Source: Haliclystus octoradiatus
Taxonomy: Eukaryota > Cnidaria > Staurozoa > Stauromedusae > Haliclystidae
Assembly: GCA_916610825.1 (NCBI GenBank)
Contig: OU744451.1
Location: 9,119,441 to 9,183,440, forward strand
Reading direction: 5' to 3'
DNA: 64,000 bases
Shown: one piece after another, positions 1-64,000 of the stretch
How the letters are laid out: every line of letters begins with the position of its first letter
Numbering within the stretch: position 1 is the stretch's first letter
Notes under the pieces: model-generated
The model's database searches: none
The model's input: only the letters and a program-made list of their open reading frames with translations
What the model was told of the DNA's origin: nothing
Program-made: the position numbers and the translations under genes

Positions 1-199
1 TATGAACTATGCTGCTCGTTTACATTGTGCGAATTATATTAGAAAATTAAAACAACAATTAAAATAAATAAGAACAAACTAAATAACTAATAATAATAAT
101 AATAATAACTTAATGAAACCTATAGTAATAAATAGATTATAATTATTTGCTATATATTAACAGTAATGATAATGATATATAACAGTAGCCTAACTAACG

Positions 200-790
200 T
201 GAACAAATTAAAAATTATTGTAATTATGTATTATTACTCTTTTGAAATTGTCATAGTCTAACCGTTTAATACAGTCATCTATGTTGTTCCATAGTTTTGT
301 TACAGTTGCACAAAATGACTTTTTTAAATAGTTCGTTTTCGAGTTCTCTAGTCGAAGATAGCCTGTCAGTTCATAATTACCTATGCATAATGTAATAGCC
401 TCGATATACACTTTGGGTTTTCCTTGTGTAGGCAACGATCAATAATCTTGAGCGAATGAGCTCTGCCACGCATTTTCCAGGGGGTAAAATATATTTGTTT
501 GGTTTGTTTGTTGTAATTTTGGATTTATACTGATATGTAGTTGACTTGAGGCTGATTTTTGGAAACGTTCTATTTTTTCAATATCTGCTTCGCACGATGA
601 TATAAATAAGGAACTGCAATATTCGATATTTGGTAGTATATAACTCTTGTATAATTGTATTTAATTGTTCGTTGACGGTAAGTTTGTTGTCAATAATTAC
701 ACCTAATAATTTGATTGAATGACTGCAGCGAATTTTAAAGCCATTCATCTCAATACATGCTGCTTCTTCATCTTTTGTTGCAACCAAATA
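200..790 (-). mobile_element. Non-LTR retrotransposon fragment (reverse transcriptase 3' part), decayed
   Basis: On the minus strand three blocks in different frames read like the end of a LINE reverse-transcriptase ORF. First comes a block with the motif KLLGVIIDNKL (about 787-640). Next is a block reading ILPNIEYCSSLFISSC (about 650-535), and last a C-terminal block ending near 208 with KSFCATVTKLWNNI. The order and motifs match the thumb and C-terminal region of CR1/L2-like or related elements. The frame is broken between blocks, so this is a dead 5'-truncated copy. The exact clade is not assignable by eye. Confidence 0.6.
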
Positions 791-1230
791 TTTTGCGAGA
801 CATAATAGATAGATATAATGACACCATATCGATACAGTCCTTGCAAATCATAAAGTTTGAATTCTTCCATGTAAGAATGCCGTATGTACACAATTCAATT
901 CAAGAGTTCACAGTATATATCACTATGCTTTCAACTGATCAATACTAATACGAACTAATTTCTGTGAAACACAGTGTCGAAGAGTTTGATAAAGTCAGGC
1001 ATACATTGTTTAAACTCTTGGGTCTTCTTACGTAAGCGCATTACATATGTCTAGATTTTAAAGCATCTAAATGTATTATATAGAAGTCAGTTGTGGTCGA
1101 GGAGCAAGCGAGACAAAAACATTGACATTCTATTAAAATATCGTGGTTAAGAAATTAAGATCGCCTAGCATTTGGCGGATTCCGTAACTTTACATGATTT
1201 CTACGTTACATCATCATCATCATTTATAAT

Positions 1231-1400
1231 AAACTATAAAGTCTATTATAAAAATTAGAACGAAGTTCTTTATTTGAATTACATAAAAAAAGTAAATGAA
1301 TTTCATCATCTATCAACAAGCTATAGATGATGAAATTCATTTACTTTTTTTGTAATTCAAAAGAACTTCGTTCTAATTTTTATAATAAACTTTATAGTTT
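1231..1400. repeat. Long near-perfect hairpin (foldback/MITE-like)
   Basis: Two arms of about 80 bases (1231-1313 and 1322-1400) are inverted copies of each other with a spacer of roughly 9 bases. Arm ends are AAACTATAAAG and its complement CTTTATAGTTT. The match is close to complete, with one or two differences. It sits between two LINE fragments. The structure fits a recent foldback DNA element or MITE; no coding capacity is seen. Confidence 0.75.
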
Positions 1401-1612
1401 ACATCACTACATTACCAAATGTGGATAAGTTAATTTTTTATTCTCACAGTCAGCAAACGATAATTTTGAAAAAATTCCCAGATCGTTCCTAGCAAAGTAT
1501 ATGAAAGACAGGATTGATGAATGAGGAATATTTAATAAAATACCAATCTGTAAATCCAAGTCTAATTGTCAGACATCCTGTAAATTTTGGATATACGATA
1601 AGAAAGTCAACT

Positions 1613-1637
1613 AAACAAACAAACAAACAAACAAACA
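1613..1637. repeat. (AAAC)n microsatellite
   Basis: Six or so uninterrupted AAAC units are visible. Confidence 0.85.
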
Positions 1638-1681
1638 TCATCATTTTCTCAAAATGAAGAGGGTTTCCAAAAATGTATTGA

Positions 1682-2870
1682 GAAAGCATATCTTTACGCC
1701 GAGCAATGGAAGCTCAAAATTAATTATGAAAATTCAGAAAGCATGATCTTCTCAAAAAAGTCTGTTGATGAACAACATTTCTTTCCAAAAATAATACCCT
1801 CATCGAAATGGTCGAAAATTACAAATATCTAGGTTTTCGTTTCATTGCTCCTCAAAACAATGTTTTGGTATTAAGCAACTTTGTACAAAAGCCGAAATGG
1901 CAGTCACACAGCGCTCTATGGGGCGGTCGTCAACCAGCTATGTCGCAATTCACAAAACAATGTTTACTACCATGATAACACCCATACTTCTTTATGCTAG
2001 TGATGTTTGGGGTGATTCTGTTGCTCACATTGAAAATAACCCAATAGAAACTGTACAGCGAGATATTATGCAGAAAATATTAAATGTTGGAAAGAATCCC
2101 AGCAAGATAGCTGTTAGAGCGGAATTGGGGATCATCCCTCTACAGATTGACGTTAAATTTGATATGATCAAATTCCTTGTTAGAATGAATAATTCCAAAA
2201 AAAGTAGTTTACTGTACAAGGCATTTGGTGAACAAATCATCAACAGTTCACCAACTTCATGGCTGGGTATAAAGTTGCAAATCATTTGTCTGAAATAGGA
2301 ATCAATTTACAACTTTTGATCTCTAAAGAAACAAATCAAAAATCTGATAAAATAAAACTAATCAACTGGAGCAATCTAATCTAAACACTAACACTCCAGG
2401 CCAATCGAACCAATTGAAATTCTACAAAACAATCAAACATAAATTTGAATTTGAAAATTATTTGCTACTTCCACACAACACACACAAAGTCTAGGGTAGC
2501 ATTAACCCAAATCAGAATCAGTGCTCATAAGCTCGGAATACAGACCGGACGATATTTTAACATCCCTTACGAGGACCGGCTATGTCCCCATGCATTGCGA
2601 TATAGTGACAGTATCGACGATGAGATACATCTACTCATTAATTGTAATATACATAATAACTTAAGGGTAGCGTTATTTGAATAAAATAGAAAAGTTGCAT
2701 AACAACTTTTAGGCATTTTCGGATACAGAGAAATTGGAACCGCTCTATTCCTAGAATTACAAACAAAGAAACTGCTGGGAAGATTTTTTACGAATCTTTG
2801 CAGAAACGCTATAATAATTTGCAATAGTGATGATCACATTATGTACATTTTGGAATAAAAAATGACACAT
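1682..2870 (+). mobile_element. Non-LTR retrotransposon fragment (reverse transcriptase C-terminal part)
   Basis: Plus-strand translations in several frames resemble the end of a LINE ORF2. The first block has the QWKLKINYENSESMIFS type (about 1700-1760). The open stretch 1897-2298 has MITPILLYASDVWG and IETVQRDIMQKILNV. A later block (2500-2680) has RISAHKLGIQTGRYFNIP and a DEIHLLINC pattern typical of the zinc-knuckle-like tail. Internal stops and frame changes show it is inactive. It runs opposite to the fragment at 200-790 and looks like a different family. Confidence 0.65.
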
Positions 2871-2879
2871 GAATCGATA

Positions 2880-4470
2880 ATTTTATAACTTTATAGTGAA
2901 TGAATATTATCATAATATTTTGTTATTCAGAAGCGACATGGATAAATATGTTCTTATAACAACTCTGCTAAATAAAATATATATACATATATAAAATAAG
3001 AAACGAGACGTTTTCTCCGTTACTCGAAGTTTCGCGCTGTAGCGCTCCTCAGACGGTTTTATTCATATGTCAATAATGTAAAAATAAATGACACCTTATA
3101 TAAACTTCAAGTCAGATTTCAATGTCTATGCAGCCAATTACCAATGACTAATGCTTAAATCAGTGTTACATATTTGAATGAGTTTCAAGGCTCTTTTAAA
3201 GAAAAAAGTTTTTTAGGATTTTCATTTCATAATTATCGCAGACCCGTAATCAATGTACAAACTTCTATTATGCATTACGATTTTATTTTGCAACTTCCAT
3301 TTCATTACCCAGTCCAAACCAAAATGTTACAATGCCACCAAATACACTTCAATCCTGTCTTGTGGATTATGAAGGTTCTCACTTCCAAGCGAAAGAGTTT
3401 GAGGTATTATGTGGACCGTTTATTTAAAACCGGACGGCAGCTACACCCTTTCAAATTTGAACTATACAGTAGATCATGATAACTCATCAACAATGTTCTT
3501 TGCATCATACAAATTCCTTGAAAATCACTGGTGATCTAATATGTTCTCAATATCAGTGATAACAGATATTCGAAACGTTAGTTCAAATCACGAGGCTCGG
3601 ATATAAGGACACGAGGTGTGCCATATGATCAAGCGGTGGTAAGCAGTGCTCGGCTGAGCGTACTGTAATAACAAATTGAAAATATCAAGCCGTTTAAGCA
3701 GAGATACCTGGGATGTGCACGTACTCTATCACATTACAGCATGCAAGTTTATAATTTTTTCTAAAAGGAACATTTGCAAGTAATGTAATAAGTAATTGAG
3801 ACGATTACGCCCTACCGAAAAAGCGAGTGGCTCTTTTCCTTTAAGAGCAGTGATTATAAATACCCTTTACTGATCTCAGGCGCGACACTGCAGATCAAAT
3901 TTACCAAATTTCATGGCAGATGCGCCTCGATTGTCAATGCGCAACGATTCGCTGCAGCAATAACTTACATAGGATTGAAGCAGATATAGTGACGATGATG
4001 ATATGAATAGCATTTTGATCAAGTGATTAAAAATAGCAACAATTTACTAGAGTTACTACTGGCTATTTCTGACATAAAATTCACATTTTTATACAATGCT
4101 AGCGTATGGATGGAGCGCCACTGGATCGTGTGGCGGTAGCGTGTAAGCTTGACATTAAAACCTAAAGCAAAGAATATGTGGCGAGACAAATTGCAATATA
4201 CAGTATACTTTTTAAAATTCTGCAGCATTAAATATTCAAATATAGAAACAGTTAGGATTAAATCTTACATATTTTGAAGATCAATTAAACAACGAAAACC
4301 AAAAATGTATATCAAATTGCTCAAAGATTTAACAGCTCTTTATTCCTGAAAAGTGTAACAACTACTTATACATGTAGCTTTTTGGTAATTTTGGGATAAA
4401 TTTAAGATGTTAAAATCCGCCATCATGGATTTGTAGCAATTTTACAACGTTTCCATGACACAATGAATCG
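2880..4470. other. Non-coding stretch upstream of the coiled-coil gene
   Basis: No supported gene. It contains a GC-rich stem (GCGCTGTAGCGC, near 3034) and one copy of a SINE-like repeat at 3780-3965. Open frames here are short and have no recognisable sequence. Confidence 0.5.
3780..3965 (-). repeat. SINE-like dispersed repeat, copy 1 (partial)
   Basis: Shares the string order seen in copies at 20690, 23262 and 39867. The shared strings are CCCTACCGAA, a GTGGCTCTTTTC-type stretch, CTGATCTCAG..GCGACAC, CTGCAGATCAA, TTTCATGGCAGA and a final TCAATGCGCAACGAT. The end with the GGTTCAAAT-type box seen in other copies is missing here. Confidence 0.6.
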
Positions 4471-4562
4471 TGACGTCATATTATTCGGATTCAGAGAAAA
4501 AGTTGCTCTAAATTTGGTAAAAATCAATTAATTACAACGTCATGATTGATTTACTATAAATA
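4471..4562 (+). promoter_or_regulatory. Candidate promoter: CRE palindrome plus TATA box
   Basis: A perfect TGACGTCA (4471-4478) lies 77 bases before TATAAATA (4555-4562). The first ATG of the coiled-coil gene is at 4670, about 108 bases past the TATA. Spacing and order fit a core promoter with a CREB/ATF site. The same octamer also occurs at 13257-13264 outside any promoter I can place, so chance is possible. Confidence 0.35.
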
Positions 4563-4669
4563 AGAGTGCACAATCTCGCAAAATCATTTTACGAATAATT
4601 CTGAGCTGATAAGACGTGAATTATCAATTTGTTGATGAAGAGATAATTTGATCAATTTATCGATCGAGA

Positions 4670-7600
4670 ATGACTTCGTCGATATATCGCCTTCCAAATC
4701 GGCGTAGAATGGAAGACGACAGATGTTTGGAGACATTTATAACCGGAGAATCGGATGAATACGATTTCCTCGGACGGAAATCAATTAGAAAAGAAGATAG
4801 AGAGAAGAAGAGTAGAGAATGGGATGATGCATATACTTATTGTAAGTACAGTAAACCGTTTGATAATTATTATCTAGATCACGAAAACATTCATATTTAT
4901 TTAACACTACATCGAAATATTTGACTATGCCTCGGTTTTAAAACATATTCAAGTTAAATGAACCTAAATTAACATGCGATACCGTAGCATTTAGGATTTG
5001 TTTTAATTCCTAATTTCAATTAATCAATTTGCTATTAATACTTTTGATGTATACTGTCGTCAAATTGACATGCGATTCCAATGTATAGACCAAAGCAAAG
5101 ATGTATTCATTTATGTTTTCACAAAAGTCAAACAGGACTGAGCTGATCTATAATATTCTTGCATGATTATTTACTCACAATCAATTTGATACGAGATATA
5201 ATAAAGTTAGTTTCATTGATGACATTTGATGCAACAATATGCCAAGCACATTTTATGCAATTTTTTCTTGAAAAATTCAACAATCCAAAATATCTAGGAA
5301 GGATGAAATATAATATAAATATTTCCAAGGCAGCAAAGTTGACTACACCAATAAGAAAATACCTTCATGAAAGATATATTGTCCAAAGTTGTGATGCACG
5401 TACTATTTTCGAATTTTCATCTTCTCCGTAAAATAAAATCTCTTTTAATCCATTTATCAAGTTCAACAAGGTAGAGTCAATCCATTTTGTCGTTGTTGCA
5501 AATTTGATGTTGATGCTTGTGCAAATGATCACGTGGGTTGAAATGACAATTGAACGTGGTTCATATATTCCCGCGCTTTTTATTCCTCCCAGCCTAAAAG
5601 CACCTAAATAAAAGAAATAGAGATCAAAATTTAAAGCAGAAGTCACGGGTTGCTTATGTAGATCTGATCTAATATTATTATTTAAAAATGTGGCTACACA
5701 GTGCATTTCTCTCTCGCAATAATGGGAGACTATCTAGCTCACTGTATGTACTGTATTTAGTTCAACTATTTAAAGTAAAAAGTGTTTATATTGTAACTCG
5801 TACAACAGTTCATAATCAAAAATAATATTACAATAAAATATAACAGATAATTATATACTGATACAGCAGCAGTTCTTGAATTATCTTGCAATTATCATCC
5901 TTTAAAATTGAACTTAAAAGACCACAGTATATTCACGCCATTGCATAATAGCCCAGCTTATACAATAATATACACATTCATTACCTTATACATATCCCAT
6001 AAAAATAAGCAGAAATGAACTGAAGATAAATGATCGTTACAATGGAAAATTGATCCTTTATGAACTTCCAAGAACATGTTTACAATTTCCTACAACCAAC
6101 TGTGTTAAGTGGATAAATCTGGTGAATCCCTATGAAAAGCGACCACCTTTTATAGAGGTCAAGTAATACAGGGAGACCAGAATAGACCTTGTTTTATGTA
6201 CCAAAACCTGCTACAGTATAAGGAATAGCTTTGCATAGAGATCATGTTTTTCTAGTATGTCAAATAGCACAGATGAGGTGAAATAGCTCTGTACATTAGA
6301 AATTAGCTGTCCTATAGAGTGCAATTATGTAGCAGTAAAGTGTTTGAAACATGATACATCTTCCTTCTTAGGTGATAACAATGGTAATATGCCAATCAAT
6401 AATTTCAATCAAGTTAATGATGAAGATATTCTGATCTTGAAATCAGAAACTGAATTGAACAAGGGCAACATTAATAGATTACGCAATAATTGCTATGAAA
6501 AAATCCGCCACATTGAGTATGACCTCACTGTTAAAAACAAAATCATTGAAGAACACAATCAGAAATTTCTTGCTAGATTCAAATCACTCAGTACAAGCAA
6601 TGAAGAAATCAGATTGGAGAATGATGAGATTTTGAACGATAAATTTGATGAATTCTCTCAACAATTGAAATATGTTGACGAGAAAATGATTAAACAAAAT
6701 AAGACTATGCTCCAAAAAGCAGAAGAAAATCATCGCACAAATACCAAAATCCAAAAAGATGTTCAGACATTGCGCAAAACAATTAGTGGCCATAATCACA
6801 TTTCAGGCCAAGTTGAAGAAATCAAAAAAGATCAAACATCACTTGAAAACAAACACACAACCATTGAAAAGACTCTAATGGATGGTAAGAAAATCATACT
6901 TGCTCAACAAAAAAATCTTGGCAAAAAATATGAAGATCTATTGAAAAATCAAGGTGATAATGATGATGTGATGAAAGAAATTTTGATGAAAATTCAAAAC
7001 ATCACAATTAATCATGATGTGCTTGAAAAAAAATGCAATCATATTGAAAAAGAAACTGGAGGAATCATTGAGAGATACAGAAAAGCAAAGAACGCACAAA
7101 ATTATGAAAAGAGATTTAATTATCTTAAGGGTGAAATCAGTCATTTATATACAAGAGTTCACAGAGTCTCTAATTTTAATCATCAAAAACTAAAAAACAT
7201 TATCAGTTCAACTGAGAAATGTAACAAAGCAACTCTCAAAATGGAACAGCATGTCAAAACCGAAATCCAACAATATCAAACCCAGTTGTACAACGTAATC
7301 GATCAAGTTGATAAACTTCAAAAGTATGATACTAGCACGATTGATGATATTGAATATTTGAAAAATGAAATCATTGAAATTATCAAAGAACATCAATTAA
7401 CCAACGATGAAATTAAAAGTATCAAAATCAATACCAAAAAGAATGATGATGAGATCAAACAACTGAAAAAAGATATGACAGCATCAAAGAAAGATTACAA
7501 AAATGGTATTAATGAATTCAACCATCTCGTTGATAATCTAAATGGTGTAAAAAATGAGATGAATGAAATTAAACAAATTGTATCAAGCAGCAATAGACAT

Positions 7601-10600
7601 AATGATGATGTACAAAATCAAATTCAAATTGCAATAGCTGATGTTGAGAAATCATTTGAAACAAAATTAAGAGCTCATAATAACCCATCATCTGATTCAA
7701 ATACAGCCAATCACAACACAGCAAAAATTGAAATTGATGAAAAATCATTAATATTCCAAGAAGACCTTAGCTTACTCAAACGCAACCAAAACGAAACATC
7801 TCAACAAATTTTGAATTTTGAGAAACAACTTGGAAAAATGACTCAAACACAACAAAAAATGGTTCAAACTCAACAAAAAATGGTTCAACAAAACTTGAAT
7901 ATCGAAGGACAATATGCTAATGATCAAAACATCGTCACTGACACTATCTTAGAAATAATTGACGCACAGCAAAAAGATCAAATTAATTATGTCAAGAAGG
8001 ACACCATCACAGCTATCAATGTAACAATACAAGAACAACAACAAGCAATCGATAATTTAGATCAAAAACTATCGAACAAAATAATAGCTACAAACAATGA
8101 CGCTGAAACAAAATATGATATTGTCGAAAACAAGAAATTATTGGATCAGATCATTGTAGAAATCAAAGGTGTAGATATCAAAGTTTCTGAAGTTGAACAT
8201 CATGTTAAAGATATTGAACAACAAAATTCTTCTTTTCCTAATCAACTTGAAAACAATCTGACTGGTTTATCAAACGATGTAAATGAATTGAAACAAAACT
8301 ACAAGGTTGTGCAACAGAATGCACTCGACATCATAACTGATAATAACATCAACAATGAAATTGCATCAAATCAGATCAAAGAATGCAAAAAAGAACTAAA
8401 TAATCTAACATTAGTCTCAAATACCAACACAAGAGAAAACACTAATAATAACAACCAGATCAAAGACATCCAAGAGCGTGTTAATATAATACAAAATTAT
8501 TTAGAAATGTTTAAAGAAAGCTGTGAGAAAAATAACCAAATCAGAAATAATCAATCAGATGAAGTAGACAATCAAAACGTTATCATTGACAATCAATTTA
8601 TTGAAAAAATCAACCTCTTGGAAAATAATATTAAAGATTTAAGTGGAGAATTGGAAGTAACCAAACAGAAATCCGAAGTTGAGAGTTGCAATAAAAAAGA
8701 ACAAAATGCTAATAGAATAAAAAGTTTAGAAAATCAAATAACAAACCTAAATCAAAAAGTTTCATCTCAAGAACGTGCTGATAAAATTACTAGAACAGAA
8801 TTAAACAAGCTAAGGCAACAAATTAAAGAAATGGCTTCAACATCTAAATCACAAATAGAGGAAAATTTAAACATCAAAGAGCTCTTCAAAGAACTTAAAA
8901 ATGAATTCATAACTTTGAGAAAAGAACAAGAAAACATATCTCAATCAAATAAAAACATTACAGAACAAAAACAACAAACGGATAATAAAAACTTTGTCAA
9001 TCAAGATCAATTAAAAAGTACCATTGGTGAGATACAAGAGAGCCTCAAAGTTCTACATCAAAATCTCCCATTATTAGATCAACACACCGATGAAATAATA
9101 TCAATCAACAGTGACACTGAAGAAATCACTAAAGATATTAAACACATAAAAACAAATAATGGTACGAATGAGCTTCGATTGGATGCCATCAATGATGATA
9201 GTCAACGCATTTGGGATACCGTCAATGAAGTTAAACGTCAAGTATCTGATGTCATTAAGAAAGCAGCTGGAATTGAAGCTGTACTTCAGGCTTGTGATAA
9301 TATTCACGTTTCACCAACATATGAACATAAAAAGTAAGTTGTAACACTCACCAGATAGCCAACGTAATTTATCACAATAATATATTAATATACATCTTTA
9401 ACCTTTTTTAACTGACCCCTAGCATTCCCAATGAGGTCCTCTATCAGATATCTACAATACAAACTTAATATGTTATTAGTTAGACACAAACCAACCATAG
9501 TAATCTTTAGAGGGTCAAATATATTGTGATATTTTAATATATTTATATTTATTTTGTTCTAGCATTTTTAAACCAAAACGCAACATCTCAATAATAGAGC
9601 AAAATAACCAAATATTCACCATTCCAAATCGCCTGGACATTAATAAAACTTTGTGTAACAGCATAACGAATTCGTTGGATGATCAAAATAATTTTATAGA
9701 AGAAGAAGAAGAAGAAATCCACCAGCCAACACTCAACACATGCAAAATTGTTGATGAACAACCAAAAATAAATGATACGGGTATTCAAAAGCAAAAACTT
9801 GACACTAGCAAATGGCGATGCAAACGAGGGGAAGACCCAGTGCTCAAAGCCCAACAAATGGAAGCACTTAGACAGAGATTATGTGCAGAATCAAAGGCTG
9901 ATGCAGCAAGACAAAAAGAATTAGCTTTAGCAAATACCAACACCAACAACAACATTCAAGATCAAGATGACGTAAATAAAACTACAGTAGAAACCGACAT
10001 CATATTAGATGAATATAATGATACTATTGAAAAGGTTGTTAAAAGTGAAGATTATGAAGATGATGACTTTGAAGTAGATATTGATGAAATTCAAATATCT
10101 AACGCAGTTCAAATCAGCAAAGTACTAGATATTGATATATCTTTAAACATTCAAACTGAGGCAAATAATGATTCTGATGAAGAAATAGAACAATGTAATG
10201 GCGAGAGTGACAGTGACGATGGAAGTATAAGTGATATGGCCAGTGATGAATGGAACAACCGGGAAGATATTACACCAACTAACACAAATAATGATAGAAA
10301 CATAGCATTACCACAAGATGATGTACTTATCAGAGAAACAGATGAAAGTAAAGATACACATAGCATTGTCGACACTGTTGAGAGCTCAAACATAGAAACA
10401 TCAGTCAAAACATTACCACTTGAAAGTAAGATGATTAACAGTAAGGCAGTAGCAACACCAAGAGGATCTCGCCATCTTAAGAAGAGGAATAGTGATTTAG
10501 ATTTTACCCTTGATGATGATGTTATACAAACCAATTCATCAATGCCAACACCGCAGACCAAGGTTGGACTATCAGTTGGACAAGGTCAGTACATGAGCTC

Positions 10601-11988
10601 TTATCTAATGAATATAGCAAGCAAATCAAGTAAAATAGTTTGATTGTATCAGCCTCAGCATCATAATATTGAATTAAACCCATTAGTTTCATTTAAAATC
10701 AAAGATCTAGCAGAAATATAGTGTACAACTAGCAACAGTGCATATTTGATATTCCCTTAATATAGCTAGCACATGCGACCATCATGAGTTTCATTAGTCT
10801 AAACAAAATAGAAATTGGATAGAATAGATGATTCCCCTGCAAAACAAATTCACGAACGTTCATGGATGTCCATGAACTGTGATAGAATGTAAATAACGAG
10901 GTCATAAAAATATAGTTTGTTAACTCCATGAGCTAAAAGTCATTATTCATGAACCAAATTTCAAAATCATGAAATTTTATTCAAAGTTCATGAACTATAA
11001 CCCATAGTTGTCAATTAATTGTATTGTCAATAATTTTGTAACAATATGCTGTGGCAGAGTGGTCCACAGTTTGTTAAACAGTACAATATATTCTTATGTG
11101 AGTTATTCATCAATCTCTTTTCTCAAAACAGATATCCAAAAGTCACAATTCTCAACGATTGTCACAAATAAATCTCTGAGTATCGAAACAGCACCATCAA
11201 ATATAGACGTAGATGAAGATAGTGGCAGTGACGCATTTGCTGAAATAGATGATGTCTTTGAAATGATCCCAGATGATAGTTACAACAAAACAATATTGGT
11301 TGATAATGTGATAAATACAACAGAACTCAATGCTAACATGGACAGTGTTTATTCAGAGGATGATTTTGAAGACGCTTCAGATTGTGAAAGTAAGATCTCA
11401 ACTAGCATAGACGAATCAAACGAAAATACAACAACTGAAGAAAGTGGAGTATACTCTGCTGAGAAAACAGACACAAAGAATTCTATGAAACAAGATCAGC
11501 CATCAACCAGTAGTATGACATCATTATCTAATATACCATCATTGATTAAGAAACCAAAAAATATCAAAAAGAAAGAAAAGAAATACAAACGTAAAACATC
11601 AAGTAAAGGAATGGATGATATTGATAGATTATTTGATGGTATAGATGATGATGAACTAGAAACACCAAAACAGAATGTTAAAAAGATCATCAACAACAAC
11701 ACAACTGATTCAAATGATACTTTTTCATGGCTTACAGTTGCCAACGGAGTGAAAAAATCAGATGAAATTGTGAGAGGTAAAAGTTCAGCTATAATTCAGC
11801 TGCTTGGAAAAACTGACATTGTTGATGAATCAAATATTGTGCATGGCAACATCAACAGCTTAAATAATAATAGAATTAAACCAGTTATGAATAAAAGCAT
11901 ACTAGGTGATTCACCACCTTTATCTAGTTCTGCTCGTACTGGAGGGAATGGGCTACCTCCATTAAAAAGATTGCCTAAATTATTTTAA
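4670..11988 (+). CDS. Large coiled-coil protein with acidic C-terminal region (unrecognised)
   Basis: Four exons, 4670-4841, 6372-9333, 9563-10584 and 11132-11988, join with matching phases (1, 2, 1) into 1670 codons plus TAA. Donors are TGTAAGT, AGTAAGT and GGTCAGT; acceptors are pyrimidine-rich. Residues 1-57 are basic/acidic and begin MTSSIYRLPNRRRMEDDRCL. Residues about 70-1044 are almost wholly heptad-like, rich in K, E, N, Q and I, with a tandem TQQKMVQTQQKMVQ stretch. Residues about 1045-1390 include KWRCKRGEDPVLKAQQMEALRQR and long D/E/S/N runs. The last exon is acidic, then strongly basic (KKPKNIKKKEKKYKRK), then GMDDIDRLFDGIDDDE, and ends LPPLKRLPKLF. This looks like a cytoskeletal, centrosomal or nuclear scaffold protein. 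I do not recognise the family. A TATA box and CRE lie upstream. Confidence 0.85.
5160..6370. other. Intron 1 of the coiled-coil gene
   Basis: No supported gene. A 113-codon minus-strand open frame (5365-5706) has no recognisable content. A copy of the CTGTCTATAGTGGTC-related repeat is suggested at about 6125-6240 (GCGACCACC...TATAGAGGTCAAG). Confidence 0.4.
10834..11000. repeat. GTTCATGAAC inverted-repeat element, diverged copy
   Basis: Begins CCCCTGCAAAAC and contains several TTCATGAAC-type half sites, including TCATGGATGTCCATGA. It lies in the third intron of the coiled-coil gene and belongs to the family best seen at 20049, 20446 and 21034. Confidence 0.5.
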
Positions 11989-12039
11989 ATAACTACGTAA
12001 CTTTTATAAAATGGAAATTTGTAAATACCGGTAAAACCA

Positions 12040-12331
12040 TTAGACTTCTTGAATTTGTAAATAATATATCTCACAACACATTAACAATTGAGTAGTTTTC
12101 TTTTGTGAATATTCCATACGTAAAATATGTGTGTAGTTAGGTCTATGTGGAATTAAGTAGATTTCTCTTATATAAATAACTGCTTTAGGATTTAGGTTTA
12201 TCTGTTTACAAGGAATGTCAGTAGTCAATAATGTTAAATCGAATTTAATTTCAAGTACCTGTGATTCATTTGTATGATATTTGAATCTCCTTTTGATCAA
12301 ATGTTCTCCATCCAATATTAAGATGACATAC
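12040..12331 (-). CDS. Unrecognised terminal coding exon of a minus-strand gene
   Basis: A strong acceptor (TTGTATTTTTCAG on the minus strand) is followed by 97 open codons, read in phase 2, ending in TAA at 12040. The sequence looks protein-like: YVILILDGEHLIKRRFKYH, then VLEIKFDLTLLTTDIP, NLNPKAVIYIREIYLIP and THILRMEY. I do not recognise the family. It converges on the coiled-coil gene, whose stop is only about 50 bases away. Upstream exons were not found with confidence. A possible first exon is 14871-14820 (ATG, 17 codons, donor ATGTAAGT), which would be divergent from the Rh gene, but no chain of exons links them. Confidence 0.4.
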
Positions 12332-12349
12332 CTGAAAAATACAATCAAA

Positions 12350-14860
12350 ATTGATCAGAAATATTCCAAAATATGACGTCATAACCTAACGTAATTCTTC
12401 AATTTGATTTGTTGGTTTGTGTGTTTGGAAATTCGAGGATAAACATTTTTCCAAAGTCCTTGTCGAAATTTGACAATAAAATTTTGTCAGAGGCTTCCAA
12501 ACTGAAGAATAGAAGAATAGGAAACTATTGTTACAACGTATAATTAAAGAAATAAAACCAACGAAAGCTGTCTCTTTTTAAGAAAGACTAACATATGGTC
12601 ACCACAGAACAAAAATTAAAACTACTTAAACATGATTTTTAAAATTTATTTGTCTTTCCAAAATCTGTTGAGACAAATTTATTACGTTCCTTAGAACTAC
12701 AGCAACGATTTGATATTGTCCGATTGCGTATTCAGTGAAGTTATTAATAAATAATAATTATGATAATGCAGTTTGATAGCTGAATGAATCTAGTTGTGGT
12801 AAGCTAAACAGTTCATATATCCAAGTGGATGTTGACTAATTTTGGTAAGAGCTAAGATTAGTGAAATTATTTAGATTCGAAGTCAATGAGAAACAAGAAA
12901 AACAGCACTTTGCCCGCATGAGCAGATCATCAGATTATATGAAAGCCGAAGAGAAACAGCAGAGTCATGTTGATGTTTCAGCATCAACGATTCATAACTG
13001 AGGTTGTTGAAATCGAACAACACAAGGACATATTGTTTTCCTTCATTTGTGACTGGGAACCGCAAAAGCAACCTATAGAAAAGATGTTTTTTCATCGCTA
13101 CATAAAAGAAAAATCTAAAATATGAAAAACTACGGTTCTGATGATACTACTGCAGGCCTTAAAGTTAAAATGGCAAATTGATGGATGAACATAAGGTTCT
13201 GGTAACTCTTGTTACACAGTAAGATAATAAGTAGATTTCTCACTTTGTCCGGATTATGACGTCATCAGCTGTCAAAACTTGTTGTGGCCTTTCTATGGCT
13301 TCCTTTTAAGCTCAGTCAGAGTTGTTCTAGAAAATTCTTGAGAAAGTCGGGTGTTTTTAGCTGCTTTTGAAAAGACTGCTTCAGAACACAAACACGAAAA
13401 ACACATGTCAGACAAAAACAGGTTCGTTGCGCAAAAGTTTCCGTTGTTTGCTCAGGGCATAGTTACCCAAATCAGAGATATCGTTGACAAGAAACTATTA
13501 ATAACTATACCAATCTAATTTAATTGGCCTATACCTACCCAAGGAAGGACAGCCAGCTTGAATTGAACTAGGGCTAAGGTAGAGTAGCTATAAAATCAAG
13601 GCCTAACCTGGTCCTGACCCAATATCATTCAGCCGTGAACACTGGTAATTAATTGTAGAAACGTAGGATGATGAAAATAGTATTATGGCAGGGCAGGTAT
13701 AGGTATAGCCTAATTATCAGTTATCACCTTGAATTTCTAACACTATCAGTTGACTTGTCAGTTGTAACTTGTCAGTTGAGTTCGTTGGGTTACAGTTCTT
13801 GTTCTTGCTCTTGATGGACATGCAGACTGCCGTGAATGGCTTATGCATTTTTATTTCAATCCTCAGTGACTGCTTGTGAATTGAATCATTGAATTAAAAC
13901 ATTGATAAACGAATGGAAGTCAAAGTCAGCCATTTAATTTAGTTTACGATGGAATAGAAATCAGCCTCTCTATGTATAATACCAGAACCAAACAGAGACT
14001 AAAAACCTACTTGTGAAACAGCTAGTTATGGTCGTTATACTCAGGTTTAACAACAACATCATTTTGAGCATAGAGTTCATTGGTGGAGAATGCCAAAATA
14101 ATAGGTTGGCGTTTGACGATGATGATTCTGACGGGATTATGGTTATGGTAATGTTTAAAAGTTAGCATTATATAGAGCACTTGCAATTGGCAGCATTGCC
14201 CTTTAATAATAATACATAATCTGCCACCATGGAAATTTGTGGTACCACAATCGATCTTCAACATGTTTACAACGGTGTCAATGGTGCTCAGCTAATTGGA
14301 TTCAATGAGATAACTGTGTATGTATGTATCTCTTGTTCCTCAATTGGTCATATAATTTAGATTACAATTCCATATATTTCATTCTAAAATTCTAAACTTT
14401 CTAAATTAATAAAATGCAAGGACAATTAAAAAATTAATCATTTAATAATAGACAATAATAATAATATATATATTATTTATGAAACTCGTTATTAAAGAAA
14501 TGATTTGGAATGAGATTGTGAATGTAATTTAATTATTAAAAAAAAATTGTTAAGCCTGAAGCACTGCCCTCGAGGCTCAACTCTCCTCTAAAATAGTGCA
14601 GGAGGTCTAGTTCAGGTGGTCTAGTCAGTTCAAAATGACATATATTTCCGCTTGATTGTCCACGTGGGTAATGCGAACCAATCAGAACTGCCTATAGTTC
14701 TTTTAAACAATGGCATAAATGTCACAATGTTTCAATATTCGCATAACACAATTTCAAACGCAACTCATTTTATTTTGATCTGCCTGTGAACAACTTCTAT
14801 TTGTTTCTGAAGTACTTACATCCGGATAGCACAGTTGTACAAGTATATTTGTACTCCTGT
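12350..14860. other. Mostly non-coding stretch between coiled-coil gene and Rh gene
   Basis: No firmly supported gene. It has an ATGACGTCAT palindrome at 13256-13265 and a 43-codon plus-strand frame at 14229-14360 that starts in a perfect GCCACCATGG context. A minus-strand open frame overlaps it (14264-14022). Exons of the minus-strand gene ending at 12040 may be hidden here. Confidence 0.4.
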
Positions 14861-14901
14861 GTTTCACACATGGTAGCTAATACATTGCAATATAAATAAA
14901 T

Positions 14902-17900
14902 ATGGCGAGTGCTGACGGTGGGAAAAAGAAATTTGCAAGTCTTCTATTACTAGTTCAAGCAATATTGTTAATTCTATTCGTAGTATTTGTGGATTATAGC
15001 GATGATGTATTACCAAAAAACTCTGAAAAGCATAAAGGTAGCCACGAAGAGAAATTCCCACGTAAGTTCAACAAAATTTCATTTCAAATTTAACATGTCT
15101 GGAAAAGCGAAGTAACAACAGGCCGGCAAGCTGTTTATTAACACCAAGTAAACAACTATTTTCGTTCTTTTATTTCCTTATTTCAGTTTTTCAAGATGCG
15201 CATATTATGACTTTCCTTGGCTTTGGTTTACTGTTAACATTTCTTCGACGTTATAGCCAAGGAAGTATTATCCATAGTTTTTTAATAGCATCGCTTGTTG
15301 TTCAGTTTGCAACGCTGTTGCAAGGATTTTTCAAAATGCAAAAGGGTAAAGTTCATTTGAAATTAGACAGGTAATTCAAAAACAATTATTTGAAGTTAAA
15401 ATTATGATATTTCGAAAATTGTGTAAGGTAGTAAACGTACTTCTAGTTATCCCGTTTCCTATAACAACAACTCTCGAGTTTGTGGAGGAGATTTAACATC
15501 AAGTATTGAATGTTAAATTTGATAATAATTTAAAGTTTTAAATTTCGACAGGTTAATCAGTCCAATCACGTGCACAAACAATAGCGTATTGCATTGGCAT
15601 TGTTCGAGACTATTTCCAAACATGAATGAAAACGCATAAATCAGATGCATTCACATTCTATACTAAAGTCTGTATTAGAAGAAAAATACTTGCAGATGTG
15701 CCGTGCCAATACTCAACCAGTGATATTTTCTGGAAAAAATAGTGGGGAAAAGCTCGCAATTCTTATAGGGGCTGACGGCCCCTCCTTCTATGGGGTCCAG
15801 GGGCATGCAGCTCTGTAGTGCATTTCAGTATAATCTATTGGGTCATTTAATTATTTTCTTGTTAAAAATGAAGTTAACTATTTGGCCTAATTATTTAATT
15901 CATTTTTACTATTTTGTTTTTAGAATGATTACTGCTGATTATGCAGCAATGGCAGTCATTATATCATTTGGTGCTATTGTCGGCAAAGTTAATTCTCTTC
16001 AATTATTAATATCATCATTAATTGGAACGTTTTGTTTTTCAATGAACGAAGGAATATCAAATAATTATCTATTTTTGGCAGATAGTGGTAAAGCTATGAC
16101 TGTCCATGTATTTGGAGCATGTTTCGGCATTGCTATAGCAAGAGTACTGTTCCGGGCAAGAATTGCAAAGCATCAATTACTATCATCAAGTTATAACTCA
16201 GATATGTTTGCTATGCTTGGTAAGAACAATTTTATGAATTTCATAATGTTTGGCTTTAAGATTAATGACTTTGTTTCTGATTTGCAATCAAATCTGTGTT
16301 AGCCTTTAGAAGGAAAACGGATATATCTAATATTAAGAAATCAATAAAAATTAATATACCAAATTTACCCCTATGGATCTTTTTGAACAGTTCATGAACT
16401 TTTGAATTGTTTTAAGATCTCACAAGCAATGCTTGCACAGTTATGAGCTTTTCAGAAACAATTCACAAACTTTTGAAAAAAAAATTACGATTTCGAAAAC
16501 AAAACGAAAAGCTATCGAAAATATTTGATTTGTTTTACTGAAGAAAAAAACTGCAAATAGAAGAAAAACCTCTGCTATAATCTGAGTTAAAACTTATGGC
16601 TTCTGAACGTTTTTGGAACTCTCTTTTATATGTCAAGATAAATTGAAAACAAATACTGTATCATCATACATTGTATATTAAATTGAAATCCAATTCCTTC
16701 TATTTTGCAAAATATTCTATTTGAAATTGAGCTAAATAAAATATCAGCACATCATTATTGTAAGAGGTATTTAAATATTGTAGTAAAGTAGCAAGGCAAC
16801 TAGATTTATAATGTACAGGCTAAAGAATACGAGCTGGGATTTCATTTCTTGGGCTAGACCAACTTGATAGTTGAAATCCTGTTTTGTTAAAAGTCAACTT
16901 GCCAAGATGTGATGTAGAATCTTTTTTAACATTACACTTCGATATTCTACCTTTTTTCAGGTACAATTATATTGTTTGTATTCTGGCCTAGTTTCAATGC
17001 TTCATTCCATGAAGGGATGGCTCAACATCGTGCAATTATGAACACATACTATGCATTGTGTGCAAGTTGTGTGGCAACAATAGCATTTTCTATTTTATCA
17101 AGTCCATCATCAAAGATTAATATGGTATGTGTAATTGTTTTTATGAAATGAAGTGTAGGACAGATTGTCGCAGGATATATCTGAAATTATCCTGTAATTT
17201 TAGCTTTGTGAATAAATGATGATGCTATGCCAGTTTAAAAAGCAACACAATAAATATGATTACCATGTGTTGCTCTTTTTATACTGTAATGATATAGGCT
17301 GTGCTGGCTGACATTGAGAGAGAAAATTGCAAGGGCTACCCTTCGTAAAAATATGGCAGAGTTCATGAATTGTGCATCAACGTTGAATGGCCGAATTCAT
17401 GGACTTTTCAAGAACATTTCATGGAATTTGGCCATTTATCGTTCATGAACTGTTTTCATAGGGGTACTTTGAGTGTCAGTCAGAGCTCTTGATAAAACAG
17501 GCAGGACCACACAGTGAGACAACATGCGGACGGTGATAACAGTTTACAATAAGGAAATTTACATGGCTCGGCTATGAATCCACACAGATTTAACATTCAA
17601 CACCTCCCCTGCGAAAAAAGTTCATGAGTTCATAAACGTGAAATTGCCCTAAAGTTCATGAACTGTTCAAGAACTTTCAGGCAATTTCACATTCATGAAT
17701 CATGAACTCTTTGTGACTGTTCATGAATCCACAAAAAATGTTCATGAACTGTTCATGAACTCATGGATTTTTATCGCAGGGGCTCTTACACAAGCCAATA
17801 CAGTGTATGATTGCAACTGAGTTTTCAATATTTCTTGTTTGAATTATTCCCAGATGCATCTTCAGAATGCTACTATTAGTGGCGGTGTTGCTGTGAGTGC

Positions 17901-20900
17901 TGTGGCACCTTTAATCATCCAGCCATACGGTTCCTTACTTATTGGTGTTGTATCAGCACTATTAAGTGTCCTTGGCTATCATTATCTAAAGGTATGAAGT
18001 TTGTGTAGTATTTGTGTATTGTACCGGTAATATAATAAAGCATTTGGAAGATAACGCCAGGTTTTTCGTCTCATATTAATTTCAAATGCTCGCGCTCCAG
18101 CAGTGTTGCATAGCAACACGATAATCTTGCTGCTGTATTAAGTATGTATGTAATAAAATATTTTGCTGGAAAAACTACTAAACATCCACACCTAAAAGAC
18201 CAACAATGATTACAAACCAGCTTACCAGTTAATTTGGGTGCCGTGGGTAACCAAAAACCATTAAATGTAGCCCGGCCAGTTTGAATCCTCTTCAAAAGCA
18301 AGATCAATGCAGAGATAACAAAATCATCAAGTAAAAAGAACTGTACCATAGCTACTTTGTGTACTCGTTGACAATGGGGAGCTATGGACCATTCGCCCTG
18401 TCCTTTGTCACAGAAATATCTGGTAGATTGAAACAAGCTACATCTGACCCCCAATCCATAAAACAACTACAGGAGAAAACATCTATAGCAAACCAGAGAG
18501 TTATTGCAGTTAGGGTAATGGAAACTTTCAAAAGTTTTTAATAGAAATGATTAGCCTACATCATAATATTTTATGACTGTTGAGCTGTTTAACATTCATG
18601 AACTGTATTTCACAGTGTTAATTGAAAGTAGACTTTTCCAACTTGAAGTTGAAACAAAAAGCTGAGTACACTTGGGTCAAAATCAATAATCAGAAACCGT
18701 GGCCAACCTTGGCTGGCATGCAGTACTACAAAGACATAACTTTCCCTGTGAAAACAGTTCATGAATGTCAAATGGTTCAATTTTCATCAACTGTTTTTTT
18801 TTTTTTTTTTTGGATTTATCATTTATCCACAAACCGGGTAAGCTTGCAGCTTTTTTCACCGGGTGGTTGGTTAATTTGTTAGTATTTAGAAGCTTGTATG
18901 AGTTTAATAGCCGGATGCCCTTCTTCCTGACGCCAACCTATAGTGTTCCTGACAGGGATTGAAGCCGAGATCCTACGGGCCGTGGTCCAATGCCCTAGCC
19001 ACGTCACCAAGGCCCCGAAAAAAAAATGTTCATACGTGGTTGATGAACAGTTTATAAACAAATCGAAAACAGGCCATTTCAAATTCATGAACTGTTCATG
19101 ATCTCATGATCTTAACTGTTCGTAATCATGATTTTCCTCAGGGGCTACTCTAACTTATACTTTTCAAAATTCCATTAATTCAATACGCTCTTTGTTCTCC
19201 AGGGTAGGCTCTTGAGGCTCAAATTCCATGATACCCGTGGTGTGTTTGCAACACATTTTTTACCAGGATGCTTGAGTGGTATTGCTAGCGCTATTACTGC
19301 ATCCATGGCAACTTATGATTCCTACAGAGTAAGGTATGAATTATTGGTACATATTTACTTGTGTTCTGTGCTTCACTGTTTCGATACCTAATAACGCTGA
19401 TGACTCTCTTTATTCCCTTAACAACTCACTGTAAGAAGCAAACTTGATTTTCCCTTTTCGTTTTTTGAGTAACTTCAACAGTGAACATAGGGAGGGATTG
19501 CTTTTTCCCATTACAACTGTAAACATGTCTTGGTGATTTATGAAGCATCGCAGTGTTCATTGAAGATCAATAAAAGGTTTGTAAATATTGAGTTATTTCA
19601 AGTCCACCAACTGTTCAGCAACGATTCGCAAACTTCTAATAAAACTGGTTATGCAGTATAATTTTTATAGGCGGTTGTTCAGTTCATGAAAGCTTATATT
19701 AGATTCTTAAACATTCCAAAAAATTGATGAACTGCTCAATTTCCAGCATTCATGGTTTGGAATTAACTGAGTGCCCCTGAAAAATACAGTTCACGAGATC
19801 ATGAACTGATCATGAACTAATTAAACGTTTTCGAAGAGGATTGTTTCATGTAATTTATGGGCTGTATTTTTTGAAATAATTTAATGAATTAAGTATTTAT
19901 CAACCACATTATGAATATGAATTTGCTAAATTGTTTGTTGGTCAGCTGTAAATTAATTGTGTCTCTTGGACCCCAGAAAAATAACCTTTTTATTAACATT
20001 TGATAAAAACAGGTTTATTTAGCGCTATTGTATATCCTTTAATTCTTACCCCTGCAATAAAAACAGCTCAGGAGTTCATGAACAGTTCATGAACGTTAAA
20101 TGGCCGCAATTTTAGTGAACTGTTCATGAACTCCTGAACTGTTTTTCTCTGGGTTATATACAGTTGCCATTATTTTTTCTTATTCTAGTCTCTACGAGCT
20201 CTACCCTGGTCGTTCCCCCATTTTAAATACAACAATGTATTTTGATATGAAGAAGTTTGCTCCAGAAATCTTACCTGGCCAAGGGCATGATAGCAAAACG
20301 CAAGCTGGTTTACAAATAGCTGGTCTATTTTGTTCAATTGTTTTTGGTGTGCTAGGTGGAGTGATAACAGGTTATTATTAGCTACATTTGGATCAAATTA
20401 TTTTCAATCTGTATGTAACAGCCATTGATCAAATGATTTGAACTCTCGCTGCGAAAAACAGTTCAGGTGTTCATGAACAGTTCATGAACGTTAAATTGCT
20501 CCAATTTTCCTGAACTGTTCATGAACCCTCACAGACAGTTCATGAACAGTTCAGGAAAATTTGGGGCCATTTAACGTTCATGAACTCCTGAGCTGTTTTC
20601 GCAAGGGCTGTAGACAGGTGTTTTGAAATGCATAATTAATTCTATTGAATAGTGCTATTATGTGCGTTTCTGAAACGGTGACTATAGACAACACCAAATG
20701 AGTACCAACGTGATGGTAGATAGAGTGGTCCAAAAGGAATTGTATTATAGAGAGCTGTGCCGTAGCGCATTGATTGACAATCAAGGCATATCTTCTACAA
20801 GATATGTTAAATTGAACTGTAGTTTCGTGGTGGAAACAAGTAACGAGCATTGAGTATTTAAAATCGTTGCTGTGGGTGAAAAGAGAAACTCCTGGGAATA

Positions 20901-22500
20901 GAAGAGTAATACAGGGCCATACAGGGACCAACATTAAAGAAACACACAGTTATAGAGTTTGAGGCTACGTCACAATTGAATAATTAGAATTAGACATTTT
21001 GCAATACATATGATTAATGTAATCTCTAGTATTCCCCTGCCACAACAGTTCAGGAGTTCATGAACAGTTCATGAAAGTTAAATTGCCCCCCAAATCTTCA
21101 TGAACTGTTCATGAACTGTCCGTGAGGATAACAGTTAATGAAAATTGGGACCATTTAATGTTCGTGAGCTGTTCATGAACTTGTGGACTGTTTTTCATAG
21201 GGATTGTTTTGTTAGTTGATAAAATGTTGAAATTAAGCAAGTGTGGTATGAATGTTACAAATTTAATGATATACTCAAAAGAGTAGCTCACAGCACACTT
21301 TCAATTAACATTCCATTAAAAGTAACTAGATAAATATTATGTTGATATTCTTATAAAATGCGAACCCAAACCAGGCTCATCAATGATATTCGGGTTTTGA
21401 CGAAAGAGACTTTGCTCCAGTAAATATTTGGAATGTGGTTGACTCCAGCCTGTTCAGAATATCATAATGAATAACTTCAGGCCAGGGCAACCTAACCATG
21501 TTCATTTTATACCCTAATATGTAACTTGAGTTTGTTAAATTGGCCTTTCAAAACTACAAAAGTTTCCGACTCGAATCATTATACTCTAGTGTTATAATGT
21601 ATTTATGTAAGCTATAATCTACCTGTTGTGAACGACCATTTTATTGTCTTCATAAAATCGTTCAATGCAGTTTCATTACTTAACACGACTCTCCATTATA
21701 AATGTTACTGATTATTATTTTAGGTTTTCTTATCAAGCAAGAATTCTTTGATCCGTTGGACGAAGATGAAGTATTCAATGATCGTTTTAATTTCGAAGTG
21801 AGTTTATTATTTTGACATTTTATCATTTTTCGATTTTCGACTCTTTGATCAATTTTAACACTTGCCAATTGTTAACTTCCCGGGTGTTTTCCAGGGTCTG
21901 AGGCCATGCTGTCATTTACTAGTGCATTAAATTGCCCGAGTTTGGTTTAAATGAGCTGTGAAAAAGTCAATGAAAAACAGGCTATTTAGCGTTCATGAAT
22001 AGTTCTTGAATAGTTCATGAACTTAACGAACTTTAAAATTGAATTAATTACTTTTAAACGTTCGATGTTTCAATTTGTGATTGGTTGATTTGTACCACAT
22101 GACACCCATTTATGTCATAGTAACGCTCAAAATCATGTTTGTGATTTTATTGCCGTTCGTTTTTTTAATGTTAATTCTAACGATTATGTTATTTAAGACT
22201 ACCCGATTAACTCGATAGGCCGAAAAGTTTGTTGATCAAAATGAAATTTGGAAAAATAAATTTGTGACGTTGGGTTAATAATTTTTCTTTTGTTGTTACA
22301 AACTCGTGGATTTAAATCCTATGAAACCCTTTAACCTGATCGGAGGGGTAACGAGAATGACTCTTTCTGGATGCTTACACTATTTATTTGTTCTGTTATT
22401 CTAGGAGACTGATAATTATTATGATGATGAAAGTACTGAAGTTATAGATGATAAAGATGATAGTTTACATGAAAGTATAGAACAAACGAATTCTGTATAA
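14902..22500 (+). CDS. Rh-type ammonium/ammonia transporter (Rhesus glycoprotein family)
   Basis: Nine exons give 474 residues, a normal length for the family: 14902-15061, 15187-15370, 15924-16219, 16961-17124, 17854-17991, 19203-19333, 20189-20370, 21724-21797 and 22405-22500. All junction phases agree. Motifs in order: FPLFQDAHIMTFLGFG after the first membrane segment and first extracellular loop; MTVHVFGACFGIA with pore histidine H176; DMFAMLGTIILFVFWPSFNA; MHLQNATISGGVAV; HDTRGVFATHFLPG with the second pore histidine H332. The twin histidines fit a working NH3/NH4+ conductor in the plasma membrane, as in RhAG/RhBG/RhCG. The usual CGV before the second histidine is RGV here. The cytosolic C-terminus is acidic (about the last 40 residues). 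I cannot assign it to a particular Rh subgroup. Confidence 0.95.
16371..16485. repeat. GTTCATGAAC inverted-repeat element, degraded copy
   Basis: Starts ACCCCTATGG and contains ACAGTTCATGAACTTTTGAA and ACAATTCACAAACTT, in Rh intron 3. Same family as 20446-20608 but diverged. Confidence 0.45.
17338..17465. repeat. GTTCATGAAC inverted-repeat element
   Basis: Rh intron 4. Ends ACCCTTCGTAAAAA and GTTTTCATAGGGGT, with the GTTGAATGGCC / GGCCATTTATCGTTCATG core typical of the family. Confidence 0.6.
17606..17782. repeat. GTTCATGAAC inverted-repeat element, well-preserved copy
   Basis: Rh intron 4. Terminal inverted repeats CCCCTGCGAAAAA and TTTTTATCGCAGGGG, with several GTTCATGAAC sites between. 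Confidence 0.8.
18743..19144. repeat. GTTCATGAAC inverted-repeat element interrupted by a SINE
   Basis: Rh intron 5. The left half begins CCCTGTGAAAACAGTTCATG at 18743. The right half resumes at about 19020 with ATGTTCATACGTGG and ends GATTTTCCTCAGGGG at 19144. The middle (18794-19017) is a separate SINE. Confidence 0.7.
18794..19017 (-). mobile_element. tRNA-related SINE with poly(A) tail
   Basis: Read on the minus strand, the head is GGGGCCTTGGTGACGTGG followed by CTAGGGC (box A-like). A box B-like GGCTTCAATCCC comes next, then a body with GGCGTCAGGAAGAAGGGCAT and CCGGCTATTAAACTC. An 18-base A tract ends it (seen as T at 18794-18811 on the plus strand). Pol III-type boxes plus the tail indicate retroposition. 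It lies inside an older inverted-repeat element. Confidence 0.75.
19770..19835. repeat. GTTCATGAAC element, half copy
   Basis: Rh intron 6. Starts GCCCCTGAAAAATACAGTTC and has ATCATGAACTGATCATGAAC. Further degraded pieces lie at about 19605-19720. Confidence 0.5.
20049..20153. repeat. GTTCATGAAC inverted-repeat element, compact copy
   Basis: Rh intron 6. About 105 bases with ends CCCCTGC..AAAACAGCTCAGG and CCTGAACTGTTTTTCTCTGGG, flanked on both sides by TTA (possible 3-base target duplication). Confidence 0.8.
20446..20608. repeat. GTTCATGAAC inverted-repeat element, full copy
   Basis: Rh intron 7. Ends CGCTGCGAAAAACAGTTCAG and CTGAGCTGTTTTCGCAAGGG. The internal structure is palindromic: GTTCATGAACGTTAAATTG on the left and CCATTTAACGTTCATGAAC on the right. 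Confidence 0.85.
20690..20930 (+). repeat. SINE-like dispersed repeat, copy 2
   Basis: Opposite orientation to copies 1, 3 and 4. It carries GAGTACCAACGTGATGGTAG, GGTCCAAAAGGAATTGTATT and TGACAATCAAGGCATATCTT, which are diverged versions of strings in the copies at 23262 and 39867. Confidence 0.6.
21034..21202. repeat. GTTCATGAAC inverted-repeat element, full copy
   Basis: Rh intron 7, about 430 bases from the previous copy. Ends CCCCTGCCACAACAGTTCAG and GGACTGTTTTTCATAGGG, with ATT on both flanks. Confidence 0.8.
21945..22030. repeat. GTTCATGAAC element, partial copy
   Basis: Rh intron 8. Contains GAGCTGTGAAAAAGTC, GCGTTCATGAATAGTTC and AGTTCATGAACTT only. Confidence 0.5.
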
Positions 22501-22622
22501 CAACATCAGTCTCTTTATGACGTAACCTCTTATTTCGAATATGGATTAAATAATTAATTGTTTTATTTTATATATTAAGGAATAATGTATAATATACTAT
22601 ATAAGATGTGACTAAATACTCA

Positions 22623-22663
22623 ATATATATATATATATATGGAGAGAGAGAAAGAGAGAGAGA
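22623..22663. repeat. (AT)n(GA)n microsatellite
   Basis: An AT run followed at once by a GA run, just downstream of the Rh stop codon. Confidence 0.9.
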
Positions 22664-23261
22664 TAAATGGAGTTATATCATATATGAAATTTAATTGTAT
22701 TTAGTCAATATTAAAGTAATATATAGTTTAAAATAAATATAGTTATTTTATTTCAAGTACATAATGTAATAGCAAGATGGTTTGGGATATAAATTTATTT
22801 GCAGATGCAAAGTTTTACTAAATCGCTTTATTTTGATACCTATGCGAGCCACATATATAGTCAACCGATCAACATAAACCAAGTTTATTGATTGACTTGT
22901 AGAAGATATATTACACAGCAACAACCACTACAAACCTCTATCAGACCTTCGATAGAACCAAACTCTGGAATCAAGATAAACCGCAACTGCGAATCACTTA
23001 TATTCGAGGGCAGCATTTCTTGAGCGTTATGTTCTGTGTGAGGTGTGCCTCTCTCGGCTATAACTAACCTGCTTATCAGCCCCGAGGTTTGTTTTTATAG
23101 CTATTAACGGGCTATGGCTTCAGAAAAAACCTTGGGGTGGTACGCAGGCTAGGCTATAACGGGAGAATGTGATATACCGGCTGTTAGTAAATATACTGTC
23201 CTTGAATACGAAGGTTATGATTTGATCCACATCCACAATATAGCATTCATATATATGGCAT

Positions 23262-23560
23262 AAAGTAAAGTAATGTAGACGGTGTCGCCCTACCGAAGGC
23301 ACCAGTACCACTCCTCTATTTCTAGATGAGTGACTTTTTTCGCTGAGAGCATTGATTTTAAACGCTCTTTGTTGATCTCAACCGTGATACTGCAGATCAA
23401 TTTCAACATATTTCATGGCAGATAGGTCTTGATGCGCCGCAGCTACTCACAATGCAATTCCCTCTGGACCATTCCATCCGCCATCCTCAGATGGTACTCA
23501 TTTGATGTTTCAGATAAAGTCAAGGCTGAGTTGACCTTAGGGGAATTTGAACCACGGTCA
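23262..23560 (-). repeat. SINE-like dispersed repeat, copy 3 (long copy)
   Basis: Nearly the same as 39867-40175. On the minus strand it opens near CCGTGGTTCAAATTCC, a box B-like string. It continues with AAGGTCAACTCAGCCTTGAC and GAGTACCATCTGAGGATGGC, and ends CGGTAGGGCGACACCGTC. The pol III-like box suggests a SINE; box A was not confirmed. Confidence 0.7.
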
Positions 23561-26500
23561 TATAGGGCATAAGTAAAGTACTAACTCAGTTGAGGTATAT
23601 AGGGTCACATCAAAAGCATACAATAAAGGGTTAATTGTTAACTCTCAGATACCTGCATATTTCCACTACCTCCGTTGCTATTACCATGCTATTACATTTT
23701 TAAAAATGATTTAGTAACAAAAACATTTGTAAATATATTTGATGGGCATTTTAATTCAGAATAGTATATGCACGTTATGGCGATAGTGGGCATTTCGTCT
23801 TTCTTTCAATTATCCATATAACATATATATATTTGAAGTACTTTTCAGGAGCGACAAAAATAATTCAGTTCTGACGTATCAAACATTCTCTATTCAGAAC
23901 GTCTTTGTTTGCGTTGGAAGAATAATTTAGTTCCAATACTCTACCAACTGCGTTGGTACCAATTTCAGGAGGTTGTAGAATACTTTTTGTCCAGCATATT
24001 GATCGCACTCAAATGTTAAACGCTTATAATTGAGTTACAGATATACAATATTTTTTTTAATTTGGATACATATTTGTAATTACCGTAACTTTCAATGTTT
24101 TTCTTTGAGGCCTCTGAAGATTCCCAATTTTCCTGATTTCGCATTTTTCTTTTCGAAAGTATTTTTTCAATGTTAAACACCGGCACTATTACATTTACTT
24201 TTGAACGAATATCAGTACTACAAATCACGTGACTATAGCGAAAGAATTGTGTCATGATGTAACAATTAATGCAATAGCTGTTATGTAACTTACAGATTCT
24301 TCATTGATCTTAATATGTCAAGTTACACATGGTCATCACTTAGCCCCAAGCATCCATCCTTTGGAATAATAATCGGATATTATTAATCTTAATCTTAATC
24401 CTAATCTCAAATAGTGTAATTGACGTTTAATCTAATCAGAGTGACGGATTGATTCTGTGTAGCATAATATATTTACCGCGTAGAACAACGACTAACATAT
24501 TCATTGAACATTATGTTTTGAAGAAGTTTATAAATTAATTAAACAACATATCATCTATACAACTTGTCCAAACATAGAATCGTATATTTAATATTTCTCA
24601 CTTATTTTTACTGAAAAGTATCAGGAGCTGAAATGAGCTCAACGGTGCAACAATATCAAAAACTAGCCTCATTCCATAACAGTCATGGAAATTACTCGTC
24701 AGCAGAAAGAAAGCTGGACTTGAACCAATCAACATGAAGCCATGCTTTGCCAAATCTGTCTTGTATTATTCTATAGAAAGGAAATCTAAATTTAGAATTC
24801 CTGACAGTTTGGTTATTTAACTGATTAATTATGTTCTTTTAGCAGTCTACGGTGTAACCACTTATTCATAAAAAATCTCACTGCATAATCTCAGTTTCAT
24901 GCTCAATTATACTTCCATAACAAATTTCTATTTAACAGTCTTGAAATCGTGCTTCAAATAGTTTTATTGTTTTACAGAGATACCTTAATAGATAAGTTAT
25001 ATCTGTGTTATAGTGAGGCATGACATATAGATAACCACATACGACAATCCCTCTTATATCTTATATTAACTGTTGAATAACTTCAATTCAATAATCTTTA
25101 CCTATTTTACTTGAAGTATGCAAAATTGAAAATAACATAGATTGCATTGTTAATATATATATAGTTGCAGAAATTTCAGAGTGGCTCGTGGTTTTATTTT
25201 GAATCAGACAGGATGTTGAAGCATTTTGAATTGTAGCATAGTAAAGGAGTTTTATGAATGACGTAATATTCATGAACTTTATTTGAAAATTATTAAAATT
25301 ATTGACCCATCTAGAATATGTCTGATCAATCTATGTCATTTCATTGAGTCTATATCTTCTGATATTAATGGCGATAGAATAAATGCACAATATATGACTT
25401 TAAATGTTGTAATTATTATTTGTAAGCATTATTATCCCTGGTAATCGGGCAGGCAATCTGACCTTAACAGACTGCATCTACTTGCTATCCGATAACACTA
25501 CATAAAATATATCTGATATTGAACGTATTCTAGAGAGGTTAGAGAAACGGACAGAATGAGAGTCAAAAATGAAACATGTTAGATTTACGCTATTTCGAGT
25601 TTCACATCATATAAGATGATCACCAGACGACTTATTTCAACTAGACTACAAAAGTCCATCCGTATCATATATATATGAGCTACTATTTTTTACAGTTGAT
25701 TGATTACTGGTATAAGGAATTACTCATTAATTCTAAATAAAAATAAATCAAATGAAATGAAATATTATACAGTATATATTCTGATCTGTATGCTACATTC
25801 AGTCTACCTCACGTTGCTTTGTATCCGACGTTATGATATACTTAGTTAATCCAATATTACCTAAATAAAAACACCGAAATATCTTGTCACATAGACTTGA
25901 TAAGGGCGGGACATAGCAAAAATTCAAACAGTATGCGAGTACTATTGCGATGATATATATTTTTTAGTAAATCTTCCACCCTTCCTCTTTCCAAACAATA
26001 TGACATAAATCCTGCTTTTACTCGTTGCTGGCATATTACTATACATCTCCATAATATCCTAACAGAGTTTTATATGAGTAACTGTACTACTCATTAAATT
26101 ATACTAATCTTAGATTTCCTTGGGAGATGCAGTATTTATTTTTACTATTTTGAGAACGATTTATCAAAAACAGTAAACAAAAGTATTTAGAGTTTTACAT
26201 GTGCTATTGCGAGATGAGTCAACTCAAAAGGATCGAGGCCAAATTTCATTGACTTGGATCATCCTGTATCTTGAGCCAGTCACCAATTAGGTATTTTCTT
26301 GGGCGGCATGACAGAGCATCCAAATGGTTCCCTTGGGGCACACCATATCGCATCAAATCATTCAAATCGGGGCAACAACCCACCACGTTCTCACTTTCAT
26401 TGTGGTTGGCGACGTGTTTATTCTATCAACTATTATTCTTTAAAGAATCTATTGTTAATTGTTCTTGTTTGGGACCTTTAGAAAAGGCATCACGTCGGAT

Positions 26501-27416
26501 CACACCTTTTAGGGAAAATTCCTCTCATTGTTCCGGTTTGGGAATCTTTAGATACTACGTCATAATTATGGCGTCGTTCAAAATTTTCCTTCATGTGAGG
26601 TACAAAATGTCTCGTCATTAATATCTAATTTTTACGCTATAGAGAAGGATTATAATTACGTTGGTAGAAATTGTCTAGACATCCTAGGGGTTGGATATAT
26701 ATTGTACATAGTTGTGGTTTAACTTGCACGCTTCTATGAATCTTCCCTCTTGAAACTTTATAAAAATAAATTTAAAAATAAATTCATTTCATACTTGACA
26801 TATGAATTGTTGTAAAAGTATTCCATTCTGTTATCATGATACATTTATAACTGTTCATGGAAACTTTGGATTTAATAATAAAAAGAAAATAATACTTTCC
26901 TATTTCAAAAGAATGTATTAAAATTGAAGTGGGTCTATTGTTAAGTTATATTCGACAGAAAATGTATAAAAAGCAGAAAAAAAGTAATCCAGTTGAAATT
27001 CGATTAAATTTTATCAATAGAAGGAGTTATCAGTTTTGAGAAATCTTCAGTTGTTCGATTTGTTTATGTAATTGTAGAAAACGTGATATACAAGCTACAT
27101 GTCACCGCCAATTTGTCCTGAATTGTCGGCAGAAGACAAGCAAAAATATGCCGGTTTGTTGACATAACGCGGGTATTGCATGGCAGCTTTTCAATACGGA
27201 CGGAATTCTTTGAAAGTTGGACGGTAAGAAATAAATAAAGGCTATTTTTAGTTGTTCCATTTATTCACTTCTAGTCCTTCACATCGTCAATTTTTACATT
27301 CACAACTCTTAATCAGTTACATATTTATAAGAAGTGGCAGGAATTTCAAGTTTGGATTAAGCATCACATGGTTTTATTACAAGATGAAATAAAAGATTTG
27401 CTTATTAACGGTGCGG

Positions 27417-27424
27417 TATAAATA
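27417..27424 (+). promoter_or_regulatory. Candidate TATA box of the serine protease gene
   Basis: TATAAATA lies about 180 bases before the protease ATG at 27603. No other core element is clear. Confidence 0.3.
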
Positions 27425-27602
27425 CACATTTTACATAAACACGTGAGCAGAAAATTTGTAAACTAAATTGACGTCAACATAGAAATGCCGAAAAGTTGAA
27501 TTTGCAAAGAAATTCGTTAATTCTTAAAGTCTCGTAAGCATCTGTTAAAAACGTGTTTGAAGAGAGATCTATATTATTGAACTTTTATGAAGTGCTAGCA
27601 AA

Positions 27603-30600
27603 ATGAAACTCACTTTACTGATATATATCCTATCCAACTTTTATATATATAAATGCGAAACATTGGAAATAGCGAACGAAGCAAATTCTTTGGGTACTTT
27701 ATCAAAACTTAGACGGCAAAGTAGAGACATTTCATTACGAATTGGTAATAGTGAAAGAGTAGTTGGCGGAGTGCCTGCTAAAGAAAGCCAATTTCCATGG
27801 GTTGTATATTTTCATGCAATTGCAAAAACAAATAATGGAACAATTACAAATTTTTGTGGTGGATCGCTTGTTCATGAAAGGTACGTAGGCTTTTTTATCC
27901 GAAATCATAATGCTCATAATTCATATATCTTTGTGTTAGGAAAGGAAATAGAAATTTTCTTTCGTTTGTTTGTTTTATATAACAAATATTTTGCTGAAAT
28001 GTACAGTAAATGGTCGAAGTTTATACATAAAATGTCACTGTATGTGTTTGTATAGCGCAAATTGCATTAAAACATTGAAATTTTGAAATAATATATTTGA
28101 TGTAAGAATTTCCGTAGATTGATAAGATGATATACTTTTTCAAATTAATTCAATTTTTTTAATATCTCAGCAAAATGTATTTTCCAGAAAAACAAAGTTT
28201 CCATTTCGAATTGATATTAAACGCTACAGAAAGTTTCATATAAAAATGATAGATTGCGTGATTAAATAATGACTGTAATTAAATTATATTGATATTTAAT
28301 TAGCATTTAAAGTATGATTTCAGACATTTAATCGTATAATTACCTTCTAAAGATGTTCCCTATTAATGAAGTGCTATTTATTGCATATCAAATGCCTGAC
28401 TAGATGATAGTTTACATGGTTCGCAACTCGCGTGCCTATATGATATGACACAGCTATACTATTGTGTCAATCTTTTCCTTTGTTACATGCGCTCTTTGAT
28501 TACCTGTTAGATTTTATTTCAAAAGTATAACTCTATACCAAATTTATCATTATAAACTTCTGATAAATACGTACGATCAAATTAATAGATACTATTTTTT
28601 GTTTCAAAACTTTTTAGTTTTTTTCAACAAAATTCAAGTTTCGGGCATCATTTTATATACTCCATAATACCAAAAATCATATCAACAAACTTGATATTAT
28701 TTACTGTCATGTTCGGACCATCTAAAGCCACCCGTAGCTAGCTACCATTAATAAATTAATACTGTAGTGTTGAATAACCTAAATAGCCATTGAATAGCCA
28801 GGCTAAATAGCTTGGAATATATATTTTTCCGAAAGGAAGGAAAAAGTTACCAAAACTGAATTACAATACATAACGGAGAGATGTTTATAAAATATGTTAT
28901 AATTGTATACGCAAATGTATGAACGTTTTTAGATTTAGTCGAATATAACGTCACTCAAATAATCTATATATTATGCAGCTGTATAGAACAAGAAAATCTG
29001 CAAACCATACTTTCCAGTTTTGTCGTTTACAGTTTGAAAGAAATTTAATTTTTATTGTAAATGTTAAATCAATCAGCTTCAATCTTAATCAATTAGTATT
29101 TGGTTTAAATCTTGCTAAAAATTGTAAAAATTAATTGGTTTTAAAAAAATCCGTGGAGATTTCCGAAACGCCGAAATATTTTTTTATGGTGATTATCCGT
29201 TAAAAAGATTGATGATATGTTATGGCCTATTATCTATGGTTTATTCTCATGCATTTATTAACAAAGCGTTATTTAATAATTTGATCCATTTTCAATCGAT
29301 ATTGGATATAATAATTTTGACTCTTTGTCGGTAAAAATATAACAAAAAAAATGTTTGATTTAGGTCTAAAATTTGATTGCTTGCCTGACGGAAAGTCTTT
29401 AAATAGTATTTATTTTTTAAATCAATGAAATCAATATTTACTAGGATAAAATAACAATTTTTGTATGGTTTTATTTTACCGGTCCACACGTTTTATTGAT
29501 ATTCAACACATTTTTCAGGTCTATGATAGATCTATATCTATTTCTTTCTTAGATATGTGGCATCCTAAAAAGTAAACATAAACTTTCCAAAAAATATTTG
29601 TATACTATATTAATCATTATTACAAAGTATAACGACACTCTTTATTCGAATGTTTTGTCTCGATCTTCTTGCAAACAATATATGAATAATGAAATGGCAG
29701 AAAAGGGCAAATTTATGTTATCAGGATGCGATAGAAATTTTGTGTAAATTTATCATACTGAAAAAATGACTTATGGTAATAAAAAATTTTGAATGAAGTT
29801 TTCGGACATTTTTTACAATTCATGTAGGATTGTAAAGTATTAACAAATATGATGATCAATCAACATTATATGACATCAAGACGTCAGCATCATTCGTTGA
29901 ATGAAACCTTTTCGTTCCCGTGGGAAATTTTAGGAATGGCTGAAAAATGAGTTACGGACTTTAGAAATTCAATGTCTTTAACCAGCTTGCTGTCACAAAA
30001 TTCGAGGAAATTTTCATTACTTCCCTTGTCGAGAATGCATTTTTAGACTCGCCTGCGTATTCTCTTCATTGTCTCCGGGCACGAGGACTGAGGATGATGT
30101 AATGGTTTCCCGATTCTAAGTTCCACATCTTCTGGAATCTTTCGGAGTTTCGGGCATTGCTTCGACGTGTTACTGCTTGCCCTTTTTGAAGTTTATTGGA
30201 TTTAGTGAAAATGAATAATTGCTTCCTGGTTTAATCTCTTTACCGTTGAAATTTCCATTTAACAAATGCGAACGTTGATTTTTCACACGGATGCTCTTTA
30301 CATTTGATTTCAAAATCATTTCAAGTTTCTTTCCGTTTTGCCGACTCATTGTTGTTCGATATTTATTTTTATGTAATACTTGAGTTAAATCAATAGATGT
30401 CTTCTACTGTTAAATAAACATAAATACGAGAAAGTTTTATTCAAATTTGATGGCTTTGATTAATTGATTCTCGACAAGGCATGCGAGAGAAATTTAATGC
30501 GTAATTATGATTGAAACATGTTGAATTCCATGTACTCAAGTCAATACAGTACCCTTGAAAAACCTCATACCAAAGTTTATTCCGGTTGATATTAAATCAT

Positions 30601-33600
30601 GTGAAGTATTCAGTACAACAGTAGTACAAGACAAGGGGGAAAAGACTTCATTTATTATCAGAGGATATCAGTACCGACATCAAAACTATGAAAAACATAG
30701 TGAAATGTCATTACGTTTTAATGGCATTTTCAAGGCATTTGAACATTTTTAATTAATCTCGTGAATATGGATGTTTTCATGGTTTTCAAACTATTTCATG
30801 GTTTAAAAAATTGTTATTTTCACTTTTTTACATTTTCATGGTGTTTCACAACACTTTCATGTCATTTTCATGGTTTTGATGTTGATAGTTAATGGCAAAT
30901 GGCAATAGGCTATTTGCTAGGAGTAGAAGGAATTTTTTTTATGGAATTCATTCAGTGGGCGAAGAATTGGAAATCCCAAGAAGCTTCACCACTCTCTTAT
31001 CAGGTCTTATCAGACCAATCAGCGGGCTGAGTACATTGAAAAGCCAGATAGTTGCGGTCGATATCATTTCAGGCGATTGTGCTAGCTTATGAATTTTTCT
31101 TATCATTTTCCACTCAGAAAGGAAGAGATCTGGTAAAATGCTTTTTAATCTTTGAACGTCATGGTTTCTTAATTTGGCTTTATTTTAAATCTAGACTTGA
31201 ACCTATCTTGAACCCCACGAGAGTCCTTGTGAGGTTTATCCTTGAAATTACGCCTTGAAATTACGCAAGGAATGGAGTGAGTTTTTTGAACATAAGCGAA
31301 CAGCGCAGACTATAAAATGCTCCTCTCATTGTTAATGCGAAAATAATTATTTTTAATAAATATAAATTTTATAATATGTAACGTTATAGTGTCGTCCGTG
31401 AAAATCTTGAAAGATTTTATCGATCATCAAAATTTAAAATTTTTCATTGCTGAGCACGACAGCACTCAATTTTGAAAATGACATTTGAACAATATCAAGG
31501 TAGAATTAACTCTGTATAGAAATAACACCTGTCTATAGTGGTCAATTATCTAGATCTTCTAGGTGGCTGTACTACACAGGTATAGCAGCCACCTAGAAGA
31601 TCAATACCAATTATCTGCCGACTGTAATCCATTCCAAGAGGAGACTAATTAACGCGAAAAAATTAATAAGTAATTTAATTAATTATTAATCGCTTGGATT
31701 GGTGAACCAAAAAGTCTGACCAGATTGAGACCCATTAATAATGACATTCCAAACATTAAATGATGACAAATGTCCTCTTATCGCCAGATTTTTTTAATCC
31801 GAAAATTAGAACTGATCAGAGGATATGCCTGGATTTGTAACTCTCTATTGATATATAAAGCTCTCAACGTCTTCTCAATGTTATAATATTTGAACATGAC
31901 TTTTTTTGTTTTAAATGTCAATGCATTCTCTTAATTTCTTTTAGATGGGTACTAACAGCAGCACATTGTCTACCAGAAGGCGATAAGACAACCAAAGTGA
32001 TGGTATATATTGGTAATATATATGCACATGTTAATAAAAGAAAAAAGTCTGAGAAAATAAGAGTGAAAGCCATTTTCATTCATCCAAGATATGCTGGGAG
32101 TGGATTCAAAGGTACGATTAGCCTCTCACGATCAAGAACTCAGAAAATTATATTATTTATAATAGTTATATTGACGTTAAACCTCCCTTCCCTTGCGCCA
32201 GCATAGAGAAAGAATGTAAGCACTGGTTGCAGTGTCGCGGGTAGTTTTTGGGGCCACGAAAACGTACATCATACTGTCAATACCCCCTGATTTGCGGCGA
32301 AAGTGACGAGGCGAAGGCAAGTCGCAACTTCCTCATGGAATATTCATCTCCGTGATATCAAAAAGCAACGTGCCCGTGACATGATAATAGATGAATAAAT
32401 CAATAAATCCGTATTTAATTTATGTACTTGTATGTATCTTCTTCTCCTTTCAAATTATTTCAAATAATTTCAGTATGAACTTCCTGGGCATTAGCGTGTG
32501 TGGCTCCATGTAACAGCATGATTATATATTGCTAAAGAGGAGATAAAATGCAACTATCAATCAAGTATAATATACTAACTACTGAGGACTGACTGACATT
32601 GTCGTAATGCATCACCCAATTACATTTCTCACGTGACACTTGATTGATGTAATGGATGATGATATATAGAAATGATTATAATGATGAACATTGATAAAGA
32701 TTAGAATTTCCGTTTTTACAATATTAATCTTTTCAACATTGTCAACACGTTTTGAAGACTTTCGCCGCAAATATGAATGATATGTTTAGTTTTACCTGTG
32801 TCTTCCGCCATAAAGAAACTTTTTAAATTGAATTAATGGATGATTTTTCTAGCAGGAAAAGGTCTTTTGTCATGCTTACTGTACATATATAGAGTCTTAA
32901 TATTAATTTATTAAACAGAGATAAAGTATATATAGAGATAGGTTTCATTTAAATATTCCTAATCTCAAGATGGAATTAAATGTAATGGTTATATCATAAA
33001 TGATGCCTTGAAAGGACTTGTTTGAAACAGCTAGAAGAAATTGATTTACAAAAACAGTCCTTCGGTATTCAATTATTGTAAATCGTTCTATTAAACTGTC
33101 TGGTGACACACGTGCAAGTGCCAACACTCCAACTATTCTGTCTATACAACGTATACTGGATAAACATGAAGTCATATGATGTAGAACGATTATTGGTAAT
33201 CTACTGGATCATATAATATTGCACACACGATACATTTACGAAAAAGGTCAAGAGTTCTCTGCAAATTTCTAGTCATTTTTGTTGGAAGTTGAACAAGTAT
33301 CGTCGTTTCAGCGTCGTTCATGTGTCATGACCACAATATACAGGTTGACTTTTATACGAAGGAGGTAGATTCCTCCCAGTACAACTAATTCACTTGTTAT
33401 CACTACATACATTTTATGTAATAGTGAGTTAACATCATTTTGACACGGATTGAGTGACCAGTATATAATATATGTATACGGGGTTGCTACTAAAAGGGAT
33501 CATTATAAAGTACATTTTTCCTACATCCCGGGGGACTTCCACAGATCGGCTGTACGGGGACGTACCATTTTTAAGGGGTTTCTTTTCCAGATTTTACGGG

Positions 33601-36600
33601 AAATTTTACGGTGTCAATTTAGAGATTTTCAACATTTTTACAATTTTTTCCTTGTTTTTCTCGTAAAAACATGACATTTTAGGGTCTTCATTCTCGTTTG
33701 CTGTGGAATTTCATCTATTTCCCGAAATACCCCTTCCCCGGGTCTTACATACACTTGATTTTATATTATAACTGTAAATATTTCGTCAATTCCTTTTGAA
33801 AACCATTTCTCCATATAAAAGCAGACCGAAATTGATAGAATTCTCAAATGTAATGGAATAAAATTTGATGAGATTTAAGGTACAGTAGAAGTAAACGCTT
33901 GATAAGTTCTACTGTTTAGTAATCTAAAATCTATACCCCGGGATCTATACACCGCTATATATAACGGTTTCACCACAGTGGTGTACGGATTATAAATTTG
34001 TATGAAATCTATTGTAGCATTATCATCATGTGAGATTGATAAGATTACATAAAACTTATTCATGACTTTGTAATCTTACAAAGCGCATTTGCAGTGAGCG
34101 ATTTACTACATGTTTGTAGCAGAATACGGCGTAATAAATCCACTCAAATAGTCTTTTGGTTTAGTTTAAGCCTCTTACAACTAGATTACGAGTTCAAGTA
34201 TTATCAGTAGTATTAGTTTGTTAAGGTTGAAGAATTTGGACAGTATTTTAACAGCTTAAAAATTGTCCTAGGATTTCTATTTTTAACGGACTATATTCAC
34301 AACTCAAAAAAAAAATGCTAAACCAGGGAAATCTAATTCATGTTGAATGATTGATTTACTGGAAAATCCCAATACTGTAAAACCATGATGATTAAATGAT
34401 CAATTACCCCGGGAGCCTATATACAACATAATAAAAAACTTCAATAATGACAGCAAAATTAAATTAAAAAAGTGAACACAAAGTAACTCGCTATTTTTAA
34501 AATTAAGAGTCTGGTCTAAAAGATGGATCAGTATTCAAAAAATTATCACAAATATTAACAAAATTTAACCCTGATTTAACCAAGGAAGCAGCATGTGGGA
34601 AGAGAACTGCAAAGGATACAAAGCTCTTGTTTTCCGTAGATTAATTCTCTACCCATAGAAAAGGTTTTTCTCTTGCATCAAGTTCACACAGCAGTCTATC
34701 AACCTGTCCAAACGACCTGTCCAAACGACCTGTCCAAACGACCACTTCTCTCGCCTAGATGTTGAAATTGTCAATAGACAATGGTTATAGCAACGTTCTT
34801 CTATTTTGTCTCTTCAGGTGCAGACATTGCCTTGTTATATTTATCACGTTCTTCAAAGCACAAGACAATTCGACCAGCCATGAGTCCTGCTGATGATAAG
34901 CTAATGAAGCCTTTTGCTAGTGCCACAGTAGCAGGGTGGGGCTCAACCACGCCCAGTACCAAGCACTTATCAACGAAATTACGTCACGCAGAGATAAACG
35001 TAAGTAAAAACGTGTATTCTTATTTAAGTCTTTAGTCTTGTCACTATTAAGACAATAATAAGGACTAGATCCTACTTGGACTTCAAGAATTTATCGCTAG
35101 AATTGAATTCATCATTCTCTTGTTAAACCCATAATAAAATTTCTCAAAATATATAATCCAATTCGTACTAACCCCGTCATACAACTCTCTGTAATTATAA
35201 TATACTTTATATAACTTAAACTCAGTATAATATACGGATAACCATTTCGAGTCTTTAATAGCATATTTCAATGTTTTGCAATTTTCATCACTATAAAAAA
35301 AGTATAGAAATTATCTTATCCCTATCAAACTTCAAAATGATCATCGCTTAAATATTTATTTCTTTACATTTTCTTGTGTTTTCAAGACTGTTTCATATTT
35401 TTTTTGTAGATAATTCCACGTGAAAATTGTAACCGTGAAGCATCATTTAATGGTTCTGTTCTTAATGATATGTTTTGTGCTGCTGGTAAAAACAGGGATG
35501 CTTGTTTTAGTGACAGTGGCGGTCCTTTAATGGCAAAATCATCTTGTAATAATGAAGAAGACTCATGGGTCCAAATCGGGGTTGTTTCATGGGGACGAGG
35601 CTGTGCACACCCAAATTATCCAGGTATGTAAATCCATTGAGTGAATGTATGATTGATTGAGTGGCACAATGTGCATGCATTGTACGAGGACCGATGGTTT
35701 AATGGTATATGGTCCCGGGGGGTAACTCCAGCTCTTTAGGGACGGGGAGGTGCCACTCTGGAAAAAGGTAAAGTACCCAGAAGGTTACAAAAATTCTGTT
35801 GATGCTACCCAAAAGGTTCTAGCAGGTTGATTAAGTTTAGGTAAATACACAAAAATGATGCAAATTTTTTCAATAATTCTTGAAAAAGTCAAAAATAGGA
35901 TACCCAAAAGCTCCAAAATTTGAAATCTCATACCCCAAAAGTTTTTTCTCAGCTGGAAAATGGACCCCAAAAAAGTGGCACGTCCCCGTATAGCCGTCCT
36001 AGTGGAGTTACCCCCCGGGTATATGATTCTATCTCCAGCTCAGTTGAATTATTTTGTTATTTCCTTTTTCCGATTGTACACTGACAAAGTCTAGATCGCA
36101 TCATTCTGTACAGAGAATTGAATAACTCTCATTTCTGTTATTGTGTATAGAATCACGGCCGTAGCCATTTGCTCCTGTCTGGGACGTATTTCTAATTCTG
36201 CCCGATAAAACGGGCGTGTCATATGTGCAACTGGGAACTTCAATACTTCAATACTTTTGAATACATTCAAAAGTGCACGATTTTGCAATTTACGTCGCAA
36301 AATTACCGAATTTTTTCAGAAAGATAGTAGTTATAGTGTCTCCCTTATCCCCTACTTAGTGCCCCCTCATCCACCCGTCTTAATAACAACTCTGTTACAC
36401 AAATACAGTATGACAGCAGAAGTGACATCCCTAGTTGAAGTGTATATACATTTTAATTTGTGTGAATTTTGATGGGTTTCTGTTGCGCAACTGATGTTTT
36501 TCTGATAGTTTATTTGTATTTATATGCTAAAGGATGCCAATGTGAGTCAATGTTTGTGACAGTTTGTTGATATAACGAAACATTTGAGTTTAGGGTTGAT

Positions 36601-37130
36601 GTTAAGTGCTACGTATAGTTTTGAAGGTCAACATGACTTAATATCGGTTCACTTTGTCGCACCGCTTAGCCTCACCGAAAAGTCGACGCAACGTATGGCC
36701 AATGTCATACTTTCGGCTGAAATGTTGTTATCCAAACAAAATGTTATTCTAAAAATCTGTTACAAGAGCATTCAACATATATTCATCATCTAGGAGACAA
36801 TTCTCAAAAGGGTACACTCCAGACTGGAACAATATTATTTTGTTTCATTTTGTAACTTTTAGAATAATCATTTTTGTACGTACATGAAAAACAGTCTTTG
36901 ATAAATCAATGGAATCTCAATTTAAAAAGTTACACTTGGAAATAAAACATATAACATCGCCATAGTTCCGAATTTTGGTTCTTGATTTGAATAAACTTAT
37001 ATGCATACATTGATCTCTATCGGAACTGAAGTGTGGCCATTAATTCAACTAATTTTCGTTATTCTATTATTAGGAGTATACGTGAAAGTCGCAGAATATT
37101 CGAATTGGATTTATGACATCATCAATCCTG
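27603..37130 (+). CDS. Secreted trypsin-like serine protease (possible N-terminal part of a longer fusion)
   Basis: Exons 27603-27880, 31945-32111, 34818-34999, 35410-35623 and 37074-37130 agree in phase (2, 1, 0, 1, 1). A signal peptide (residues 1-18, [18 protein letters not shown]) and a short basic propeptide precede the activation site R52|VVGG. The S1 protease domain has WVLTAAHC (H100), ADIALL (D151), FSDSGGPL (S245), VVSWGRGC and [17 protein letters not shown]239, six residues before the serine, predicts cleavage after Arg/Lys. The oxyanion-hole glycine (position 193 in chymotrypsin numbering) is Ser243, which is unusual. There is no stop before the final donor (CCTG|GTGAGT). Reading through that donor would stop at 37172-37174 after 14 extra codons. 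The open question is therefore whether it ends there or splices on to the collagen exons. Confidence 0.88.
30017..30349 (-). pseudogene. Possible processed pseudogene or decayed ORF in protease intron 1
   Basis: On the minus strand an ATG at 30349 opens 59 codons ([20 protein letters not shown]...) to a stop at 30170-30172. The same frame then goes on with only one more stop for about 50 codons, including [19 protein letters not shown], to a final TAA at 30017. Base composition is less A+T-rich than the surrounding intron. A single frame of 111 codons with two internal stops looks like a dead gene copy. The family is not recognised. Confidence 0.35.
30765..30890. repeat. TTTTCATGG-type low-complexity repeat
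   Basis: TTTCATGG or close variants recur about six times in protease intron 1. Confidence 0.5.
31510..31620. repeat. CTGTCTATAGTGGTC repeat with 17-base hairpin
   Basis: ACACCTGTCTATAGTGGTC is followed by GATCTTCTAGGTGGCTG (31553-31569) and its exact inverse (31586-31602). The same opening string recurs at 61866 and 61988. Confidence 0.65.
33527..33743. repeat. GC-ended foldback element, copy 1
   Basis: Ends CCCGGGGGACTTCCAC and ATACCCCTTCCCCGGG. It shares TACGGGGACGT and a TTCCAG stretch with the inverse of the element at 35714-36019. Located in protease intron 2. Confidence 0.55.
34702..34740. repeat. Three tandem 13-base units
   Basis: ACCTGTCCAAACG is repeated three times without change, 78 bases before protease exon 3. 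Confidence 0.9.
35714..36019. repeat. GC-ended foldback element, copy 2
   Basis: Terminal inverted repeats CCCGGGGGGTAACTCCA and TGGAGTTACCCCCCGGG (17 of 17) are flanked by TATATG at 35706-35711 and 36020-36025, a likely target duplication. Located in the last protease intron. Confidence 0.8.
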
Positions 37131-37552
37131 GTGAGTTCTGCGCTATTTGCATACATTGTATATGCGATGCTTAATCCTGGGAATATTCCAGATGAAAGAT
37201 GGCAGCCATTCCCTGTATAGTTGTAATAACTAATAATAATATAATAATAATATTAGTGAGATTGTTCCACACTAGCTCTTAGTATAGTGCTCAATGAAAC
37301 TAATCAGATCATTTAAAGTTTCTTAATCAGTTAAATTTCTAGTTGAAATAAATGGTCTGATGATCACCTTCTGGTGTGAAATTCGAAGTAGCGTGATTCT
37401 AGCATGTTTCATTTTTGAATCTCATTCTAGTTATAAAAACTATACATTTCCTATCCACCCTGTTACGTTTGTCTTGGAATGGTATCGCTTGATCGACATT
37501 CTAAAATTAATATACTTTTTTTACGCAATTATGTTTGTTTGTTTCTATCTAG

Positions 37553-40500
37553 GTCGTCATCATAATGATTTCCATGGTAGTTGTTATTGTTCAAACAAAG
37601 TAAGTAAGATAACAAGTAGCTCAGTAAGTACAAATATTAGTTCGGTTACCAACCTATCCTCTATTTAGAATCTGCTGAGAGGAAGTTCACTGATTAATAG
37701 ATTTTGAATATTTTATTTTATCATGCGATAATAATCACGCATATTGATAATTATTGTCTTTGTAGCTGCCTTTACTTCTTCGTACAACTGTAAACCGACG
37801 TAGGAGAAAGGTATGAATATACATCGTGTATACTCTCTTCATTTTCAACAACATTAATGATATTTTTACTAATAGTAAATCTACATCAGTATAAGTTGTA
37901 CGCTGTACTGTTTCCTCAGTCTCACATTCTGCCTTTCCATCTTAGCCTGGAAAACAACCTCGAAATAAAGATGAGATTATTGAATACAATGTTGCTCCTG
38001 GTCCTGCAGGCCCTAAAGGCGAATCTGGCTCACCAGGACAGGAAGGTCCAGTTGGCCCACCTGGACCAGCCGGCCAAAAGGTAACAATCATCTTTGTATA
38101 ATGCTTATTATGTGTCAACGTGATTATAGCTTTTTGTCAAATTGGTTAAATTAAATAATTATTAATTATAGAGCGTCAATGAATCCATAATTATGCACCA
38201 ATTGAAGAATTCATTCATTCATTCATTTATTTGCCAAAAAATGACAGGCAAGAACAAAGGAAAGTTTGCACCCTCACTAACATGTGGCCTAAGTAATATA
38301 TATAATACATGAATAAGAAGATAATTAATGTGTGATAAATTGATTGTAAATAAGTAATTAATTTAAAGATATTGTTGCAATGATTAACTGATTAACCATA
38401 GCCAAAAATTTTGCAATGTGATAACGTGTTTACTTTTTCGAGTGATGCCTTGAACTCTTTGACAGTCTTAGAATTAACTGCAAAGTCCGATAGTGAGTTC
38501 CACCATGGTATCACTCTGTTGTTAAACATAAATTTCGTAATATTGGTCCTACACATTTGCGTTGAATATAGTTTGTAAGGATGACCACGCATTGTATATT
38601 TGTTTACAAGATATTTACAATTTATCGAATCAAGAGATAAATCAACTAAGTCATGCGTGATTTCTCGACAGAATGCAATGGCATTGCATAACAATTGACT
38701 GCAGTTTTGTAGGATCAACAAATATGATCGAGGAAATAAAGAGACATATATTTTGTAGTGTTTAATTGTTGATATTATTATAGGGAGATGAAGGTCATCC
38801 TGGACAGCGAGGAAGAGCTGGTGCCCCAGGGAAACCTGGATTACCGGGACCTCCTGGAAAACTGGTAAGTGGAGTCGAAATGATTCGATTGGCAAAATTA
38901 TTTGATAATTATATTATAATTCTACTTATTGTATAGTTCAATCGTAGGATTTAATATTATGATATGGATAACAGCAACATGTTTCATATCCTGTGACCAA
39001 CCATCAAACCATGTAGATCCTCGTCAATTTGTTATGAAAGGTATTAATTCAATATTTCATTTTATTTCAAGGTGGGGATTGACGGAGAAAGTTATCCAAC
39101 TTTGGTTGAACTAAAAGGATTAGCTAATGAACTACGAATACTGAGGGAAGAGTTAAAATCAGTGCTGAAGCAAGCTAAGACAGGTAAAACCAACGCCTTT
39201 CTTGTGTTATATATGCTTTCTCCGTTGCCGATATACTCTGAAATAATAAATTCCATATAAAAATGCAGCTCCTGTGTTGGTTTTGGCTTATAAACTGCAT
39301 GCGTAAACTTAAAAAATCGAGAACAGGGACAAAGGCTCAACATCGGGGAACGCTAAATTCATTATACTCACGCCTAAAATTCTAATTGAGGGGATTCGAT
39401 ATCGGACAGCCACCCGTCGGGACTACTGCTAGTGATTCCTAAATCCCGATAAGAAATTGAAACTATGTATATATAGGCAATAATGCACAATGCAAAAATT
39501 TTTCTTTCTTAAAATCTTTCAATCATTTTTGAAGGTATCTAGATTTCAACATATGGTATTATAAAATTATTAACCACATCATTAAATTTATCTATCTGGT
39601 TTGCATTTAATTTGAAAGTAAGCAAGTATAGAGATTATTCAAAAATTTTTTTACATATGAACAATCATGCTAATGACAATGTCAAAAATTAATTTAATAA
39701 CAGAATTTTGCTGACGTGGAATACATTCCCTGATACAAAAATGCCTCCCAGCTCATTAGATGCTTTCAAATACGGTCTTCAAAATGTATACTAATAGCCT
39801 TATTATAGGTCGTTAGGCTGCGCATCTAGAGCTATTTTAAATACTTACCTGTGTCTGCTGGTAAAGTAAAAGTAATGTAGACGGTGTCGTCCTACCGAAG
39901 GCACCCGTACCACTCCTCTATTTCTAGAGGAGTAGCTCTTTTCGCTAAGAGCAATAATTTTAAACGCTCTTTACTGATCTCAGCCGCGACACCGCAGATC
40001 AATTTTAACAGATTTCATGGCAGACAGGTCTCTGTTCGGTTGTCAATGCGCAACGATGCGCCGCAGCTACTCACAATGCAATTCCCTCTGGACCATTCCA
40101 TCCGTCATCCTCAGATGGTACTCATTTGATGTTTTAAATAAAGTCTAGGCTGAGTTGACCTTAGGGGGATTTAAACCCAGTCGATCAGCTATGATCCGGT
40201 CTGAAGTTCGGTTACAACAGATTTCATGGCAGTGGTCTCTACAATGTAATAATTATCGTAATATTGACAAATAAATCAAATCAAATAATGAACAATGATT
40301 TGGAGCCCTCTTTCAAATATGATTTTATAGCCCAAACTTAACGTTCTCTATCTCCATTCCAGGCAAAACAAAAGATTATCCATTACGAAGTTGCAAAGAA
40401 CTTCAATCAGAAACAGAACTACGTCAATCTGGTCGTTATTGGTTACAACCAAATCGATCAGATCCTTTCATTGGTTATTGTGAAATGGAAACAGACGGGG

Positions 40501-42037
40501 GTGGATGGACACTAGTTTATTCATATACATTTACAAATTATAAGAGCTTTCGATCACCAACAAATCTATTAACGCCTCCCCCACCTTGGACGAAGGATCA
40601 TAAGCCACTCACGATACCCCAAGGTATGTTAGAATTCCTGTTTTGGATTGAAGAGTGAATATAATTAGGCCTAGATTTGAAGGGCTAATTTTCATCGAGG
40701 GTGATACTTTACAACAGTTAGATAAAGGCGATGTTAAAGCTCACTAATCCCATGACTGATACTAAATATTTCAGATACTCAGCAGATTCGCTTTGTACAT
40801 ATGGTTATGATAACCCCTGCTACAATGTCCGCCCTAGAAATACTCTGCGTGCTTTTAGATAATTATGTTGCATAAGTACGATTATGATGTTCGTCTTAGA
40901 TCACTCCATCTCTATCTGTTTTGAAGAGTTTCGAATCTTTGAGATTAAGATCCACAGATGATCTGGATAACCTCATGTATAGAACTTGTCAAGTTATCAA
41001 GACTCAACAACTTGATTTCATTTTGAGTTTGGGACGATCAAGAGAAGCTGCAGGATCGAACACTTAAACCCGGTTTTAATTCAAATTCAATTCGAAAAGA
41101 AATAAACGCTTACAATTCACAAGATTCCCACCGCCAGGTTTTTATGCAGTAATGCTTCAAGAGCAGAGTTATTTGACTATAACTACCGTTGACTCGTCCT
41201 GGTTTGAAAGATTAATATAGCTATAGAGGTTAAAAGGATTATCGCTGCATATAGAAATAGGATATATAAACGATGCTCCATAATTATGGAATCAAAGTAG
41301 AATTGATAAATGCGGATCATGTGTTAATAAACTATTACGGTATACGAGTCCACATTACCGGATCGCTTCAGGCGTGGCTTTTTTTTACCCGGGGGCATTT
41401 GGAGTAGTCCACTTGGTTACTATGTACCCGCTAGCTGTCATTCGGCGTCTGGTTTGTTTATATGTTCATATCTTATCATATATTGTACAGTATATGTTAT
41501 TGGACTTTCGTACGGTTGCACTCCTGCATATACGGCAATTATTTTCCTCTGCAGTTGTATTTCGTTTGAAAACGGCATTGCTATTATTACCACGTGGTTA
41601 AAACCTAAATTATCTCTGTTTTTCCAGATCCAAGAACTTTGGGTAGTATTGATTATAGTTATTGGCCATTACTAGGCACTGAATTGCTTGTGAAATCTAA
41701 CATCAACGATTGGATCACGTGTAAATCTGAAAATAATGGACATGGGATGTACCCTGAAGATATTCCTGAAACTGGATCAATCGTTATAAGAATTATATGT
41801 AAACACATTAAAGACATTACAACTAGATGTAAACCAAGTACACCTGATGCTATTTTATGGACTTCAAAAGGTCCCTCGTTATTAGTTTTATCACGAGGTG
41901 TGCATAGAGGCACTTATTATAGATGGGAGGCATCTAGCAATGAAGGTAATTGGCCTGTTCATGATCCATGTGGAACTACAAAGCGTAATCAAAATAAAGA
42001 TGTTAGTGAACCGTATGGTGCCATCTTTATAAGATAA
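37553..42037 (+). CDS. Collagen stalk plus fibrinogen-like C-terminal domain (ficolin-like layout)
   Basis: Exons 37553-37599, 37766-37810, 37946-38080, 38784-38864, 39072-39183, 40363-40623 and 41628-42037 (TAA) join in phase. The first exon needs one base from upstream and accepts the phase of the protease exon ending at 37130. Order: a short Cys pair (SCYCSNK), a basic RRRRK site, and 18 uninterrupted Gly-X-Y triplets over two phase-0 exons. An alpha-helical neck follows (LKGLANELRILREELKSVL), then a head with SCKEL and YCEMETDGGGWTLVYSYTF. The GGGWT block is the start of a fibrinogen-related domain. The rest of the head, ending NWPVHDPCG and EPYGAIFIR, does not match the usual fibrinogen C-terminal half. 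It is likely an extracellular trimeric recognition protein. It is either fused to the protease or a separate gene starting at the ATG at 37360, whose frame is open through a hydrophobic stretch into the first exon. Confidence 0.85.
38392..38760 (-). mobile_element. Non-LTR retrotransposon 3' fragment
   Basis: Minus-strand open frame in the intron between the two collagen exons. It has RGHPYKLYSTQMCRTN and NNRVIPWWNSLSDFAV, the usual end of LINE reverse-transcriptase ORFs. Only the last 100 or so codons remain. Confidence 0.65.
39867..40175 (-). repeat. SINE-like dispersed repeat, copy 4 (long copy)
   Basis: Close match to 23262-23560 over its whole length, including GTAATGTAGACGGTGTCG, CCCTCTGGACCATTCCATCC and GAGTTGACCTTAGGGG. 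Lies in the intron before the fibrinogen-like exon. Confidence 0.75.
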
Positions 42038-42039
42038 AA

Positions 42040-43300
42040 TATTAGTACCATTTAATTACGGTTGTTGCATATGTTCTAATATGGTGGAGACGTAGCCTTG
42101 CTTCCATGGTAACACATGTCATTTGTCTTGTTTCCATATATGGAAATAAGGTGTATACAACTCAGAATCCAAGCTAACGGCTGGAACGTTGCTTAAATTG
42201 TATCACTGGTCATTTCTGATAAAAAATGATTCTCGAAAATGAAAATTTACAAGTTTGATATTGTAAAAATGCAGCAAAAAACTTGTTTTTATACTTAAAA
42301 AATATATTTTATTTATTTATATATACAAATAATAGTTTGAAATGTAAATGTTTCCCATATCATTATAAAGCTTGATCTGTACATTTTACTTTTAAAATCA
42401 CACATTTTTTATGTTTGAGCTTGAAGTTAATTCTATAAGAATGGAATTGAATATAATAATTCATATGTCATTTCTCTTTTTCTACAGTCAATATATTTGA
42501 ACTTGTATCTACAAAATGTTGTTAAATTGGCACTGTTTATTGGTGATCTTTGTATATACACACACATTGTACACTGTACAGGGTAGTACAGGGTTGATAT
42601 CAGGGTTTCAACCATCTTGCCAATGTCTAATTCTTGGCAAATGGCCTCTATATATATATGTGGTCGTTAAATGCGAGTTTTTTTGTATAGAATGTTGTAA
42701 GCCGGCCTCATTGTCAAAGACTTGAAATTTCTCCTACAACTAATCTTGGTCAGTGGCACTGACACAGAGTGGGCTATAGATAACTGCTGAGAATGAGAGG
42801 GCTCGATGCCTCGATGCACGCACGATGTTCAATCGCGGAACAGGGCTCTTTGGTTGGACAATGTTTCGGCAGCGAAAATTGGAAATTTGATATTAGGTCG
42901 CACTTTAATTAATCGACTCATATTGTTGGATGTTTCATATATCTTCTTTGTGGGAATAGTAGTAAATTGTCTTCGTTGATAAACTGTCTATAAGAAATAT
43001 ATCGCAGAAGTCCCGTAATTTTCCAATGTTCAAAATCGATAATACCAGCTATTTATTACTAACTATAGTATTACGTGTGCAGAACCCAATTGAACGCGTG
43101 AAACTCTGAGTAACGGAAAAAGGCTTTTGCCTCATCTATGTCTCTTGTTCTAGCTATATTGTAAATTGTATAAAATTAATGTCATCTTTTATCTGCTACA
43201 TGGAGTCATGGACGATCAAATACACAAATATGCAAAACCTGGCAATGACCTAACTAAAATGACCTTCGTTCCCAACCCTTCAAATTCTCGAAGCAAAGCT
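42040..43300. other. Intergenic region between the fibrinogen-like gene and DNAJC8
   Basis: No gene seen. Only short, unrecognisable open frames. Confidence 0.5.
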
Positions 43301-43304
43301 AAAA

Positions 43305-46300
43305 ATGGCGACCAGTACGTTAGACGAAAAATTTGCGAAGTTTTCTTCTTTTATGCATGAAGTAAGTACTTTAGAAGGTGAAAACTAATGATTTTATATG
43401 TTAATATGTCGATTATGCTACATTCTATTATATTTTCATCGTAATTCCAGGTCAAAGCCATTGAACAAAGAGATTCTGAATTAACAAGCGATAAACAGAT
43501 TGAGCGCCTCACGAAACCTGGCTCAAAATATTTGAATTTAAATCCTTATGAGGTATGCTTTAGTAATTCCATGATAAAATAAACTTTCTATAAAGTGCCC
43601 CTTTGCTAAAATGCATATGAAAAATCAAGTCCAAAGGAAGATAATGCTAAGATATCGTTTTTCATGTCGTAAAATAAAATTGTTAATAGCCTATATATTG
43701 GTTCAATAATCAAATTGTATCATTTGTAGGCTATGTCATTGCTTGAAATACAAATATTTGCTTATTTTGTCTTGTGGTATTCAAATTTACGGCTATTTAA
43801 GTCAACAATGACCAAGAATTATAAACAACAAGAGTTTGAAAAAATTGCAAGCTTCTGTCTAACCATCTAGGCCTAATAATTCAAGTTTTTTAACACACAT
43901 TATCACCGAGGTAAGCTTGAATATTATTCGACTAATGGACAATTTGTCACTCACAGTAGATTCACTCTGAGTTTCAGGCAGTTTTCAATTTTCTGCAATG
44001 TTTATTCGTTAACAGACCGTAGACATCAGACAGCAATGTAATCAACTAAATCGCAGACGTAAATACACAAACAACAGACTTGAAAGTTTCTATGAATTTC
44101 AAGGAACAGAAATTTTATTTTTTGCTTGTCGTCTAACTTCCTACATCTGCTTAATTATCATTTCTGGACGTATAAAAGTGCGATCTTCCAACTTGATTTT
44201 TCATATGCAGAAGTTTACAACTACTTGGGGATAAAATTCTCATCAAACCTGTTTGTATGGGTATCATTTCCAACCTGTTTCCATGCATTTTGAATCAAAA
44301 TAGATGTTGCCCAGAGGGAAGGTTGATACTCCTTTTTGTTGTCATTATCCTTGAAATCTTCTGTCTAGGTTTTAAATCCCAAAGCAATGTTAGCTTTGTG
44401 GCCGACAGAAGTCACCTTATAGATTTAAGGTGAGTAATATATGATGTATGGCTGATTCACGCTTGAAACTTTCTATGGATGATTATGAAATGCATTATTG
44501 GCATCTATAACAAACAACATGAATGTGGTTAAAATGATGGTGTAAGTCAGTCTTTTCTACGAGGGAATGATCTATAATTATTATTAACTGATCTTAGACT
44601 GGTGTATACCAGAAATGTATATTGCATATTGAATTTACGAGTGTATTTATTTGTTATCTATAGGCCTATAGATGTTTATTATCTATCAGGGAGATTTTGA
44701 TGCTTGTGAGAGCGCATTTCTAAGAATTTAAACAAAAACTGTGGCTAAATCACTCAAGATATATTATCGAATAAATTATTGATCACTCTGATAATTTTGT
44801 TTGTGGGACACTCAATAAGTTCAATGTATATCAAATTAGAATTGTGTTTGCAATCAATTCACAAGCTGTTAAACACCACACAAAGTATCATTAGGTTTTC
44901 CTTTTCTCAAATTTTGCTTGAAAACAAGTCAAAAGACACATCGTGTATACCAAATATGGCACTGCATTTCAAATGTACCAGATTTGATATAACAGATCAA
45001 TTTCAATCCAATCTGATCTGAAAGCTAAATCTCAATCCGATGCGAAATCCGTTTGGATAGAACTGGATTCTGGTCAGACTCGCACACCTTTACTCGTCAT
45101 CGACTAATTTTTTGCAGGAGTTGTTTTGTTTGGACCACTCATGTGTCTTTTTAATCTTTTAAATCTTCTTAAATGCTTTAAAACCATCGCTCTAACACTG
45201 TAATAGCACATAGATTTTTTCGTAAATCCTTTTTCTTCGTGCAAAAACAAAATGGGAACTATGAAAATTCAAAACGAGATTTGACTACTGATATCTTGCA
45301 AGCTATGCTATTTCTATTGTTTATGAACAGTGAACCATTGTTAAAAGTACATATTCAAATAAATTTTTAAAAATGAATAAAAATACATCTTTCAACTTTT
45401 TAAAAAAGTTTGTAGTATTGAATTTTGATAACCCAATGAATAAATTTTATTAGAAGTTGCATGGATTATCTGTGAAAGGCATGTAATGGACTTATGCATA
45501 ATACAGTTTCCACACCAAACAATATCAAATCACACAATTGTCAATGTCATTTTCAAGTGAGTGCGTGAGTGAGTTGGGAAATGAGAGTTGCCTGAGGTAT
45601 AAGCAGCTGAAACCTGATTTATATTGGGCATTGGGACCGTAGAGTCAATGAGGTAGAATTTGAAAAAGAATAAGCCAGACTGTAAACGAGAATATGAAGC
45701 AGAGTGGGGCATTATGCAAGGGAATTTCTGTTGGGATGCAATTCCTTATTATGGTCAGAAGTTACACATTTTTTTCTTCTGTTTTTGCAGGTTTTGCAAG
45801 TTTCGCCAGAGTCAACTGAAGATGAAGTCAAAAAGTCATTCAGACGTGTAAGTATTCACTCACTTCTAATTGAATCACTTGAAGTATGATAGGTTCGTAC
45901 AACAGATATGTTTCTGATTCAAGAGTTATCATATTATCTTAATATTTGAAAGAGAGTTTCAAAATCCGTATGTTCATCCATCAGTTCAACATTTTCCAAC
46001 CATTTTTTGTTGTTGTAAATGTTATGTTTGTAAGCGCTGAATGTTAAGCCAGATTATGGCGTAAGTTTTTTTCTATGTTTAGTTTGTCCTTTTTGTATTG
46101 AAATAAAACAAAGCTTCCTTTTACGGGATAATTTTCAATCTCTGAAAATCACCCAGAAGTGCGGTAACTCGTTTCTAGTTATTGATAAAAGTACGAAACA
46201 AGAATTTGTGGTTACATAAAGCCACAGACCAGAACCAGGTAGGCTGTAAAAATGTGTAGGATCCTGGGAACCTTGTACCTGTAAGGCCATAATAAATTTA

Positions 46301-49300
46301 GAGAAGGTTTGAAATGTTATCAGTTCTTTTCATATTCAAAATTAAATTAATTGATAAATTCTTGCTTATTAATTATTTTTAAAATTATTCTTTCATTCTT
46401 TGTGGCTATATATTTATAAAATTATTTGTTGTACAGTGCTGTACCTTTTTATAGTTATATTTACATTTTGGCCATTATTCTTTTACCAAACCCTGAAATT
46501 GATGAAATTATAAAAGTCTGTAATTTCCATCACCTTGTTTCAATGTTTCATACAGGATAACGTGTAAATTATTTTCAAAATTGAATTGCGTTTCAGCTGT
46601 CAATTTTGGTGCATCCAGATAAGAATCAAGGAATGGCTGAGGCAGCACAGAGAGCTTTTGAAGGTAAGCTACTCAAAGATAAGTATGCCTCAATTGGCAG
46701 ATTGCCTTGCTTAACCTATCTGAGTTGTTGTATGCGTCTTTTCTCTCTAAAGTACACTTTGAAACATAATTATTTGTAAATTGTTTTTATTGTCTATTGA
46801 ATAACATTTTACTATATAATCCATACAAATTTTAGATTAGATTTTCGAAAATGGAATTATTTACTGTTACATTTTTAATTGAACGCTGTCAATCAATTTT
46901 GTTTGTACACACCGTCATCATCATCATCATTTATTCAGTATAATTAGAGCTCATTAGATGACCGCTGGGATTACCAGCCGCAGGCACGTTTTGAGAATTA
47001 TAAACTTGCTGCAGACAAGGGTCCAATTAAATATTTTTCCTTTTGGGATTTTAAATTTTTGCTTCTAGAAGGTTTTGCTGTAAACGTTTCCACAGCTTTC
47101 ATATCATAGGGTTTATGGTCTTGAAAATATAACAACGACTGCACGTTTCGACTTTTCCTCCAAAGATTAGAATGCAAATCTTTTTCATATCCTGGAATAC
47201 ATCTATTTCATCCACTTCCTTCTGAATTTATGCTAGCCTTTCAGGACTCTTAATCTTGGAATTCCCCATTTTATCAAACGTTGCTGCAGACACAATTTCA
47301 AGAAATTCACAAATTCCAGCAATTGGAATCAATGTTTTAGATATTTTTGAATTCTGTTAGCTATTCTGCGCATATTTCAATCAATGCTGTTCTCACAAAA
47401 ATGATGTCATTTCTTTAGTCAGTTTTAGCTTAACATTTTGTTGGCACTCTGGAAGGAAAAAATTGATCATCAGAGCAAAATGATGTTTTATAAAAAAGCT
47501 ACTTTTTCAGTGCTAAATTTATGTTCTTCTTGTTCGTTTTACAGCTGTAAGCAATGCCAATAAAAAATTAAAAGATGAGTCAGAATTAAAAAAGTTAAAA
47601 CATATTCTTGAAGAGGCTGAAGCCATGATTACAACACAATTAAAAGAGAAACGAAAACTGGCCAAAAAAGATAATTTAGGTGAAATTGAAGAAGATACTT
47701 ATGCTGAAAAGGTAATAAATATTAGCCTGTAATGATTTTAATATAAAAATAATATTATGATTGGATAGGATAGTTCAGAAGCTGTACTTTGTAATGTGCA
47801 AGTCATTCGCAACTATGACATATAATTTATTATCACTATTCACAGTAATGTAATAACCAGATTATAATATAAAAATCAAATTTCACCGTAATTAATTGGA
47901 TCGTGTTGAGATGTTCCTGTAAACTCGTGCATGGAATCCTTGGAACGGCATTTGAAACCAATTTTCTATGCAATCAATCTAAATGCGCTCTCGGCTCTTA
48001 TAGAGTTGGCACATGTACAGAATTGCATATGAAACAGGCATTAATTACTTTATAAACTTTTGCTGGTCAATGTGTCTGATCAAGCGTGTTCAACTGAACT
48101 TATTACGTTTTCGATTTCAGTATTATAAATTCAGGCGAGCAATTACTGCCAAATTATTTGCTGACTATGAAGTGAAAAGAGTACAGTCGGATGAGAAACA
48201 TATGCGAGACAGGTAAATACAAGTCACAACGCTTCACAATTTAATTACCGGTACAAACAATAGATATGCACTGCAATACTCTGATCATGGTCCGACAAAA
48301 TTTTATACCTTCCGCAAACCTCAACTTCTTAGATCAATGTTTGAGTAATTTTCAAGATATAAAAACGTAAAATCCACGCTTTCTTTTTCATGTGTTTCCA
48401 TTGACTTGCTCCAAGTCTCGTGAGACTCGTGTCCTTTGCTCATTCTGTTGTTTTCCAAAACAAAAGAAACTCATCAAACCATGCAAGATGATGTAAAATA
48501 TTTTGAAGTTGTCCATGGGGTCTTCTCCATTCTAAATTCATTTTTGTAAACATGGCGTTCAAGTTAAATTATCCCATCGAAAACACTGCAATTTTGTTTA
48601 TTAGAATAAATTATTCTATAATATCTAAAGATAGATGTTATTTATTGATAACTCCACGCCATGTGATCATTTTATCTTTTGAATGAGATCAAACAAGCCA
48701 GCAGGGTGCAGAATGCTTCCCAGCACTTACGTCTTACGGTAGCAACAGACATAAATCCCACTTACCAACCATCACATTTCGGCGCATCAAAGTAGGCTGG
48801 AATCGGTGTCAGTCAAGTGTTTCCAATGATTTAGCTTTTATAACCAACATTTTGCCTTGTCCTCCTGGGTATACCTAGCCTTCCGGACTGTGTTGAACCC
48901 TGACTCTTACCAACGATACCTTTGACTATGTGGTCATAGATATCAGCTATTATGAGTATTAATTTCACAGTTTTTATGAAAAATTAATAAGTGATATATG
49001 TAGTATGTATATTTTGCAAGGCAGAAGGCAGTTTATTGTATTCTGTGGCCTAGAAATGAAAACTTACATACTAGGATTGCAGGATACCCACTTAAGTTGG
49101 GGATTCTAGCTATACCGGATAGAAATCGTACTGGAAAAATTACACCATCAAACTAAAAATTATGCCGGATTCATTTTTGGAATAAACTAGCGCAACGAAT
49201 ATTTAGATCGAATCACCTCGATTTCGATAATTCGTACCGCATCAATTTTTACCCCACTCGTAGCAATCAATTTTTACCCAACGCTTGAAGCAGAGTGGGT

Positions 49301-50833
49301 TTTGATTGGCTAGAGAAACTCTGGCATACCGGATTACTTTGGTATAGTGTAATTCATATGCCTAATCGGTATTAAAATCACTACAATCGGATGGCTATCC
49401 AGTATATTGGAATCCCAGCCTAATTCGCTGGTATATCTACTCCAGGAAGAGTTGCCATCCAGTTGAAACACATTTAAGGCAATTTGTTGAAGCTTTCTCT
49501 GCAATTTACTCGATATACATTGACCTGTAAGGTTCAAATCCAGAAATAGTTGTTGTCTCCCACATATGGTGTATAGATGGTGTTAATGTTCAGACACAAG
49601 GTAGTCCCTCCAATCATCGAATTTCCTCCCTTTCTGTCAGTTCTAAAACAAAGAAAGCGCTGATGTAGCTATTTTTTAGTAGGTTTTCAAAGGTTTTCGT
49701 CTGTTTTTGACTGAACCTTACTACATGCATTATATTGCTGTGATTGCAGTATGTGACCTACTCACATCTACAAACATTGTTTTGACTTACAGGAAAAGAG
49801 AACGTGAGAAAGAAATAGACGAAGAGGAAAAAGTGAAATCAGAGAAAGATTTTCAGAAGAAATGGGAGGTAAGTGTATGTTTATTTAAATTTATTACAGT
49901 GAAACCTGTTTGTATAACAGCCAGCCATGAGAAATAGATACATTGACTAGTACCGGTATATGCCGGTGGCCTTTTTATACATGCTTGATTCAATAGAAGA
50001 TACTGCAGTGAATCATGTATATGACAGTCAGCTACTAGAAATAGATACATTGACCATCATATACAGGAAAAACTATTTAATCACTTTTTAACTTTTTATC
50101 AAACCTTGTCAGTATGCCTACAAATCTCTTCTGCTCGGTTGTGATATTATCTCTACCAAGTATCTAAACATTCAGCATGCCCCTTGAAAAAACAGTTCAG
50201 GAGTTCATGAACAGTTCATGAACTCTCACGTATAGTTTATGAACAGTTAATGAACAGTTCATAAACAGTTCATAAACAGTTCATAAACAGTTCATAAAAA
50301 TTTTGGGCCATTTAATGTCCATGAACTGTTCACAAACTCCTGAGCTGTCTTCACAGGGGTAGATACAGGGAAACCTGTATATTATAACAGCTATCTATAA
50401 TGTAGAGAAACTGACTAATATGTGGAGGTAGTTTTTATATAGAGTGTTGATTCAATAGGTATTGTAGTACTATTTTGGACAGTACTAGAGTGACCACAGT
50501 ACACAGGTGGTCGCTGTATAGAGGTGACACTGGCAGTATATATTTTTTTATTTGATAGAGGTTGATTCTATAGAAACTATAACTTTACTACTATGCTAAA
50601 GTGACCACTATACACAGGTGGTCGCTTTATAGAAGTGGTTGTTGTCACAGGTTTTACTGCAACTCTGTGTGGTTTAAATTGAGTTTCTATTTTCTATTTT
50701 CAATGTTGGCTTTTAGGAAGCTCGAACTGGACGAGTTGATAGTTGGCGATCATTTCAAACAAACAATAAGAAGAAAAAGAAAGGAGCGAAAGCCTTTAAA
50801 CCACCAAAAGATAGACCAGAGAGTAGAAGTTGA
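43305..50833 (+). CDS. DNAJC8: DnaJ homolog subfamily C member 8
   Basis: Eight exons encode 244 residues (human is of similar length): 43305-43361, 43451-43552, 45791-45847, 46597-46663, 47545-47711, 48121-48212, 49793-49868 and 50717-50833. All phases agree. The start is chosen at MATSTLDEKFAKFSSFMHE, in an AAAAATGG context. The J domain runs from about LNPYEVLQVSPESTEDEV to residue 115, with HPD at 78-80 (LVHPDKNQ). After it come a charged helix (FRRAITAKLFADYEVKRVQ), an Arg/Glu-rich helix and the conserved tail GRVDSWRSFQTN, then a lysine-rich end. In animals this J protein works with Hsp70 and is linked to spliceosome and SR-protein-kinase functions in the nucleus. Only the splitting of the J domain across four exons differs from a plain single-exon layout. 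Confidence 0.96.
47221..47290. repeat. GCTAGCCTTCCGGGACT-type dispersed repeat
   Basis: ATGCTAGCCTTTCAGGACTC followed by GGAATTCCCCATTTTATC. The same string order is seen at 54072-54120 and inverted at 58811 and 59178. Confidence 0.5.
49895..50070. repeat. Tandem repeat related to the ACAGTGAAACCTGT family
   Basis: Two diverged units of about 110 bases share AGAAATAGATACATTGAC. They lie in the last DNAJC8 intron. Confidence 0.5.
50180..50359. repeat. GTTCATGAAC inverted-repeat element with internal 11-base tandem array
   Basis: Ends CCCCTTGAAAAAACAGTTCA and GAGCTGTCTTCACAGGGG. The centre has an expanded run of ACAGTTCATAA units, each 11 bases long (about 50242-50298). In the last DNAJC8 intron. 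Confidence 0.8.
50360..50670. repeat. GTGACCAC...ACACAGGTGGTCGCT tandem repeat
   Basis: Two clear units carry GTGACCAC followed by TACACAGGTGGTCGCT (near 50490 and 50600), each preceded by a TTGATTC.ATAG stretch. Related strings are at 6140, 31530 and 61866. Ends near the last DNAJC8 exon. Confidence 0.6.
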
Positions 50834-51469
50834 ATAACTTTTCTTTTTGATGTAAATAATATTTGTTTAAACCATGTTGTAGTTCTTAGACTTATACCAG
50901 TATAAGGTTAGTTTAATAATATCCATGACCAAAGAATGAGTTTGTGTAAACGTTCATTTTGTAATAGATTTTGGTGTTGATGTTGTAATAATCATACAGA
51001 TAGAATTATTCCCATGCTTGATGAAAACATTTATTTTATTTAGATATTTCACTTGGAAGTGAGTTAAATCATATCATTTATTTGCTACTTATTATTTACT
51101 AATTATTTGTCTATTGGCTACATATCAATTGATAATCAGAAGATCATTTGTTTATCATCACATGGCTCAATTTCCCCACTATATACCATGGATATGTAAG
51201 GAGTTTGTGTCTCACTGATGAAGCTCAAAGAACTGCGATCAGCACATGGCTGCTGTATGAAGGTGGTCGTTCAACCAGGGAATGACTCTATTTTGCAAAA
51301 TAGCACCATCCACTAATACAGTACATGTTTCAAACTCACAATTATTTCCAGTCTGTAGATATCTTACGAGATATATTTTCTCCAAATTTCTTGATTAATG
51401 TAAATTGAGTAAATGTTGGAATAAATTCTTTAATCCGTTTCGTAATCTTGATAAGACAAGATTGGATCG

Positions 51470-51487
51470 CGTGAGATATCTCACGTG
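51470..51487. promoter_or_regulatory. 16-base palindrome overlapping an E-box upstream of the JmjC gene
   Basis: CGTGAGATATCTCACG is a perfect palindrome at 51470-51485, and CACGTG overlaps it at 51482-51487. It lies about 155 bases before the JmjC ATG. A bHLH-type site is plausible; no TATA box is visible. Confidence 0.3.
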
Positions 51488-51640
51488 CGAAATGAAAAGT
51501 GAGCTGGAGCTGAGGAAGATTCGAAAGAGGAACACTTTTGTAATGTTCAATGAACCAAAACTGGATGAGGAGAAATTATTTTGTTGACGACACAAGATCA
51601 TTTGCTGTACAAATTTTTATGTGGATATACTCAAAGAATT

Positions 51641-54600
51641 ATGGAGCGTTATGTAATTAGTATTTTGTTACTTGTGTCTATGGTTTATTGTGATTTACTA
51701 AGCGAGCATCCTAGTAAATTTCCAGGACATTTAGAACCGCTCGCTGCAAAACAAACACAAATTCCGGTTGAACAAATTAATTTTTTCCCAGAACCTAAAG
51801 GTGAGTGTGAGTTATCAAACATTCTTGTCTATAGGCCTACTCTACAGTTTTCAGCCACTTTCGTTTTATTTCTAGTAGTATTTATCAAGAACACACTTTT
51901 CTTTATCCAACTAGTGTAAATTTTGATTCATTTTCATTTTCCTACGATGATTGATTTTGCACGCCCCTTTTTATTGACAGAGTGTGTCAAATATAATTTT
52001 GTGTTTACATGACTAGCCATTAGGCTACAGTAGAGGATAAATTATCACCTCACTTTTTGATTCAATTTTCTATCAAACAGCTTTCTTCCGTGATTATGTT
52101 GACCAAAGCCGTCCTGTTTTGTTCAAAAATGTGGTGAAAGATTCAGAAGCCTATCGAAAATGGTCAGATGATTTTTTAAAGTCAAGTGAAGAATCTCAGA
52201 AAGCAATGGTGTACGTCGAACCTGGTCTTAAAGAAAACAGAACTAATCCTGGTGGGGAGATGTCTTTGTCAGACTTCATCTCTCGTTATCATGATGAAGA
52301 AATGTACCTTGTAGCTGGTGTTCCACAACATTTAATGTGAGTGTTTAACACATTTCAACACATTGTTTACAAAATTTTCCAGTATCTAAGGTAAAATGAA
52401 TTTGCTCTAGAAAGGCCTATAATTTCAGCTGAGCTAACCTGAAGAATTTTGGAGACAAACTATAATCAATATGGAGCACCAGAATCATGCAATGTTTCTT
52501 TGCCAAAACATTTTTTATGATCATATTTCTTAGATGTAAACAGCATAGATTTGTGTAATTACCTGTTACTAGCAGCCGTTTCCCTGGTCATCATATTCGG
52601 CCTATTAGACAGGTATCATTTTCCTATCTTTGGAAATCATTTGATATTAATTTTATTCTCATTTTAATATTATGTAGGCCTGATGTTCCAATGCCTTCTA
52701 TGTTGAGATGTGAAGAGACAAAAGAACTGCTTCTAGATGCTGTAAGTAGTTAGGCTAATTGATTTCATATTTGCTGTGCTTAAAATAAAGAAGTCTTAGG
52801 AATTATTAACTTGGAGTAAAATAAAGTAATACATTTGATAGCAGGTGATGTTGAAATATGAGTTTCTCAGTTGATTTACAAGCAAGATATTTGATACTTT
52901 TTATATCGTTAGAATTGTTGTTTCCGGTTGCATTTGGAGCAGGCTTGGATTTATTATTCCCCATTCATAGTGCAATGATATAAAGATGTTTACTGTACTT
53001 AGTTAGACAGACCGACGTTGTATCACACTATTTCTATAGCCAAATCACCAAGCCAATTCTTCTTCTTTAAAAAGTATACAAATCTGGCAAGTGTATAGGC
53101 CTACTGTAGTTTCAAACCATCAAAGTGATGTGAGGATATGGTGCACACATTAAGGAACCTAAACTCATTATATCTTCCAAAGTCGACCGGAATAAGGTCT
53201 TGAAGTTTAAAATTGTAACTGGGTTATCATGACATAAGAGCACTATAAACAGTAAGAGTATATCAGGGTTTGCGAGAAAGGGTCTGTATGAAACGAATTG
53301 AATGTTTGCTACTTGCATCAGGCGGTGTTCAGGATATAATAAATAATAATAATATTACATTTACAATCATTCATGACTGAAAGTCACCCATTTCTCACAA
53401 TTGCCTGTTTATTGGGGGACATTAACACATTTACATACAAATTATGCTACAAACAATTACCCCATGTGTGCACTGCCGAGGAATCGAACCGCGGCCTCCC
53501 GCACATAGTGCGTACACTTTGCCACTGAGCTACCAGTGCACGTGCATATGGAACGCGTGACCGTAGTTTGTGAATTTCCAATATAGTTTGTTAAGTGTGG
53601 TCATTGTCTGACAAAAGGTTTAGCCTAGCCTTCCAGAATCCTTGAAAATGTTCCTCTTTTTCTTGTGAATTTTTTATTCAGGTTTTGTCCGTAAATAAGA
53701 AATATCAACTTTCTTCTAGATTTTCTCTAGCGTTCCAGGATCCACTTATATTGGTTCTTTATGTTTCATGTTTACAGGTAACTTGGTTCAGTTCTGGCGG
53801 AACAAAGTCCGTATTACATAACGATGATCTTGATAATATCAATTGTTTGTATCGCGGCAGCAAAGATCTACTTTTCATTGAATATCCAAAATATAAAGAT
53901 CAAGTAAGAAAAATTAATTTGGTTATAACATCCAGGGTCTAATAAAAATATTTTAAAATATTATAAAAACTACACTTTTTATTTATCTCCCAAAGAAAAA
54001 GAAGCAATTGATTTTCTCCTTATTATTAAAACTTGAGTACAACTATTTCCTCTGGTTTCTTCTAAATTTTTGCTAGCCTTCCGGGACTTTGAGTCCCGGA
54101 ATCCCCCATTTTATTGGACCCTGATAACATCAAACATATTTATGATCTCAATAACATCAACACTTGAGAGTTATCTGATTAGAACCCACACAACTATTTA
54201 TTTATTGTTCAAATGTTTATTCGTTTTAATCCTTATTTTATAGAACAAATCAAGTTCGTTTGTAGGCCTAAATGCAAAGGTTTCTTTTACTTGAAATGGA
54301 TTTTAAATGAATAAAATATTTCCAATTTTCTGGATAATTTTAATGGTGATTTTTCCTTATAAAAGTGCAATTTAGTGTCAAACTTTTCTCAATTAGAATT
54401 ACGAATCAGGAACTGTATGGGAACATCAACATCGGAACCCAGAAGTACTTCAGGGCAGAGGGAGAGAGGGTGAACTATAATAAAATCGTATTTCGATGCT
54501 TGCAGATGGCAAATGTGTGATTGTTGGTTTTAATTTTATATTGTATTATTGTGTTGAAGGTTGTTCTTGATCGTCCTCAAGGTGGATATTCTGCTCTCGA

Positions 54601-57600
54601 TGTTGAAAAGTAAGAGATACAGTTTTTAATCTGTGTTGAATATCATATGATCTGTTGTATTGCTCTATTCAGTTTTTATATTGGTCAATTGTGCTAGGGT
54701 TGCCAAGGCAATATCCTGCGTGCAGACATACTTTTTCTTTGTAAAGTCCGTCTGTGAATTAGCGCCGAGTTTAGCATACTGATTGTTCTTTCCATTTCCA
54801 CTTTTTTGGTTTTTTTGGTAGTATGTTGTGATTGGCTAACTAAATATGTGAACAATTTCAGTATTTTAAAATAATGGAAATTGATTAATGACAGGAAGTC
54901 AAACTACGTAAATAATTATTTAATGTTTATTCAGTGCAAACACTTGATACGCGATACTCGGCACCAATAAGCAGACGACTATACAAAGGGAATATTGTAT
55001 ACACTCAGACTACCTAGGCAATTGATTGATTCATGTTCAAAATTCAGTATTTAGAAAGCTATATAGCTTTTTGTAGATGTGTAGTCATTGACTCTATTTG
55101 TTAATCTACAGTTCTGTCAATTACTGACGTTGAGCACTATAACACTGCGATTGGATCAGCATTCAAGTAATCATTACAGTATAGCTTTTTGTACATAAAA
55201 TATCGAAAGTTATTGTTGCATTGTCATCTGATTTATTGTACCAATTTCATCATAAATCTTTCTTTGTATCAATCTACATCTAGACCAACTAACACTGATC
55301 TACTTTTAAATAGGTAATCAATCAGCTGGCCTATCTTCCACTAGTCCTCGATTACAGATTTTTATTGTTTGTATTTGTTCTCTGTAGGGTTGACTTTGTC
55401 AAATATCCTGGTTTACGAGAGGTTGAATATGTTTATGCCAGAATGGAAGAAGGAGATTGTCTTTTTATTCCTTTCAAATGGTAAGCATAAATGTAATACT
55501 AGGTAAAGACTAAGCTGCATCGTTTTTGGGTTTGCATCTACCCTCAAGCATTCCAGTCGAACGATATGATTTCTTCATCTATCTATAAGCATTTTTTAAC
55601 ATTCTGAATACAAAGTTTTGTGTCTCCCGACAAACAAGCTGCTTTGCTTATGAGATGACGTCAATCATAAACCATTTCATATATGTGACGGTTTGTGTCA
55701 GAATTGACAATTCAACAAAGTTTCTGATTTTGTGTTACTTGATAACATAATATAAAATTGTATGCTCTTTTTAAAACTCCAATTCGTTTTCTGGTCAGAC
55801 GACTATATCTCATTTTATTTATCAAAATGCATTTAGTTGTACAGAAGAATTTTGAAATCAAGCTACGAAGAAAACGCAGCACAAAGTTTAATCATCTTCT
55901 AAATTATCTGAAGTCCTTGACAACGCCATATCAGAGTGCTCTGATTTTAATAAAATTTTAAAATATAAATAGCAGAAGACATATAAAATCAAATGGTAAT
56001 TGTTTTTCTATTCTCTTTTTTCTATCTCATTATACACGGCTTTACAAATTTGCAAACATAAAACAACAACAGACCAATTTGCATAATGCGTTATGCAAAT
56101 TTTGAAATCATTATTCAAACTCATTTATTCAATGTTGTGTTCATGCCATGATTAAAAGAAAACATTTAACAATGATGTATTTGCTCTCTGATACTTTAAT
56201 TAATTATTTCTTAAAGATTTATGATTTAACTTTCATGATTTAACGCTTGCTTTAAATTTTGATTAACTTGGCGTTTTTGAGTAAGCAATCTTGATTTAAC
56301 TTGGAATACTGTAATGTCGTACATTTCATTTCATAAAACTTCCCTAGCAACTACTCTGAAGCAAAAATAAACCATTCATTTGTTAACATATTGAACAGAA
56401 AACACTTTCACACGAAAGTTTATGATTCATTTGTCTAGTTTATGCTGAAAAATGAAAATGTCCTATTTGATAATTTTACAATAATTTCCTACTTCTTTTC
56501 GCCATACTGAACAATCGGATTTTGGCCTGATTGTCGATTCTGACACGGGAACGTCACATGTATATATAATGTAGAACATGTAATTAAGTAACTTTAATAT
56601 GATATGAATGTATGATTGATTCATTCAAGTTGGACCTGAAAAATAGCCCTACTGAACGAAATCCATATATTGTAAAAAAACTTCAAAAAAAAAATTTCAA
56701 AAGTGTTTAATGATGTTGTCCTGTGCTTTGTAAACATGTAGGCCTATTACGTGCTAGTATTACAATCTAATTGCCATTGGACGCAATCCACATGATCAAA
56801 TGATTAAGACTGTTAGTTGATGGGTCTCAAATCAAATTATGCAATTAAAACAATGATTTTTTATTCCAGGTATCATCAAGTCAATTCTTTCCGTAACAAT
56901 GATACTAGACAGAATCTTGCCATAAATGTTTGGTTTACCCATGCCCATAAACATGAACCCAAAACATGCACACTTAGTCCTAAAGAGGCTACGTTGAGTA
57001 AGTTTCAATTTACTGACTTGGAAAAACAGAAATATTCACATGACAATACCACTGATGAAGAGCAACCTAATTTAACGTAAGTTTGAACCATTTAATTACA
57101 AGTCACACATACATCGCTGGGTTCAAATTACATGTGATTGTTACAGTCAGTTCTATTAAAAGAAATAATATTATTGATGTCTGGAATCAAATCCGTCAAT
57201 CAATTTAGTTGAAAATGTATACACTGTAATCTTCCACCATGTAAAATAGAAAAGGAAATAAAATGCTGTCATAGCCAGTACATGCGATTTTACGCAATGT
57301 AATGAAAACTCTTCAGCACTATTGTTTCTGATGACTGATAGGCTAAATCCTGTTGCTACTTAAAAAGATGCTGCAAAGCTTAGGTTATTCTGAATAAATG
57401 ATTATGATTATTACTATATGTTTTTTTTAGATCAATACTTGAAGGGTTATTACAAAGGTCAAAAAGTAAAACTTTGAATAGAAAACAATTCTTGAAAATC
57501 ATCCCAAGAGTAAGTACATATGAATTATACAATCTTTCAAATTAAATACAGTAATGGTAGTTTCACACAGGATCATTAGTTGAGTCTCTTATTATCTGTG

Positions 57601-60076
57601 TGTTTGATTGCAGGCTCGATTATTTGATGTAAAGATTTCTAAACTCAAACTGCCACAAGCATACAAAGAAACAGTTTATGAAGTAGGTGATGATCAGTCA
57701 GAAACGCTTTTTAAATAGATGCTTGTTTGCAAGGCTCAATTGACTACTATATCTTTTTCTGTTGTTTGTACATTTAGATATTCAAAATGTTAGATGCAGA
57801 TAATAGTAAAATTTTATCTGTTGAAGATTTTGACACACTTGAGAAAACAAATTCTGCCGTGAGTAAATATTATGTCTGATAATTACAATTGTTTGGTCTA
57901 TTGAATAATTGATTGATATGCCGATAATTAGGTTGTATATTTCAAGGGGGATATGTTTGTTTGTGGTTAACCAATCATTTTTCCACTAGGCTTCCTTACC
58001 CGTGGATATAATAACTCAGAATCACGGCACACTGACAGACTAAAATCCAGGATGTTTTCAGCAAACTAAATTCGATTCAGAACCATAATTTTATGTTTTC
58101 CTTAAAATTACCACATCAATCAATCAAATGAGTCAATTTGCTTTAATTGTATCATTAATAGATAATAAAAACAGTTAACATTAATTACATTATTAATTTT
58201 ATTCAAAATATAAATGAAATGTGAGTTTGGAGGCCTATAATATGTCGGCGGGATCAAATTGTTTGTAGCCTAATTAAAAACCCAACACATTTAATGATGT
58301 TGATGTGGTACCCATTTTGATTTGAGCTTTAGCGAATCAAAAACAGTTAACATTAATACATTATTAATTTTATTCAAAATATAAATGAAATGTGAGTTTG
58401 TAGACCTTGAACATGTCAGCGGGATCAAATTGTTTGTAATTAAAAACCCAACACATTTAATGATGTTGATGTGGTACCCATTTTGATTTGAGCTTTAGAG
58501 AATCATTTCTTGGTAATTTTCTTTGTGTATTGACTTTAGATATTCAGGTGGCATTCATTATTAGAATATTAACAAATGCCAGTTGCCTGTTTTTAAATAC
58601 GCATTTCCTTTTCTCACAGGAATTCGAAGCTGAGCTTGAAGCACATGTTGCAGTTTTACAAGATCTTGTAACTGATTACATAGAGTCACAACATCATGGT
58701 AAGTAGATGGCTGTTTAGGATAATGCAGTTAGTTATGCTTGCTTATAATATTATACTGAAATTAGCTTCTATGTAAACAATTTTACAACAAACATGCAAA
58801 TGGGCAACCAGGGTCCGACAAAAGGAGGGATCCTAGATCCCGGAAGGCCAGACAAAATTTAGAAGGAAATTGATGTTTTTAATGATTTTCTGGTCGAACA
58901 TCAACAAAAAAATTCAGAAGAAAATGTTGAAATGCCTCTAGGATTCCAGAAGGCTAAACCTTTTGTGGACCCTGTGGGCAACAATATATTCGTATTTTAA
59001 CAGTATTCAGCTTGTTTGATTTTCTGAATTAATTGAATTTAAGATAAGAAGCCAGATTTAGAAAAAACTTTGGCATTCAATTACTGGAAGTTGGACAGAG
59101 TTTTGGACAGTTTATAAGGAGTGATTATTATTATGTATTAGAACAGTATATAATTATTTTAATCAGGATTTAATAACATCGGGGATTCTGGGAATGAGAG
59201 TCCCAGAAGGCTGGCACAAATTCAGAAGGAAGGGGAAGAAATAGTTGTATTCTTGTTTCGTTTTTTTAATCAGTAGAAAAATCATTTGCTTTCTTTTCTT
59301 GGATATAGAAAACGTTTGCATGATGAAATCATTCAAAAAAATTTTGATGCAAAAATATTTTATTGGACCTGTTTTGATTAATGAAGATAACTGTATTATG
59401 TTATTCTTAGTATTATTTGATTGATAGAGATGTACTTGTAAATCAAGAGTTACATCATTCTATTAATATAAAGATTAGGTTAGAGATTAGATTTAGAACA
59501 TTACGTTAACACTATAATTATATATGCATGAGTAAGCGTTATGTAAACAAACTTGTAAACAATAACATGTGATTACCTAGACATTTCAATGTATAGTTTT
59601 AGAATTATGATGTAACCTTTAATTATGTTTTGCTTAGCTGACCTGATATTAAATTGCTGAATCATGTATCAAACATAATTAAATAGAATTAAAGCAGAAT
59701 GTATAATCAGTAGAAGAGTTAACGTTTGAAACAACAGTCGTTAGATAACGATCCGTGAGATTTGTACATTAGGGTACATTTTTATATATACAATTAAAGA
59801 AAGATTTGCTATATATTTGGAGATTGTTTGTCTAAGCGCAGTCTTTGACGTTCTTAGCTTCTATTCAACAAGAAAAGACCAAGCAAGATAAATATCAAGG
59901 GATTATTTAGACTTGGCAAAACAGGACCCTCAGATGTTAATTTCGTCAATGTTAATTTTATTTTCAAATTAGGTTTATCAGAGGAACAATTTGAGAAACA
60001 CAGAGAAGAAAAATTAGCAAACGAGGCAAAAGAAGAAAAACCATTGATGGCGTCAGATGGAAAATCTGAATTGTAA
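51641..60076 (+). CDS. Secretory-pathway JmjC (cupin-8 type) oxygenase with EF-hand
   Basis: Twelve exons give 455 residues: 51641-51800, 52081-52336, 52678-52741, 53778-53903, 54560-54609, 55388-55480, 56870-57076, 57431-57509, 57614-57682, 57778-57858, 58620-58698 and 59973-60076. All phases agree. A signal peptide (MERYVISILLLVSMVYC) starts it. The JmjC fold has SRPVLFKN, then SVLHNDDLDN with the HxD pair H174/D176, and GDCLFIPFKWYHQV with the second histidine H252. These would bind Fe(II), with 2-oxoglutarate as co-substrate. An EF-hand loop DADNSKILSVED follows at 374-385. The last 60 residues are a charged helix ending in KSEL, which resembles an ER-retrieval tetrapeptide. The EF-hand and signal peptide set it apart from JMJD7, JMJD8 and HIF-hydroxylase types. 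Substrate unknown. Confidence 0.9.
53469..53540 (-). tRNA. tRNA-like sequence (pseudogene or SINE head)
   Basis: 72 bases on the minus strand start TGCACTG and end CAGTGCA, a perfect 7-pair acceptor stem. Box A-like GGTAGCTCAGTGG and box B GGTTCGATTCC are both present and correctly spaced. The D stem pairs poorly and the anticodon loop (ACTATGT) lacks the usual T33. It is therefore probably a decayed tRNA or a tRNA-derived element. In intron 3 of the JmjC gene. Confidence 0.5.
54056..54125. repeat. GCTAGCCTTCCGGGACT-type dispersed repeat
   Basis: GCTAGCCTTCCGGGACTTTG and GAGTCCCGGAATCCCCCATT form an imperfect palindrome (CCGGGACTTTGAGTCCCGG), ending TTATTGGACCCTGA. Confidence 0.6.
58167..58504. 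repeat. Direct tandem duplication, two units of about 170 bases
   Basis: 58167-58338 and 58339-58504 match closely, differing by a few substitutions and one small deletion (GCCTAATTAAAAAC versus ATTAAAAAC). Both end GATTTGAGCTTTAG.GAATC. In intron 10 of the JmjC gene, just before exon 11. Confidence 0.9.
58811..58980. repeat. GCTAGCCTTCCGGGACT-type repeat, inverted copies
   Basis: AGGGTCCGACAAAAGGAGGG, then CCTAGATCCCGGAAGGCC. A second half is near 58930-58975 (GGATTCCAGAAGGCTAAACC). Confidence 0.5.
59178..59242. repeat. GCTAGCCTTCCGGGACT-type repeat, inverted copy
   Basis: ATCGGGGATTCTGGGAATGA then GAGTCCCAGAAGGCTGGC, the inverse order of the copy at 54056. Confidence 0.5.
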
Positions 60077-60079
60077 ATG

Positions 60080-61550
60080 ATAAAATGAATGCTTTTGCAT
60101 GGTGATATTTGGGTTTTTTAATGCATACATACTAGCTTTTAGATATTTTTGTACATTTCTTGTTGTGCTTTTTTGCTGTAAAATGTATTTATATAAAATC
60201 AAAGCATCATGTCAAAAGAAAACAAAAACATTTTTTCCGGAAGCTGTTTATTATGTCCGACAAACATTATTCAGTAGTAATTATCAGAAAGTGCATCCAT
60301 AAATATATTGTACTGTCTTTTGGTGTATTTGTTTGATTACAAGCTCTCTAGAATTGATATTTTCCTAGTGAAACTCAATTAGAAATGATATATATTGTTT
60401 GTTTTGCTTAACTTCAACATTCACACTTTCATGTTAGTATCTTTATAGATTCCTTAAACAAATCCCTTGCAAAATTTTTTGATTAGCTCATGAAATCACT
60501 GTCTCCATTAAATGTCCATTCAACATTTATGAACTGGTTTATCAGAGGATTTGAGTCTCATGGATTTGAAGACTGGGAACCAAGAACACTTTATTTGTGA
60601 AGAATGTTAAAGCTGTTGAAATATATAATTATGTTGATTAATGATCGGATGGGCAAGAAAATCGTTGGTCGTCTGGCCATACTAATTTTTTTAGTTAGCA
60701 TGATATATATCTGACTATGGAAATGTTAATGTCAGTTAAATTATATATGTCGCAAACCGCTAGCAAAAATGGTTAAAAATAAAGATTTAATTGCGTCGAG
60801 TCATCAAATAAGGCAGAGCTACAAAATAGGTCATTTGTTAAACAAGAACAATGGAAATAATTAAATGACATTTTAAATCCCCAATATATAATTATCAACT
60901 GAAAACTGCATAATGATACGTTTAATGAAAGATGGAATTATTAAAATCCATCATTTTATGTGTCTAAATACCAACTATGTAAATTGATTACATAATAGAA
61001 GTAGGAAGAACGTTTTTCTCAATAGTTACCTACAGCCTATAACAGCCATTTGGCTCAAAATATTTAGAAGACAACAATCGAAGTCAAAAATTAGAATGAA
61101 TTGTATATTTCTATCATGTCTGTGTACATATAATAATATTAGATATTCATAAAATCTTTAGAAATATTAATAGTAACAAACAAATCTTGTTAAATAAATT
61201 ACATAATATAACGCAACTTCAATATCTTTTATTCTATACTATACTTTTACTTTTAATGATAATAATTTTAAATATTTTTATATAATTCCCTGGCTTGAAT
61301 TTGTGTATGAAGGGCTGCATATATTTTTAAGTGCAATAATTTGTTATATTTTTAGATATTTAATTCTGGGATTTCAATTAAATATCACAATACCATTGTT
61401 TATATCTCACTATTCCAAAAGATAAAAAATATTAAATCATTCAGATAGAAATTTACCTACGGATTAAATTTCTCTTTATATTAAGTGACTAGAGATAAAA
61501 AAAAGATTTTAAAATATCAGATTATAATTTAGATATAATATGTTCTCCTG
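60080..61550. other. Convergent intergenic region between the JmjC gene and ASCC3
   Basis: 3' ends of both genes meet here. Only a degraded GTTCATGAAC-type piece (about 60463-60555) is recognisable; otherwise A+T-rich with no gene seen. Confidence 0.5.
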
Positions 61551-61551
61551 A

Positions 61552-63585
61552 TTAACTCTCAATAGCTTCTAGTAACACATCATATTGTTGATCAAGTCCA
61601 ATATAAGAGTCACTCATAATAAATACAGAACATATTTTACGACATGATGTGGGAGGTACCTGGAATTGTAGTAATACAGTTTGGTTTTGACGCACAAATG
61701 AAACACGTTTCAATGCCAATAATTCCCCTTTATCAATATCTCCAAGCACTATGAACCAGCCTTCGTCTTTTACTTTGGGGAAGTAAGGAGCAGCGGCATT
61801 TTTCTGGGAATATTTCTGAAAGTAGAAAAGCCATATAGACATACAGTCTAAACTGCCATGATGGTTACCTGTCTATAGTGGCCATAACACCCCTTTCTAG
61901 AGGATACCTGTATACAGTGGTCATTTCAATAAAGTACATACAGAAAGCCTTATTCCATTCTAATGAATAAACTCTGTTTATAAAGGTTACCTGTCTATAG
62001 TGGTCAACTTATCTAGATCTTATAAGTGGCTGTAGCATATGTGGCTGTTTCACTGTACTTGGGGGTAAAATATTGATTCAAACAATTAGCCAATCAATTT
62101 TTGTTAGATTTCTGTAGGCCTATTAAATGCTGTATTTATATAATTCTATTCTGTTTCCAAATTTGTATTTGTTTCATTATTCTGTGTAAATGCAATGAAT
62201 TCGATATTTGATTATGTGATAATTATAGTAATTCCAATCCCACAAAAGAATGGCATACCCTATTGTTGCCATACAGTTGAAATTTGGTCTTAAATTTGTA
62301 CCAAAAAAATAAAAAAATAAATGTTATCAATTTAAAATCCGAAAATAGACTTATGCGAGGGGGAGGTTGAGAAGCAGACCATCTATAGAAGAAAATGAAG
62401 TAAAAGTTTGATGATTACCCATGATTACATGTAGATGATGCAAAAGTAGTATTTTTATGAATGACAATCAACTATGGTTATTCTATAAAACAAGCATGTA
62501 GATGTAGAAACTGTTTATAACGTCACCTTTTATAATGGATTACAGTATTGTTTATAACATCCTGAATTTAACTGATCTTTCTGGTGAAATGTTGGTATCT
62601 TTTTTCTTATGAATACATGGCTATCACAGCATATTGCCTATAGCGTACTTTTCGAAAGTTTTCCAGGGGTGGCATTATAAACAGTTTCTACTGTATAACA
62701 ATTCATGAATCACTGTGACTTACCCTCTTTTCAATCCGATGACAATATGTTCGCAGTTCAATTGTTGCTTCACTATCACAAGGAGCATTAATCCATGATG
62801 AAGGATTCCTCTGATCAGCAGAGTTTAAGCCATCAACCGTTGAAATGACTTTTGATGAATTAAATGATACCTCAACATCCACCAAAGGTAGCTGAGTTAG
62901 AAATTTACTCATCTATAAAGAACACAGAAAAACACTACGTCCATTTTTATAATTCTTCCAAACAATTTGTGGTTTCTAGAGTTCCTTCCACATATAACAA
63001 CTGTTTATAAATAATAGTTAATGATAAAAATTGCATGCATGTATCTAGACACTAATCGTTATTGCTGACTATTACTGCAACCCCCCCGCCCCATTAAGAA
63101 AGATGGTAACGTCTATTTAGGATATCTAGCTCAAATTATAACGGATCCGTTTCTAACTAGTGCACAAAATATTTACATCAAATCAGATACCAATAGATGA
63201 TTGGTTGTAAAGCTTATCTTTCCTTGCTCATTAAAATATACAGTAATGCTCATTTGTATGGTGTTTGCAGCTAACATCAACATCTAGTGACCGTTTAAAA
63301 ACTTTCAAAACGAACGAACGTTCAAAAACTGTTTAAAGTCTCAAAAAGAAAAATCCTATGAGAGCCCCGGTCTCCCTAAAAATATATATGAATGTTCGTT
63401 GGGTCACAATAGCATGAGTAAAACAACCATGTTAATTGAAACCACAGGGTGAACATTAATAATCACATCTTACAGCTTCAATTTCTTCTTTGCTAAACGA
63501 TTCCTTCAAAATGTCAAATAGGATTCGTTTGTTGCCCCTAGCAGCAACCAATAGTTCTGGTAATGTCGAAATGCGCTTCTTGCAT
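61552..63585 (-). CDS. ASCC3: Activating signal cointegrator 1 complex subunit 3, C-terminal exons (partial)
   Basis: Three in-phase exons are visible, in transcript order 63585-63474, 62912-62724 and 61815-61552 (stop TAA at 61552-61554). Together they encode the last 187 or so residues of the second Sec63-like cassette. The first reads CKKRISTLPELLVAARG; the second LPLVDVEVSFNSS and IELRTYCHRIEKR. The last reads PYFPKVKDEGWFIVLGDID, then ELLALKRVSFVRQ and MSDSYIGLDQQYDVLLEA. The FPKxKDEGWF and SYxGLDQQYD blocks match ASCC3 better than its paralogue SNRNP200. ASCC3 is a 3'-5' helicase acting with ASCC1/2 in alkylation repair and in splitting collided ribosomes. The catalytic helicase cassettes and the gene start lie beyond the right edge. 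Confidence 0.92.
61860..62070. repeat. CTGTCTATAGTGGTC tandem repeat
   Basis: GGTTACCTGTCTATAGTGG occurs twice (61866 and 61988), with TACCTGTATACAGTGGTC between. It is related to the elements at 31510 and 50360 and lies in the last ASCC3 intron. Confidence 0.65.
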
Positions 63586-63652
63586 CTAAAATATGAGAAG
63601 AAGTAGACATACGGAAATAAGATATATATAAGATATGAGAAAGCACCAGCAA

Positions 63653-63809
63653 CCCTGCCAAAAAGTTCATGAACATGAAATTTCACAATCGTTCATGAAC
63701 TTACGTTCATTAAAATTACATTAATAAAAATTTGGACAATTTCATGTGCATTAGCTGATTTATAAAGCTGCAACTAAATTTCATGAACTCATGATTATTT
63801 CACAGGGGG
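63653..63809. repeat. GTTCATGAAC inverted-repeat element
   Basis: Ends CCCTGCCAAAAAGTTCATG and CATGATTATTTCACAGGGGG in an ASCC3 intron. Confidence 0.7.
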
Positions 63810-64000
63810 TCTGATGTAGTAATGTACTAATACTCCTAATAGAGGATTTTCAGCGACGTCAGACGTTTGCGAATAAACCATTTTCATCAAATTGTAGGTC
63901 AACTATTCGATGCGGAGGGTCAATTGACTCTTAAAGTGAAGATTACTAAAGCAGAATAATCAAATTTATTACGTACTGTTTTTTCTAGCTGCAAAGGCAG

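Follow-up and report, generated by a model that had tools for sequence, protein, structure and literature searches.

A trypsin-type protease, a collagen stalk and a lectin-like head: a favoured single-gene reading of a locus in Haliclystus octoradiatus

Does the interval 27603–42037, on the forward strand of the 64 000-nucleotide stretch of Haliclystus octoradiatus DNA analysed here (the window), hold one gene or two? Its first half reads as a trypsin-type protease and its second as a collagen stalk with a lectin-like head, and an earlier note had proposed that both belong to a single polypeptide. We favour one gene, at a probability of roughly two in three, because the donor that ends the protease is strong, an in-frame link through two short exons leads from it to the collagen, and the gap between the halves holds no phase-1 first exon. 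The proposal leaves this analysis better supported, on splice signals and on the 5′ end of the collagen half, and it is not proven. Two adjacent genes on the same strand are commoner than such a fusion, which counts against one gene, as do hydrophobic alternative starts for the collagen half.

Gene model and domain content

Rebuilt from the letters of the window, the forward-strand model comprises 12 exons totalling 1989 nt, or 663 codons including the TAA, and predicts 662 residues. Its frame has no internal stop and all 11 introns have GT-AG borders; every coordinate, phase and border of the 12-exon, 663-codon model put forward earlier was reproduced. Downstream of the stop at 42037, neither AATAAA nor ATTAAA occurs until 43578, which makes the hexamer an unreliable marker in this locus unless the end of the model is misplaced. 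Codon scores, a weak test trained on exons of the same gene, were negative for exons 1, 5, 6 and 7 in a leave-out run. A tblastn search of the window with the model for paralogues recovered, below E 0.2, only the exons of the model itself, and the window yielded neither an Rfam match at gathering thresholds nor a tRNA with ARAGORN (bacterial code).

The protease half occupies five exons. Exon 1 (27603–27880) carries the start codon, a leader that is hydrophobic by inspection, a propeptide, the activation site and the start of the S1 domain as delimited by Pfam. Exons 2 (31945–32111) and 3 (34818–34999) contribute the S1 parts with the catalytic His and Asp, exon 4 (35410–35623) the catalytic Ser and the specificity position, and exon 5 (37074–37130) the final S1 helix. 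Pfam Trypsin (PF00089) matches residues 53–293 over its full profile (1–220 of 220; E 2.5e-55; 188.1 bits against a cut-off of 20.6), and a Trypsin_2 match to the 662-residue model falls below threshold. Aligned to tryptase, the catalytic triad is complete (His100, Asp151 and Ser245), the activation site reads Ser-Glu-Arg/Val-Val-Gly-Gly (ER/VVGG at 51), and Asp239 occupies the trypsin-type specificity position 189. Where tryptase has CQGDSGG, this chain has CFSDSGG: Ser243, also in exon 4, replaces the usual Gly193 of the oxyanion hole (GDSGG), which is near-invariant in S1 peptidases, and Ser in that place may lower catalysis. By its full profile, triad and activation site the domain is an S1 (trypsin) peptidase, one that departs from the family at Gly193. 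Its nearest solved structures are tryptases, TMPRSS11D and coagulation or plasma proteases (among the best 60 of 425 distinct sequences, at E ≤ 1e-20). The profile is complete by residue 293, seven residues ahead of the junction with the second half; S1 domains are usually C-terminal in their proteins.

The second half begins with a linker. Exon 6 (37553–37599; 47 nt) encodes a stretch with CYC, and exon 7 (37766–37810; 45 nt) a polybasic RRRRK, whose RRRR at residues 326–329, between protease and stalk, is the sole R-X-[KR]-R site of the chain. Exon 7 has phase 0 on both sides, and skipping it would keep the frame. The collagen stalk starts in exon 8 (37946–38080) and continues through exon 9 (38784–38864), with 18 Gly-X-Y triplets at residues 349–402; Pfam Collagen (PF01391) matches residues 349–401 (E 2.7e-9; 37.1 bits against 27.2), and a COLFI match stays below threshold (24.5 bits, cut-off 26.2). 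The neck in exon 10 (39072–39183) has a heptad pattern, and its best 21-residue window, hydrophobic at every a/d position, was matched by 52 of 5000 shuffles.

The head is divided between exon 11 (40363–40623), which holds its N-terminal part and both the Pfam and the structural matches, and exon 12 (41628–42037), which holds the remainder and the TAA at 42035–42037. Only its first ∼45–55 residues have a fibrinogen-type match: Pfam Fibrinogen_C aligns to residues 448–491 at 24.2 bits (cut-off 22), over profile positions 3–46 of 221. Among the best 60 of 65 matches to solved structures, the closest are the serum lectin 7e1e (E 3.6e-8), which we take to be of lamprey origin, and XEEL (4wmo; E 8e-6). 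Fibrinogen gamma and angiopoietin-like proteins come behind these, and the ficolins listed reach E 0.04–0.1. No match among those 60 extends beyond residue 57 of the 223-residue head, and exon 12 is reached neither by these nor by Pfam. Homology to intelectins along the whole lectin was not found by sequence comparison, as the matches listed lie within residues 3–57 of 223. The earlier domain calls stand for trypsin and collagen, and for a fibrinogen-like head over 44 profile positions only; “ficolin-like” was too specific a name for it, given the E values of ficolins against those of the intelectin-type lectins. A ficolin's collagen-like region is present and its Fibrinogen_C domain is covered at 44 of 221 positions, and on sequence comparison the head appears nearest to intelectin-type lectins and is not a proven ficolin. 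Searching prokaryotic and viral contigs with the 223-residue head gave 7 and 15 pattern matches, respectively, none confirmed by tblastn; as these collections are prokaryotic and viral, the result carries no information on animals.

The junction between protease and collagen

Whether the two halves are joined is decided by a single splice, from 37130 to 37553. As claimed earlier, the donor at 37131 reads CTG/GTGAGT in phase 1 and the acceptor at 37553 accepts phase 1. Scored with a generic metazoan matrix, this donor reaches 7.15, the highest of the model's 11. Of the 6591 GT sites that the two strands of the window contain, 9 attain this value, itself included (0.07 per kb per strand), a density at which the 44 nt separating it from the read-through stop should hold ∼0.003 such donors. 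The acceptor scores 3.79 and is the sole one above 2 across 37141–37668.

At the thresholds used, only two in-frame links lead from exon 5 to exon 8. Both pass through exon 6; the one with exons 6 and 7 scores better, and the second skips exon 7. Dinucleotide shuffles of 37131–37945 produced any link in 37 of 1000 cases and one as good as exons 6 and 7 in none, and overlapping control segments taken elsewhere in the window, which may include real exons, did so in 17 and 1 of 274, respectively. This argues that exons 6 and 7 are real splice units; the link scores alone do not establish exon 5 as the one they are spliced to. The combined coding score of the two exons lies between coding and intron values (0.065 of intron stretches score as high and 0.043 of coding stretches as low). 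The earlier note had also counted the seven later exons staying in phase in favour of fusion. The fact holds and the weight does not, since exons 6–12 would agree equally well in a separate gene; only the phase at the junction tests fusion, and if exons 6–12 were a gene of their own, that phase would still agree with exon 5 by chance about one time in three.

Two observations raised earlier against fusion proved accurate and carry little weight. Reading past the donor gives 14 codons and then TAA at 37172–37174, an ordinary distance, as the other ten donors of the model give from 1 to at least 50 codons; we rejected the stop as evidence for two genes. An AATAAA is present at 37347–37352, and we likewise rejected it as a gene end: 105 copies on the forward strand of the 64 kb correspond to 0.7 expected in the 422 bp of the disputed forward-strand gap (37131–37552), which is intron 5 if there is one gene and intergenic or promoter sequence if there are two. 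The hexamer lies, moreover, in an interspersed-repeat copy (37338–37428, forward strand) with an inverted partner at 25553–25645 (85% over 93 nt) that has AATAAG at that spot; the copy also carries the ATG at 37360. A TATAAAA at 37432, with 0.19 expected in 422 bp, speaks for a promoter within the gap and against fusion.

An in-frame TAG precedes both exon 7 and exon 8, which means that splicing has to connect the collagen part to an exon further upstream. Within the gap there is no ATG-to-donor first exon ending in phase 1 (≥ 30 nt, donor score ≥ 0), and the starts listed there, ATG 37360 and ATG 37531, both run unspliced into exon 6, the latter with only the short hydrophobic MFVCFYLG. A separate secreted collagen-lectin would probably have to start inside the protease gene, which is possible and takes more assumptions.

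Such a start belongs to the best-surviving alternative, which we nevertheless consider unlikely: two tandem genes, a secreted trypsin ending at the TAA of 37172–37174 and a collagen-lectin whose first exon lies in the protease introns, for example 36472–36541 joined in phase 1 to exon 6. Leader exons commonly end in phase 1, and three hydrophobic phase-1 ATG-to-donor candidates were seen in the protease introns (starts 34781, 36472 and 37001; 27881–37552, 9.7 kb), against ∼0.7 expected from a window-wide rate of 0.07 per kb per strand (9 donors). One with a hydrophobic core sits in intron 4, and the AATAAA and TATAAAA of the gap would suit a gene end and a new promoter. Only one of the three candidates is independent, however, as another ends directly where exon 3 begins and another enters exon 5; the codons read past the donor have a score typical of open intron stretches, as does the open reading frame in the gap; and the strong donor at 37131 would go unused.

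It is less probable again that the second gene encodes a type II membrane collagen-lectin, starting at ATG 37360 with the hydrophobic segment LIDILKLIYFFYAIMFVCFYLG and read directly into exon 6. Shedding at RRRRK is part of this proposal, for which the shed membrane collagens gliomedin and ectodysplasin offer a comparison. The frame is indeed open from 37327 into exon 6, the first 35 residues include a hydrophobic run of 10 with a mean of 2.53, the RRRR site stands ahead of the collagen, and the TATAAAA at 37432 lies downstream of ATG 37360 and upstream of ATG 37531. Against these points, the ATG and the codons to ∼37428 are repeat-derived, and pyrimidine tracts before acceptors by themselves encode F, L, I and Y. 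The score of the 64-codon frame, −18.7, is equalled or exceeded by 64% of 3000 open intron stretches, whereas the fraction of 3000 sampled coding stretches that fall so low is 0.000, in a test that penalises membrane segments.

Slighter still is the chance that one locus makes alternative products, with a promoter in intron 4 and ATG 37001 placing exon 5 within the membrane-anchor exon of a collagen-lectin, and an upstream promoter yielding free protease or the fusion. The frame open from 37001 into exon 5 fits this arrangement, with a mean hydropathy of 3.5 across 10 residues and the strongest donor at its end, whereas exon 5 is clearly the C-terminal exon of an S1 domain and the hydrophobic stretch is supplied by intron 4's acceptor tract. 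We give the least credence to a wrong link, with exons 6 and 7 unreal and the true joining exons missed: they are short and intermediate in coding score, but an equal link was so rare in shuffled and control sequence, and both links found use exon 6.

A possible one-chain initiator

If the halves form one gene, its product would be a single secreted chain with a leader, a propeptide, a trypsin-type S1 zymogen, a linker with CYC and RRRRK, collagen, a coiled-coil-like neck and a head of fibrinogen or intelectin type. The neck and collagen could trimerise three such chains and so bring three zymogens together, and binding of the heads to a multivalent surface would cluster the trimers. Neighbouring zymogens might then activate one another in trans, because the enzyme should cut after Arg or Lys and its own activation site is Ser-Glu-Arg/Val-Val. 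Cleavage at RRRR/K, by a convertase or by the enzyme, may then release the protease from its stalk, and leaving exon 5 unspliced (stop at 37172) could give free protease as an alternative product. That one gene holds the whole of a lectin-pathway initiator in this way, from the trimer and mutual zymogen activation on a surface to self-release at RRRRK and free protease by retention of intron 5, is a tentative idea that we rate as doubtful. If true, a single chain would encode recognition and trimerisation as well as activation and release.

Comparison with known systems

Parts of this layout recur elsewhere. Collectins have collagen, a coiled-coil neck and a C-type lectin head, and share the order collagen, neck, head with the predicted protein; they have no protease. 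Among the best 60 of 65 matches, the 50-odd residues that open the head find their closest solved relatives in intelectins, with XEEL and 7e1e; intelectins are not known to carry collagen or protease. Ovochymase has material after its S1 domain, and in the available account of polyserase-3 an S1 domain is likewise not C-terminal; the extra domains of polyserases and ovochymase are, however, further S1 or CUB domains, not collagen or fibrinogen-like ones.

The closest functional likeness is to ficolins with their MASPs, where a collagen stalk, a fibrinogen-type head and an S1 protease belong to the same functional unit. A survey of complement components published in 2024 deals, in its available part, with ficolins, MBLs and MASPs as distinct proteins, and has ficolins acting with separate MASPs (PMC11312191). 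Here, by contrast, the protease would precede the stalk on one and the same chain, and the Fibrinogen_C match covers 44 residues only. None of the domains of the MASP/C1r/C1s layout (CUB-EGF-CUB-CCP-CCP) is among the five Pfam families found at E ≤ 1 in the 662-residue model, and by the tests made the predicted protein is not a MASP.

Recognition and proteolysis in one polypeptide are in themselves nothing new, and horseshoe-crab Factor C already combines them: in the available portions of the sources it is a zymogen that senses lipopolysaccharide (PMC10581989), with C-type lectin, LCCL and CCP domains and a C-terminal S1 protease (PMC10090249). It resembles the predicted chain in placing a recognition domain and an S1 zymogen on one polypeptide, and differs in its C-terminal protease and in its C-type lectin, LCCL and CCP domains, collagen not being among the domains named there (PMC10090249). 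A chain with S1, collagen and fibrinogen-like parts was not found in the literature searched, in which subscription journals were thinly covered. What would be new is the combination of known parts, an S1 protease with collagen and a fibrinogen-like head. If the gene is single, it bears on how collagen-lectin and protease modules came together in animals: in the lectin pathway the recognition molecules and the proteases are separate and must meet, and a joined gene would be a second evolutionary solution, giving a one-component protease activated by clustering and testable as a single recombinant protein.

Trypsin-domain residues and a candidate internal start

Exon 4 of the fusion model (35410-35623) carries Ser rather than Gly at position 193 of the trypsin domain (CFSDSGG). 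Cys255 of the same domain is without an obvious partner, and might pair with the CYC motif of the linker, which lies in exon 6 (37553-37599).

From an ATG within intron 4, an open frame runs into exon 5 (37001-37130), and this frame has the highest hydrophobicity among the first-exon candidates listed for the protease region. The ATG at 37001 is a possible internal start, from which a membrane-anchored collagen-lectin would be made.

Neighbouring genes and open frames

Downstream of the model, a gene at 43305-46663 encodes MATSTLDEKFAKFSSFMHEV... and resembles DNAJC8; one of its exons has a DnaJ match of 17.5 bits, under the cut-off of 27.8. Pfam searches also identified an Rh/ammonium-transporter exon at 17821-17994 (Ammonium_transp, E 8.6e-9) and Cupin_8 exons across 52041-55481, with matches at 52041-52337 (E 3.2e-7) and, under the cut-off, at 55314-55481 (E 3.3e-4). 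The open frame at 9504-10640 spans 379 codons and has a high content of acidic residues; Pfam gave no match for it at an E-value of 0.01 or below.

Repeats and intronic sequence

Repeats based on TTCATGAACAGTTCATGAAC lie within 17339-21215 and 50181-50359, one family comprising seven direct copies of 42 nt each, with inverted pairs besides. A second repeat, of ∼300 nt, has two copies (23267-23553 and 39869-40177) that align in two blocks of 89% and 95% identity, one copy lying within intron 10 of the model; a third, weaker copy is found at 3834-3931. Intron 8 holds a 173-codon open frame on the reverse strand (38392-38913), whose product looks like the C-terminal portion of a reverse transcriptase from a non-LTR retrotransposon.
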